DNA from: Lactarius indigo
Taxonomy: Eukaryota > Basidiomycota > Agaricomycetes > Russulales > Russulaceae
Assembly: GCA_025766275.1 (NCBI GenBank)
Contig: JAFKAC010000053.1
Coordinates: forward strand, 248,001-312,000
DNA: 64,000 nucleotides
Direction of reading: 5' to 3'
In this document: piece by piece, positions 1 through 64,000 of the stretch
How the letters are laid out: every line of letters starts with the position of its first letter
Position numbering within the stretch: the stretch's first letter is position 1
Position numbers and translations under genes: made by a program
The notes under the pieces: generated by a model
The model's database searches: none
Seen by the model: only the letters and a program-made list of their open reading frames with translations
What the model was told of the DNA's origin: nothing

Positions 1-3000
1 ACAACGTCCTATGACACGGATGGCGAGATCATGTTGCTCGCGAATGCGACGGGCCACCTCTGGGTTGGCGAAAGCGATGAAGACATAGGTCGGCAAAGGT
101 ACCGAGTCCCCGCTTTCGTTGTACCCTCTGGTGAAATCCCACAGGTCTTTCATCCACACACGTAAAACGGTTAAATACATTTCGGTTGTGAAAGATTTGG
201 TCCCTGGTGCGTGTCTTCAGACGAGGGACACGGGATTAAATAACGGGTTCACACTTACCATTAGAGATATCCACCAAAGCACCTGTCCGATCTAGCCGCA
301 TAACGGTATTCAATTCAGCAGGAAGGGCCTGAGAGAGGAAACCAAAAGTCTGTTGAATCACGTCCAGGATATCCGAGGGCACATTGGTAGAGGCGGAGGT
401 GTCGATATTGGCCCACGCGAGGAAAATTATATTCGTCAATTCGATGGCGCCTGGATGGCGAAGTAAACGCAACACATCATCGCTCTTGGTTCCGAGGATA
501 GCCGATAGGCACGCCAATTCGACATTGCTGACCGGAATATCGCGTGACTTGATGTCGGCCACAAGCTTGTTTACGACTAACGCCTCAACACATCGTCCGA
601 TCACACGGACAGCGAGGTCTCGTTGCTTGCGAATACGGCAAATCATCTCTGGGTTGGTGAAAGCGATGAAGACATAGGGTGGCAAAGGCATCGGATTCCC
701 GGGTTCATTGTACCCTCTTGTGAAAAGCCACAGGTTCTTTATCCACACCCGTAAAACGGTCAAATACATTTCAGCCGTAATCCCTGATGTGTGTATTTAG
801 ACGGTGGGGACAAGATCAGAGTGCGAGTTCACACTGACCATAAGGAACATCTATCAGAGTGATTGCCTGATTGAGCCGCATCTCGGCACTCATTTCAGGT
901 GCTAGAGCCTTGGAGAGAGCACCAGATGTCTGCTGAATCACATCCAGCATATACGGGGGCACCGTTCCGGGCGTAGAGGAATCGATATCGTCCAATGCGA
1001 GGAAAATCATGTTCGTAAATTCTATGGCGCCTGGATGACTAAGCTGGAGTATTACGTCATCGCTTTTAGTTCCAAGGATAGTTGATACGCATTCTAGCTC
1101 GTCATTGCCATTGCGGGACCTGATTTCGGTTGCGAGCTTGTTTACGACCAACGCTTCAACGCAACGTCCGATCATACGGACAGCGGGGTCACGTTCCCCG
1201 AGTATGCGACGAGTCATCTCTGGGTTGGTAAACGCGATGGAGACATAGGATGGCAAAGGCATCGAGCTTCCGCGTCCAGCATTGTACTCTCTGGTAAAAT
1301 GCCACAGATTCTTCATCCACATATGTAAAACTCTCCTATACATTTCGGCCGTGAGAGACGAGGTCCCTAATATGCATCATTAGATAACAGAGACGAGCTC
1401 AGAGTTCAAGTTCGCACTGACCGTTAGAGACATACATAAGGGAATTTGTCTGATTTAGTCGCATCTTGGCGTTCAATTCAGGTGGTAGCACCTGAGAGAG
1501 AGTACTGGACGTCTGCTGGAACACATCCCGCACGTAGGAGGGTACCGTTCCAAGCGTGAAGGAATACAAGTTGTCCAATGTGAGGAAAACCATGTTCGTA
1601 AATTCGATTGCGCCTGGATGACTGAGTAATAGAATTACGTCATCACTCTTTGTGCCAAGGATAGCTGATAGGCATGCTAGATCGTCATTGCCGACTAGAA
1701 CATTGCGTGACTTGATGTCGGCAGCAAGTTTGTTCACTACCAACACCTCAACACAACGTCCCATCACACGAATGGCAAGGCCACGTTGCTCGCGAATGCG
1801 ACGGGTCAGCTCTGGGTTGGCGAAAGCGATGGAGACATAAGACGGCAATGGCACTGAGTTTCCGCGTTCGTTATATTCTCTTACGAAGTGCCACAGGTTC
1901 TTCATCCACTCACGTAAAATGCTTGTATACATTTCAGCCGTGAGATATGAGGTCCCTAACGTATATCCTTAGACAATAAAGACGGGATCAGAGTATGGGT
2001 GGTTCACACTGACCGTCGGGAACATCCGACAAAATATCTAGTCGCATCTTGGCATTTAATTCAGATGGTAGATCCTGGTAGAGAGCACTAGATGTCTGTT
2101 GTACTGCATCTAGCACATAGAAGGGTACTTCGACAGAGGCAGAGTCGAAGTCGTCCAACGCGAGGAAGACCATGTTCGTAAATGCGATGGCGCCTGGATG
2201 ACTAAGCAAAAGAATAACTTTATCGCTCTTCGTGCCAAGAATGGCTGACAAGCACGCTAGTTCGTCATTGCCGACCAGAACATGGCGCGAGCTGATGTCG
2301 GCTGCGAGCTTGTTTACGACCAATACCTCAACACAACGTCCTATCACATGGATGGCGAGGTCACGTTGCTCCCAAATGCGGCGAGTCATCTCGGGGTTGG
2401 TGAATGCGATGGAGACGTAGGACGGCAAAGGCACCGAATTCTCGTATTCATTGTACTCTCTTGCGAAATGCCACAGGTTCTTCATCCACCCACGTAAAAT
2501 GTTCATATATCTTTCGGCCGTGAGAGAAGTCCCTGGCGTGCATCATTAGACGATAGAGATGGGATCAGAGTGCGTGATCACACTGACCATCAGAGAGGTT
2601 CAGAGTATCCGTCTGATTCAGTCGCATCTTAGAGTTTAATTCAGGCGGTAGAGCCCGAGAGAGGGCGCTGGACGTCTGTTGGAAGACATCCAACACATAC
2701 GGAGGCACCATTCCGGGGGTGGAGGTGTCGAAATCGTCCAATGCAAGGAAAATCATGTTCGTCAATTCTATGGCACAAGGACAACTAAGCAAAAGCGTTA
2801 CATCACGGCTCTTGGTACCAAGAATAGCCGATAGGCACGCCAGCTCGTCATTGCTGACCGGAAAATCACGTGAGTTGATGTCGGCCGCAAGCTTGTTTAT
2901 GACCAACGCCTCCACGCAACGGGCTATCACATGGACAGCAAGGCCGCGTTCCTCGCATATGCGACGAGTCATCTCTGGATTGGCGAATGCAATGCAGACA

Positions 3001-3751
3001 AAGGGCGGCAAAGGCAACGAGTTTCCGCGTTCATTGTACCCTCTTGCGAAATGCCACAGGTTCTTCATCCAAATACCCAAAACGCTTGAATAGATTCCAT
3101 CCGTGAGTGGCGAGGTCTCTGACGTGTATCGTTAGACAACGGAGACGGGATCGGTTTACGAGTCCACTAACCGTCAGGAACATTCAGCAGCATATTTGCC
3201 TGATTTAGTCGCATCTTGGCATTTAATTCGGGTGGTAGATCGAGAGAGAGAGCATTGGACGTCTGTTGGACCACATACAGCACATCCAGGGGCACTTTAG
3301 CAGAGGCGGTGTCGAAATCGTCCAGCGCGAGGAAAACCATGTTCGTAAATTCGATGGCGCCTGGATGACTAAGCAGGAGCTCCACATCATCGCTCTTGGT
3401 ACCAAGGATAGTTGATAGGCAAGCCAGCTCGTCATTGGTGACCGGAATATCGCGTGACTTGATGTCGGCTGCGAGTTTGTTTACGACCAATGCCTCGACA
3501 CAACGTCCTATCACACGGACAGCAAGGTCACGTTGCTTGCGTAAACGACGAGTCACCTCTGGATTCGTAAATGCGATGCGGACGGAGGATGGGAGAGGCG
3601 TCGAGTTCCCGCATTCATTGTACTCTCTTGTGAAGTGCCAGAGGTTCTTCATCCACGCGCGTGACACGTTTAAATACATTTCAGCCGTGAGAGATGAGGT
3701 CCCTGAGGTGTCTTGAGACGATAAACGAGATCAGTACAAATTCACACTCAC
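1..3751 (-). repeat. Tandem exon-intron repeat array inside the DUF6535 gene
   Basis: Seven successive units of about 570-600 bp, each one exon of 519-534 nt plus one intron of 49-58 nt (the last unit is cut by the window edge). Introns: 3751-3703, 3171-3119, 2587-2533, 2013-1956, 1421-1367, 838-784, 258-204. Every intron is phase 1, so each exon is symmetric and can be gained or lost without breaking frame. The intron donor regions are also alike (GTCAGTGTGAAC-type), so the unit duplicated as exon plus intron. Confidence 0.88.
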
Positions 3752-6332
3752 CGCCAGAATCTTTCACCAGTGCGTCGGACCGATCTAGCCGCATCATAGT
3801 ATCTAGCTCAGCCGGAAGGACTTGGGAGAGGATGACAAATGTCTGTTGAACCACGTCCAGGACATCCGAGGGCACACTCAGGCCGGTGGAGGCGGAAGTG
3901 TCGATATTGGCCAACGCGAGAAAAAATGTGTTCGTGAATCCGGTAGCGCCAAGATCGCGAAGCAAAAGCATCACATCACTGCTCTTCACACCAAGAACAG
4001 CCGAGATGCACTGCAACTCCACGTTCCTAATCGGGTCGGCGGGTGAGCGGAGGTCGGCCACAAGCTTGTTTACGACCAACGCCCCAACACATCGCCCTAT
4101 CTCATGGGCTACGAGGTCATTGCTCTTGCCGATGCTATTGGCGATCTTTGGATTGGTAAAAGCGATGCAGATGTCGGACGGTAAAGGTACGGAGCTCCCG
4201 AGTTGATTGAACGCTCGGACGAAATACCATAGGCCCTTCAGACACACGCGCAAACAGCTCGTGCGTACATCTTCTGGGAGAGGTGAGGTCACCTGAGTGC
4301 AAGTATTGAGGAGGCCAAGGAGGCGGGACACGAGGATGCGTTCAAACTTCCCATCAGAACCGTTGATTATGGCGATTGGCTGATCTAGCTGTGCGTTTCC
4401 TTGAGATGATAGAGCCTGAGAAAGAATGTCAAGTGTTTGTTGGACCACATCCTGTACATCCGATGGACCTGTGCCGGTGACCAAGCCACCAATTTTGTCA
4501 AACGTGAGTGAAATCGTGTTCGACAGTGCGACGGCACCAGGTTGGTAAAGTAAAGACTCCACGTCACGATCCGTGGTACCGAGGATAGCCGATAGGCACG
4601 CTAGCTCTCCATCGCCAAATGAACCGGCACGTGATTCGAGGTCGGCTGCAAGCTTGTTTACGATCAACGCCCCAAAACAGCGTCCCATCACACGGACACC
4701 CGGGTCCTCTTCAGCCTGAATACGACGAATGATCTTTGGACTGGCGAGGGCGTCTGGGAAATAGGATGGCAACGGCTGAGAAGGCCCGAGTTTGTTGTAT
4801 GCTTTCCCAAAATGCCACAGACACTCCATGCAAACCCGCAGACGGTTCTTGCGCGTCTTGTCGTCGAGGATCGATGTCTCCGATATACACGTCTTGAGGA
4901 GATCGTATAGACGGGATCCGAAAATGGGATCGGTGTTGGGTTGGTGGGACATGAGGGGAAGGACCGCCAGTGTTGCTTCTGGATCAACACGAGAGTCGAA
5001 GAATCCCGGTACTCTTGCGGCGAAGTCTTCAATCTCCTTGTCTTCGTCGAGAGCTGTGAGTGTCCATTCAAGTGCACTCGTGACTACAGTTGAATCCGCC
5101 GTATAGGCGCAGAGTTCGACACTCTTTCGCATGCCTTGCGAGAACCACTGTCGACGCGTCTTGACCTGGTTTTCGATTGTCTCCCTCCACCTTTTCAGTA
5201 CATCGGGTTCAGGCGCGTGTCGGCTGGCCAGACCGCATAATGTTGGCAAGGATTTACGAAATCGGCATTCGAATTTGAGGATGGTCCAAAGATATCCGAT
5301 CGCAGAAAACTGGGATATACCCCATGCAAATCCGGACAGGGGTGTGGCATATGGGCAATTGAGGTAAATGTTTGGTAAAATCGTCAAAACTGCGTATGCG
5401 AGGGCGAATACCACAATGCAGCCGAGGGTGGTGTACGCGACGGTCGTGTAGATTGGGAAAAGAAACTCGACAAGACCAGCGAAGAAGAGGAAGACCGATG
5501 TGTGTAGGAGCGTCGGCATTGTCGCGATGGCTCGCGCCATTCCGAATCTGGAAATTCCATCGAATATATATGCCCGCATACGCCCGCGCTTGTGAAATGC
5601 ACCACGGCGCTGCGCGAGCTCCTGATACCGTCGGGCCCATTGTTGCATTAATGTCGCGGAAAGTGCGCAGTTCATGCTGAGGACTAAACTGAGGAACCAC
5701 AGCACGTTGACCCTGACGGCAGATGCTGTCGGTTTGAACGGCTGTCCGTTCTGCGCTACAACGCTCGCGAGAGGTGTCCCATTAGATATGTTGACGAGTT
5801 GTACAGATATTTGAGCAAGGAGCGCATTGGTTGTGTCGCTGGAATCGGGAGATAACTTCTTGTAGCTTTCAACAATGAAGCCTGCGACAGTCGCGGAGAA
5901 CAGGCCGGTCTTCAAGGCGTGCTTTAGGTGATAGATATGCGCAAGATAGACGTAGCAGGGCTCACAAATACGAGGATTCCGTCTGTATCTCCCTTCCAAC
6001 TCTCAGTCACCTCTGAGTCCTGCTTCTCAGCCTCCGTAAGGTAGATTGACCAGAGCCCGTCAGAGGGGTCTCCGTGGTTCTCGTCTGGTACAAAAATAAG
6101 ATAACAACTTGTGAGATGTGAAAGTCAACACACCTCGCTGAACCTGCGGATTATCGGGGGGCTGTTGTACGGGAGAGTTCCCGCTGTGAGGCTGTGAGGC
6201 ATTCGTGGCCACGGCTTGAAGATCTGCGACAGCTGGTAGCTGGGTATTTGCGGTATTTGTAGGTGGAGGATTTGGAATAATTGGAGGGCGAGTCTCCGTA
6301 ACGCCATTGGTGCGAACCTCAATAGAGGCCAT
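1..6332 (-). CDS. DUF6535 membrane protein with tandem repeat exons (3' end off the window)
   Basis: Multi-exon gene read from 6332 down past position 1. Exons by splice signal and frame: 6332-6134, 6084-5966, 5909-3752, 3702-3172, 3118-2588, 2532-2014, 1955-1422, 1366-839, 783-259, 203-1. All junctions keep frame. The N-terminal part matches the DUF6535 family: a Pro/Thr/Gln-rich start, a WKGDTDGILVF segment, then TGLFSATVAGFIVESYKKLS and hydrophobic stretches around VNVLWFLSLVLSM and VFLFFAGLVEFLFPIY that look like membrane segments. After this come copies of a roughly 170-190-residue repeat with a conserved core (GRCVEALVVNKLAAD, LSAILGTKSDDV, HPGAIEFTN, DVLDVVQQT). Two copies lie in the long third exon and one in each later exon. 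The start was chosen by alignment with the paralogue at 16781. Molecular function of DUF6535 proteins is unknown. The stop lies outside the window. Confidence 0.85.
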
Positions 6333-7674
6333 TCCTATATGTCGATGAATGTACCGAGGAGGGAGGATGGCAGAGGGGAGCACTCGACAACACGACGAAT
6401 CCTTGAGTCAACGAGGGGAAGAGGGTTATAGGTTAGCGCTCGACTAATTGGGCGTAATGGGCGTTGGCCTGCATATGTACGAACCTGTCTTGGAACCTGT
6501 CAACCAAAAACGCCGCTACTTTATCAATGACGAAAGTAGCAATGCTGCCGTTGGGTGTTTACAGAACCGCTTGCGACTCAGGCGGCTGCGCCGCGCCGCC
6601 CGTATCACATCCAAGTCGATACAGCCCCTCCAGAGCGAGCTTGAAGTCAGTGGACTCTCATGATGGACCAAATCATCGCTTAGAGAAAATCAGAGTCGGC
6701 GCTTCGCTAGGCAACGTTTTGATTCTGTGTCGTATCGCTGCGTGCTGCGTGCTTCCAAACGCTCCGTCACGGGTGAAGTTAAAGTGAAATGCTGACTGGG
6801 AAAGACCGGGGTTACTTACCAAAAGTGGATTTGCATTTCTGTTGTGTATTCGGACAGATTGTAAGCGCCACCGCCTGGCGCCTCTAGATGAAGACTCAAA
6901 AGGTGAGTGAGATGCACGCATCCTCTCAGCGCTACCCGCCTGTGATTTCTACACTCATCATTCAGGCCTATATTCAGGACGCAAGTCAGGACGTGTTTTT
7001 TGCCGACACACAACTTGCTGTCACATTTTCGGCCTTCTCCAGCTTTATGACTGATGCGACTCCGGCTATCACACTTGCGTGGTTCGGAACGCAGACTCAT
7101 GTTTGTGCATGCCTCCGCGCAACGCACGACTTCGTACAAGTATTTGTAGGGTTCGAGGACACGTCGTTGTTAAATAGCTAAGGCTGCGCGCGAGTGCAGC
7201 ATGTTCGACCAATGGCCCTTCCAGAATGCTAGTTACGGTAATGCGTGTAAATGCACATTTCTGGAGATCATCGATCATCGACCATCGTTCGCGTAGTACT
7301 TCCGACATTCAATCCGCCTACTAGCTAAATCCCACGTACTCAAACCCTACATTACACAGATCTTTGCCAAGGTTGCTGGTCGCCTGCAAAGCCGTAAAGT
7401 TGTTATGATTATTAGCTTCAACGTCTTAGCGCCGCGCTTAGCTCAAGTGGTGTAGGTGGCCCGTTCAAAAGACCACGATAATCAGAACAAGAACGCAAAA
7501 AGGGGATAATGCGTGGGGATTCCTTAGTTATAACTAAGATACTTTACAGTAGTGGAGTATGCCACGGACTGGCGCAATACATCAGACCGAGATATGCATG
7601 AGCACTGGCGCAGCGATACAAGAAACAAAAACAAAAAAGAGAACGAATCAAGATGCAGTGATCAAGAGACAGAA
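6333..7674. other. Intergenic region, no supported gene
   Basis: Spacer between the start of the left DUF6535 gene and the 3' end of FAL1. Only short scattered ORFs are open and none gives recognisable protein or a splice-consistent model. It includes a short GC-rich stretch near 6578-6602 with a partly palindromic GCGGCTGCGCCGCGCCGC core. It must hold the DUF6535 promoter, but no clear TATA box is seen. Confidence 0.6.
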
Positions 7675-9305
<1,631 letters not shown>

Positions 9306-9410
9306 TGTCACTGTTGGCCGTTGAATTCAGAAATGAAAAATGGGTAAAATTATCGGAGTTTTAAAACCGGGTTTCCCTTGTACTCGACTTTGGACCAACA
9401 AGACACAACT
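9306..9410. promoter_or_regulatory. Shared divergent promoter region of FAL1 and PRP9
   Basis: Only 105 bp separate the two start codons, which face away from each other, so promoters and 5' leaders must be packed in this space or overlap the genes. No convincing TATA box is visible; an AT-rich patch (GTTTTAAAACC) lies near 9358-9368. Shared regulation is an inference from spacing. Confidence 0.6.
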
Positions 9411-11223
9411 ATGGACTCGGTCATCGAAATTCAACGCCAAACACACGAGGAAATAGAACAGTACGAGCGAGCGCTTTACACAGTCCTTTCACGCCCCCAA
9501 AATGCACACCAGACCCGTCTCCAAAATGAGCACAAGGCCTCCCAAATCCTCGACCGTATCTCTTCTCGCGTCACCACTTTACACTCGACGTATCAGGACC
9601 AAGACACGCGCAACGTAGAAATCAACGCTATCTCTGCGCCGAGCCAGCCCGGAGATCTGTCTGAATTTTACGCGAGGTTGGGTAAAGTTCAGGAGCACCA
9701 CAACAAATATCCTGATGCAGGTGCAGATGGGGTCGAGCTTGATATTGCCGCTCTTCTCGAAGAAATTACTCCCGAAGACTATGATGAGGACTACGTCTAC
9801 GAAGATCGTGAGTTTTAAATGCTCATCATTCCCTACTGCCTCTCAATTACGCCTCCTTTAGCCGTGGCAAATATGTTCTCTGGAGAAGAAGTCTACGGAA
9901 GATACCTCGACCTTCACGCGAATCACACAGCATTTAACAATTTGAAGAATGTCGGGAAGCGGCTCGGCTATCTCCAATACCTGGATGCTTTACTCCTCGC
10001 TGAAAAGGGACTTATCCATGCGGATATTCCCAAGGAGACCCGATTCAGTCGAGACTATGAGACGTGAGTTACTCAAAGTACCTCCTGTCCTTCCTTGTTT
10101 AATGTTTCCTAGATACATCGGTGCTCTACACAGCTATCTTACGTCTTTTGTACGTCGCACGCAGCCACTTGTCGACATCGACTCGAAACAAACTGGCACG
10201 GTTGAGGAGTTCGGCATAAAATGGGACGCCGGCGAACTCGAGGGTTGGATAGACGAGGGGCACAAGGCACCCCCCGATGGCAGCGAGGAGGGTATCTGGT
10301 GTACAGCGTGTGAGTATTCCACCACGATGATGTGGCGTATCCCATTTTACCGTTAGCAAGGCCAAAAACTGTATTCAAAGCAGACCGTATACGACGCCCA
10401 TCTCACCTCAAAAAAGCACATCAAAGCCACCTCTAGGCAAGCCTCGTCAGACCAGCCTCCTTCCAACCCCAATGGCCCCCCCTCCTCTACGCCTACTCCT
10501 GCTAGCAATGGAGCACCGTCAAAGAATAAACATCGCACCACGGCGCTGTTAACTTACCTCGCAACGGCTCTTCTCGAGGACTTGTTGCCGACTCTTAATG
10601 ATACCAAGGCAAACGTCGAACGGCGTTTCTCGCTGACTGCTAAAGAGCGCGAGCAGGAGATAATGGAATCCCAGAAACCACCTGCTCCCTTACCATCAGC
10701 TGGGCCCGAGGCTGGTGGGGAGGAGGAAGAGGAAGAAGAGCGGATCTACAACCCCTTGAAGCTCCCGATGGGTTGGGACGGCAAGCCGATTCCGTATTGG
10801 CTTTACAAGCTCCATGGGCTGGGTGTGGAATACCGGTGTGAGATCTGCTCAGATCACGTGTATATGGGGCGGTGAGTACTCGTGGTTACGTGACCGAGAC
10901 GACAGCTAAGGTGACTGTAGGAAAAATTTTGAGCGGCATTTCCAAGAATCGAGACATGCGTTCGGCATGCGCGCTCTTGGCTTGCCCAACACGAAGCACT
11001 TCCACGAGATCACTAAGATTGAGGATGCTATGGCCTGTACGTACCCGTTCGCTCTATGATCTATCGCGTACTCATACTCCCACCTACAGTGGCTGAGCGG
11101 TTGAAACGAGAGGGCCGGCACGAGATCTTTGAGCAGGAGACGATGGAGGAGTTGGAAGATGAGGAGGGCAACGTCTATAATCGCAAGACATATGACGATC
11201 TTAAGAAGCAAGGTCTCATCTGA
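9411..11223 (+). CDS. PRP9: Splicing factor 3A subunit 3 (SF3a60 / Prp9)
   Basis: U2 snRNP component that helps commit U2 to the branch site. Exons: 9411-9807, 9862-10063, 10113-10309, 10361-10871, 10921-11036, 11090-11223, giving 518 aa (human SF3A3 is 501). The N-terminus ([19 protein letters not shown]) and the [10 protein letters not shown] segment match the family. A first C2H2-like finger has C263, C266, H279 and H285 ([18 protein letters not shown]). The signature block [19 protein letters not shown] is followed by a second finger with C425, C428, H442, H448 ([19 protein letters not shown]). The end DLKKQGLI is typical. The acceptor at 10360 was chosen over an AG 5 nt upstream because it restores the zinc finger. 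An acidic Glu run precedes the signature block. Confidence 0.96.
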
Positions 11224-11408
11224 CACTGCGATGATTCTTTTGGTCTATTGGTCCTGTCATTTTTGTTGTCTTTCAATGTAGCCCGTGTGTATCTCGTGCT
11301 GTGACGCGACCCATGTATTACGTCAGAAAACATCACTCCCAAATCAGGAGCCAACGCTGATCCCAGCTGAACACAGGCAATTCAATTGGTACTCTTCCTA
11401 GACTCGTT

Positions 11409-14400
11409 ATGCACTTGTATCTTGGGGAGAATCCTCGGACGATCTACCTCGTCACAAGTTCACAAGAAGAAACCGATGGGCGTCCCAGACGAGCCCTGGT
11501 CTTCCGAGCAGCCCAGGAGAACCCTGACAAGGCCATTGTCGAATTTCTTCCCAAGGACCAGGTCAACCTCGCGAATTCGGTGCGCCTGACGAGTAGAGTG
11601 GTCAAGGGGTGCTTGGGCCTCATTCATGTCGCGGAAGGTGCGTCCAAGGGCTACTCTGTGTACCCCAGAGTCACGGCTGAACAACAACCACCGCATAGAT
11701 CTCTTCCTCGCCGTCATCACCTCTGCCACGGAGATCGGAAACACCAGACCGACAGCGGATTCCCCAGAGTCCGTCGCAAAGATCCACGAGGTCAATTTTT
11801 ACAGCTTGACGTCTTCCGTATGGGACGATCTCTCCGTCGTCGGGGACAGCCTGCCCAGCCCTACGTTTGAGGAACAACAAGTCGACGTCATGTCGCTACG
11901 CGAGATACGCGACTCGTACCCGCAAAATGTCGCGCCGCCACCCGTGTTCGAACACCCCTGCGCCGCGCTGAAAAAAATCCTGTCCTCCGGCTCGTTTTAC
12001 TATGCCCTCGGCCCACACTGGGATATCTCCTCGCGGCTCGCCGAGCGTCTATCGCGCGACTCTGGCGTGGCCGATGTCGGCGCGTTCGACGACCGCTTCG
12101 TGTGGAACGAGTACATCGTCCGCAGCTTGCTTGACTTCCGGGAGCGTCTGGACATGCAGGAACGGGAGGACCTGGACCGGTGTCAGTTCATCGTGCGCAA
12201 ACTTTCTTGTCGTTCGGTTTTTAGACGGTCCAAATTCCTTGAGAGGATAGGTCCTTGCCATACAAGGCTTCGCTGGAATTTTCACGATACCGCTACCTGC
12301 GCCGCCGACCAATGGCGCTCCGACCGTTGCAACGCTCAGTTTGATTTCCCGTTTGGGCGCCAAGCGCGCCGGGACACGTTTCAACACGCGTGGTGTCGAT
12401 GATGACGGAAACACCGCCAATTTTGTCGAGGTAAGAAGCCCGTTGCATGGTCAAGCTGATGTGACGCTCATCGTTCCTTCAGACGGAAACGATCTTAGTT
12501 ACGGAGCACCACTGCTTCAGCTACACTCAAGTGCGCGGAAGCGTCCCATGTAAGGCATATACTAAGAAAGCGCATTTATTTACTCACGCTTGATGCCGCT
12601 CAGTGTTCTGGGAGCAGCAAGGGTTGCAGACGTTTGGCCAGCGGATCCAAATTACCCGTCCCCAAGCGTCGCAGCCGGCATTCGAAAGGCACTTCGCGCA
12701 CCTGACGGAACAGTACGGCTACGTCCATGCTATCAACCTTCTCGGAAGCAAGGACGCAGAGGCAAACCTGACCTCGGCATATGCGCGACACCTGCACATC
12801 GCCAAGGGCGTGTGGGGCGACGACATCGGTATCACCCATTACGACTTTCACCAGGCCGTGCGCGTCAGCGGGCACGACAGCGTCATGCGAGACTTGAGGT
12901 GCGCCCCTCGGTTCCCGCGCTTTATCAGGTCCTAATAATATACCGGTGCAGGCGGCTGGGAAGCGTGGCTGATAACTTAGACCGCTTTGGGTTCACCATG
13001 TGCGACGCGGGGACGGACGAGATCATTACGGAACAGAAGGGCGTCTTCCGCACAAACTGTCTTGACTGGTACGTCTGCTCCCGCCATGGTTGCGCTGCAT
13101 GGGCTGACGAGGAGCGACGCGACAGCTTGGATCGTACAAACTTCGTGCAGGACATCCTGTCCCGGACGAGCGTGGAGCAGTATCTGCTCCTCGTCCGGAG
13201 AGAATGGGTGAACTCAAACTCGTTGTGGTCGTACCACCGCGAGCTGTGGGCCGAGAATGGGGACGCGCTGTCAAGGATATACGCCGGCACCGGCGCCCTC
13301 AACACGAGCTTCACGCGGAGCGGAAAGCGCACCCTCGCAGGTATGAACCGTGCCTTGCGCTACGGCCACGTCGCTTGATCCTTAGTTCCGCAGGCGTCTT
13401 GTCAGACGCGACTAAAAGCGTTTCGAGAGCATATATCAACAATTTCCAGGACAAGGGAAAGCAGATCGCCATTGACATGTTTCTGGTTTGTTTCGTCGCT
13501 TTCCCGGGCTGTCCGTCCGCTTGCTGATATGCGAATAGGGGAATCTCAGCAACCAAACACAAGTTACCATTTTTGACCCAATCCACGACTCCGTCCGCGC
13601 CGCTTTAGATGCTAGGTTCGTGTCCCACTCTCAATCCGAGGCCGTTATACCCGGCTCATGATGTTTGTGCTAGACTTTCAGAATACTCTACTACAAGAAA
13701 TTGCTCAATTTTCGTTGGGACATGGAATCTCAACGGTAGAGTATGTGACGTGGTCTACCAACCATTGATAACGCTGGCTACATACGTCATATAGGCGCCG
13801 ACAGAGTCCCTTCTTTCCTGGCTTTTCCCTAGAGAATGTACGTCACCCCCTCTCCTAAACGAACACTCGTGCTGAGTACGAGGCCCCAGCACTTCCCGAG
13901 TAAGGCTTTGATCCTGTAACCCCACTGTCCTTTGGCGACAATGACCTTTACAGACCAGACTTAATGGTTCTCGGTTTCCAAGAGATCGTCCCATTAACAG
14001 CACAGCAGATAGTGCAAACTGACCCAGAAAAAAAGAACGACGGTCATTTATCCCGCTCCAGCCCCATAACTCACACGTTGCTTACAGGCGCATATGGGAA
14101 AACAAAATCGTCGAAACTCTAGATCGACGTCCTAATAAGAAGTGTGACTATATCCTTCTGCGTAGCGAGCAGGTATTGGACCATGTGTGTTTCTGTTAAA
14201 CGCGCTTACAACTACCTACTTAGCTAGTCGGAACGGCGTTGATCGTCCTCGTAAAATCAGAACTGACTGCCGTTATCCGCAACGTGGAGGCAACAAAATG
14301 CAAGGTCTGTCCCGAACCCTCCCAGATACGAGTACTGGAATTAACCCGAACGCAGACCGGATTACGTGGCATGTCCGGCAACAAGGGCGCTGTCAGCGTC

Positions 14401-15562
14401 CGATTGGAATACCACGACACCAGTTTTTGTTTTATCACTGCCCACCTGGCCGCCGGTCACGCGAACATGGACGAACGGAACGCCGACTACCGAACCATCG
14501 TCAATGGATTGCACTTTCTACGGGGAAAGACTATCGAAAGCCATGAGTACGTTTCCTTAGCTTCGTCGTGAAGTGCTGTCATGAACGCCGCGCCGCGCAG
14601 CAACGTGATCTGGCTAGCGGACACGAACTATCGCGTTGACCTCGACAATGCTTCAGTCCGCGCGTACGCTGAAGATGATGCCCTCGACATGCTGCTCGCT
14701 GCAGACCAGCTAAATTACGTCATGAGCACAGGCGCGGCGTTTTCGGGCTACGTCGAGGGTCCGATCTTGTTTCGACCGACGTACAGGTACGATGTGGGGA
14801 CTGACAACTACGACACGAGCGAGAAAATGCGTATTCCTGCTTGGACGGGTACGTCACCTGGTCTTCCAGAAAACATATCGTAACATGGAACGCATAGATC
14901 GAGTATTATACCGAGGGAGCAAGCTTGACCTGTCCATCTACTCCCGTGCAGAGCTCAGGGGGTCAGATCACCGGCCTGGTATGTTCGGTGCCCCAAAACG
15001 TCGCTTTGGCTGACGGGATGTCTAGTATACGCTGCGTTCCGCGCTACAGTCCATATCATCGACCATGCAAAGAAGAGTGCTCTTGGACGTTTACTCATGG
15101 AGAGCGTCTCTTCGACGGCGCCAGGTGAAACCCTCGACGAGAAGCTCGCAGCACTCACATTTCCGCATTCCGACGACTGTGAGTCACGTGACTCGAATAT
15201 ACACTAGATGGCTCTTTTACTGACAACAACTGCAGTGCCGCCGCCTAGTTCGGAGACAGAGGCATGGTGGGATACCCCAGGTAATCAACCCACTTACATT
15301 TTCAAGAAAACAGACAGCGCTGAGCATAAATACAGATCACCCGAACGGCGTCGTTCCCGCCTCGGCGGATATAGACCTTTCCGTGCCGCAACGGGGAAAC
15401 CCGTTCGACTCGCCGCTCGACTCCCCGTTGTCGGCTTCGCCGTCCTCGTCCGATGAGGAGCTGTTCAATCATGCGCTTGCGCTGCAGACGCCCATGGTCC
15501 CCTCGAAGAAGCCACCGCCACCGCCTCCTCCGCCACTACGCCCCAAAGCGGGAGATAGCTGA
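11409..15562 (+). CDS. Synaptojanin-type phosphoinositide phosphatase (SAC + inositol 5-phosphatase)
   Basis: Homologue of yeast Inp51/52/53, which hydrolyse phosphoinositides, mainly PI(4,5)P2, in endocytosis and actin control. About 21 exons: 11409-11637, 11699-12192, 12251-12430, 12483-12549, 12604-12898, 12952-13068, 13126-13340, 13394-13485, 13539-13615, 13674-13740, 13795-13837, 13890-13899, 13954-14042, 14088-14172, 14224-14304, 14356-14546, 14601-14848, 14898-14978, 15026-15178, 15236-15280, 15336-15562; about 1028 aa. The SAC domain has NCLDCLDRTN (CX5RT, C458-R464) with the catalytic motif rebuilt across the 13068/13126 junction. The 5-phosphatase domain has GTWNLNG, PDLMVLGFQE, RGMSGNKGAVSV, WLADTNYR, PAWTDRV and SDHRP. 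The short tail has an NPF motif and a Pro8 run. The exon at 13954-14042 joins its neighbour one nucleotide out of frame (see findings). A 10-nt microexon is needed at 13890. Confidence 0.9.
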
Positions 15563-16780
15563 GGCACCGGGGAGGCGTGACTACCTGGCAGGGAGTAGAC
15601 TTTCTGGGTGTTGGAAATAGATACGCCAACACTGTACGATGTTTTTCGCCCCTCTACACCAGGAATCAGAGTATTCCAAGGATAGTGACTCCGCCAGATG
15701 CACCAAAGTGGAACTAAGATTACTGCAACTTCACGCGGCGTTGGTATGCGCGTGCTGTATCACATTATGCCTACACGGCAAATTCACCCCGGACCCTATG
15801 GCCGGGTTCGCACGGGCCACACTAAGCTGACCACGTGTCAACCTTGTTCGGGGATTATTGCCAGGTCAACTGAATGTTGAGATCGGTTACCTTGAATGAA
15901 CCCTGTCTGAGGGACCGGGTTTGTGACAATCAGGCAGTACTTTCTGGACCCTGCTCCAGGGCTGGGGTGACACCAGGCTCGTTGTGAGAGCTGACTAAGT
16001 TTGATTACCTAAGTACTTTGGCAAGCTTTCACGGCGACTTTCAACTTCAACTTCAATTTTTTTTGCGTCCTTCCACTGCACCGCTACCATCCTTACTGTC
16101 ATTGCCGCTATTCACTGACTTCGAGTTCAATTTCTTGTACCATGGTGCCCTTCCCACTACACTGCTACTACCCCACTCTCACCACTACTATTACCAGCCC
16201 CTCTTATGCCCACAACAAATCCGGACTTTTACCATCACAATATCCTGCACCTCTCCTACCTGATGGCAGCACCTCCCATACTACATTGTCCATTCCGGCA
16301 CCCATACTTCGAGTAGGCCCGCGTGTTCAGGGATGTTATTGGTGTATGCTAGTAATAGAACCACAAATAACATATTGTTGTTTTCTTGATGTGCGTGTGT
16401 GGACAACTGGGTGGATACCTTGGTGGATACAATTGGTCTGTCTGGGCCAAAAAAGGAAACTACGGCATATTATCCAGCACCGTTTTGAGGACTCCCCCAG
16501 GGCTGGTACAGGGTCCTGGGTTCAGTGCTGGTCTAACCTCCGCTCGACTAGCACTCAGATGAGCCTAAATTGGGGTCGTGCGGACCTTGGGTTACCGAAC
16601 CCTCAAACGGGGTCAGGGACGTTTGGCAGTGTAACTTACTGTAATTGGTCGCCCACGTGCAGAGGCAGTGTCCATGGTAACCGGTAACCGGTAACTATTA
16701 GTAATGTATGATTTGTCAGTCATGTTGTTGAGTGCATCGCTCTTTGCGATCCTCCTCGTTACATCCATCGACACCTAGAA
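15563..16780. other. Intergenic region, no supported gene
   Basis: Contains pyrimidine-rich low-complexity sequence around 16030-16290 that opens Ser/Pro/Thr/Leu-rich ORFs by composition only. A short tandem GGTAACC repeat lies near 16675-16696. No protein family or consistent splice model was found. The promoter of the DUF6535 gene at 16781 should lie at its right end. Confidence 0.55.
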
Positions 16781-19700
16781 ATGACCTCATCTGGCGGAGA
16801 CCCGGATATTGAGGCTCAGACCCCTAGCGTTACGGAGAGTCAACCTGCAATCGTTCAAAATCTCCCACCTACTACAAATACCGCATATCCCGAGCTATCA
16901 ACTATTGCAGATCAGCCCCAGGCTACAAACTCCAATCAACACTACAACGGGAACGCTCCTGTACAACAAACTGCTGAAAATCCGCAGGTTCAGCGGGGTG
17001 TGTTGACTTTTTCCCTTTCACAAATCGTAATCTCATTCATGTACCAGACGAGAACCAGGGAGACTCTTCTGATGGGCTCTGGTCGATGTACCTCACTGAG
17101 GCCGAGAAGCAGGACACGCAGGTAACTGAGAGTTGGAAGGGGGACACAGACGGAATCCTCGTATTTGTGAGTCCTGGTCCCGTCCCTCTTGTGTATATTC
17201 AACGTCTAAAGCGCATCTCGAAGACTGGTCTATTCTCTGCAACCGTCGCCGCCTTCATCATTGAAAGCTACAAGACGCTGTCTCCCGATCCTAGCGTTAC
17301 GACCAATGCAATCCTTGCTCAAATATCCGTACAACTTGTCAACATCTCTAATGGGACACCTCTCGCGAGCGTTGCAGTGCAGAGCGGACAGCCATTCAAA
17401 CCGACAGCTTCCGCCGTCAGGGTCAACGTGTTGTGGTTCCTCAGTCTAATCCTGAGCTTGAATTGCGCACTTTCTGCGACATTGATGCAACAATGGGCTC
17501 GACGGTACAAGGAACTTGCGCAGCGCCGTGGTGCATTTCACAGGCGCGGACGTATGCGGGCGTATATATTCGATGGCATCAACAAATTTGGAATGGCGCG
17601 AGCCATCGCGACAATGCCCACGCTCCTTCACATATCGGTCTTTCTCTTCTTCGCTGGCCTCGTCGAGTTTCTTTTCCCGATCTACACCCCCGTCGCGTAC
17701 ACCGCGCTCGGCTGCATCATAGTGTTCGTTCTGGTATACGCAAATTTAACGGTTTTACCAACCATATGTCTCAATTGCCCGTATGCTACACCCCTGTCTG
17801 GACTTACCTGGCGTACATCCCAGTTCTCCGTGTTCGTATTCCTTTGGACCGTCCTCAAAATTGATGGTCTTTTTCTTAAACTTTTCTCAAAATTATGGAG
17901 GCTCGCCAACCAACACGTGCCTGAACCCCATGAGCCGAAAAGGTGGAGGGAGACACTCAACAAGCAAGTGAAGATCTATCGACAGCGGCTCTCGCAAAGC
18001 TTACGGAGGAATGTTGAACTTTGCGCCTATAGAGCCGAATCAATGGTCGTGACGAGTGCACTTGAATGGACACTCACAGCTCTCGACGAAGACAAGGAGA
18101 TTGAAGATTTTGCGGCACGAGTACCAGGATTCTTCGATTCTCGTGTTGTCCCAGATGCGACGTCAGCAGTCCTTTCCCTTATGTCCCACCCACCAAACAC
18201 CGATCCCGTTTTCGGATCCCGTCTGCACGATCTTCTCAAGACGTGTATACCGGGGACGTCACTTCTCGACGAAAAAATGCGCAAACACCGTCTGTGGGTT
18301 TGTCTGAACTGTCTGTGGTATTTTGGAAGAGCGTACAATTTTCCCGGGGCTTCTCAGCCGTTGCCATCCTATTTCCCTGACTCGCTCATTCCGGAGATCA
18401 CTCGTCGTGTTCAGACCGAAGAGGACCCTGCACTCCGTGTGGTGGGGCGCTGTGTAGTGGCAGTGATCAGAAACAAACTCGCAACCGACCTTAGACTCAA
18501 GGCGCTCACTATTCGAGTCAACGATGGGGTGCTGACGTGTCTATCGCCCGTCCTTGGTGCCGAGGGTTATGATCTGGAGTTTCTGTATCCCCAACCTGGT
18601 ACCGTCGCACTCGCGAACACGATTTTCCTTGCGTCTGGCGAGGTTGGTACCTTGGCCGCCGACGCGTTTCCACCGGATGTCCTGGATGTGGTACAACAGA
18701 CATTCACCATCCTCTCTCGAGCTCTTCTGGACCAGGAGAAAACTGAACTGCAACTAGGCCAGAAAATGCCCGAAACCGACGATTTTTACGAGAAATTTGG
18801 ACCCACCCTTGTACCCCGCCTCCTTTATTTCCTTGATACGTGCATGCGAATGCCTTCGCGTCTCACGGATGAGGTGCGGACGAGCTGTCTACGGATGTGC
18901 CTGAAACGCCTGTGGTTTATTGGACGAGCGTTCAATTGGCGCGGGAAATCGGCGCCTTTACCGTCCGAGTTACGCATGGTTTTTTCCGATCCAGAGATGA
19001 TTCGTTGCATATGCCAGCACGAAGACCCCGCTGTCCGTGCGATAGGACGTTGTGTTGGGGCGTTAATCGCGAACAATCTTGCGGTCAACTCACGCACAAT
19101 TCCGGTCAGCCACGCGGAACTGGAGTGCCTATTGGCTATCCTTGGTACTGAGGGTCGAGGCATGGAGCTCATACACCTGCTAAGGCAGCCCGGTGCAGTC
19201 TCGCTAGCGACTATCATTTCACTCATATTGGACGAGACTGGCACTTGGTTCTCGAACATAGTTCCGTCGAATGTGCTGGATGTATTACAACAGACAATCG
19301 CCATCCTCTCTCAACCACTCCTGGCTGAGCTACAACTAGAACAGACGGCCACCATATTTAGCGATTCTGACGGGAAGTTCGAATTCGCCCTCGGATCCTG
19401 CTTCATTGGCTTCCTCAATACGTGCATAAGAATGCCCTCGTCTCTCACCCGCACGAGCTGCTTACGGATGTGTCTGAAGGGCATGTGGCGTTTTGGGCGA
19501 GTGTTCGATCAGCTCGGGAACTCGATGCCTGTATCGTTCTACATACCCACCGCTTTCGCCGTTTCGATGACGATATCACGCATACGCTTCGAACCCGACC
19601 TCGCTTCCCGTGAGATAGGTCGTTGTGTTGGGGCGCTGGTCGTAAATAAGCTTGCGGCCAACCTCAAATCACGCACCGGTTCAATTACGGCTGTGGAGCT

Positions 19701-21306
19701 GGAGTATCTTAGGGCTATCCTTGACATCGAGATGGACGATGCGATGCATTTGCTTCGACATCCAGGCGCCATCGAATTTACGAATATGGTTCTCTTTGCG
19801 TTGGACTCCGCCTCTGCCGAAGTGCCCCCAGATGTCCTGGATGTAATTCAAGAGACGTTTAGTATCCTCTCTCAGGACCTTCCAGATGAATTTGATGTCA
19901 AGATGTGGCCAGACCGGACAGATACTCTGAATGATTCTGACGGTCAGTGTAAACTCATATTCTTGTCCATCTCTAAGGTCTAAAGGTGCACGTTAGGGAT
20001 CACATTTCTCTCCCATAATATGCAGAGGAGGCTTTTTCATATGAAAAACCTGTGGAATGTTGTAAGAGCGTCCAGTGAACGCGGGAATTCGGTGCCGTTG
20101 CCGTTCTACATCTGCGTCGCCTTCACCAGCTCGGTGATGAGCAGCCGCACATACCAGGACACTGACCCCCCCACCGCCTTGATAGGACGCTGTATTGGGG
20201 CTATTATCGTGACCAAGTTTGTATCCGACCTCAAGTCAGGCCTCGTTCTAGCCACTAACGAAGAACGGCATTGCCTATTGGCTATCCTTGGCACCTCGAG
20301 CCGCAATGTGGCGCTTTGGCTTAGACACCCTGGTGCCACCGAACTCGCGGGCGTCGTTTCCCTCATTTCGGATGCTATCCGCTTCTTGGTCGCCAATGTG
20401 GTGCCGTCGGATGTGATGGATATATTCCAGCAGACGCTCGACTTCGTCTCTCGGGCTCTTACGGAAGAAAGGATCGCCCGACAACAACCATATAAGACAA
20501 TATCTCCAATCAGCGCTGCTGACGGTGACTTCGAACGCTTTATCTCATCCCACCTAAAAGAATTCCCCAAGGTGTGCGTACCAAATACCTCACTCCTCAC
20601 GATTGAAGCGCGCACGAGCTGTCTGCGGGCACTCCTGAAGAGCCTGTGGTATTTTGCAAGATTGTACCATCAATTCGATGCTTCTGTGCCGATACCATCC
20701 TACTTCTCCCTCGTCCATGCTGGCCCAGAGATCACCCACCTCATTCAGACAGAATTAGACCCAAGTACCCGTGTGATAGGACGTTGTTTCGAGGCATTAG
20801 TCGTAGGCAAGCTCGTGGAAGGTACCAACTTACTCACTGACGAAAGCGTTGCATGCATATCGGCAATCCTTGGTACAGAGCACCATATTGTGTGGCATTG
20901 GCTCAAGCAGCCTGGCGCGATCGGTCTCCGGAATATCATTTCTGTCTTCTCAGACGAGATCGACACCTTTGTTGCAGACGAACTTCCAGCAGACGTGGTG
21001 GAAATATTACAACAAACGCTCAGCATCATCGCTAAAGACATCGTTCGAGGTCGCGTGTCCGCTGACGAGGATCTGTATATGGAACAAGTGGTATATTTCC
21101 ATAGTATATTCTCAATGGTCGCCGATGCGGGGGCGCCTGATTGGTTAAAGTATCGACTAGAGTGGATATTGTCACAACTGCCCGCAGTGGAGGACAGGAA
21201 CGGGCTACGAAGGAATGACTTGACTTCGGATGGGCAATTTTTGGAGTACAGTACGGACGATAGCTCCCTGAGATCGAGCTCAAACTCGACTGGGCAGACT
21301 GGCTAG
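16781..21306 (+). CDS. DUF6535 membrane protein with internal repeats (second paralogue)
   Basis: Four exons, 16781-16997, 17048-17166, 17224-19942, 19997-21306, total 4365 nt and 1454 aa, in frame throughout. The first three introns sit at the same places as in the left paralogue. The intron 17167-17223 is 57 nt without a stop; removing it joins ILVF to TGLFSATVAAFIIESYK as in the family. The DUF6535 part has hydrophobic stretches at VNVLWFLSLILSL and VFLFFAGLVEFLFPIYTPVAY. Behind it are five repeats of about 180-190 residues (beginnings such as DEVRTSCLRMCLKRLWFIGRAF; cores such as GRCVGALVVNKLAA). Unlike the left gene, most repeats are fused in one long exon and only one phase-1 repeat intron is present. 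It ends with a Ser-rich tail. Function unknown. Confidence 0.88.
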
Positions 21307-21727
21307 TGAAATTCATTGTTTATTGTAAATTGGTCCATACATATTACCACATGTTTTCATAAGCGAAACCATGCAATTGAATCGTTGAGACCGCTGGGTC
21401 GCATCAGAAAAAGCTTGATTATTTGAGATAATTTTCATATTTAGCGAAAATTATGATTGAAATTATGATAAAACATAAAGCACTTTTGATAAAACTGGTA
21501 CTGTAGCTCCAATTATTATCGATCACTGTTGTCGATTATTTGCGAAAGGTTTTCTTTTTTGATAGCTCAAAATGTGAGCACTGTCATCACCACTGGCACT
21601 GGACAGATGGATTTACAGTCGATAAGCCGAGCTGAGTTAACAAAAAAATAATGCATATATTTTTTTGTCTCTTTTTGTTGTCCAGCACAGTAAGTCTGCC
21701 AATGGGAGTTCCCGATTCCCGAAACTC
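21307..21727. other. AT-rich intergenic region left of the Harbinger element
   Basis: Downstream of the DUF6535 stop. AT-rich sequence with repeated ATTATGAT/AATTATGATAAAAC-type motifs around 21420-21490. No gene seen. It ends at the TAA target duplication of the transposon. Confidence 0.6.
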
Positions 21728-21746
21728 TAAGGGCCTGTTCGGCGCA
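21728..21746 (+). repeat. Left TSD (TAA) and TIR of the Harbinger element
   Basis: TAA at 21728-21730, then GGGCCTGTTCGGCGCA. Identical over 16 bp to the inverted right end at 34999-35014. Confidence 0.88.
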
Positions 21747-22031
21747 AGGAATGTGGCGTCACGGCGCAACGTGAGAATGAATTCCCCCGGTCGGGGGAAT
21801 GAGTTCCCATGGGGTGATGTTCCGTGTCTCCGAACGCCCCTTAGCCCAAAAGTAAATACATTGTTTTTGTCCCATGTATCCATCACGTGTGGTGACAAAA
21901 TGTCACAGCGGGTGACTCTATCTGAGATAAAACAATATCGAGATTGGTAGCAACTGAACGCGACTTGTACATATTCCCGTTAAGGCAGTCTGGGCGTACT
22001 AGGCTACAGACTCAAGTCAAACATCTTCTCC

Positions 22032-23322
22032 ATGAGCGACTCTCCAACTGACTCTGACTCCGAATTTGAAGAGGACGTGCTCATCTTTGCTTGCTTGGTC
22101 TTTGGTGTGTCAGTTTATTGGTATTCAGCACGCTTCAATAAGCAACCAGTGCATACTTCTGCACTCTCCGGGCAGCAATGGCTCGACGAACTTCTTGCTG
22201 GGCACGATGGACGATTTCACAACGAACTTGGAATGAACAAGTTCGTTTTCAGACGCCTCCTCTTGGTTCTTGAGGCCGATGCTGGGCTACATGGGACACG
22301 GCATGTCCATGCAGCTGAGCAACTTGCCATCTTCCTTCATTATACACGCAGGGGGCTCTCTAATAGGGCGTTGCAAGAGCGATTTCAGCGAAGTGGTGAT
22401 ACCATAAGGAAGTGAGTGTATTATAATATCACTCAAGTTCGTGCTTAGTCATCTACTTAGGTGCATCTATCGCATCCTTCACCTCCTGACATCAAGGGAG
22501 ATCTATTGCGCCTATGTTCGGCTACCTGTGCACAACGCGCCTATTCCCGCTAAGATCCTGGGCTCTGCCAAGTTCTCTCGCTACTTCAGGGGGTGCATCG
22601 GCGCATTGGATGGGACGCATATACCCGCGCATGTCCCCGAGGGACAGCGAATCTCATATCGCAATCGCAAGAACCAGCTGTCACAAAATGTACTTGCGGC
22701 CTGTGACTTTGATCTCAGATTCGTCTATGTCCTCCCCGGCTGGGAAGGAAGTGCTGCGGACAGCTGGGTCTATGAGGACGCCAGGGCAACTGGGTTTGAT
22801 GTTCCCGCTGGGCGCTATTACCTAGGGGATGCTGGGTATGCTAACTCCGAATCCTTGTTGGTTCCATATCGGGGCACGCGTTACCACCTCAAGGAATGGG
22901 GGCAAAGCAGACAGAGGTGCGTATGCATACAGTTTCATCGTTCGCTAACTGCACGTTGGACAAATAGGCCTCAAAACTATAGAGAACTATTTAACTATCG
23001 ACACGCACAACTGAGGAACCATGTGGAGCGCATCTTCGGCCTTTTCAAGAGGCGCTTCCGCGTACTGATGCTGGCCCCAGAATACCCCTTGGATGCGCAG
23101 GCACAACTCGTTTCCGCACTCGCAGTTTTACACAACTTTATTCGGATTCACGACCCCAGCGACCTCACAGAAGACAACAACAATGCAAACCATGCACAGG
23201 GTGACCCTGGCGATGGTCCCAATCACGCTGTAGGAGTTCATGACGCAGCAGCAGCTTTCAGAGATGGAATTGCTCACGATATGTGGCGAGATTACCAGGA
23301 CGGTGGTCACCGTCAGGCATAG
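22032..23322 (+). CDS. Harbinger-type DDE transposase (HARBI1-like)
   Basis: Three exons, 22032-22411, 22461-22916, 22968-23322, giving 396 aa in frame. DDE_Tnp_4 type. The catalytic acids are visible: first Asp in GCIGALDGTHI, second Asp in YYLGDAGYAN, Glu in NHVERIFGLFKRRF. The N-terminal region has the helical QERFQRSGDTIRK segment usual for the family. It is the cut-and-paste enzyme of the surrounding element, normally helped by the Myb-like protein encoded next to it on the same strand. No break is seen, so it may be active. Confidence 0.93.
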
Positions 23323-23533
23323 TGCCTATTGTGCTGCTGTATGTATCCGACTTCAATCAAAATTTTTTTCAATTGGAGCACTGTGGGACGTGTTGATCGT
23401 CGGACTGCATGGTCTGACTGAATTTGTTCATTCGGTCACCATAAGTGGACCTTTCCCTCGTGGAGCCCATATAATGGGCACCACAATTTTCTTTCAACTT
23501 GCGCTCTCTCTCTCTCTTGCGTCAAAACCCATC

Positions 23534-24755
23534 ATGGATGAAAAACAGGACAAGAACGCGGTCAAGTGGAGTCAGGCCGATGAGGCCATGTTGCTGCAAA
23601 CACTGGCCGACGAGAAGGCCAAGGCGAACTGGGGCGACAACAATCCCAAAAAGATCGCCTGGACAGCATGTGAGCGCACACTCATGGATAGCGAGAAGAA
23701 GTCAGGGGGAACCCCAAAGACCATCCAGGCCATCAAGAATAGATGGCAGAGAGTTTGTCGTCTCTATTTTGGACGGTCTGCGTTGACGACAAATGTACAC
23801 TCAGCTCAAGCAGGAATATGACATCGTCAAGGAGCTCCGAGGCCTTTCTGGCTTCGGTTGGGACCCGAACCTGAACACTGTCACGGCAGAGAGCGATGTC
23901 TGGGACGCATATATCAAAGTAAGTACTCAATTTTGTTGATCTCACAAGCAGCTCATCTATATATTCCACAGACACTCAGTCCCAGCAAAGCGAAGCTGGT
24001 CAAGAAGTTCCGCACCAAACCGTTCCCACTGTATAATGCAGTTGGTGAACTCGTTGATGGCACCCGAGCTACCGGCAAGCATGCTTTCCGGGCTGGACAG
24101 GCATCAGCATTCACCACTCCTCAACCCGGTGCACGCGAACCCACCCCATCCGACTTTTCAATCGACCCCGCCCTCAATGATATATCGCTTGACACGGAGA
24201 GGGTCTCGGGTGATGAGACTGGCATGCAGGCAAGTGCCCCTTGAAATGAACGACATGCCATTGACCCTACTGTAGACAACCATACCGCCGAGTGGCCATA
24301 GTGCTCAGTCTAAGGAGCCTGGTTACAGCTTTTACGGATTGGACAAGTATAGCAGTGAAGACGACAACATATCCGAATCTCAGGCTACCTCAGCCCCACG
24401 CCCATCAAAACGCAAGCGTGTCAAGAGCGCAGGACCATCAAACGAATCCCAGAAACCACGGCGGGTTTCAGCTGGACAGGGAATGTCTGAAATGGCCAGA
24501 TCCCTGCAAGATGTATTTGAGCAGATGAAGAAGAGGCACGAAGAAAAGGCGCCCTCAAAGCAGCAAGACCTTCTAAAGAAGGCGATCGACCTCCTTTCCG
24601 AGGATGCTATCCTCGATGACGACGAATTCATGGAAGTGGTCGATCACTTCTCGGATGACCCCAACGCTGCGAGGGCATATATTGCCATACAGACTTCTCG
24701 GATGCGTGCAGCATTCCTTCGGCGTCGATTGAAGAAACTGCATGGTGGGGTGTAG
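23534..24755 (+). CDS. Myb/SANT-like DNA-binding protein of the Harbinger element
   Basis: Four exons, 23534-23752, 23805-23918, 23972-24229, 24276-24755, giving 356 aa. The N-terminus is a trihelix Myb/SANT-like domain (KWSQADEAMLLQTLADEKA to KTIQAIKNRWQRLKQEYDIVKEL, followed by GFGWD). The middle is Pro/Thr-rich; the basic PSKRKRVK is a likely nuclear signal. The C-terminal part is helical. In known Harbinger elements this partner binds the ends and carries the transposase to the nucleus. The third intron uses a GC donor (GCAAGT at 24230). Start chosen at 23534 for its context; an upstream in-frame ATG at 23474 is possible. Confidence 0.85.
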
Positions 24756-24965
24756 TCATAAAGCCAAGCGCGGAGTAGTACAAATAGTTGCTGTAAAGAA
24801 TTGAAGCCCTCGTCGCACAGTGTATACATAGAAGGGCCATAGTGAATTGATATTTGTTCTGTGTGCGTATACGAGCACACACGACTTGTGCACGCTTTGT
24901 GTGAAGCCGATAAGGACATATCATGTTTAATTAAGATCTAAATATATATTACAATATGTTTCATG

Positions 24966-24990
24966 GGTCACACTCAGTAAAAAAGGAAAA
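24966..24990 (+). repeat. Left TSD and TIR of the nested Tnp2 element
   Basis: GGTCACA (24966-24972) followed by CTCAGTAAAAAAGGAAAA. Confidence 0.82.
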
Positions 24991-25565
24991 GTCAGCCGAT
25001 GTCGGCTGGTAGTCCGAAATAGTCACCGGGTAGTCAAATGTAGTCAAATGACAAAATTTGACTATTTGCAAGATTTCCGACTTCGGTTGACTACAATTTG
25101 ACTATATATTGACTACAAACGACTACAAATAGTTGGGTTCAGGGGCTTTGCCGAAGTCAACCAAAGTCAATACGTGGGCAATCCGAGTAGTCCGTAGTCG
25201 TTTTTGGTCAATCAGTCATCTAGACAGGGTCATTTTAGGTATAATCCCGGTTGTCTGGTAGTCACATTAAGTCATTTACGATAAATCTGTAGTCAATTTC
25301 AGTCCGATTTGAATCATTCCGGGAACAATCCAAGTCTCCAAAAGTCACACCAAGTCATTGACAGACAAATCCATAGTCGGCGCCAGCACAATGTAAGTCA
25401 TTTACCGTCAATTTAAGTCATTTGCCGTCAATTCGGGTCACTCAGGTAGTCAGTTGCTGTCATTTACTGATCACTCGTAGTCGTCCCGCGTACTTTCTGG
25501 TCATTTCATAGTCAAATAGTAGTCAAATTTTTCGACCGGCAGTCATGCCAGGTCCGGTACTCTAT
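24991..25565. repeat. Left subterminal region with many TAGTC words
   Basis: Short words TAGTC, AGTCA and GTAGTCAAAT recur every 10-25 bp in direct orientation for nearly 600 bp. The right end (34630-34765) holds the complement, GACTA/TGACT. Mirror-image subterminal arrays of this kind are typical transposase binding sites. No gene is present here. Confidence 0.7.
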
Positions 25566-25654
25566 GTGTATGTATGTCGGTAGGTCCAAATGCTAGTAAA
25601 AATCCCCCCAGAACTTGTCAAATACGAGCGCAGTGGTGCGCAAATACTACTGTC

Positions 25655-28425
25655 CTACTGTCCTGCAGCGACTTGCTTTTGGGACCCCTTCTTCGGCGCA
25701 AGCTTGCGCTGGAATATGGAGTCAGTGTCGGATACCTCGGACAATGGTAGTCTTACCCTCCCGATAATTTCCGTGACGGTCGACTTGAGAATATGTGAGA
25801 ATTCGGGGGAGTTGACAATGACCGCAATAAGATCTGTACCAGTTACAGTGAATATGAAGGGGTTTAGTTGGGATGTACGACGTACCGTCCTTGCGCCTCG
25901 ACTTTGGGGCACTGAGCTTGTTATCGCCGAACAAGGTCAGGAGCTCCGGCACTTGAAGGAGCTTGAGCGACGCGGCATCTGCGCGAGCGTCCTAAAGGCT
26001 GTGGGTGAGATAGTAGAATATACCTCCAAATGCTGACGCACCTTGTCTAACCCCGCTGAAAGTCCCGTAGGTTCCGTGCTAACGGTGGGCTGCTGGTTGG
26101 TAGAGTCGGCTCCTGTGGGAACTTCTGGGGTGTTGCTTGCAGTGACGTTGGTAACAGGAACTGGCCGCTTGATCTTGATTGTAGGCCCACGCGGTGGAGG
26201 CGACATTGCAACGTCGCGATACGAAGGGGTAGTGGGAATGGGCGGGATACGATTTTGGGAAGTAAGGGCCTAGAATAGGATTGATCAGAAGACTCGGAGG
26301 AGAATATACGAATACGTACCCCACCAGCACCGACCCAGCAACTCTCAAGACACTCGAGGGTCTTTTCGAGATAGATGTCGCTGATGAATGCGTTCGTCTT
26401 CGGTATTCCAGCGTTCTCGCACATTAGCCTGGCTTCCTGGCATGTCTTGATGGCGGCTGCCACAAGCTTGAGGGCGGTTGCGACATTGCCGACCTCCTGC
26501 CAACTAGTAAGCGAGGACGATAGAGTGATCCCACCTCCCGTGAACTGCTCATGCCCCCACCCTTGGCACGCGTTGTCCTCGTCGATGTCTGGCGACGATG
26601 GGTCTGCGAATTGGATGCGATTGAGGAGTGTAGTGACTTGCTCGGACGGCTCGCTTTGTTTGAACGACGACTGTGCGTTCATGGAACGAAGGAGCTGAGG
26701 ACCGTTGGTCAAAGAAGGGAAATCGGATGTAAGGATCGCTGTGAGGACGCAGTCAGTGAGAGCGTGTGCGAATGAGGACCCGAGGATATTCGACTTACCA
26801 ATGAGGTTGTCGGCTGGGGATTCGGCTCTAGGTCAGGGTGTAAGTGTGCAGGTGATACTCAGACGAACCTGATGGGTCGACGTGAAGGAGATGAAGACGT
26901 GTTGGTGCGGGTTCCGCACGGACCATCTCGGTGCGGCTAAGGAACGTGGGTGTGATTTTGCGTGCTGCGGGTCTTTGACTCTCTGTGGGCGAGTACTACT
27001 CGTCAGCGGGGTTGGATATCATTGAGTAGAGTACGTACCGTTTAAGAGCCCTTTAGTCCCCACAATCTTCTGCCCGGAAACCAAAATGCCGTCTTTGCTA
27101 TGCTTTTGAGCGTGCAATGCCGAGGGTGATTTGGGGCCAGGGCTCAACTCAAGAGCCCGCTTTGCTGCGTTCATGGGCGCCGCATCCTGAATTCGCGGAA
27201 TGAACCCAGTTGGTGCCGAGAGTGAAAGATTGTCGGAGAGGTTGGAATGTGGAGAAGCGGCACGTGCAGAGCCCATCGCTCCCCCGGCCCTAGCTTCTAC
27301 CTCGTTTCGCCGCAAAAAGACCTGAGTAACCACAGCGTCAGCCTTCCAATGAGCTGAACACAAGCGAAGTAATTTTTGCTCCGCTTCGAGGTCGAGTATG
27401 GCTTGATCATACTCGGCCGCAAAGAACTTCTTGACGAGCGTCTTGGTCCATGACTTGGATCCGCCAGAACGCACGGCCGATCGGGGGTCTGAGTTAACGA
27501 GGTTGATGAGCCTTTGAACAATGATTTCCGCGGAGCGTCGTATGTTTGATTGTTCGAGATTTGAGATTGTATTGCCGTTTGGACGACGGAGTGCGAGACT
27601 GAGCTTCGGTCGACTCTGGTTAGATTTCGTGACGATGGGGGGCCCCGATTTGTCCTTCGCACAGTCTTCGAAGTCCCAAAGCACAGATTCCGGAAGACAT
27701 CGTGGGCGCACGAGTGGAGCCTCCACGCTTTCGAGGAGTTCTTCAATGATCTTGTCCGTTGTAATGTCGAATTTTGCGGGTTGAGAAGCGGAATCGCTTG
27801 GCCCCAACGACGATGCGCGAGAGTCAGGGCCGTGAGAGTCTGCACGGCAAGAGCTCACGCCGCGGGGTACAACTGCCGTGGGATGTGAGTTAGCGATCGC
27901 CCGAGCTTTGGAAGAGAATTAATACGCACCTTGGTACATAGGGCTTTCACTCTTCGCAGTACCAAATCCTGCGAGGTCTCGTTCTGCATACTTGGCGAGG
28001 ACGGAGGACATGCGGAAGTGATCTTGGCGTAGTTCGCGGTAAAGAGGGTTGTGAAGAAGCTCGGCGTCGGTGAGCGCCGCGATGACATCAGGAGAGATGG
28101 AACGAGAACTCTTGCGGGGAGCCGTTGAACGATTAAGACCGGAACGCAAGGTCGAGCCTGACATGTGGGAACGTGAAGGACCAAACGTGGTCCCAGAGTA
28201 GTCGAAGTCGTGGTCGGTGTCAACGGTCGAGCGTCGACCGGAAAAATTGATTGGGGGCCTCGACCTCAGTGGAGGCTTCGACCTGTACCGGGGGCGCTGT
28301 GCGAATTCGTCCTCGTCCTCATCATCGAGGTCAGGTACCGTGTCCGAGTCCGGTGTGAAGTGCCCTGGGGGGGCATGGCTGGCCATATTGAAGTCGTCGT
28401 CGTAGTCGTCATCAAACTCAGACAT
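25655..28425 (-). CDS. Unrecognised 784-aa protein carried by the Tnp2 element
   Basis: Nine exons close in frame: 28425-27930, 27872-27039, 26982-26869, 26825-26799, 26738-26320, 26269-26042, 25991-25886, 25833-25757, 25708-25655. I do not recognise the family. The N-terminus is very acidic (MSEFDDDYDDDFN) and then Arg/Ser-rich (SGRRSTVDTD, APRKSSRSIS). The middle has a predicted helical part with KSWTKTLVKKFFAAEYDQA and ILDLEAEQKLLRLCSAHW. A second block reads SWQEVGNVATALKLVAAA and ends TLECLESCWVGAGG. Then comes a Pro/Thr-rich linker and a short basic tail (RRKLAPKKGSQKQ). No signal peptide or membrane segment. It is divergent from the transposase gene with 232 bp between starts, so it may be the element's second protein or a captured host gene. 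The intact frame over nine exons suggests selection. Confidence 0.75.
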
Positions 28426-28657
28426 AAAGCAAGTTTCCGAGACGGCGTAAACAAATGAGACTTAAGAAGAAAAAAAAAGGAGAAGTTGCCGCGAGGGAGA
28501 AGTTGAGATTCGACTTCAACGCGACGCAAGCGTAGGTAAAATGAGCACGTGCCCTTCGCAAGCTCCGCACCAGAGTCCGCTGCCTGCCCTCGCGCTTTCG
28601 CTTGCCCCCACTACGATATACAATAACTTTGACAATCCTTGCATCAATCGTGTAGCT
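28426..28657. promoter_or_regulatory. Divergent promoter region between the 784-aa gene and the Tnp2 transposase
   Basis: 232 bp between two outward-facing start codons inside the nested element. It contains an A-rich tract (28469-28480) on the plus strand. No specific motif recognised. Confidence 0.45.
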
Positions 28658-31600
28658 ATGACATCCCAAACTACTCCAAGACACACCTGCCAATGCTCCA
28701 AGTGTTATGGAACTTCAAGAATGGTTACAAAGCGGACAATCGAGTCTCATCTGCGACAAGATCAAGCCTTCCTCCAATCCCTCCCTTCCAATGCCGAATC
28801 AGCTCCTTTTGTGCGATCTCGCATAGATCAAACCATCCAACTCCTTTCTCAACTCAATGGGGGCATCTTACTCCCTGTTACACTGCTGGATGTTGTTGGA
28901 TCTCGCTCAGAGGGCTCAGAAGGTATTTGTTAATATTAATAATAATAATAATAATAATATTAACCCCAAAGCGGCACAGATCCCCCACTTCAGCTGGCTA
29001 ACACCCACTCCGAGGATTCGGGGCAGCTTGATAAGGAAGCTGTAGAGCCTGGTAAGTATATTATATTAATATAAAGTGGGTGACTCTGTACTTATGGCTA
29101 CATGGTCTTAGATGATCTTTTTTGTCCTGACATGGACATTGATCTAGGCTCTACTGATGCTGCTGCTGATTCAACTTACCTAGGGATGGACCCCAATATC
29201 TCTGACTCAGAGATGGATCAACACCCTGTGGTTTCTGAGGCTGGCTCTGGCTCTGTGGACTCTGGCTCTGACTCTGACTCTGATGAGGCAGATTTTCATC
29301 CTGCTGTATTTTCCCCCTCAATAGGGGATCTGGGCACTTCTGACCATGGCTCCTTTTCTGAGAGGGAGTCAGGTGGTGTTAGTTCTGGTGGTGGCGATGA
29401 CTCTGGTACTGACTTTCCAGAAGTTGTGAGGCGACTTCAGGCACAGCTTTTATCAGGCTATACCCCACCCAATCACCCATCTGTTGATGACCCTAGGGGT
29501 CGTACACTTACCCCAGATGAAGAGCTTTCTTTAAAGCACTACATTGCATGGGTCGACTCTCGCGGCACTGTAAAGGCATACAAGCTCCATGCCCAGGTCC
29601 TTCAAGAGGCCACAGGCACTGAGATTCTTAGCCTATATATGGTGCGGAAGCTTGCCATAGAGCTTACAGGGTTGTCATCTCAGCTGGTTGACATGTGCCC
29701 CAAAAGCTGCATGGCTTTCACTGGAGAGTTCAAACATCTCCATTCCTGCATCTATATCCGCGACAAACGCCTTGGGCCTTGTGGTGCATCACGCTATGAC
29801 AAAAATGGCCGCCCAAAAGCCCAAATGCTTTATACCCCTATCACACCTGTTATTCAGTCCCTTTATATGAATAGGAAGATGGCGGGAGCTATGCGGTACC
29901 GCCATGAGCATTTACAAGAGGCTCTGAAAAAGCTGAAGCCTAATTCCCCCCCCACCATATACTCAGATTTCTCTGACTCCATCAGCCATCTCAATCACTC
30001 CTATTTATTCAGAGAACCCACTGACACTGCAATAACTATCTCTGGTGATGGTGCTCAGCTCACCATGAAGAAGCAGTCTGATGTATGGGTTCTTATTGTC
30101 ACCATTTTAAACCTTCCTCCCAACATGCGATCTAAAGCTGCCAATATTATCATTCCACTTGTTATTCCTGGACCCTCTTCACCTGGAAATGTGGAGTCAT
30201 TCATTTATGTCCTCTATGAGGAGCTTGCCAAGCTTAGTGCTGGTGTATGGTCCTTTGATGCATATTCAGGGACATACTTTCTTTTAAGGGTCTTTCTTTG
30301 TGGTGTTCTTGGAGATATGCTTGGTTCTGCAAAACTCAGCAGAATGGCTGGACATATGGCTAGATATGGATGCCGTTTTAGTATGGTGCAGGGTGCACGC
30401 CCTAGTAAGGAAAGAGGTATGCTACATTATACTGTTGTATTATTTTATCTCACTATTTTATCTTATAGGTGCTAAATCTCAGTACTACCCTCTCTCTCCA
30501 CCTCAAAGTCAGGAGATTAATAGTGATCGCCCTCATTTTGACATTTTCAACCTGCCTATTCGAACTCTAGAGGGCTACTGGAGAACTATTGAAAGGCTTG
30601 AAGCTGCAAAGGGAAACCAGGCACAGCATGCAGCAATTGTGCGGGAAACTGGTGTCTCTGGTCTTCCCATCTGTGCAGCTAGCCCTGCCTTCTCACATCC
30701 ATTCTTTTTCCCACTTGACCCCTTCCACCTCTTCTATGAAAACTGTATGCCACATATCTGGGATATATGGGTCTCATTTAGCTCTCAGTCAGAAAGTGTT
30801 TATATGGGTCAAGATATGGCTTCAAAGCTTGGAGCAGAGGTAGAGAGTGCCATAGCAACATTACCCTCATCCTTCTGTGGACCTATCAGAGATCCATCTA
30901 AAAAGCGACAAAGCCAGTACAAGATATATGAGTGGATGGCCCTCCTTCACTGGTATATTGTCCCTATTGCCTCAGAGCTTGGATTCAATTCAGCAGTGAT
31001 CAAGAACTTTGCCATGTTCTCAAATGTGGTGGAGTATGCTATGACAGCTGTCCCTCGAACAAAAGATGATTTGGCCAAGCTACAGAGCAAGATTATCCTT
31101 TTCCTTCAAGAGTTTGAACACCTCTATGTTGGCAATGATCCATCTAAAATTTCCCGCTGTAGACTCTGCATCTTTCAGCTCATTCATATTCCCTTCCATA
31201 TTTCCTATAATGGCTCTATCAGATTTGGCTCTCAAGCTACATGTGAGCGGGCCATTGGAGATATTGGGCATGGTATTAGGTCAAAAAAATCCCCCTTCAA
31301 AAACATTGCCTCATACAGGACAGACAAGCAGTCTGTTAAAATTCTACACCTCTCTTATCCAACACTCTTCCCAGAGCCTGAAGTAAAGGCTCAAAGAACT
31401 TCACTGTTCAAAGAATTTACTATCACCAAAAAGCAGAAAAAGGAAGACCCTAACTTGAAGGCCCACTTACAGGCAATCCTGTCTTATCCTGGAATAGGGC
31501 CAGATCCCACATATATGTGCTGGGGAAAGTGCCCTCTTTCTGATGGTGCCACCCTTACAAGCCAGCTCTATGAGCTTTCAAGAAGGTCCACCTCACGCTC

Positions 31601-31964
31601 CTCTAGGTACTTTGAGGCTCAGCTAGGCCTATTACAGTCAAAAGATGAGCCTACAGATGAAACACAGATAGAAGTGGAGAAGACTAAACCAATATTTGGA
31701 GAAGCCTTAGCCTTCTATACTATTGCTGGCCTCTCCCTTGTTGTCTATCATCCATTGATAGAGCGCCACCAAAGGTTTGGAAGATGGTCTGGAAAGTGGT
31801 CATCAGCAGTATTTGCCCTTGAGACATCAGCAATAGTCAGCCTTATTGGGATCTGGACTTACAAAGATAATGTTCATATTTTGCGAAGACACCCAGGACT
31901 TACCCTACTGACCCCAGATGAATGTGGTCTTGATGGTGAAGTTGACTTGAAGATATCGTACTAG
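28658..31964 (+). CDS. Tnp2 (En/Spm, CACTA-related) transposase
   Basis: Four exons, 28658-28922, 28980-29051, 29112-30416, 30469-31964, total 3138 nt and 1045 aa. The N-terminus MTSQTTPRHTCQCSKC has a small Cys cluster, with a KRTIESHLRQD segment of the kind that opens basidiomycete Tnp2-type transposases. A Ser/Asp-rich acidic linker follows. The Tnp2 core contains ISGDGAQLTMKKQSDVWVLIVTILNLPP, IIIPLVIPGPSSPGNVESF, FLLRVFLCGVLGDMLGSAKL and MAGHMARYGCRF. A His/Pro-rich helical C-terminal part follows. The first intron holds a TAA microsatellite (28929-28965); its acceptor at 28979 was chosen because it keeps frame. No break found, so the element may be autonomous. Confidence 0.88.
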
Positions 31965-32478
31965 GCTCACCTGTATTTATATAACCTATGTGTTTAGCTA
32001 CAGAAACAGTGATGGCAGAAATGACATACCGGCTGTGCTTGTGTCTTAAGTACTTGAAGTCTGTCCGCACCTAATAATGATCTCCCAAAAGAAAGGGGGC
32101 AACTCACCAAGATGCCACAGTGTCGGGCCGGCACTTCGAAATTGTGGCCCCAAAAGAACCTAATCAAACTTTCGAAGCACAAGTCTTGATGGCGACGCCA
32201 TCCTGAACTTGTAAAACAGCCTGTAAAAGTTAGTGCCTAAATGCTGGGGAGAATGGACGCAGATGGCCGGCTCGTCAGTAACCTGAACGCGAGGTGAGCC
32301 GCCCACCTGAACGTGACAGCAGTCGACCTCCATATGTGGGGCCACTGCATGGGAGCGAGGGGGAAAGTGCGTGAGCAACTCGCGGCAAAAAAAATTCACG
32401 CACGATATCTACGTGTTCGTCACGTACGGCCGGCTCTGTAAAACGCTGCATGCGCCCGGAACTACCATGGATGGGTAG
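31965..32478. other. Non-coding part of the nested element
   Basis: Between the transposase stop and the APH-like fragment. Only short ORFs are present and none is recognisable. Confidence 0.5.
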
Positions 32479-32850
32479 GAGCCCCTCCCTGAGCTCAGCG
32501 ACGAGCTGCTTGGCGTGCCAGAGGAAACACTGCGCGCGCTCGAGGCGCCGGCGGAGCGGCGAGGAGAAAAGATCACAGACGTGCGCGGGGACACGCTCGT
32601 GATGGGGACCTTTGCCCGGGGAACATCCTCGTCGGGGCCGAGGAGGAGAGCCCAACGCTCGTTGTTGATTGGGAGATCGCCAGGCCGTGGCTGGCTGGGA
32701 ATGACGTCGGCCAGTTTTGCGCCGAGCTGGCGATGTTGCGGCGCCTTCACCCAGAGCGTGCAGAAGCGGCCGGCGAGGTGCTGAAGAATTCTGTCCGCGT
32801 GTACTTTGCGGGCGACATTGGGCCGGGGCAGAGACACGACACCTGCATGG
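32479..32850 (+). pseudogene. Fragment of an APH-family phosphotransferase gene, frameshifted
   Basis: GC-rich stretch encoding the C-terminal half of a kinase-like phosphotransferase of the APH family (many fungal members are small-molecule kinases of unknown substrate). The reading passes LSDELLGVPEETLRALEAPA and DTLVM, then continues in another frame with DLCPGNILV, TLVVDWEIARPWLAGNDVGQ and VYFAGDIGPGQRHD. The switch is at 32601/32602, where one base is missing exactly in the catalytic His-Gly-Asp codons. The nucleotide-binding N-terminal half is absent. Base composition differs from the surrounding element. It is probably a host gene piece picked up by the element. Confidence 0.6.
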
Positions 32851-33269
32851 TGCTAATTCCTGCGCCAGACTCTACCCGAAGATGGCACAGACCTGGAGAG
32901 TCTCGAAGAAAGACGCTATTCAGTTTCGAGTTAAACTGGATATAAGTAACTCACCGAAAATTACTTCGGTCGAACGACCTCCGCTGACTGCCGACCAGTC
33001 GAATTTGCGGCTGAGTGACTTCTATTTAGTCCGAATACGACTTGATCGAGACCTTGCTTAGCGAGAAATAGATGCGTGTCGTCAAGCGTGTCGTTGAGCC
33101 TGGTAAACCTGGAAAGCACCTTCGGACGTTAGAGGTTCAAAGCGGGACGAATATTTGAGGGGAAGAAACGAAGACATACCAACGAAGAGGGCGACCAACA
33201 ACAAAGGTGTCCTCAAGGGATGTCCACCGGCGAGATCCATGAAATCTAGTGAGCGTCATTTAGCACTGC

Positions 33270-34560
33270 TTGATCAAAACTTACCGGTCTCGAGGCAGTT
33301 GTCCTGTGCGTCGACAAGAGGGGCAAGGTGGTGTCCTAGTCAATGCGATCTGGGAACGTTCTGGTGTTAGTATGGGTGTTGAAACCGCTGTGGAAGACGG
33401 TTCTCGAAGGGAAGGCGAGGGGACAGTTGGAGGAGCGCTCGATGACAAGGATAGTGTTGCCAGTGCAGACTGGTATCCATACAGTCCCTGTAGGCGATGG
33501 TGACGGTCCAGCCAACGTAGAGACCGGCATCGATATGGTAGGCGTGAGAGAACGTGAGGATGGCGACGAGTAAGTAATCGGCGGTGACTCACTCAACTGG
33601 CTTTTGTCGATGGATATCCGGACCCTCGGGGAAGGCTATAGACTGGACCGAAGGGGACGTATCGACGATTCGTACGCATCGTCCGTTTCCGGTGTCAAGA
33701 GGATCCTTGAATCGAAGCAGAGGGGCCGGAGAGAGGTTCGGCTGTCGGCCTCTCAGATGGTAACTCGCTAGCCAGGAGAGAAGGGCTTGACAAAAAAAAG
33801 TGAGGACGTTGTCTGATGGGTAGAAAAGAAAACGACGATTACTAGTGGTTGTGGGAAAGTCTCCGAAGATCTGACTCGGGGTGTCGTGACGGACTCAGGG
33901 ACTGGTATCTGGATCTCCTCCGCAGCAGGTCGAGGGAGGACGGATTCTTCTGCAAATGCTGGGGGAGCAATTAGAATTGGCTCTACAACAGGCTTGGGGA
34001 TAGCCTGAACTTCCTCGTCAACGGGCCATACGATGGTTGCACGAGTTCCTCAACTGGCTGAGGGGCAACGGTATGAATGACTCCTGTGAAGTGGGGTGAG
34101 CCGCGTTAAACACACTTTTTAAGAACCTACCGGTCTCGAGAGTGTCGTCGGAGATGGTACTCGAAGGGAAGGTGAGGGAGTGGTCGGAGGAACGGTTGGC
34201 GATAGGGATAGTGTGGTCGATGCAGAGACTGATATCAATGCTGCGACAATGGAGCCCCCGGAAACGCAGACGTCGACACCGACATAATATGCGAAAGAGG
34301 ATTCCGCCCCAGAGAGATAAGAAAAAAGATAGATGCGCGAGTTAGTAGGATCCCTCGAGGGAAAGGGAAGGACTCACATCTGCTGCGTCTGTCAGTGGGG
34401 AGCCCATGCCTCCCAGCCATCCTTTCCAGTATCATTTGTCGCTTCGTTTCCATCAGTGTCGTTGGTGTCGTCGGGATTGTCGTATTCAACGACATTGGTG
34501 CATCGCGTTGTGCAGATAATCGAAAATAGCCCGGATTCGGAATACAGTAAGGCAATCGTA
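33270..34560 (-). pseudogene. Decayed Ser/Thr/Pro-rich gene remnants
   Basis: Minus-strand frames give repetitive Ser/Thr/Pro-rich peptide: VSASTTLSLSPTVPPTTPSP near 34180-34230 and a related LATLSLSSSAPPTVPSPSL near 33400-33460. A long Val/Pro/Glu-rich stretch between them (PVDEEVQAIPKPVVEPI, about 33845-34035) is shifted by one base relative to its upstream part. GT-AG signals such as GTAGGT near 34132 are present. No complete model could be built, so it is called degenerate. Family unknown. Confidence 0.35.
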
Positions 34561-34776
34561 ACCGAGTTTCATTATGTAAAAAAAAAAGTCGATTTCAGTC
34601 AATCTCGCGCTGTAACTATCGCTAGTTTTCTGACTAGGTCTGACTACCAAATGACTCCCATCCGGCTTAGCTGGACTTGGCAAAAATTTTGACTACCGGC
34701 AGTCTCGGCTCGACCTGAATTCGGCCCGCGACGACCCACGACCGACACCCCCGGACTGCCGATGACTAATTCCGAA

Positions 34777-34801
34777 TTTTCCTTTTTTACTGAGGGTCAC
34801 A
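34777..34801 (-). repeat. Right TIR and TSD of the nested Tnp2 element
   Basis: TTTTCCTTTTTTACTGAG followed by GGTCACA (34795-34801); exact inverted match of the left end. Confidence 0.82.
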
Positions 34802-34998
34802 GTCGTGATTCAGGTGATGTCGGCGCAGAGAATCAAAAGTGGGAAACGAGTATTTTTACTGCGCCAGTTTGATAGGGCTGCGCCATGGGATCTCTTCGCC
34901 AACCCCTCGGCGCAATGTGCACCGAACAGCAACTTTGCCCCGTGGCGCATACATGGGGCACATTTTTTTTTTTGGCGGATGCGCCGTGGCGCAACGGG

Positions 34999-35017
34999 TG
35001 CGCCGAACAGGCCCTAA
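34999..35017 (-). repeat. Right TIR and TSD (TAA) of the Harbinger element
   Basis: TGCGCCGAACAGGCCC followed by TAA at 35015-35017. The 34802-35014 stretch is the detached right end of the Harbinger element, beyond the nested insertion. Confidence 0.88.
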
Positions 35018-35568
35018 TAGTTTTGCCAAAACTTGGCCTGCCGATATGACAACAGCAGTACTGTAACCGAGCTGCTTCCTCTTCCTAATACTGGTCGGCA
35101 CTTCGGTCGGCGTGAGACAGCATTACCACCACTTCACTTTCCTACTGTAGTGCTACTGCCAAGGCTGCTGCCCAAATCAAGGTCCAAATGACATGCTAAA
35201 TAAGCACCCTTGTAAGCACCACAACATCTTGGCTCAATACGACCGACTGGAAGGTGACCAGACCACAGACGAAACCGCACTGAAAATGGATCACTGTGGC
35301 GTTCTGAGCCCCACGCTTTTTTCAGCCTGACGGGCATGAAGAGTCGCTAAGCAGCTCTTCTGAGGGGTGAGGTAATTATGACATATTGCGGGACAGAGGG
35401 GACAGGCCGCACCCAATACGGGTATATATTCAACACCCTACTAGTGCGGATCACTACGGTACGACACTATGTCACATGGTATTCTGCGTCCCAAGGTCCA
35501 CATGGATAGAATTTCAAAAAGAAAAGAAAAGAAGGTTGTGTACAGTTAACGTCGTCGAATTTCGAGGT
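35018..35568. other. Intergenic region, no supported gene
   Basis: Host flank to the right of the Harbinger element and 3' of the terpene synthase gene. Only short meaningless ORFs. Confidence 0.55.
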
Positions 35569-36829
35569 TTACAACAAAGAACTGTCGACAAGCAAAGGAC
35601 CAATGTATGCCGGGCGCTCCTTCGGTAACAAGGTCACCCAGCGTGTTCTTCCAATCTCGGAGGCCTTCTTCCCGAAGTACCGCTCTGTTTCGAAGTTCCA
35701 CTGATCATTGGCTCGCACCAAGTTCCCGATCCCATCCACATACCGCGCCAGCTCGGTGTCTACTGGCTCACCAAACTTTGGGATCTTGTTCTCATAAAAG
35801 TCCATGAACTTTGCTTCTAGCTTCTTGTGGCGGTCGTGAACCCAGTTCATGGCACCTTGGATGTCGGTCTTGTGTTGGCGCATAACGATGGTTATGATGT
35901 TGTGATCGTCGTCACCTCGCGCCTGCTCCACGTTGTATGAGGCAATATCCTACGGCCAGCGCCCCATTGATCAGCCTCAGAAAGTTTCAGGAGCTTGCGT
36001 GACCTACGTTGTCGAGTATGATCATGTCAATAGCTAATATCGTCATTTCTTCGATGACAGGATGGCTCACGGCTTCATCGGGCAGATTCATATCCAACTC
36101 GATGAGAGCGAAAGCTGGTCTGGCGCTGATTGTGTCTCTCCTGAGCTCAAAGTACTCTTGGACGTTCCGGATGTGCTTGTGATCCCGGTCCGCGGCTTCC
36201 TGTACCGTCGCCTGAGCAAAAGCGCCGTACACCTTGATGAACCTTTTCTGCGCCTGGGGACTGGCCGTCTTGATCGCGAGCTCCCAAAACCTCGAGTGAA
36301 TCTGACTTCAACTTATGGTTATGCTGATATCATCACAGCAGCTTACTGTCTGGCGATTTCCCCGCCAACCCATTCGCCTTCAGGACGAGGGGTGTGTGGG
36401 TTGCGAAGAGCGTCCATCATGGCGTTGGCCATAGCCTGGACCTCGCCCTCGTTCCCTGTCTCGGAAAATTCATCGTAGACAAAGATTAGGTTCACCAAGT
36501 CGCAACCGGTGCGTAGACGGGCTATGCACCAACAATAAGCCGAGCGTTGCATGTGGTCTATGTCGGATACTCACCCTTGTCATGCAACGGATACGCAAGA
36601 GATGCGAAGAGGACTAACAGTGGGTGAGTATTTGGATTTTATCCGAGTTGACCTAGCTGCTCGTACTGAAATCGCAGCGATCGTAGGCCTCCTGGGCTTT
36701 GGGACTAAAGGCCTCAAAGCTTCTCATCCACGCTACAGCCGCTGCATGGACCTCGTTATGATACGGATTGATACGACGGGGCCATTTCCAATTCTCTAAG
36801 GTTTTTGGGATATAGTACCTCTCAGCCAT
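35569..36829 (-). CDS. Sesquiterpene synthase (class I terpene cyclase)
   Basis: Five exons, 36829-36667, 36613-36575, 36521-36347, 36305-36008, 35949-35569, total 1056 nt and 351 aa, the usual size. Class I cyclases ionise farnesyl diphosphate with a Mg2+ cluster. The N-terminus ([18 protein letters not shown]) fits the family. The Asp-rich motif is in [11 protein letters not shown] (D84-E88, so DE..E). The NSE motif is NDIASYNVE (N225, S229, E233) followed by [10 protein letters not shown]. The late Arg-Tyr pair is R315-Y316 in FETERYFG. There is no signal peptide, so it should be cytosolic. The acceptor at 36306 was chosen because it restores [11 protein letters not shown]. No P450 or other tailoring gene lies beside it in this window. 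The product cannot be told from sequence. Confidence 0.93.
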
Positions 36830-38323
36830 CGTAGTATCTTTCGGAGATACGAGGGGAAATATGGGGATGTCGGAGGGGCTTGTCAGAAGTGTCGTGCAGT
36901 CTCATTTTAACTCTGTAACATACCCTGTGGCTTGATCGCCGATCCGGTGGGTTACTGTTCCGATTTCTCGATGTCTCTGTGGACGTGAAGATCCCGCCGG
37001 GAATCTGACAACAAATCGCAAGTCATGCCTGGGAAATTTTACAAGCGTGCCTGCATGGTTCCCTTGGAGAGCCAAGTATTCTATCTTTAGAGGGCTCTCA
37101 CCTTCATAATAGCTGCGGTGCCAGAGACCGTCCATCCCCTTAAAGGTTTCCTCTCGTTTGGATAAATGTAACTTACTACTAGCGTGTGGACCTATACTTT
37201 CATTGACACTCGAAGTGGAAAGGTAGCATAAGTGTAGCGTAAATGTGACTCAGGCGGTACATGCTGTGTGCAGTTCTGAGTCCTAGTATTCACATGCTAT
37301 CCTATCATGCCTCTTCACGGCTTCACATGGTGCCTTGACATTCTCCGTATTTTCTCCCTCATCCTCTCTCGTCGGAGTCACGATGGTGCTTGTCATTCAT
37401 CTGCCATAATTATGCTCAACTCCGCCTCCGGCCTGACCACCATCAACATGAGATCTGCGGCCGTGCGGCGAGAACGACGAACCGCGTCGTTGAGTCTGTC
37501 TTGACAGACATATAGTAAACGCGATGGATGTCCTTCCAAGTCCTCGTCTGCGCACTCTCTGTCTCGTCCGCGCCGTACTGAATGTCATAGTACGGTCGGG
37601 AGTCAGCAGTAGGCTACTCGGGGACAAATAACTCCGGGTCGCGTGGAATGTTCTGCACCTGATATGCCATGGCCACCATTTTCGTGTCGCTCACCATATT
37701 GTGTTGAATGTTGTACAATTTACCTTGGAAAGGATGACCAGATGACCACGATACTGAGCATTCACACTGCCTCTTTTGATGCATATATTTAGCACTACGC
37801 CACTTCCCAGCTCACGTCCGTCAGACGTCCCGTTTGGCATGAAAAAAAGTCTTACGCCCATACGTCGTACAGATTGACTATGTGATAGTATTGTACAACG
37901 AGAGGTCAATGTCGGGTTATTAATATCAGGAAAAATCGTCGCTATGATATAATACGGACCAAGATTAGCTTTGTAAATAAAGGATTGGCAGAAATAAAAG
38001 GAAACTTCCACGTCTTTCAACTTTTGACACCTAAGGGGAACGAGGGGATGACTCTGGCTTCGTAAAGAACCTGCCGTGCAATTGCACGCAAACTCACTGT
38101 TCGCGTCGACGCCATGATTCCCACGGGGCCGAAAACTGGAGCGTTGTATGTCAAACTCAACCGCTGCGAGGCTGTCGGAAATTATATTCGGCAGCGACTG
38201 CATCTACTGAGAAGGGCATATAAAGGGATAAGTACAAGTATGCCGCCAAGGCAAGCACACTGACAACTTCGTTTGGATCCGGAAGCCGGGACCAAGGCCA
38301 GGCACAGGTCGGCCAAATAAATG
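36830..38323. other. Gene-poor interval upstream of the terpene synthase
   Basis: About 1.5 kb with no supported gene. It should hold the terpene synthase promoter near 36830-37100. Short ORFs at 37300-37630 and 37690-38200 lack family similarity or consistent splicing. Confidence 0.5.
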
Positions 38324-39744
38324 TCAATCATATGGCCGCATCGCGGCTTCCAACGCGTCGGGGTCAAAGTCAAACGCCAGGTCAAAACTCGAGTCGGGAT
38401 CTGAGACCCCGGGGCTCTTTGCCTCATTTTGTTGCCACTGCTGCTGCGCTTGGCTTTTTGTCGGCACCTGTGTACGTGGCGGACGAAATGGCCGCTTCAC
38501 CGCGGCAGAGTGTTGCACGTTCGAAGATGATGCCGGCGTCGGAGCCGCCGTGCGCCTCATCCCCAGCGCTCGTCGAGGCCCCTGCGAAGATGACAACGAC
38601 AGTTGTGATGCGGTGATGGTGGGCGTGAATGCGGATGCACCGCGTCGGGGGAGCGATTCGGGCGTCATTGGCACGACCAGCCCGCCCGCGCCTTTCCTCG
38701 TTGCTGCTCCTGCAGCTGCACTCTTCGTTGGAGGTCGCGTAGGGGTCGGGACGGAATGTTGCGAGGCAAGAGGTGCAAGGGACGGTGGCACGGCAGCGGA
38801 TTTTGGTGGGCCCGCGGGTTGTGGCGGGGGGTTGCGGGTGATTGGAGCGGGGCGGACAGGTGTCGGGGAGGGTGGCTCCGCGGGCCCTTGCGCGTGTCCT
38901 GTGGTTGAGGAACGTGGGGGGAAGTGTTGCGTCTCGTTTCTTGCTCGAGTCGAGCCGGGGTCGCCCATATCATCAACTGTCCCTCCACACTCATCGGGTT
39001 CGACGTCCATTATGGGTATTTCGTTCGCGTCCGCGTCCGTGAGGGTGGCACCGCTGACAGTTTGCGATGGAAGGACCTTCGGTGGCATGACGGGGAGACT
39101 CGAGTAGTGCGCGCCACTTGTGCCGGCGCGGTGCTCACTGGCGACGCGCAGGAGGTTCGTGTGGTCGTGCAGCTCGTCAAGCGAACGCGTGCCTGCTGCG
39201 GCGCGCACCCGTTCCTTGCCCTTCAATGGCGGGCGTAGCGTGCGCGCTGCTCGCATCCGCTTGCGCGAGTTCTCGTCGACGCGTGCCGACGCGCGTCCGA
39301 GCATGTCGAGGAACTTGGACGCGTCGGCGGAAGGGACCGCGGGCACGTCATTCTGCGAGTGGCTTTGGACGTGTGCAAGGGCGCGGGAGCGCACGGAACG
39401 CGCTCTGGAAGGGAGGAAGGGATCCGAGGGAGTCGTGGTCGTAGTGAAGGAAGAGGATGATGGTCCGGCGGTGGATGCAGGGAGCTCGAAATCGAACGTA
39501 AGTCGTTTTGGCGCTAGAGTAGGACGCTCGCTTATAGATCGTAAAAGGATGGGCCGGCATGGAGACAGAACTCACGACGGCGAGGCAGTGACGACGCGGC
39601 TCTCAATTCCTCCATCGCAGCACAGGCTGATTGTGAGTTTTGCCACTGGATGTGGACTGCAGGGGACGAGAGGGGATCTTTGGACGGTGTTGAGGGTTCT
39701 TCGTGTTTTTCGTGCATAGGTACGGTTCCATTGATGATCGACAT
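38324..39744 (-). CDS. Hypothetical Pro/Ser/Ala-rich protein
   Basis: Model of two exons, 39744-39576 and 39513-38324, 452 aa. It starts MSIINGTVPMHEKHEEPSTPSKD. The splice to CCAAAACGACTTACGTTC joins SLPRR to PKRLTFDFELPAST in frame through a 62-nt intron. A charged, probably helical part follows (DASKFLDMLGRASARVDENS, then KRMRAARTLRPPLKGKERVR). The remainder is long, disordered and Pro/Ala/Ser-rich, with a short acidic-hydrophobic end (FDLAFDFDPDALEAAMRPYD). I do not recognise the family. Composition suggests a nuclear or scaffold-like disordered protein, but that is a guess. The 5' end is the least certain part. Confidence 0.6.
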
Positions 39745-40212
39745 CTGTCAGGGTTTTTGAAGGAGAGCGTTCTTCAGGTCTGCGCGGTGAACTCGGCACG
39801 TCGCGTCGCGCTTTGCGACAAAGACAATGAACAGCAGAATGCACGTGACATTTCGTAATATTATGTAACGAAAATATGTTATAAGTAAGCGTCAATTGGC
39901 CCATTTCACCTCGTGAAAACTCGTCACCAGCTCTTGCACTTTTGTACATTCGTTGGAAGTGGTTATTCACTTCCCTATCAATTTAATTCTGGCATTGGTA
40001 CTTCTTCGCAACTCGAAATCAGTACTGATGCCCCCCTTTTCCCGATGGACTCACTGCAGAGCGCAGAAATCCAAGCGGAAATGAGAAGAAAGCGGAGGAC
40101 ACCCCCCGACAGTTCACATAGTTTATAGTGTCCGACTTAAGCCCGAAGACTAGCAGCCCTGTGATCAGGGCGAATATTGCCCAAGTTTGGGGCTGGAGTA
40201 TATCGACACCCA
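39745..40212. other. Intergenic region left of the Plavaka element
   Basis: Upstream region of the hypothetical gene at 38324-39744. No gene seen. Confidence 0.5.
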
Positions 40213-40214
40213 AC

Positions 40215-40226
40215 CATCAGCAAAAA
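40215..40226 (+). repeat. Putative left TIR of the Plavaka element
   Basis: CATCAGCAAAAA, followed by an AT-rich subterminal region with repeated ACTTATAATT words (for example near 40370-40430). Confidence 0.55.
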
Positions 40227-41080
40227 CTTTGAAAAATTTTGTTGGCTTATCAAATTGAAATTTGCTTATGTGAATTATAGTCGCATTTAGTCGCATTTCG
40301 AGTCTCTGATATTATTACACCGAAATGGTGACTGCCTACAACCCCAATAGATTATTCTGCTAGGAAACAAGCACTTATAATTCTCGAGGTTAAACACAGT
40401 CTCTTCATTAGTACTTATAATTGCCAGGTAATTCTTACGGCTCTGGTGTAAGCGCTTACGATCTGTGGATAATTCTTATGGCTGTTGTAAATCACTTACA
40501 GTATTGTCGCCGTTCTACAAGTCCTCACGAGCACATATTTTCAAGAGCTCGGAACAGTCGTAACAGTAGCTCAGCCTTGGCCCGATATCGGCCATTTCCA
40601 TTCATTTCGGTTTTCGGCTGAGTCTCGGCCATTGCCACCAACTACTTTCGTTCTCTTGTCTTGTCTCATCCTCTCTCTACCATCTTGCTGCCAAAGTTGC
40701 TCCTCCTTGCCTTGTCGTATCCCCGTCTCTCCCGCCCTCGTCGGACGCCTGCCGATCATCCACGCTTTACCAGCGTTAGGATAGCAGCCCTTAAATGTCT
40801 GTTACAGACTGGACTTGTTTTCAACTTTACTTTAATTTCTTACTTACACTTGCGTTCGCGGGAAAGTCTTTCCTTTCTTGGCTTTCCCTTTTTCGGACTT
40901 GCTGCGCACTAGGAGCCTTAAGATTCTCTCCTAGTGCAAAGTGAGACAATGAGACACTCATTGTCCTTATTAGTCTTTATTACTACTATACTTGGGCTAA
41001 ATGCACCCTTCTATGGCAGGTGTCTCATTTCTATTTTTAACTTTGAGACATGTCTCACTTGCCTTTTATATCCTCGCTTC

Positions 41081-41212
41081 TTCTCACACTTACTGCGGAT
41101 AGCTGTGCACACTTTCTTCTTTTTCCCGTGCCTGCTGCGGATTGCTGTACTTTCTTCTCACGCTTGCTGCGGATTGCTGTGTTACTTCTCACGCTTGCTG
41201 CGGATTGCGCCA
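41081..41212 (+). repeat. Short degenerate tandem repeats
   Basis: About four copies of a 35-45-bp unit with the core CTTGCTGCGGATTGCTG and an attached CTTCTCACG. They lie in the non-coding left part of the Plavaka element, just upstream of a TATATAAG at about 41244. Confidence 0.65.
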
Positions 41213-42131
41213 TTTGTTTGTTCCACACAAACAAACCCTTTTCTATATAAGTCGTGGCCCTAGGTAGCTTGTATCCTTAGACTCGACTTCTTTACCATCA
41301 CAGTATACATTGTTTTCCCATTCTCTTGGGGTAACTCTCTGCTGAACCGTCAAACCTCTTGAACCCCTGAACTCCTCTCACATCTTGAGTATTGTGTCGT
41401 ACTCTGAGATCCTTGTTAACCACTTAAACCTTGCCATTATCGGCTGAACCCTCGCTCATTGACATAGAAAGACCAGACTTGCTCACGCCGAGCTGAACGT
41501 TCCTACTGTAACGTTACAATGTCCATCAAGTACGACGCCAACGGCCCCAGGTGTGCCACGTGTCTTCCACCAATCTTTTCACTGTCTTTTTCGCCATCTT
41601 CGTCTCATCCTTCGTATCTTCACTCTCGGCCGTTCAACTTCGTGTCATCGCCCTTCAAGCCACATTCATCTGCCGGATTGTTTTAGTCTCACACTCTGTC
41701 TCGGGCATAGGTGCGCCCTTAATTTCTTTTATTTTGGTCCGTTTTCTGATCTTTCGTTTGTACTTGTAGTGCGCATCGTTAATCTTGCTGGCGCTGTCGT
41801 TCAGCCATGCGCCTCTGTTCACCGACCCCCCCATTTTACCTACTATTGTTTTCACGCATTCCACTGGCCTCGTGTTCTCGTTGTCGACTGTTTCTCCATC
41901 TTCAACTTTTCGATTACTTTCCTCCACTTCTACATCTTCCCCTCTAAACTCTAAACTTAGTCGCGTTTCGACTCGTTTAACGTAGGTACAGACCACATTG
42001 TATAAAAGGGTTTCGGCGCGCTCCCAATGTTATTGTCGATTCCCCCGTTTTCATTCCCGTTTTCCTGTGTGATCCGACAATTCTTCGAGGTCAGGTCTAA
42101 GTAATAGACACCTGGCTTATCGTTCATAATA
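41213..42131. other. Pyrimidine-rich non-coding sequence 3' of the Plavaka transposase
   Basis: CT-rich tract with only composition-driven hydrophobic ORFs. A TATATAAG near 41244 and an ATG at 41520 (MSIKYDANGP) could mark a short transcript, but no further exon was found. Confidence 0.4.
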
Positions 42132-45100
42132 TTATAGTGGGGCAAATCCAACTGCTGTAACAATGTCTATGTCGTTTGGGTTTGCTAGTACTAGCTCAGG
42201 CTCATGGTCTTCTGCTCTGTCGCTCACATCCTCGTCTTCGCCTCCATCTTCGCCATCCCAATCTGAGTCACCGGCACTGCCCTGGTATTCCGCCATCTCA
42301 ACCGGATTTTCATCGGCCCCTTGTGTCTCTCCCAGCGGCATGTGTTCATCTCCAAGCAGGATATGGTCACATTGACGTGTGCCAAGATGGCCAACACCCC
42401 CGCCGCGATATCGCATAAATAGATCACGATCTGAAAACCTATAGCAATGTTGTATTAGAATATAGCGACTGCAATAGTGGCCAGCTCTTACATTGCGACG
42501 TAGTATCCTTCGTATTCTCCATCCGGGTGAGGGTTTTGAATGGCCATAGAAGGCCCAGACAGTAGAAGTCTTGTTCGACCTGAAACGAAGTCTGGTATCA
42601 GGTGTACCATCCGTATGACTTCGCTGGGATCTAAAAAGCCGAATGCCGGCCCAAGTACGTCAGTGTCAGGCAGAAAACCGACCCTGTGCAGCCGTTGTGC
42701 ACGCCATCCACTCCGTCCGTTGACAGTGTCCAATCCAAGCCATCGAACATGTAGGACATCCATCCGCTTCGCATCAGTAAGGCCCGAGCTTGACATTCTG
42801 GTGCGTTCGCGAACCATAAAATGATATACTCCCACAACCCGAGCATGCCAGTACGGGAATGCCGGCTGCCCTTCTTTGTCATCCTCGTGTGCCAGAACGA
42901 TTATATCTGTGTGAGATTGGGGGTTAGCGGTTTCCTCCATCCTCTGAGCGTCATAGGTTGTCGACTTGAAGCGGATGGTCCTATGTACATGCAAGCGATT
43001 CCGTTCAATGATGATCTCATCGCGTTCCTTAGCTGTAAACTCGTGTTCATCACCAGAATATGGAAGGCCTTGGATGCGCGCCCGCAGGTGATCAAGTAGG
43101 CGAGTACGGAATTCCTGTGTGTTGATCTACATCAGCACCATGCCACCAAATCCGACTCATACATCTGCCCATGACTTACACGGAGTGCGGGATCTCCTCG
43201 GTGTTGATACAGCCAATCAGTGAGGTCCCAGGTAGATGCATCGGTCTTGGGCATCCAGTAACGCTCACCTGGGTCACTCGGTGATGCTTCGTCGTGTTGT
43301 AGAAGAGGGTGCGCGATCAGGGAAGTGTCTGGGTCCTGAGGCCCATTCTCTGGCACGGAGTCGGTGGCAGAAGGGTTCTGTCCCTTAGATAATTCCTCGC
43401 ACATAGCGGTGTAAAATCGGCTCCGGCTTTCCCTGTCGGTGATCTGTTGGGTATACCTGCGATTCTTGTTGGACATCCTGTACCACATCTTGGACAGGCG
43501 ATGCGCGATCTCACTCTACCAAGATCAGATGAGTCATCTACCTGGAATATAAGTGTTAATCAACATACTATCTGCGTGCTGTACGAATCTGTGGTCCCAT
43601 ACTGCCGGATTGCTTGAGGATAGTCTGGGATACAGTGCATTTTGTATGTACACATGTTGAAACGTTTGTGCTTTACAGAGCTGGTGCCTTTTCGAGTTGC
43701 CTTGGTTTCACACGGCTTCAGTTGATTCTGTTGGCGTGCCACACGTGCATTTTTTTCCCGTGGGAGCTCTCTGGTCGCATAGCGAGTACAAGTGGTGCTT
43801 GCAAACCGTCGCAAGGTTTGACACAAGGAAGTTCCGACAGTCTCCTGCATCCTCAGAGTTGAGTCAGTATGTAGTCTGAGCTTGGCGTAGGCGTGCCAAG
43901 TGGAAAGTAGGAATAAGAGATCGATTATTGTTTTGTTGTCCTCATCTGGGAAGAGCCCTTCAAAGGCGGGTATTGAGCACTGCTCGTCTATCAGTTTTGG
44001 TCAACAGCATCACAAGATAGTTTGCGAACCTGTAGGATGTCTTCATAGTCTCGAGCTGCCAGTTTACTGAGACCAGAGACGCCCCCTGGTAGCTTGCGAA
44101 TGGTATCGCGACCAAACGTTGGGGTGCTGTGAAATCTGTAATACAACTAAGCGCATGTTCATGAAGACGTAGACACAGATATACCTTGAGTCTAGTTCTG
44201 CCACAAGAGCGTTCCCTCCCGGTAATGAGAACAACATCCTGATCAGATGCGTGAGCACCGACTTCCAGATGCCGAGTTCGAATTCGTGCAGTAAATCCAC
44301 AACGAATAACTTGTGGTAGTCGTGTCCTACACCAGTAAGTGTATCCGAGAATGCGTTCTGGTAAACGCGTTAGTAGTTTTCAAGTCGGAAAAGCTAGTAG
44401 TATTAGGTACTTACTCGAGTCGGCACCATGGAGTAATCCCTCAGGATGTCCTGTACGCGCTTACTTGTAATTGCCAAGCCCTTCTGATACATCAACTTGC
44501 ATGCGGCCTCAACCTTTTGACGCCTTCGTTCGTTGTCGATGCGAAGCTTCTGGCGCAGTCTGGTATCTGTACGTGTACCGACACCGCCTATTTCCTTCAA
44601 CAGGATTAGACAACGGGGACAAGGCGATCGTCCCAAATTCTTGATTGTAGCTAGAAGAATTCTGATCTTAATCAGTCCCGCGTCATGAGTTGATTGAGCG
44701 CACTTGCACTCACTTCTCGGGATAGTCTGCAGTGTACGTTATTATCCGAAGGAAAAACCTCCGCTCAACGCCATCGGTGCAGCGAATCACAAGTCCCTGC
44801 GTGTAACCTTCAGTGAATCCTTCGTCCATAAGATGGTTCCACACGGTGTGCATGAGCTCACGCTTGCAGTGAAGCTCGACTGCAGGCGACAGTGGTTGGC
44901 CTGTCTTCTCTTGATATCGGCTTGCGAAGTCGCTACCAATCTGTAGGTCATCTGGGTCATCCATGAAGATACAACAAAGTTCTAAATACGTACCGATGGG
45001 ACATATGCCAAGTGGTGTACTGCGTGACATGTAGGCTTCGTCCTCTCTTGCTTGGGTTGATTCGCAAACATGATGTAAATTGGCCATACCGTTGCTGACC

Positions 45101-46319
45101 CGAAGCTTGTAAGCTGAGCTGAATCTGAAGCCAGCATTATACCAAGAGCCACATGCTCTTTCGTATCACCTTCCAACCGAGGAAGGTTATCTACCTCGAC
45201 CTGTGCCTGGACCATCGTGTCCGATACATATGTGTCAGCGTAGACTCGCTCGTGTTTGTCTGGGTTGTTGGGATCAGGACACCAGTGCATTGTATACGGC
45301 GTGAAGCGGAATGATTTGGCTGTCTTGGATGCACACACTGTTTCAACGATGTCAACAATACGACGGTGGAAAAGGTGGGGTATCATTAGCGTTGGTGCGT
45401 CGTCTTCTGATATGAATGGTTTTCCTTCTACAGGGAGGCGGATCTTGACGGCAGTTTCCAGCCAACCATCTTGTGTGCGGAAGGGGTGCTGTTCATCCTT
45501 GAGATACTTGTCCAGTCGAGCATTCTCCCTTGCGACATTGAAACCTGCCAATTCGTCTACAACGAATCTACTGTCACGAATTGCGGTGGCCAGTTTGTTC
45601 GCATGTTCTGCAGACTTGATATCTGACCCGGAGAAGTATGCGGTCATATACACCGCACAGCTGAAGTTGGTAAACGGTGCGAATGGATCAGTTGGTTCAG
45701 GTGCGTCGTATGAGATTTCGTGTATTGCATCTGTGGTGACAGCGTGAGTGGGTGTGTCCAGTGATGACGAACCACATAGGATGGGCAAATTTTCGTCGTC
45801 TTTGGGATGCCATGTTGGGGCGCGTGTATAGCATCTGAATATTCCGAGCTTGTTAAGTTGCGTTTGGAATGGGTGTTGAAGAGTGTCGGGGGAAGGTGTC
45901 TGGACCCTGGCTGGCGTGACTGAGCGGTCGTCGCACTCAGGTGGGGTAGGTGCACGGGGAGGTACATGGGATAGAGACATGTCACCGTGAGGTACATAGT
46001 CTATGAGACGCCGAGGAATACGGACAACGCGTCCTGATCGTGCCGAACATATAGGTGGGGGGGATGTCCCACATGGGAGGCTGTTGCTTGGCCCAGTGTA
46101 ATTGTCGTTGTCCACAGCAGGGGCATCCTCGTCTTCGTGCGGGTACACAAAACGTGCTCGCTTGTGAGGTCTTGGAGGGCACCGTTCTATTTGCTGGCTG
46201 CTGGCCGTCGCTGATGGCACCGATTGGCTTGTCTTCTGTACCTGCCTGCGGCAATGGTGTTTGTCGAGTGACACGCTTGATCGAAAGACCCTGTTGCAGT
46301 CGATACATTTGTGTTGCAT
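42132..46319 (-). CDS. Plavaka transposase
   Basis: Long multi-exon gene, first exons 46319-44994, 44940-44714 and 44661 downward, last exon ending at 42132; roughly ten or eleven short introns. It opens with a C2H2 finger, CIDCNRVFRSSVSLDKHHC, the usual start of Plavaka proteins. The core has the family hallmarks ERVYADTYVSDTMVQAQVEV, LASDSAQLTSFGSATVWPIY, FANQPKQERTKP, CKRELMHTVWNHL and VDLLHEFELGIWKSVLTH. The C-terminal third (PFPYWHARVVGVYHF to VHLIPDFVSGRT) also matches. A final acidic stretch (DWDGEDGGEDEDVSD) precedes the stop. In-frame continuity through all recognised blocks suggests a possibly active enzyme. Exon limits between 44661 and 42132 are approximate. Confidence 0.88.
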
Positions 46320-46512
46320 GGTCAGATAGTTGAGATATGGATCAGCGCACTCTCATGCAAGATATGAGGAGTACCCACTATTGCGTTACATTCGAGTCTC
46401 ACCATTGTCTGATTCACCTATTTTGTCAACGGCGACTATCTGTCAAAAGTGATCAGCGATCAAGAGACCGTTTACTTAAACCTTTCCTAAGTTCCTACAG
46501 CTGCACACCGGC

Positions 46513-47214
46513 ATGGCCTCTTCCAATCCCCCGCTTGAAATCACGCTGAATACGACCATGGCCCTCCAGGGGTTCCTGTTTGTCCTTCCAGCCAATGGAA
46601 GAATTGTGAGTACTATTCCGTGTGAGGCACAGGGAACTTACGATGCTGTATCACAGGTCATAAATCTCGGTGGTAACAAGGAGAGTAAAATGGTGGCCAC
46701 GGGGTCTGTCAGTGCTTCTGCGATGAAGACCACACTGTCACGAGGCGGAGATAGTGAACGCAAATCGCAAGTACAAACAGACGGTGTCAGTCCTGCGGCC
46801 ATACTGCGCGACGCGACTGAGAACCAACAAGCAGACAGACCTGTGGACACAATGACTGCCAGTGGCCCGGCGATGGAGACTGCACTGTCCCGAGGAGGAG
46901 AGAGTAAGCACGACTCCCAAGTTGACGGTGACAATCTTGCAACCTGTGCCAAACGTCCGCGCAACCTGATTGGGGACCAAGAAGATGAACCTGTGAAACG
47001 TCAAGCAAGGGGTGACCCCAAAGGATCTCGACTCAAGACAACAGGCCCACAGTACGTACCCGCTACTCAAGGAGAGTTGGTTGAGCTCCCGCCAATGCCA
47101 AAGAGCTTATACGATGAAGTCATGGCGTCCCCTATCGACTCGGACAGTGCCACTGAACCTGAGAGTTCGGATTACGAACGCGACGTTCGTAAGAACTTGA
47201 AACTTCTTACTTAG
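46513..47214 (+). CDS. Hypothetical 233-aa protein in the Plavaka element
   Basis: Single open frame starting MASSNPPLEITLNTTMALQG, 193 bp from the transposase start and divergent from it. It contains two related segments, MKTTLSRGGDSERKSQVQTD and METALSRGGESKHDSQVDGD, an internal duplication of about 55 residues. The second half is charged with a likely nuclear signal (KRPRN...KRQARGDPKGSR) and an acidic Ser-rich end. No known domain. It could be an accessory protein of the element. Confidence 0.5.
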   Translation: MASSNPPLEITLNTTMALQGFLFVLPANGRIVSTIPCEAQGTYDAVSQVINLGGNKESKMVATGSVSASAMKTTLSRGGDSERKSQVQTDGVSPAAILRDATENQQADRPVDTMTASGPAMETALSRGGESKHDSQVDGDNLATCAKRPRNLIGDQEDEPVKRQARGDPKGSRLKTTGPQYVPATQGELVELPPMPKSLYDEVMASPIDSDSATEPESSDYERDVRKNLKLLT

Positions 47215-47807
47215 TGTTGCGGTACAGTTGCATCGTACCTATAGTTGGGTAGCATTAGTGATTCACAATAGCAACTCCAGAGACATTATCGTACAGAATC
47301 ACACCAAAGATGACATCCTCTATACCTTCTTGGCTCGAGTTCTGGGCATTTGGGAAAATGTGAACACGTCATCCATAAAAACGACGGGGCTCACCTCTTG
47401 ATACTCACGGACTCATAGAACGCATCGTCGAGCCAATTCCCTTCGGCTGGTGTGAATGGCCACTCTCAACACTGGACATCTCGTACATGTGTTAGCAAGG
47501 CCACACATCGAGTCGACTGCACTCACCAGTAATGTCACGAGATGGCCGTGAACAATGGTTGGTAAGTGTGTTCGGAAATACCCGAACACGGTAATATACT
47601 CTGCGTGTGCGTAAGTGGTATTTCCGGAGACACGCCATACACTTACCTTTGTTCTGTATGACACACACCACACTACAAGAACACAATCCTCCTTGTGCAA
47701 ATCAACGTCATCAACAAATCGCCAGTCATGATCATATGATCCCTTGAGAGACTCGTCATAATGGACTGAGGTGAGACGCGTATTCAATTATCCCCCACTA
47801 ACTTACA

Positions 47808-48083
47808 ATGCCAGTGTTTTCCACTGAGCGATCCCCCTCACCTCTGGACATACGTATGCGCTCAGGCTACAGATATAGAGACTACTACACTCCTAGCAAC
47901 CGCCACCGTAGCCCAAGCAGACAGAGGGAACTCACCGAAGATACCAACAACGAAGACAGGTCCCACAATGCGCCAGACAGGCAAACACCAAAGTTAAGTG
48001 ATTGTTACTATTATGGACTCGATACTGATACATACTGGCAGACGCGAGAAGAAAAATACTTGCCCTATCATGTTGATAAGTGA
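47808..48083 (+). CDS. Possible small Arg/Ser/Tyr-rich protein
   Basis: 91-codon ORF starting MPVFSTERSPSPLDIRMRSG with RYRDYYTPSNRHRSPSRQRE, an RS-like composition. No family recognised. It may be an exon of a longer transcript or chance. Confidence 0.25.
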   Translation: MPVFSTERSPSPLDIRMRSGYRYRDYYTPSNRHRSPSRQRELTEDTNNEDRSHNAPDRQTPKLSDCYYYGLDTDTYWQTREEKYLPYHVDK

Positions 48084-48497
48084 CCCCTGCGCACTTAGCG
48101 GCTCGTACGGACCGGACTTGCAGCATGGACTGCTTTAGATTAGATATACAGGACTTGTAGATTAGATACTGTTTGATCTGTACAATCTGGACTTATCATT
48201 GCGTCACATATGACATCACTGTACTTCTAATGACATCATACATCCGGACTCTGCGTTGTATAACGCCTTTGTACTTTCCTTTGTTCCGTACTTAGCTTTA
48301 TCTTTATTATGATGTCACTATGATATCATTTGCTTCTGGACTCTCCTTATTCTTTCTTTCCTTGTTCTCAGAACGTCCACTCCTTTGTCCGTTTGTAGAA
48401 CAATACTTCCTTGTACTGCGTGACTTAGTGTCACATCCCTTGTACAGTGTCACTACCTGAAAGTGTATAAGTAGAGTACCATGTACGCTCCTGGTCC

Positions 48498-48580
48498 ACA
48501 TCAGTTCTCACTGCTTGTGTGCCAGGTAAGCTCTCTCCTCTCCAATGTAACAACATCAGTTCTCACTGCTTGTGTGCCAG
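48498..48580 (+). repeat. 28-bp direct repeat, 55-bp period
   Basis: The same 28 bases (beginning ACATCAGTTCTCACTGC) occur at 48498-48525 and 48553-48580. The first copy ends in CAG followed by GTAAGC, a good splice donor context; the second lacks it. Confidence 0.8.
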
Positions 48581-48804
48581 ACACTCTTGCTTCTCTTGCC
48601 TGACCCCCTGTTGCTGCTTCAAGCACTCTCTGCATATCTCACCACAGTCTTCTTGTCACTGTGAGTATGCTCTCTATTTGTGCTGTTCATCATATCATAC
48701 AAACAGGGCAATATCTCATGCGATGTCACCATATTTCGGTCTCAATCAAGAACCTTGTCGCCATCGCTGAAGAACGGGTGACGTGGGGAAGTGTCCACCG
48801 AAGC

Positions 48805-50476
48805 ATGAACTTGTAAGTTGTATGTAAGCGTGTATGACTGTCTATCTAAACGAGCAACACAGGGGCGAACAAGTGTCAGTTCGCTATAGTGATTGGAGCG
48901 CAGCAGCCATGGCCTTCTGTCCCAAACTGGAGACGCTTCTGAGGCAGGGTGACTCGGAATTTGTTTCGGCAGCGGTAAGGAATATGGTTTACACCTGCAA
49001 ATACGCCGCTGATAGTACCCAACAGCTTAAAGAAGGCATGCGATCGGCACACTCGGCCGATGCTCATCGACTCAAAGAACTCACTGGAAGGTTTGCCGCC
49101 AAAAGTACGAGCGATCAAGTTAGTTTGAGCACAGATACAAAGTCGGATCGTGGATTCAACAACGACACATTGGGACGATTGCTGATACCGGTACAGCATA
49201 TCAAGGCATACGATAGGGATCCAGCAGGGTGAGCACACCAATTCCATCATTCGAAGTCAAGTGACCATGCACAGCATCCGGGAAAGTGTAAGGGAACGCG
49301 ACGAAAGATACGAAGTGATAGCCAGCTACTCGCCGGCATTCTTATATGAAGACCCAAATAACTATGATCCCAATGACGTCCTTGCAGGATTCATGCGAGG
49401 GTATTTCCTCGTCCGCGTGCGTAATACTTGAACCTGGGCAAGCAGTAATTGATGTCTTTCAGTGTTGCCGTGCAATATTCCTTGGTCCGAGGAGTGGTCT
49501 ACATGGCCCTTCAACAACACAAACCCCCACACGAACTGGGGTGGCTGGGATTTATGGGTTGCTGACCGTATCGGTTCCAATGATCGTGTATTCGGCAGTT
49601 CAGGTGAGTCGGATGATAAATTCATTGGTTCAAATATGACGTTAGGATAGGCCCGATTTGCTTTGAGTTCACAGCAAACCTGGAGCACGAAAGACGGTCT
49701 CTTTGACTACGAAGAGTTCTTTGAGACTCTGCTCCAGGTATTTGAGGTGGAGGAGGATTGGACCAATGAGACGCTGTGTTGGTGGAACCAGTGAGTGAAC
49801 GTCGCTGGTGTACTGTCTTCTCACTGGATTTCGTTCACAGACAAGTCTTCGGTCACCCTAATGGCCTCGTATCTTTGGGGTCATCTCAAGGGAGCGCTTC
49901 CGATGGTGTACTGGCCAAAGCAAGGATCCAGGCAGCAAAGCGTCGCTCTGATAAGCTGGCTGCTAATCTAGCAGCTGCCGAGGAGCAGGGTGAGTGTGCT
50001 GGTATATTACTTGATACATATTGACCGTACAAGTTCGAGCAGATACACCGTTGTTGTCACTTGGGGACGGGTCCAGTGACAATGAAGTGTATGTGCGGCG
50101 CCAACACGAAATGTCATCAAACCACAGATCCCTTAGTGGTGGACGTGATGATGGCCATAGTGATCAAGATTCTGATCACGGAGGGCTGCCCACACACCAG
50201 TCTTGGAAGCGGAGCGTCCAGGAGGAGGCAAGTCAACATGAGAGCGACGACAACGACCAAGGAGAGTCGCCTCAACCTCAAACTCGGAAGCGGAGCACCC
50301 TGCAACGGGAGGCCAGTCAATGTGAAGGCAACACCTACAGCGCTGTTGACGAAGGACCTCAAGATAAAAGGAGGACCCCCCGAAAGAATGCCAAACGTCA
50401 AAAAACAACCATGGTAAGTTTGATCCGTAACCAAGAGTGGGAAACTCTCATGCTGTTCTGTTAGAGTCAACGCTAA
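48805..50476 (+). CDS. DUF6698 family protein
   Basis: Eight exons, 48805-48812, 48863-49228, 49275-49416, 49463-49603, 49651-49790, 49841-49989, 50034-50413, 50465-50476, total 1338 nt and 445 aa. The order of segments fits DUF6698 proteins of mushroom fungi: FCPKLETLLRQ, then DRGFNNDTLGRLLIPV, FLYEDPNNYDPNDVLAGFMRG, GVAGIYGLLTVSVPMIVYSA, RFALSSQQTW, DYEEFFETLLQVFEVEED and LCWWNQQVFGHP. The tail is disordered, Gln/Ser/Asp-rich and basic at the end (KRRTPRKNAKRQK). The family's function is unknown. Its place inside the Plavaka element suggests it travels with the element. The first exon (8 nt) is the least certain; the real start may be further upstream. Confidence 0.72.
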
Positions 50477-50935
50477 TCGTCGATACTATTGTTGTCGTGT
50501 AATAAGTTCTTGTCCCAAATACAATCTGTTCTCCAGTCTGAAACAATTTATTTGTGCTAGCAAGTGCCAAAATGAACGACAAGCAGAAAAGGACATTAAA
50601 TCGATTTGTAATAGTGAATATGTGCTCGCGACGCACGAAACCATTAGGCAAGTGGGTCAGTACATAGAACAGAGAATATCAATTATAAGCGATTACAAAC
50701 AACAGGGACATGTAATCCAACCAAAATTGACCAAAATCGTCCCAAGTAACTAGAATCCCTGAAAATCCCTGAAAGCGATCACAACTTCTAACATTGATTA
50801 CAAATCACTATAACAGTTGTACCCGTTACAACGAATTGCCAAACTATGTGACTCGATAAGACCTTATAATTCCTCCTAGAATTGTACGGCTTATGGCCGA
50901 TATAATGTCTTATAAGCACTTAAAAAAACTTTATT

Positions 50936-50947
50936 TTTTTGCTGATG
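50936..50947 (-). repeat. Putative right TIR of the Plavaka element
   Basis: TTTTTGCTGATG, inverted match to 40215-40226. The preceding 50860-50930 carries CTTATAATT, GCTTATGG and CTTATAAG words like the left end. Confidence 0.55.
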
Positions 50948-51658
50948 ACGGCTCTGTGCATTCTTTCCTCCATTTCCTGACCCAGAGACCGTTCCTCTGT
51001 TGATCCGCGCTGCCACGTGCCACGCCTTCTCCTTCTCGCAACTGCACCTGAATATCGTTGTCTCGTATCTACGATGTCACCATTTACAATGGTCCTTTTG
51101 TGCCAAACCCTCCGGGTCTGTCTGAATTCGATGCAAGTTTTGCTATCTCGTCCAGTGGCTTCGTAAACTTGAACCGTCCATTCGTGATTGCTGCACCTCA
51201 CGTTCCACACAGTTGGATTTAGGTAACTCAATTGTGCTTTCATGATTTGATGCCCAGGTCTACGCTACCACTGGACGCCTCCCTTGTCACATTCCGCTTG
51301 CTTGCTCTGGCTTCCGAGATACTCAACCCCTCACAGTCTTCGCGCTCGTACATCGGTTTTCACCCTCTTACTAGATACCCTGGTCCGAAAGGCGTATATC
51401 TTCGGGACTGATAGTTACGTCAAGAGCCCGTGGGATCACCGCGGTGACGGTAGGCACGTGAGTCAATTTTTGATCTCAGCCATATCAAGTCACCAGCCTT
51501 ATCCACCTGAAGGACTAAAACAAACCGTCTATTCGCGATACTGCACTCAAACCACAATCCTCGGTCAAGGTGAGGTGGGCGGCAGTAGTTCTGTACCTTC
51601 AATTCCTACACACCACTACGCGTTGCTACTTAAGACAGTCCAATTCTCTGCGACACCA

Positions 51659-53362
51659 CTAAGTCGAGGACAACGGCTGCTGACTCATAGTCTGTACGAA
51701 CGCCTGCAGGGAGAGAACTGGCTGGTACGCAGGGACCTCGTGGCCTGCCTTGAATACGTTTAGGAACGACAGACTTCCAGCGGTCTTGAATACGCCATAC
51801 TGCACGCCGTTGACGGTGTACGGAACCAGCGACTTTGAGTTGAATTCGGTAGACTGGGCGAACTGCAGCCGGGAAATAGCCGCCTGAATACCAGCGGTGT
51901 TGCAAAGCCAGTCTGGGGACAAGTGAAGAGGACGTGAGCCATGAATCGGGCTGCGTGTGCACGGTCGAAATGTGGGAGCATTACCAGCATCACCAGCCCA
52001 GATGAGTACTTGAATGTCGCTCTGTATGACCGTACTAAGGGTGGAGAGGAAACTACGAGAAACTGGGGAACGATGAGCTGATAATTGCCAGTAGACATGC
52101 GGCCCGCTTACCATCGCCAGTGGGCACAAACTTATCATATGGCTGCTCGGGGCATTCTTGGAATACCTGCCGAGCACCGATCTTGGACTGTATGGTGGAT
52201 TTCTGAAGGTAAGCAACGAAGGTATCGGGAGGAAACGAGTCATTCGATGGAGCACGGAGGTCGTAGGGGTCGAAGTCTGAAGCACCTTCGAAAACCGCGA
52301 ATTCGACTTGGTTGAAGCAGGTGTTGTTCGCATTCACGCAATCAGTGTCAGAGCCAGAGCGGTAACAAGTCTTAAGATCGGGAAGGCAGCCTCTGTTGTA
52401 AATATTGAGGAGCGACGCAGCTTGTGAGCTATTGATGAGCGGGCGATAGGGATTGGTGAGGGCATAGTCGATGTAAGCCTTGTACTGAGGTATCGGATCA
52501 AACTGCAAAGGGCCCAGGGCCACGTGAGCGTAGGGAGACATGGACGGCTAGATGTACGCACCCAGCCATTGTTGATCCCAAGAGCAACCAGCGGAATCTT
52601 CACTCCGCAGACCGTTCCCTCGTCAATCCCGGCGTTCTGCGTCTCACTAAAGATGGTTGGGCTACATGAAGAACATTATGGGGCGCCAAAACCTACAAGT
52701 AGAATGCAAACTCGGAGCCGTAGTGTCCACCATACGACTCTGTGAACAGCCCGAAATTGCGGTTCTCGTACGTGGGGAACTGCGCGTAGAATGCCTGCAG
52801 AAGCTTCCACACGAATGGTGCGGCGGTCACCGTCGAGTTCACATCGTCAATCCCGAAGCTGAAGCCAGTACCAATGGGCTGGTCTACGTAGAGCATGTTG
52901 GCGAAATTATTCCAACTATGAGGGTTCAGCACGGGAGTAGATCCAGAGACGTTGTTGAAGGTGCAAGGGCCATTCTCCTGGAACAGGCCAATCATACTAC
53001 TGCAACCGGGACCGCCATTCAGCCACATAGCGAGAGGCGCAGTATTTGGGTTGTTTCTGGCTTCGAAGAACCAAAACCACATATTCTGAGAATACATCAG
53101 ATGGTGGAGCTTTAGAAAGTGAGGAATTTGTCACCATGTTCTCGCCGACGGAAAGATACCCTGAATACTGATTGACTCCAGGAGTGGTTTCACAGATGCC
53201 GCTGTTGGTGACGAAGGAGAGTGTTGCACCGGTGGCGGCATGATCAAATACAGTGTAGTTCACGCCATCTCTGACCTGATATGAACGTCTGTCGACAATG
53301 TGAAAGGAAGCGATGGAAAATGCAGCCGAAGCGAGTGCGACGGTTGCAGAGAGTGCAAGCAT
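51659..53362 (-). CDS. Secreted serine carboxypeptidase (S10), copy A
   Basis: Removes C-terminal residues from peptides; S10 enzymes are secreted or vacuolar. Six exons, 53362-53135, 53085-52697, 52646-52562, 52502-52112, 52062-51985, 51912-51659, total 1425 nt and 474 aa. A signal peptide is evident (MLALSATVALASAAFSIAS). Family marks: FWFFEARNNPNTAPLAMWLNGGPGCSSMIG, nucleophile Ser in TESYGGHYG, Asp in WAGDADW and His in KAGHEVPAYQP. All three catalytic residues and frame are intact. It is the first of three tandem paralogues on one strand. An ATTTAAG-like or CACTTAAGG box lies about 55 bp before the start. Confidence 0.92.
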
Positions 53363-56300
53363 GGTGCATTGGCTGAGCCTTGAGTTGAGCTGACGTCCAT
53401 GAGAGCATTTTCGACCTTAAGTGACGGAGCGGTGTTGTGGTAACCCACGGACACACATTACCGTGAAACCGCGGGCATTTGGAAAGGCCCAGATGCAGAG
53501 ATACGACAAAGTTCGAGTGCTTCCGATTCTTGCGCAGCCCGCAATGATGCGTCAATGATGTCTAAGAAAGTCGTTATCCCCGAGACCAAATAGAGTTGCC
53601 AGTTTCGCATCTGGTCACACGCTGAAAAGGCAACTGCCGAGAATCAACGTCTTCAACCAACGAGGTTGAAGTGGAGGATTGGCTTCCGCATCTTCCGCAC
53701 TGCCCCGCGAGCCTTACGGCGAACAACCCGCGAGACGCCTTATTGAAAATTACAGACATGCCGCCCATGGCGCAGAAACTGGAGCACACGTTGGTAATCC
53801 GCCTTTATAATTTACCGCGGGGCTCTCGGCAAGGCTCTCGGTTACTCTGGATCCTTGGCCCGGACCGGTATGACCCGCGCAAGAGTGACCCCCCTACAGC
53901 TGCCCCCGCAAACCTGGCGCAGCCTGGAAGAACCAGGCGGCGCCACGAGGGGCGCCACTATAGGTCAACGTCCGAGTCATCGCATATGCCTCTGGGTGTC
54001 CCCAACTGGGAAGCGCAGATCAAACGCCGGGGCATCACGAGCTCAAAAATGAGAAGAGATTAGACGAATGCCGCCACTCAACACAAAAGAATGGAAGATC
54101 TCAGTATTATCGCGACAATACAAGTCGCCCTTCCTACACCAACAAGGGCCGCGAGGACTATAAGGTGGTAGCAGGTGGCGCGGCAGCTACCTTGAGAATG
54201 GACCCAAGGTGAGGAGGGAGCACACACTGAGATTGGACCAAGGATTGGACGTACTATCACGTGTAGCGGTATTGAAAATGATAGAGATATTCAAAACACA
54301 TCCTGTGAATACATCCACCGCAGCTAGCCTTCGAGAAATATGAGATCGGAAAACAGACATGATATACAAAGGTACCTATTAACTTTTTGTGGTAAAATAC
54401 AAAGTAGATGTCTTTCTGCACGAAATCTTTTGATGGAAGCACAACAACTTCGATAATGTTATGTAAGTACCTCCACCAAATGAATTACAGAAAGTCTCAG
54501 GGTGTAAATTTGATGGTTTAGAAAAGATTTGCCAATTTACACGGTGTCTAATTTTCAGTGGAGGAGTACACAGACAGATGATCGAGCATGACGATTATCA
54601 GTGCAAGTTTAAACCCCGCTTGTTTCATATGCAACTCCGTTGATCGGAGCACTTACATCACTCGTGGTGCCGAAGCGGGGACACAAACGGCACCTTGACC
54701 ATGTGTTACAAAAGGTTTGGGGGGTCGACTGCTTGGCTTCGTTCTGATCACATTGTCTGGTGGGAAATTCTCAAAGTAACATATACTCCTATAGAATACA
54801 TGTCGTCCAATGCATATCTCTGTCTGATCGAAGAGACATTGTGCTGATGTGTAGTTATTCAAAAGGTTGTGAGTTTCTTTGGGATATTGCCACACAGGAT
54901 AGTATGGGTGTGTGTGAGAAATTCGACACGAGTTGCTTTAGCTTAGCTGAAAAAGCTGAAATGCCCATGCGATACTACGCGTCCACGGAGGCCCCTGACT
55001 TCATATACATCCTTAGACCTTTAGCCCTGACCAGGCCTGACCGGTCGGCGTTACTACTAGCCATCTCTGACCTGCGATCGGGCTCAGCACATGAAGCTGC
55101 GCTTCTATTCAACTCCCCACTTACGTCGTTCTGCTTGGTTCACGAAAACTCTCACTTCATTCTAGTATGGTCTTCAGTGGTCTATTTCCTGGAAAGTCAG
55201 ACGGGAACTTGAATCAGTGTCCAATGCCTGCCTGCGCGCTCCCCCAATGAGGTTGAGACGTTTCCAGTTGGCGGCCAATCAGAGGACAAAGGACACAAAA
55301 AGGCGTTCCAGGACTGGGCGCGTGGCTGGGATAAGAATAGGGTAGAGCGGGAAGCGGGGGGGAAACAACTCGAGTTATTGCCCAGAAATACTCTCCCGTA
55401 CAACTGCGAACCTTTCTGCGAACCCCCGGGGCGAACCGTTCTGAAAACCCCACTTATATCCACTACCTTGTTCCGATGACGGGCCTTCTCTATTAGGTAC
55501 AAAGCTATGACCGGTCTAAAGCGTCGGGCTCGCCCTCCGGGATATAAACTGTTCGAAAAAAAAAAAAAAATCAAAAGGAGGATGGACTTATCGCATCTGT
55601 TATGACCTGTATTTGAACTAGGCTTTGCTGTCGCGGTAAAGACTGAGTCCTGACCAGGCCTGCAACGATAGATATTTGACTGTTGACTACTAAATAACTA
55701 ATCTTTGCGAAACGCTTACCTTAGCTTTCCGCGGCAAGTTAGGGGAAGAACAGGCGCGAAGACACGAGGAGAGAGGAAGAGAGGGGAAAATGGGCATCGC
55801 ATTCTCAATCGATGGGGTATTCGAGGAACAGCGGGAAGGGAGAAAATGTACATGGAAGAGTGTGACTATGTAGATGCACTATGGGCTAGTAGAGACTGGG
55901 CGGAAGCACTAAGTGCTTCTCGATCGAGGTCGCAACCAGCGAGTGGGAAAAACGACCCGAGAGGCGTTTTGAATAAACCAGGGTGCGACGGGCGGGCGAA
56001 ACAAAAAGATACGGTTCTTTGAACCGTGGATAGGTGGCGGCACAGATGAAAGGGATGAACACGTGCCGCCCGGTCCGCTCGCGCAAAGACCACGCTCTAA
56101 GCCTTCGCTCGTTCCTCGCTTCGGCTCAGACCGGCGAGCTCGCTATATGTACCGTACACGCGTACGAAAATGAACATCTCATCTATGTCTTTACCTTTGC
56201 GTTAAACAATCACCGTCTGCATCTGCGTCTGCACCTCCGTCGTTTCTATGTTCCCTATTCTCATCTCTGTCACTTCTATCCAGTACTCTTCCCCTCGGGT

Positions 56301-56704
56301 CGAAGTCTATTTAATTTCTACATCGCAGGATACCCTGCCAGTGGGCCGGTAAATTCCATGACAAAATGATCTGCATATGTCCGCGGAAATCGGGGCACAG
56401 GTATAGCAAGAGCCTGTACGACTGATGCAGTGACGTCGACCATGTACTATAGGCGAGTCAAAGGTAAATTCTACCACATCGAGTGGCCCGCCTCTGGTTC
56501 AGCCTTAGTACCTGGCTTATCCCTACCTGAAGGCTTGAGGCCCGAACAAGCTCTGTATTCACACCGCTGCACTCGAACTCCTGTTCTCAGTCAAGCTGGG
56601 GTGCGCAGCAGCACTTTGGTATATTCATTTTATCAAGAAATTTATACAATTCTCTACGAGCCGCTACTTAGGAGCCAGTAGCGGCCCAATTCTCAGTGGC
56701 ACCG
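53363..56704. other. Large spacer between carboxypeptidase copies A and B
   Basis: No supported gene. It includes an A15 tract (55557-55571) and one copy of the inverted repeat described at 55795-56140. The 56500-56700 part resembles 51490-51650 and 61015-61130, the sequences just 3' of each carboxypeptidase, so the duplication unit extended beyond the stop codons. Confidence 0.55.
55795..56140 (+). repeat. Diverged dispersed repeat, copy 1
   Basis: Matches the reverse complement of 63545-63975. Shared words include GGGGTATTCG.GGAACAGCGG, TAGAGACTGGGC and TGCTCATCC-type GAACACGTGCCGCCC, and CGCTCGCGCAAAGAC. Non-coding; family not recognised. Confidence 0.7.
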
Positions 56705-58424
56705 CTACGTAGGGGACAACGGCCGCTGACTAAGAGTCTGAACGAACGCCTGCAGCGAGAGGTCAGGCTGGTACGCGGGGATCTCGTGCCCCGACTTGAA
56801 CACGTTCAGGAACGAGAGATTTCCAGCGGTCTTGAATATTCCACCCTGCACCCCGTTGACCGTGTACGGGACCAGAGACTTTGAGTTGAATTCCGCAGAT
56901 TGCGCGAACTCCAGCCGGGAGACTACTGCCTCCACACCAGCCGTATTGCAAACCCAGTCTGGAGAAAAACGAAGAGAACATGAACAATGTTTCGGGCTGC
57001 GGGTGCACGGCTGTCGAGAGATGGGAGTCTTACCAGCATCACCAGCCCAGATGAGTACTTGAATGCCGCTCTGTACGACCGTACTAAGGGTAGAAAGGAA
57101 ACTACGAGCAACTGGGGTATGAATCGGATGAGCTGACACATATCATAATTGAACTGGTAGGGCTGGCTTACGGTCGCCGGTGTTTACGAACTTATCATAT
57201 GGCGGATCGGGGCACACTTGGAATTTCTGCTGAGCGCCGATCTTGGACTGGACGGTGGGATCCTGAAGGTAAGAAACGAAGGTCTTCGGAGGAAACGAGT
57301 CATTCGATGGAGCACGGAGGTCGTAGGGGTCGAAGTCCAGGGCGCCTTCCTGAACCGCGGTCTCGATTTGGTCGGTGCAGGCATTGTTCGCGTTCATGCA
57401 ATCAGTGTCAGAGCCAGAACTGTAACAAGCGTTAAGTTCGGGGAGACACCTCCGGTTATATTTATCGAGGCATGATGTGGCTTGTGAGTTATTTATGAGA
57501 GGGCGATAGGGATTGTTGACGGCATAGTCGATGTAAGCCTTGAACTGGATTATCGGATCGAACTGCGGAGATCCCAGAGCCACGTAAATTTAAGGAGACG
57601 CGGATGACTATGTTTTACGTACCCAGCCATTGTTGATCCCAAGAGCAACCAGCGGAATCTTCACTCCGCAGACCGTGCCCTCGTCAATCCCAGCATTCTG
57701 CGTCTCACTAAACGATGGTTCGATTAGATGAAGAATATTATGGAGCGCCAAAACATACAAGTAGGATGCAAACTCGGGGCCATAGTGTCCACCATACGAC
57801 TCTGTGAACAGACCGAAATTGCGGTTCTCGTACGTGGGGAAATATGCGTAGAATGCCTGCAGAAGCTTCCACACGAAGGGTGCAGCTGTGACCGTCGAGT
57901 CCGCAACTTCGGTTCCAAAACTGAAGCCGGTGCCAATGGGCTGGTCTACGTAGAGCATGTTGGCGAAATTATTCCAACTATGAGGGTTCAGCACGGGAGT
58001 CGATCCAGAGACGTTGTTGAATGTGCATGGGCCATTCTCCTGGAACAGGCCAATCATGCTACTGCAGCCGGGACCGCCATTCAGCCACATAGCGAGAGGC
58101 GCGGTCTCTGGGTTGTTTCTGGCTTCGAAGAACCAAAACCACATACTCTGAGAATACTTTAGATGGTGGGGCTATAGAAAGTGAAGTATCTGTCACCATG
58201 TTCTCGCCAACGGAAAGATATCCTGAATACTGATTGACTCCGGGAGTGGTTTCACAGATGCCGCTGTTGGTGACGAAGGAGAGTGTCGCACCGGTGGCGG
58301 CATGATCAAATACGGTGTAGTTCACGCCATTTTTGACCTGATATGAACGTCTGTCGACATTGTCCAAGGAAGCGACGGCGAACGTTGCTGATGCAAGTGT
58401 GAAGATTGTAGAGAGTGCAAACAT
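56705..58424 (-). CDS. Secreted serine carboxypeptidase (S10), copy B
   Basis: Same six-exon plan as copy A; exon 1 is 58424-58197 and the last exon ends at 56705. Signal peptide MFALSTIFTLASATFAVAS. GGPGCSSM, TESYGGHYG, WAGDADW and KSGHEIPAYQP carry the substrate-binding and catalytic residues. The exon 3 end codon is TGG followed by GTACGT, as in copy A (GTGCGT). The fourth donor is GACC-GTAAGC. All frames close, so it appears functional. Copies B and C are more alike than either is to A (for example DPPYDKFVNTGD and QVCPDPP in both). Confidence 0.9.
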
Positions 58425-61133
58425 AGCTGAGCCTTGAGTTGAGCCGACGTATGTGAGAGCATTTTTCGACCTTAAATAGCAGAACGATATTGTGCCAGTG
58501 GTGACCGATGGACACACGTTTCTGTTTTTTTGAATCCGCACAGCTACACGTTGCTGTAATTATAATACCACGGGAATTCCGCGATATTCAGTCGCAGAAC
58601 AGAGAACAGAGACACGACCAAGCAGATTTGGTGTTTTCCGCGACTAAGTTCGAGCAAGAGTTCGAGACTTCCGAGACACCGAGTGGCCCGTAGCGTTTAA
58701 TTGCCCTTGAGACCGTATAGTGATACCCACATCGCCACCTAGAAAGGACCCAAAGATTACTTCCTATGTTGGTTTTCCTTCGGTCCCTGCAAGTGGATCT
58801 GGATGGGTGTCCTGTCGAGGGCAGTCACACACGTGCACACGTTGGGCGGGCCCGGACCGGCAATAAGAACCGGCAACACCTTGGGCAACACACAATTCTA
58901 AGTCGAGCTCAGTTGCAGTTGCCCGACCGCGGCTCAAATTTTTGCTCGTGAGAATTTTTACTTCACTCGTACACTTGTAGACGGCATAGTAGTACTCGGA
59001 AGACGAGCCTCAGCCGTTTCTCCAGAAATGCTGGGGTTGGTAGTTACTCTATTTCTCGTATGTCACTCTCACTTACAAGCCTCCTTACTACCCAAGTACT
59101 TACCTCTTAGTTACACTTGTCACTGGGCCCTGGCACTGCACTTCGCCTAGTAGTCGAACCAAGCGACTGACATCGTCACCAAGATAATCACAATAGCTGA
59201 ACTGAAGCTGCCGAGCTGCTACAGCCGTTTTCTTTCGATGTACCCCTTGATCGAAAATTTATGCAAACGGAGCGAGCTCGGAATCACACTGGCACAAGTG
59301 GAGCGAGCGGAGAACGATGAAAAATTGGGGAGCAAATGTAATAATGTAATCCAATCTACGGCTCATTTGCAACTTGAGCAAACGCTGCATATGGTAACAA
59401 CTGGCAGCTGATAATTTCTCCTCTTACCCTGATCGAGGCCTGATCGGCCTGATCAACGAGGAACACCACGTCGTCATCGCGTCATCTCTCACGTTTCCCA
59501 CCTGCTTTTCGATGCTTTCTTGCACTAACCACGTGGACATCTGGATTCGCCCGTGAACGCGTGAACATGTGAACTGGCGGCACAGCAGGATGTATCGTTG
59601 TCAGTCTGACTGCCCCCGCTAACACGAACCTATGCGCCCTCGTGGGTTTAATGACGTGCAATAGTCTTCCTCACTCCCATCGCTTGCAGAGAGCAACCTT
59701 GTACCCAGCTTACGCACGTGCGCACACACATTACTTGGCACCTCGGTCACACTACACTACGCTCGTTCCGACTTCACAAGTTCCGACTTCACAAGGATCA
59801 TTCCTGCTACCTCCCTTGTCTCCACTCTAACAATCCTAGATTCACACGTCCCCTTTTCCTTCACACGTATCCCGTATTTATAACTTCAACAGTGGAGCTT
59901 CCTGGAACTCAGATCTCAGCGGGCCTCAGTGCCACTCTTTGTCTGCGTTCCCGAGTGTGCCACACTCGCGCAGACCCTTACCAACTCAAGTACGGTGCAT
60001 TCCTGGTAGGTGCGATTAATTCTGCGAGGCCTCGCTACGCACAGAAGTATCCGCAATTCCCTGCATCTCCAGTCTTTGTAGAGCCGGAGCTACTCGGACT
60101 CCCCTTTCGCGTTACCCAAGCGTACCGCTCACGTGCGCGGCCCTAGTACCTTGAGGATAATACGTTCCCAAACTCAGCGGACACTGGTACAAAGTTTTGC
60201 CATGTGCGGAGGCCTGTGGGATTGGTCGCACTTTTCGTACCTCCCTGAACCCGAGACAGATCTGAGTTGTTTGGGAAGTGCCCTTTAGCGCAGCAACTTC
60301 CACTTCCAGGTTTAACATTCTTGTGGTCAGTTTGGGAGGGTAGAAACACCTTCTCGTCCGTATGCCTCACAACACGATTTCCGACTTCGTTTTAAGCCTG
60401 TAGCACATCCTGTCTCAGTGACATACAACATTACGGTACACATAACCGACCCAGAGCATTGCCACCACCTCAGTGATAGGACCTTCGACTGAAATTTTAC
60501 AACACATCTTGATTACACTCAACTGGCAGCAGCGTCAGACCGTACAAGCGATCTCATTCCCCTAAGTCCCAACCACATGCCGGTGACTTGTCGGCAAAGG
60601 CACTCAAGGGATCGGGAAATGGTACTGTCCTTGTGGAAAAGTTCATCGAGCGACCAAGGCATGTCGAAGCGCCGAGCGCGGACGTGAGCATGTGCACGGG
60701 TCGTCCCAATGCCATGTCCCCATCTTCAGGGTGTACAATGCGGTTTTACAGCGTGTGGAGAAGGGCAAGGCAGTAGTTGTGCTCGAGAGAGTGAAGACCT
60801 AGATGGTGCTTTTTTTCAAAAAAAAAAAAAAAAAACTAGGCACAGATCCAAGGATAGCAACCCATGTGGAAAATCGGGCCGGGCCGGCAGGGCAGGGCCC
60901 TGGCTCTCTGTCGCAACTTATTCGCTGGAAATTTCTCGGATTTTTTTTTTCAGAGTCTAGCGGGGCTGTAACGAACGTTCTGTCGATACTTTGCATGTGG
61001 CTCAAATTAAGTCTCAACTGATCCTCGATCAAGGTGATGGGTAGCAGTAGTTTGGCATATTCAACTTGATATTCAATTTCTACTAGTAACTGCTACTGGG
61101 AAGCCTGCAGCAGCCAAATTCACGGTAACACCA
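58425..61133. other. Large spacer between carboxypeptidase copies B and C
   Basis: No supported gene. It holds a plus-strand A18 tract (60820-60836) next to a GGCCGGGCCGGCAGGGCAGGGC stretch. Short ORFs at 59640-60150 have no family or splicing support. Confidence 0.5.
58471..58479 (-). promoter_or_regulatory. Probable TATA element of carboxypeptidase copy B
   Basis: TATTTAAGG on the minus strand about 47-55 bp before the start codon. It is followed by the TCGAAAAATGCTCTCA-like block that is also found before copy A. Copy C has TACTTAAGCTCGAG at the same place. Confidence 0.5.
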
Positions 61134-62838
61134 CTATGTAGGGCACAACGGTCGCTGACTAAGAGTCTGAATGAACGCCTGCAGCGAGAGATCAGGCTGG
61201 TATGCGGGGACCTCGTGCCCTGACTCGAACACGTTCAGGAACGAGAAATCCCCAGCGGTCTTGAATACTCCACCCTGCACTCCGTTGACCGTGTATGGGA
61301 CCAGAGACTTTGAGTTAAATTCTGCAGCTTGCGCGAACTCTAGCCGGGAGACCACTGCCTCCACACCAGCGGTGTTGCAAACCCAGTCTATAGAAAAACG
61401 AAGAGAACGTGAGCCGGGTGCACGGGGGTCGGAAGGTGAGAGTCTTACCAGCATCACCAGCCCAGATGAGTACTTGAATGCCGCTCTGTATGACCGTACT
61501 AAGGGTAGAGAGGAAACTACGAGATTCTGTGGGTATGATAAAATGACCATGTAATCATAATTGGACAAGTAGGGCTAGCTTACGGTCGCCGGTATTTACA
61601 AACTTATCATATGGCGGATCGGGGCACACTTGGAATTTCTGCTGAGCACCGATCTTCGACTGGATGGTGGGGTCCTGAAGGTAGGAAACGAAGGTCTTCG
61701 GAGGAAATGAGACATTCGATGTAGCACGGAGATCGTAGGGGTCGAAGTCGCCGCCGTCTTCCTGAATCGCGGACTCAATTTGGATGGTGCAGGTATTGTT
61801 CGCGTTCACGCAATCGGTGTCAGAACTAGAACTGTAACAAGCGTTAAGTTCGGGAAGGCAACTTCGGTTGTAAGTATCGAAGTATGAAGTAGCTTGTGAG
61901 CTATTGATGAGAGAGCGGTAGGGATTGTTGACGGCATAGTCGATGTAAGCCTTGAACTGGGGTATAGGATCAATCTACAGAGTCCAGAGTCACGTCAACG
62001 TAGGCAGACACGGACTATTGGGGCATATGTACCTAACCATTGTTGATTCCGAGAGCAACCATTGGAATTTTCACTCCAGAGACCGCATCCTTGACAATTG
62101 CACCATTCTGGGATTCACTAAACAGTGATTAGATGAAGAATACAATGGAGCGCAAAAACTTACAAGTAGGATGCAAACTCGGGGCCATAGTGTCCACCAT
62201 ACGACTCTGTGAACAGACCGAAATTGCGGTTCTCGTACGTGGGGAACTGCGCGTAGAATGCCTGCAGAAGCTTCCACACGAAGGGTGCAGCTGTGACCGT
62301 CGAGTCCGCAACTTCGGTGCCGAAGCTGAAGCCAGTGCCAATGGGCTGATCTACGTAGAGCATGTTGGCGAAATTATTCCAACTATGAGGGTTCAGCACG
62401 GGAGTTAATCCGGAGACGTTGTTGAATGTGCATGGGCCATTCTCCTGGAACAGGCCGATCATACTACTGCAGCCGGGACCGCCATTCAGCCACATAGCGA
62501 GAGGTGCGGTCTCTGGGTTGTTTCTGGCTTCGAAGAACCAAAACCACATACTCTGAGAATACTTTAGATGGTGGGGCTATAGAAAGTGAGGAATTTGTCA
62601 CCATGTTCTCGCCGACGGAAAGATATCCTGAATACTGATTGACTTCGGGAGTGGTTTCCCAGATGCCGCTGTTGGTGACGAAGGATAGTTTCACACCGGT
62701 GGTGGAATGATCAAATACGGTGTAGTTAACGCCATTTTTGACCTGATAAGAACGTCTATGAGCACGGTCTACAAGGTTAGGGGATGCGATGGCGAATATC
62801 GCCGAGGAGAGTGTTAAAATAGCGGAGAACGCAAACAT
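61134..62838 (-). pseudogene. Serine carboxypeptidase (S10), copy C, with in-frame stop
   Basis: Same six-exon plan as copies A and B, with signal peptide (MFAFSAILTLSSAIFAIAS), GGPGCSSM, TESYGGHYG, WAGDADW and ESGHEVPAYQP all present. At the end of exon 3 the conserved INNGW is changed: the Trp codon TGG is TAG (62035-62033), directly before the donor GTACAT. Using the overlapping GTTAGG donor instead does not rescue the frame, because the next exon then meets TGA at once. The remaining exons are open, so the loss is recent or the call depends on one base. If translated, it would stop after about 235 residues, before the catalytic Asp and His. Confidence 0.75.
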
Positions 62839-63544
62839 GGTGAGCAGTCTGAGCTCTGAGCTGAGAAGATGGTCATCCTCGAGAACTATTTCTCGAGCTT
62901 AAGTAGCAGAGCGGTATCGTGTTGACCCACGGACGCATTTTAACACCGCCGATGTTCTGCTGTTGCGAAGATTTGGCCAATGGAACTATGGGATTTAAGC
63001 GACCGAGTTCGAGTACGTCGTGAAACTCCCGCAGTTTCCGAGAGCTAGTCAAGTCGTTGTACCCGAGACCATAGCATAGTGACACGGTAAGACATCCGTA
63101 TCGCGGATCAATAAAGACCAAACAACAATGTGTTGATTTTCGCTTCGTCGCCCAGTTCCATGTGTATTTGGGCAGGTGTACTTCAAATTATGGGTGTGAG
63201 AAACGACGTCTGAACCTGGAATCCAGCACGCTGGAAGTGCTCATGGAAGCGCACACCAATGCAGTAAGTTAGTAGGGGCTCCGCCGAACCACTTGTTCTT
63301 GTTGCCGTAGCTGAGCTGAGTTACCACCGCCGTTTTTGCATCAAATGCGCTAGAGGGACGAGTGGAGGACTATGCCAAGGACAATGCAGTGTCGCAAAAT
63401 TCGGGAGGGAGCTTAGAACAAACAAGATATCATACGTCTAAATTAAAGTGATCAGAGATCAGCGTTGTCATTATTATGACCACGTTTGGAATTCCGATAA
63501 TAACTTACCATCGTGTTTAACCAGTCTGAGGCAGAGTGAGGAAC
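62839..63544. other. Upstream region of carboxypeptidase copy C
   Basis: No supported gene. A TACTTAAGCTCGAG box at about 62893-62906 is the counterpart of the TATA-like box of copy B. Confidence 0.5.
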
Positions 63545-63975
63545 GAGCGGGCATGAACAGTGTTTGCCGGTTTGTGCCGAAACGAGGAGCGAGCGAAGGC
63601 TTACGCGCTTACGTGCTATAGAGCATAGTCGTCTTTGCGCGAGCGGACAGGGCGGCACGTGCTCATTCCTTCCTCCGTGCTGCCACCTGTCCACCCGTTT
63701 TCTCAGCCGGTTCAAAGGATCGTGTCCTTTTATTTCGCCCACCCACCATACCCTGGTCTTTCTGAAATGCCAAAAATGGTCGATGAAACGGCGTTTTTTG
63801 TCCCTTGCTCGTCGGCGCGTCTCGGACACAAAGCCACAGTTTTTTCGATCGAGAGGCACTCCGTACTTCTGCCCAGTCTCTATTAGCCCCTCCAAGTATA
63901 TACCTAGTTACTCGTTTTCCATGTACATGCCTCTTCCTTCCCGCTGTTCCCCGAATACCCCCGCCGATCGTTGAT
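63545..63975 (-). repeat. Diverged dispersed repeat, copy 2 (inverted)
   Basis: Reverse complement resembles 55795-56140 over about 350 bp with indels. It contains GGGTATTCGGGGAACAGCGG and TAGAGACTGGGCAGAAG on the minus strand. Non-coding. Confidence 0.7.
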
Positions 63976-64000
63976 GCGATGCGTTTCAATCATTCTTTCT

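Follow-up and report, generated by a model that had tools for sequence, protein, structure and literature searches.

What is the origin of the two pairs of inverted repeats that lie one inside the other at positions 21728..35017 of the window, a 64,000-nucleotide stretch of Lactarius indigo DNA, and which pair came first? The original prediction read them as a transposon inside a transposon, and this arrangement is confirmed: a 9,822-bp Transposase_21 (tnp2) element lies within a PIF/Harbinger transposon. Transposon nesting as such is ordinary. To the account as a whole, that of nested cut-and-paste elements with the inner one from a tnp2 lineage having CTCAG ends and an exact 7-bp target duplication, we assign a probability of about 0.85. 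The outer element spans 21731-35014 and is made up as follows, C248 being an empty copy elsewhere in the same genome:

21728..21730: left TAA target duplication (from the sequence; TTA/TTA in the C248 copy)
21731..21746, plus strand: left 16-bp TIR (TIR match, genome search)
22032..23322, plus strand: Harbinger DDE transposase, 396 aa (DDE_Tnp_4, E 1.2e-26); predicted exons 22032-22411, 22461-22916 and 22968-23322, no internal stop
23534..24755, plus strand: Myb/SANT-like protein, 356 aa (Myb_DNA-bind_3, E 1.3e-15); predicted exons 23534-23752, 23805-23918, 23972-24229 and 24276-24755, no internal stop
34802..35014: residual right end of the Harbinger, 213 bp (91.55% identity to C248)
34999..35014, minus strand: right 16-bp TIR (TIR match, genome search)
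35015..35017: right TAA target duplication (from the sequence)

The outer TIR GGGCCTGTTCGGCGCA at the left end returns as its exact reverse complement at the right, and the inner 18-bp TIR CTCAGTAAAAAAGGAAAA stands at 24973-24990 and 34777-34794 with GGTCACA at 24966-24972 and 34795-34801, all as predicted. From these positions the inner element is 24973-34794; its predicted span, 24973-34801, had the left boundary right and took in the right duplication at the other end. Outside it remain 3242 + 213 = 3,455 bp, the anticipated 3.45-kb Harbinger, whose genes are both intact in that their reading frames contain no internal stop if GT-AG introns (one GC-AG intron overall) are assumed. The labels Harbinger and tnp2 hold as well, through matches to DDE_Tnp_4, Myb_DNA-bind_3 and Transposase_21. 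Like PIF/Harbinger elements with a Myb/SANT second protein, the outer element combines a DDE_Tnp_4 transposase (D, D and E placed by eye from the open gene model), a Myb-like protein, short TIRs and 3-bp TWA duplications, TAA in the window and TTA in C248; it differs in carrying the 9.8-kb insert and in nothing else.

Chance origin of both TIR pairs is excluded. With at most one mismatch, the inner TIR occurs 94 times in 90.3 Mb and its reversed pattern not at all, while the outer TIR occurs 29 times against 2 for the reversed pattern; the exact 13-mer CTCAGTAAAAAAG is found 141 times, against 0 for the reversed control. One might still suppose that the outer TIRs are the ends of two unrelated short Harbinger-family elements that flank the inner one by accident, since the genome has many further ends that carry the related TIR GGGCCTGTCCGGCGCA. 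This arrangement, which the original prediction had itself raised, is contradicted by the C248 copy, which runs continuously through both TIRs with TTA on each side and equals the window Harbinger in length to one base; we give it hardly any credence.

The order of events is shown by the same copy. The search for an empty Harbinger located it at C248:1544009-1547462, 3,454 bp long and holding one GGTCACA at the insertion point; across 2,999 compared bases it is 95.6% identical to the window copy, and the aligned part contains one single-base gap. The nesting thus supplies a filled and an empty site within one genome. A second, independent copy of the inner element on C16 helps to show both boundaries: it lies between GATCACG duplications, is 99% identical and is itself interrupted by two insertions. 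Together the two copies bear out the predicted sequence of Harbinger first and tnp2 element second. Cut-and-paste elements are capable of excising, and the C248 copy might once have held the inner element and later lost it cleanly; its site has a single GGTCACA and no footprint, which makes such a history very improbable. Excisions that take exactly one of the duplications with them should be uncommon. The order of insertion stands even under this alternative.

It had also been claimed that both elements were active recently. Between the inner copies there are 22 differences in 2,656 compared bases, and in the Harbinger pair the window copy retains its CpGs, most of which the C248 copy has lost; only two full-length Harbingers were found in the genome, however, and the claim is plausible in a softer form, as a reading of the sequences. 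The elements may also be active now.

What, then, is the inner element? Its parts are:

24966..24972: left target duplication GGTCACA (the empty site holds a single GGTCACA)
24973..24990, plus strand: left 18-bp TIR (TIR match, genome search)
24973..25600: left subterminal repeat region (TAGTCA at 19.1 per kb, both strands, against 0.28 per kb in 35101-64000)
26047..28461, minus strand: second gene, three ORFs (77-83% identical to a copy on C270)
28658..28922, plus strand: probable 5' exon of the tnp2 gene, predicted (weak Transpos_assoc, E 0.05, below the cut-off)
29102..31964, plus strand: tnp2 (Transposase_21) transposase, 936 aa (E 3.1e-13); predicted exons 29102-30416 and 30469-31964, the main exons without internal stops
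D316, D405 and E698 of the tnp2 transposase: candidate catalytic residues (alignment of relatives)
31398..31956, plus strand: C-terminal region, counterpart of a BAH-like domain in the relative P0135 (predicted structure of P0135, not of the window protein)
32493..32945, plus strand: APH/choline-kinase-like fragment (E 0.006, below the cut-off)
34500..34794: right subterminal repeat region (TAGTCA at 13.6 per kb)
34777..34794, minus strand: right 18-bp TIR (TIR match, genome search)
34795..34801: right target duplication GGTCACA (from the sequence)

The ORFs of the second gene gave no hit in a Pfam search. An N-terminus similar to the product of 28658..28922 is present in the relative P0052. 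The APH/choline-kinase-like fragment is probably captured host sequence. Open frames at C75:7524 and C215:880810 share about 80% identity with it over 88 residues.

For a tnp2 element, duplicating 7 bp is unusual, a point absent from the original prediction. In this one genome the 7-bp duplication is exact in 21 of 28 independent TIR pairs, and none of the 28 matches at any other length from 3 to 11. The first set gave 16 of 21 pairs (0/21 at lengths 3-6 or 8-11), with wrong partners matching at 7 bp in 13 of 420 control comparisons, and a later set gave 5 of 7. The pairs were picked by eye as convergent TIRs, hence the count is one without solitary ends; C53, C265 (flanks as in C33) and C57:38k (flanks as in C57:163k) were left out of it. 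Flanks are unequal in the remaining 7 of 28: C51 and C179 match at 6 of 7 positions, C51 matching by itself at 2 bp, and a retroelement additionally interrupts C112. The family's ends read CTCAG..CTGAG and the target is palindromic, approximately N-R-T-(C/G)-A-Y-N; among the 16 duplicated sites of the first set, 15 have T at position 3, and all have C or G at position 4 and A at position 5. A sister family (tnp2 49% identical; C20/C35 and others) has left ends CTCAGTAAAAA(A)GAAAAG. Its right ends were looked for in the genome and not found, and its only tested candidate pair, C219, has unequal flanks; we therefore make no 7-bp claim for it.

The CTCAG ends are linked to one tnp2 clade. Taking in all 92 tnp2 hits of the genome, those with a CTCAG TIR no more than 7 kb away number 20 of 41 at identities of 72% or above, 19 of 31 at 42-70% and 0 of 20 at 36% or below, where chance would account for at most 1.9%. 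The 21 close hits that lack, within that distance, any of the CTCAG TIR types searched for may reflect truncation, insertions or mutated ends. The association suggests that the 7-bp cut is the work of tnp2.

How did the two insertions proceed? A 3,455-bp PIF/Harbinger, encoding a DDE transposase and its Myb-like DNA-binding partner, inserted first, at TAA, and a 9,822-bp tnp2-type element later entered its 3' part, past the second gene, at GGTCACA, leaving both Harbinger genes unbroken. The RAG1-fold tnp2 transposase most likely binds the TIRs and the AGTCA-type subterminal repeats, perhaps helped by the minus-strand protein in a TNPA-like role; it would join the element's ends to the two strands of the target at cuts 7 bp apart, and target choice may be aided by chromatin reading through its BAH-like C-terminal domain.

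Alternatively, tnp2 could be a passenger, the inner element being moved in trans by another transposase with a 7-bp stagger, for example of Kyakuja or hAT7 type. Both of these make 7-bp duplications in basidiomycetes, as stated in PMC12730594, and short copies of 2.1-2.8 kb share the inner-element ends without a tnp2 hit, which means that such ends are mobilized in trans. Yet the ends follow one tnp2 clade and are absent near distant tnp2 hits, and the TAGTCA-rich subterminal arrays fit CACTA-type elements. Among the 42 inner-element ORFs of at least 80 aa, Pfam found no transposase domain besides Transposase_21, with no KDZ or hAT hit at E up to 0.1. Kyakuja and hAT7 belong to other transposase families, and Kyakuja is described in PMC12730594 as having no TIRs. 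We consider a foreign mobilizer unlikely and retain tnp2 as the probable enzyme.

The inner element shares with CMC/EnSpm/CACTA elements the Transposase_21 domain, AGTCA-type subterminal repeats, a second gene and a predicted RAG1-like fold. It departs from them in its 7-bp duplication, CTCAG..CTGAG ends (the 141 exact 13-mers), palindromic target and predicted BAH-like C-terminus: CMC/EnSpm-Transib (CMCT) transposons are given 2-5 bp duplications and mostly CA..TG ends in PMC12730594. CACTA elements of plants duplicate 3 bp (PMC8978399), the animal elements of PMC1636069, where fungal Transposase_21 proteins are also noted, 2 bp, and TransibSU-2_PM 5 bp, CCAGG (PMC4411706). Plavaka, likewise a fungal transposase of the CMCT clade, has 2-3 bp duplications and TGT or CATCA ends according to PMC12730594, and its Pfam profile hit 1 of 60 members of A2 (E 0.0053). 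No 7-bp CACTA or tnp2 element was among the matches listed in our literature search, Repbase, supplements and most subscription papers lying outside its scope. Abr1 of Agaricus bisporus makes 7-bp duplications. It appears by name in a table of PMC7473861.

AlphaFold models of two relatives, 53-71% identical to the window tnp2 (mean pLDDT 71.3 and 69.1), match the folds of RAG1, BbRAGL and HzTransib, predicting a RAG1/Transib-type fold for these relatives. The predicted fold and candidate D, D and E are shared with Transib, TransibSU and RAG1, whereas identity is only about 10% over some 450-480 residues aligned to RAG1. The BAH-like C-terminal domain is predicted in P0135; Pfam BAH matched none of 60 relatives at E up to 1, and sequence searches for a solved relative detected neither RAG1 nor BAH.

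Duplication length is a main criterion in DNA-transposon classification and mirrors the spacing of the transposase's two cuts. A strict 7-bp tnp2 lineage breaks the 2-5 bp rule given for the clade in PMC12730594, and offers a natural comparison for how the stagger is set in RAG1-like enzymes. Tentatively, and with slightly less than even confidence, we propose a distinct RAG1-fold lineage with a 7-bp stagger at palindromic N-R-T-S-A-Y-N, CTCAG ends and a BAH-type chromatin reader of its own. As the stagger of published relatives is 2-5 bp, such a lineage would show that it can change within one transposase fold; if genuine, the BAH-like domain would bring in a transposase that reads chromatin, a parallel to RAG1, which works with the PHD finger of RAG2. 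The system is testable, with its open gene models, more than 100 similar ends and short non-autonomous copies.

Two details of the transposase bear on its motifs. In CMCT transposases the motifs C(2)C and H(3-4)H are expected between the second D and the last E. Soon after the second D the window protein reads GCRFS, a degenerate form of the site; of the 53 rows of A2 with letters here, 43 have D and 10 have C, and 52 have S at the second position. Loss of the C(2)C motif throughout the clade, a claim drawn from this GDRFS/GCRFS site, is withdrawn because a CRLC...HIPFH cluster sits just ahead of E698. The acid of IG(E/D)xGH was rejected as catalytic, being variable (E 65, D 38, N 2, H 1 in 106 search-string matches among 239 sequences); E684 of P0135 is preferred, since it is E in all 52 rows of A2 with letters.

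The part of this arrangement that deserves to be followed is the tnp2 lineage with its 7-bp target duplication. The nesting, ordinary in itself, is confirmed, and the two nested inverted-repeat pairs lie exactly where the original prediction placed them. Only the right end of the inner element has to be moved, from 34801 to 34794, as 34795-34801 constitute the right target duplication. The window lies at C241:248001-312000. Its closest named proteins come from Lactarius and Gloeopeniophorella and more distant ones from Artomyces, Auriscalpium, Jaapia and Serpula, which makes a Russulales mushroom the most likely host. Our search of the genome (90.3 Mb, 291 contigs) recovered one further full-length Harbinger, on contig C248 (1544009-1547462), and this copy is empty. 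Window positions 21730-24972 align unbroken to C248:1544222-1547463, the remainder of the Harbinger (34802-35014) runs on into the same copy, and at the position of the inner element C248 reads through a single GGTCACA; its length is 3,454 bp, against 3,455 bp for the window Harbinger minus the insert. The predicted order of events, Harbinger first and tnp2 element second, is shown by this empty copy, and the proposed recent activity of the elements is plausible.

The outer element is flanked by a TAA duplication, the C248 copy by TTA on either side. In the window it encodes a DDE_Tnp_4 transposase, modelled at 396 aa, and a Myb/SANT-like protein, modelled at 356 aa; both are open once predicted introns are removed. 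Two stops interrupt the transposase frame on C248. Identity between the copies is 95.60% across 2,999 bp and 91.55% in the 213 bp at the right end. Transitions account for 129 of the 132 differences in the larger part; at 97 of them a window CpG stands as TpG or CpA on C248, against 3 in the opposite direction, and the window Harbinger is therefore the better preserved. The empty copy also abuts, near 1547463, the end of another GGGCCTGTCC-type element, with TTA common to both. Harbinger-like ends occur on shorter pieces elsewhere in the genome.

The inner element measures 9,822 bp, with 18-bp TIRs free of mismatches and subterminal regions dense in TAGTCA (19.1 and 13.6 per kb, versus 0.28 per kb in 35101-64000). 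The main model of its Transposase_21 gene (936 aa, a single 52-bp intron) is preceded by a probable upstream exon. A divergent minus-strand gene of no assigned family is matched in the C270 copy by ORFs of 77-83% identity, and a kinase-like fragment, 80% identical over 88 residues to open frames at two other places, is probably captured sequence. On C16 a second copy occupies a different target (GATCACG) and is 99% identical across all three matched pieces (22 differences in 2,656 bases compared); two insertions, about 7.8 and 18.6 kb long, interrupt it. The shorter, at inner coordinate about 1139, starts with TGTAAC, has a 5-bp overlap and is LTR-like.

Flanks were compared for a first set of 24 TIR pairs, 3 of which were left out as copies of another pair's site. 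An exact 7-bp duplication was present in 16 of the 21 independent pairs, and none of the 21 matched exactly at lengths 3-6 or 8-11; wrongly partnered flanks matched in 13 of 420 cases. A later set gave 5 of 7, so that the sets combined yield 21/28, with unequal flanks in seven, two of these matching at 6 of 7 positions; the unequal flanks of the C51 pair show a 2-bp match. The 16 exact sites of the first set share a target preference: R at position 2 (12/16), T at position 3 (15/16), C or G at position 4 (16/16), A at position 5 (16/16) and Y at position 6 (14/16). On C112 (1307890-1317887) a Ty3-type retroelement with a chromodomain lies between two CTCAG ends with unequal flanks. On C179 (118258-118303) the 7-bp flank to the right of one element is immediately followed by a second CTCAG-type end, which looks like two elements placed end to end.

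Which enzyme goes with these ends? All 92 tnp2 hits, graded by identity, were set against 120 TIR places within a 7-kb radius. For hits of at least 72% identity a CTCAG end lies that near in 20 of 41 cases, for those at 42-70% in 19 of 31 and for those at 36% or less in none of 20, the chance expectation being at most 1.9%. This pattern ties the ends, as an association, to one tnp2 clade. The 42 ORFs of at least 80 aa in the inner element yielded neither a KDZ nor a hAT domain, nor any transposase domain other than tnp2. A sister tnp2 family, 49% identical (C20, C35, C46, C57, C225, C236, C242, C266, C270 and others), has left ends that also start with CTCAG; its right ends were looked for in the genome and not found. 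Eleven of its hits share an identical score of 388.6 bits, which suggests a recent burst.

The relevant part of one source gives CMCT transposons 2-5 bp duplications and mostly CA..TG ends, with 7-bp duplications stated there only for Kyakuja and hAT7 (PMC12730594); corresponding passages elsewhere give 3 bp for plant CACTA (PMC8978399) and 2 bp for animal relatives, the latter also noting fungal Transposase_21 proteins (PMC1636069). The inner element has its transposase in common with CMC transposons and works alike, but departs from the CMCT clade in duplication length and ends. Because these two listed features differ, we file it as a variant of CMC and not as a standard member.

Other features of the window are as follows.
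1-6219, minus strand, and 16912-21306, plus strand: two DUF6535 genes in inverted orientation, internal repeats about 580 bp
35569-36307, minus strand: terpene synthase exons (PF19086); the Harbinger right end is about 550 bp away
44982-46352, minus strand: Plavaka transposase fragment (E 1.9e-14)
51608-62429: unit in three tandem copies, serine carboxypeptidase match in the first copy

The longest arms of the DUF6535 gene pair extend over 1,207 nt and are 82% complementary.
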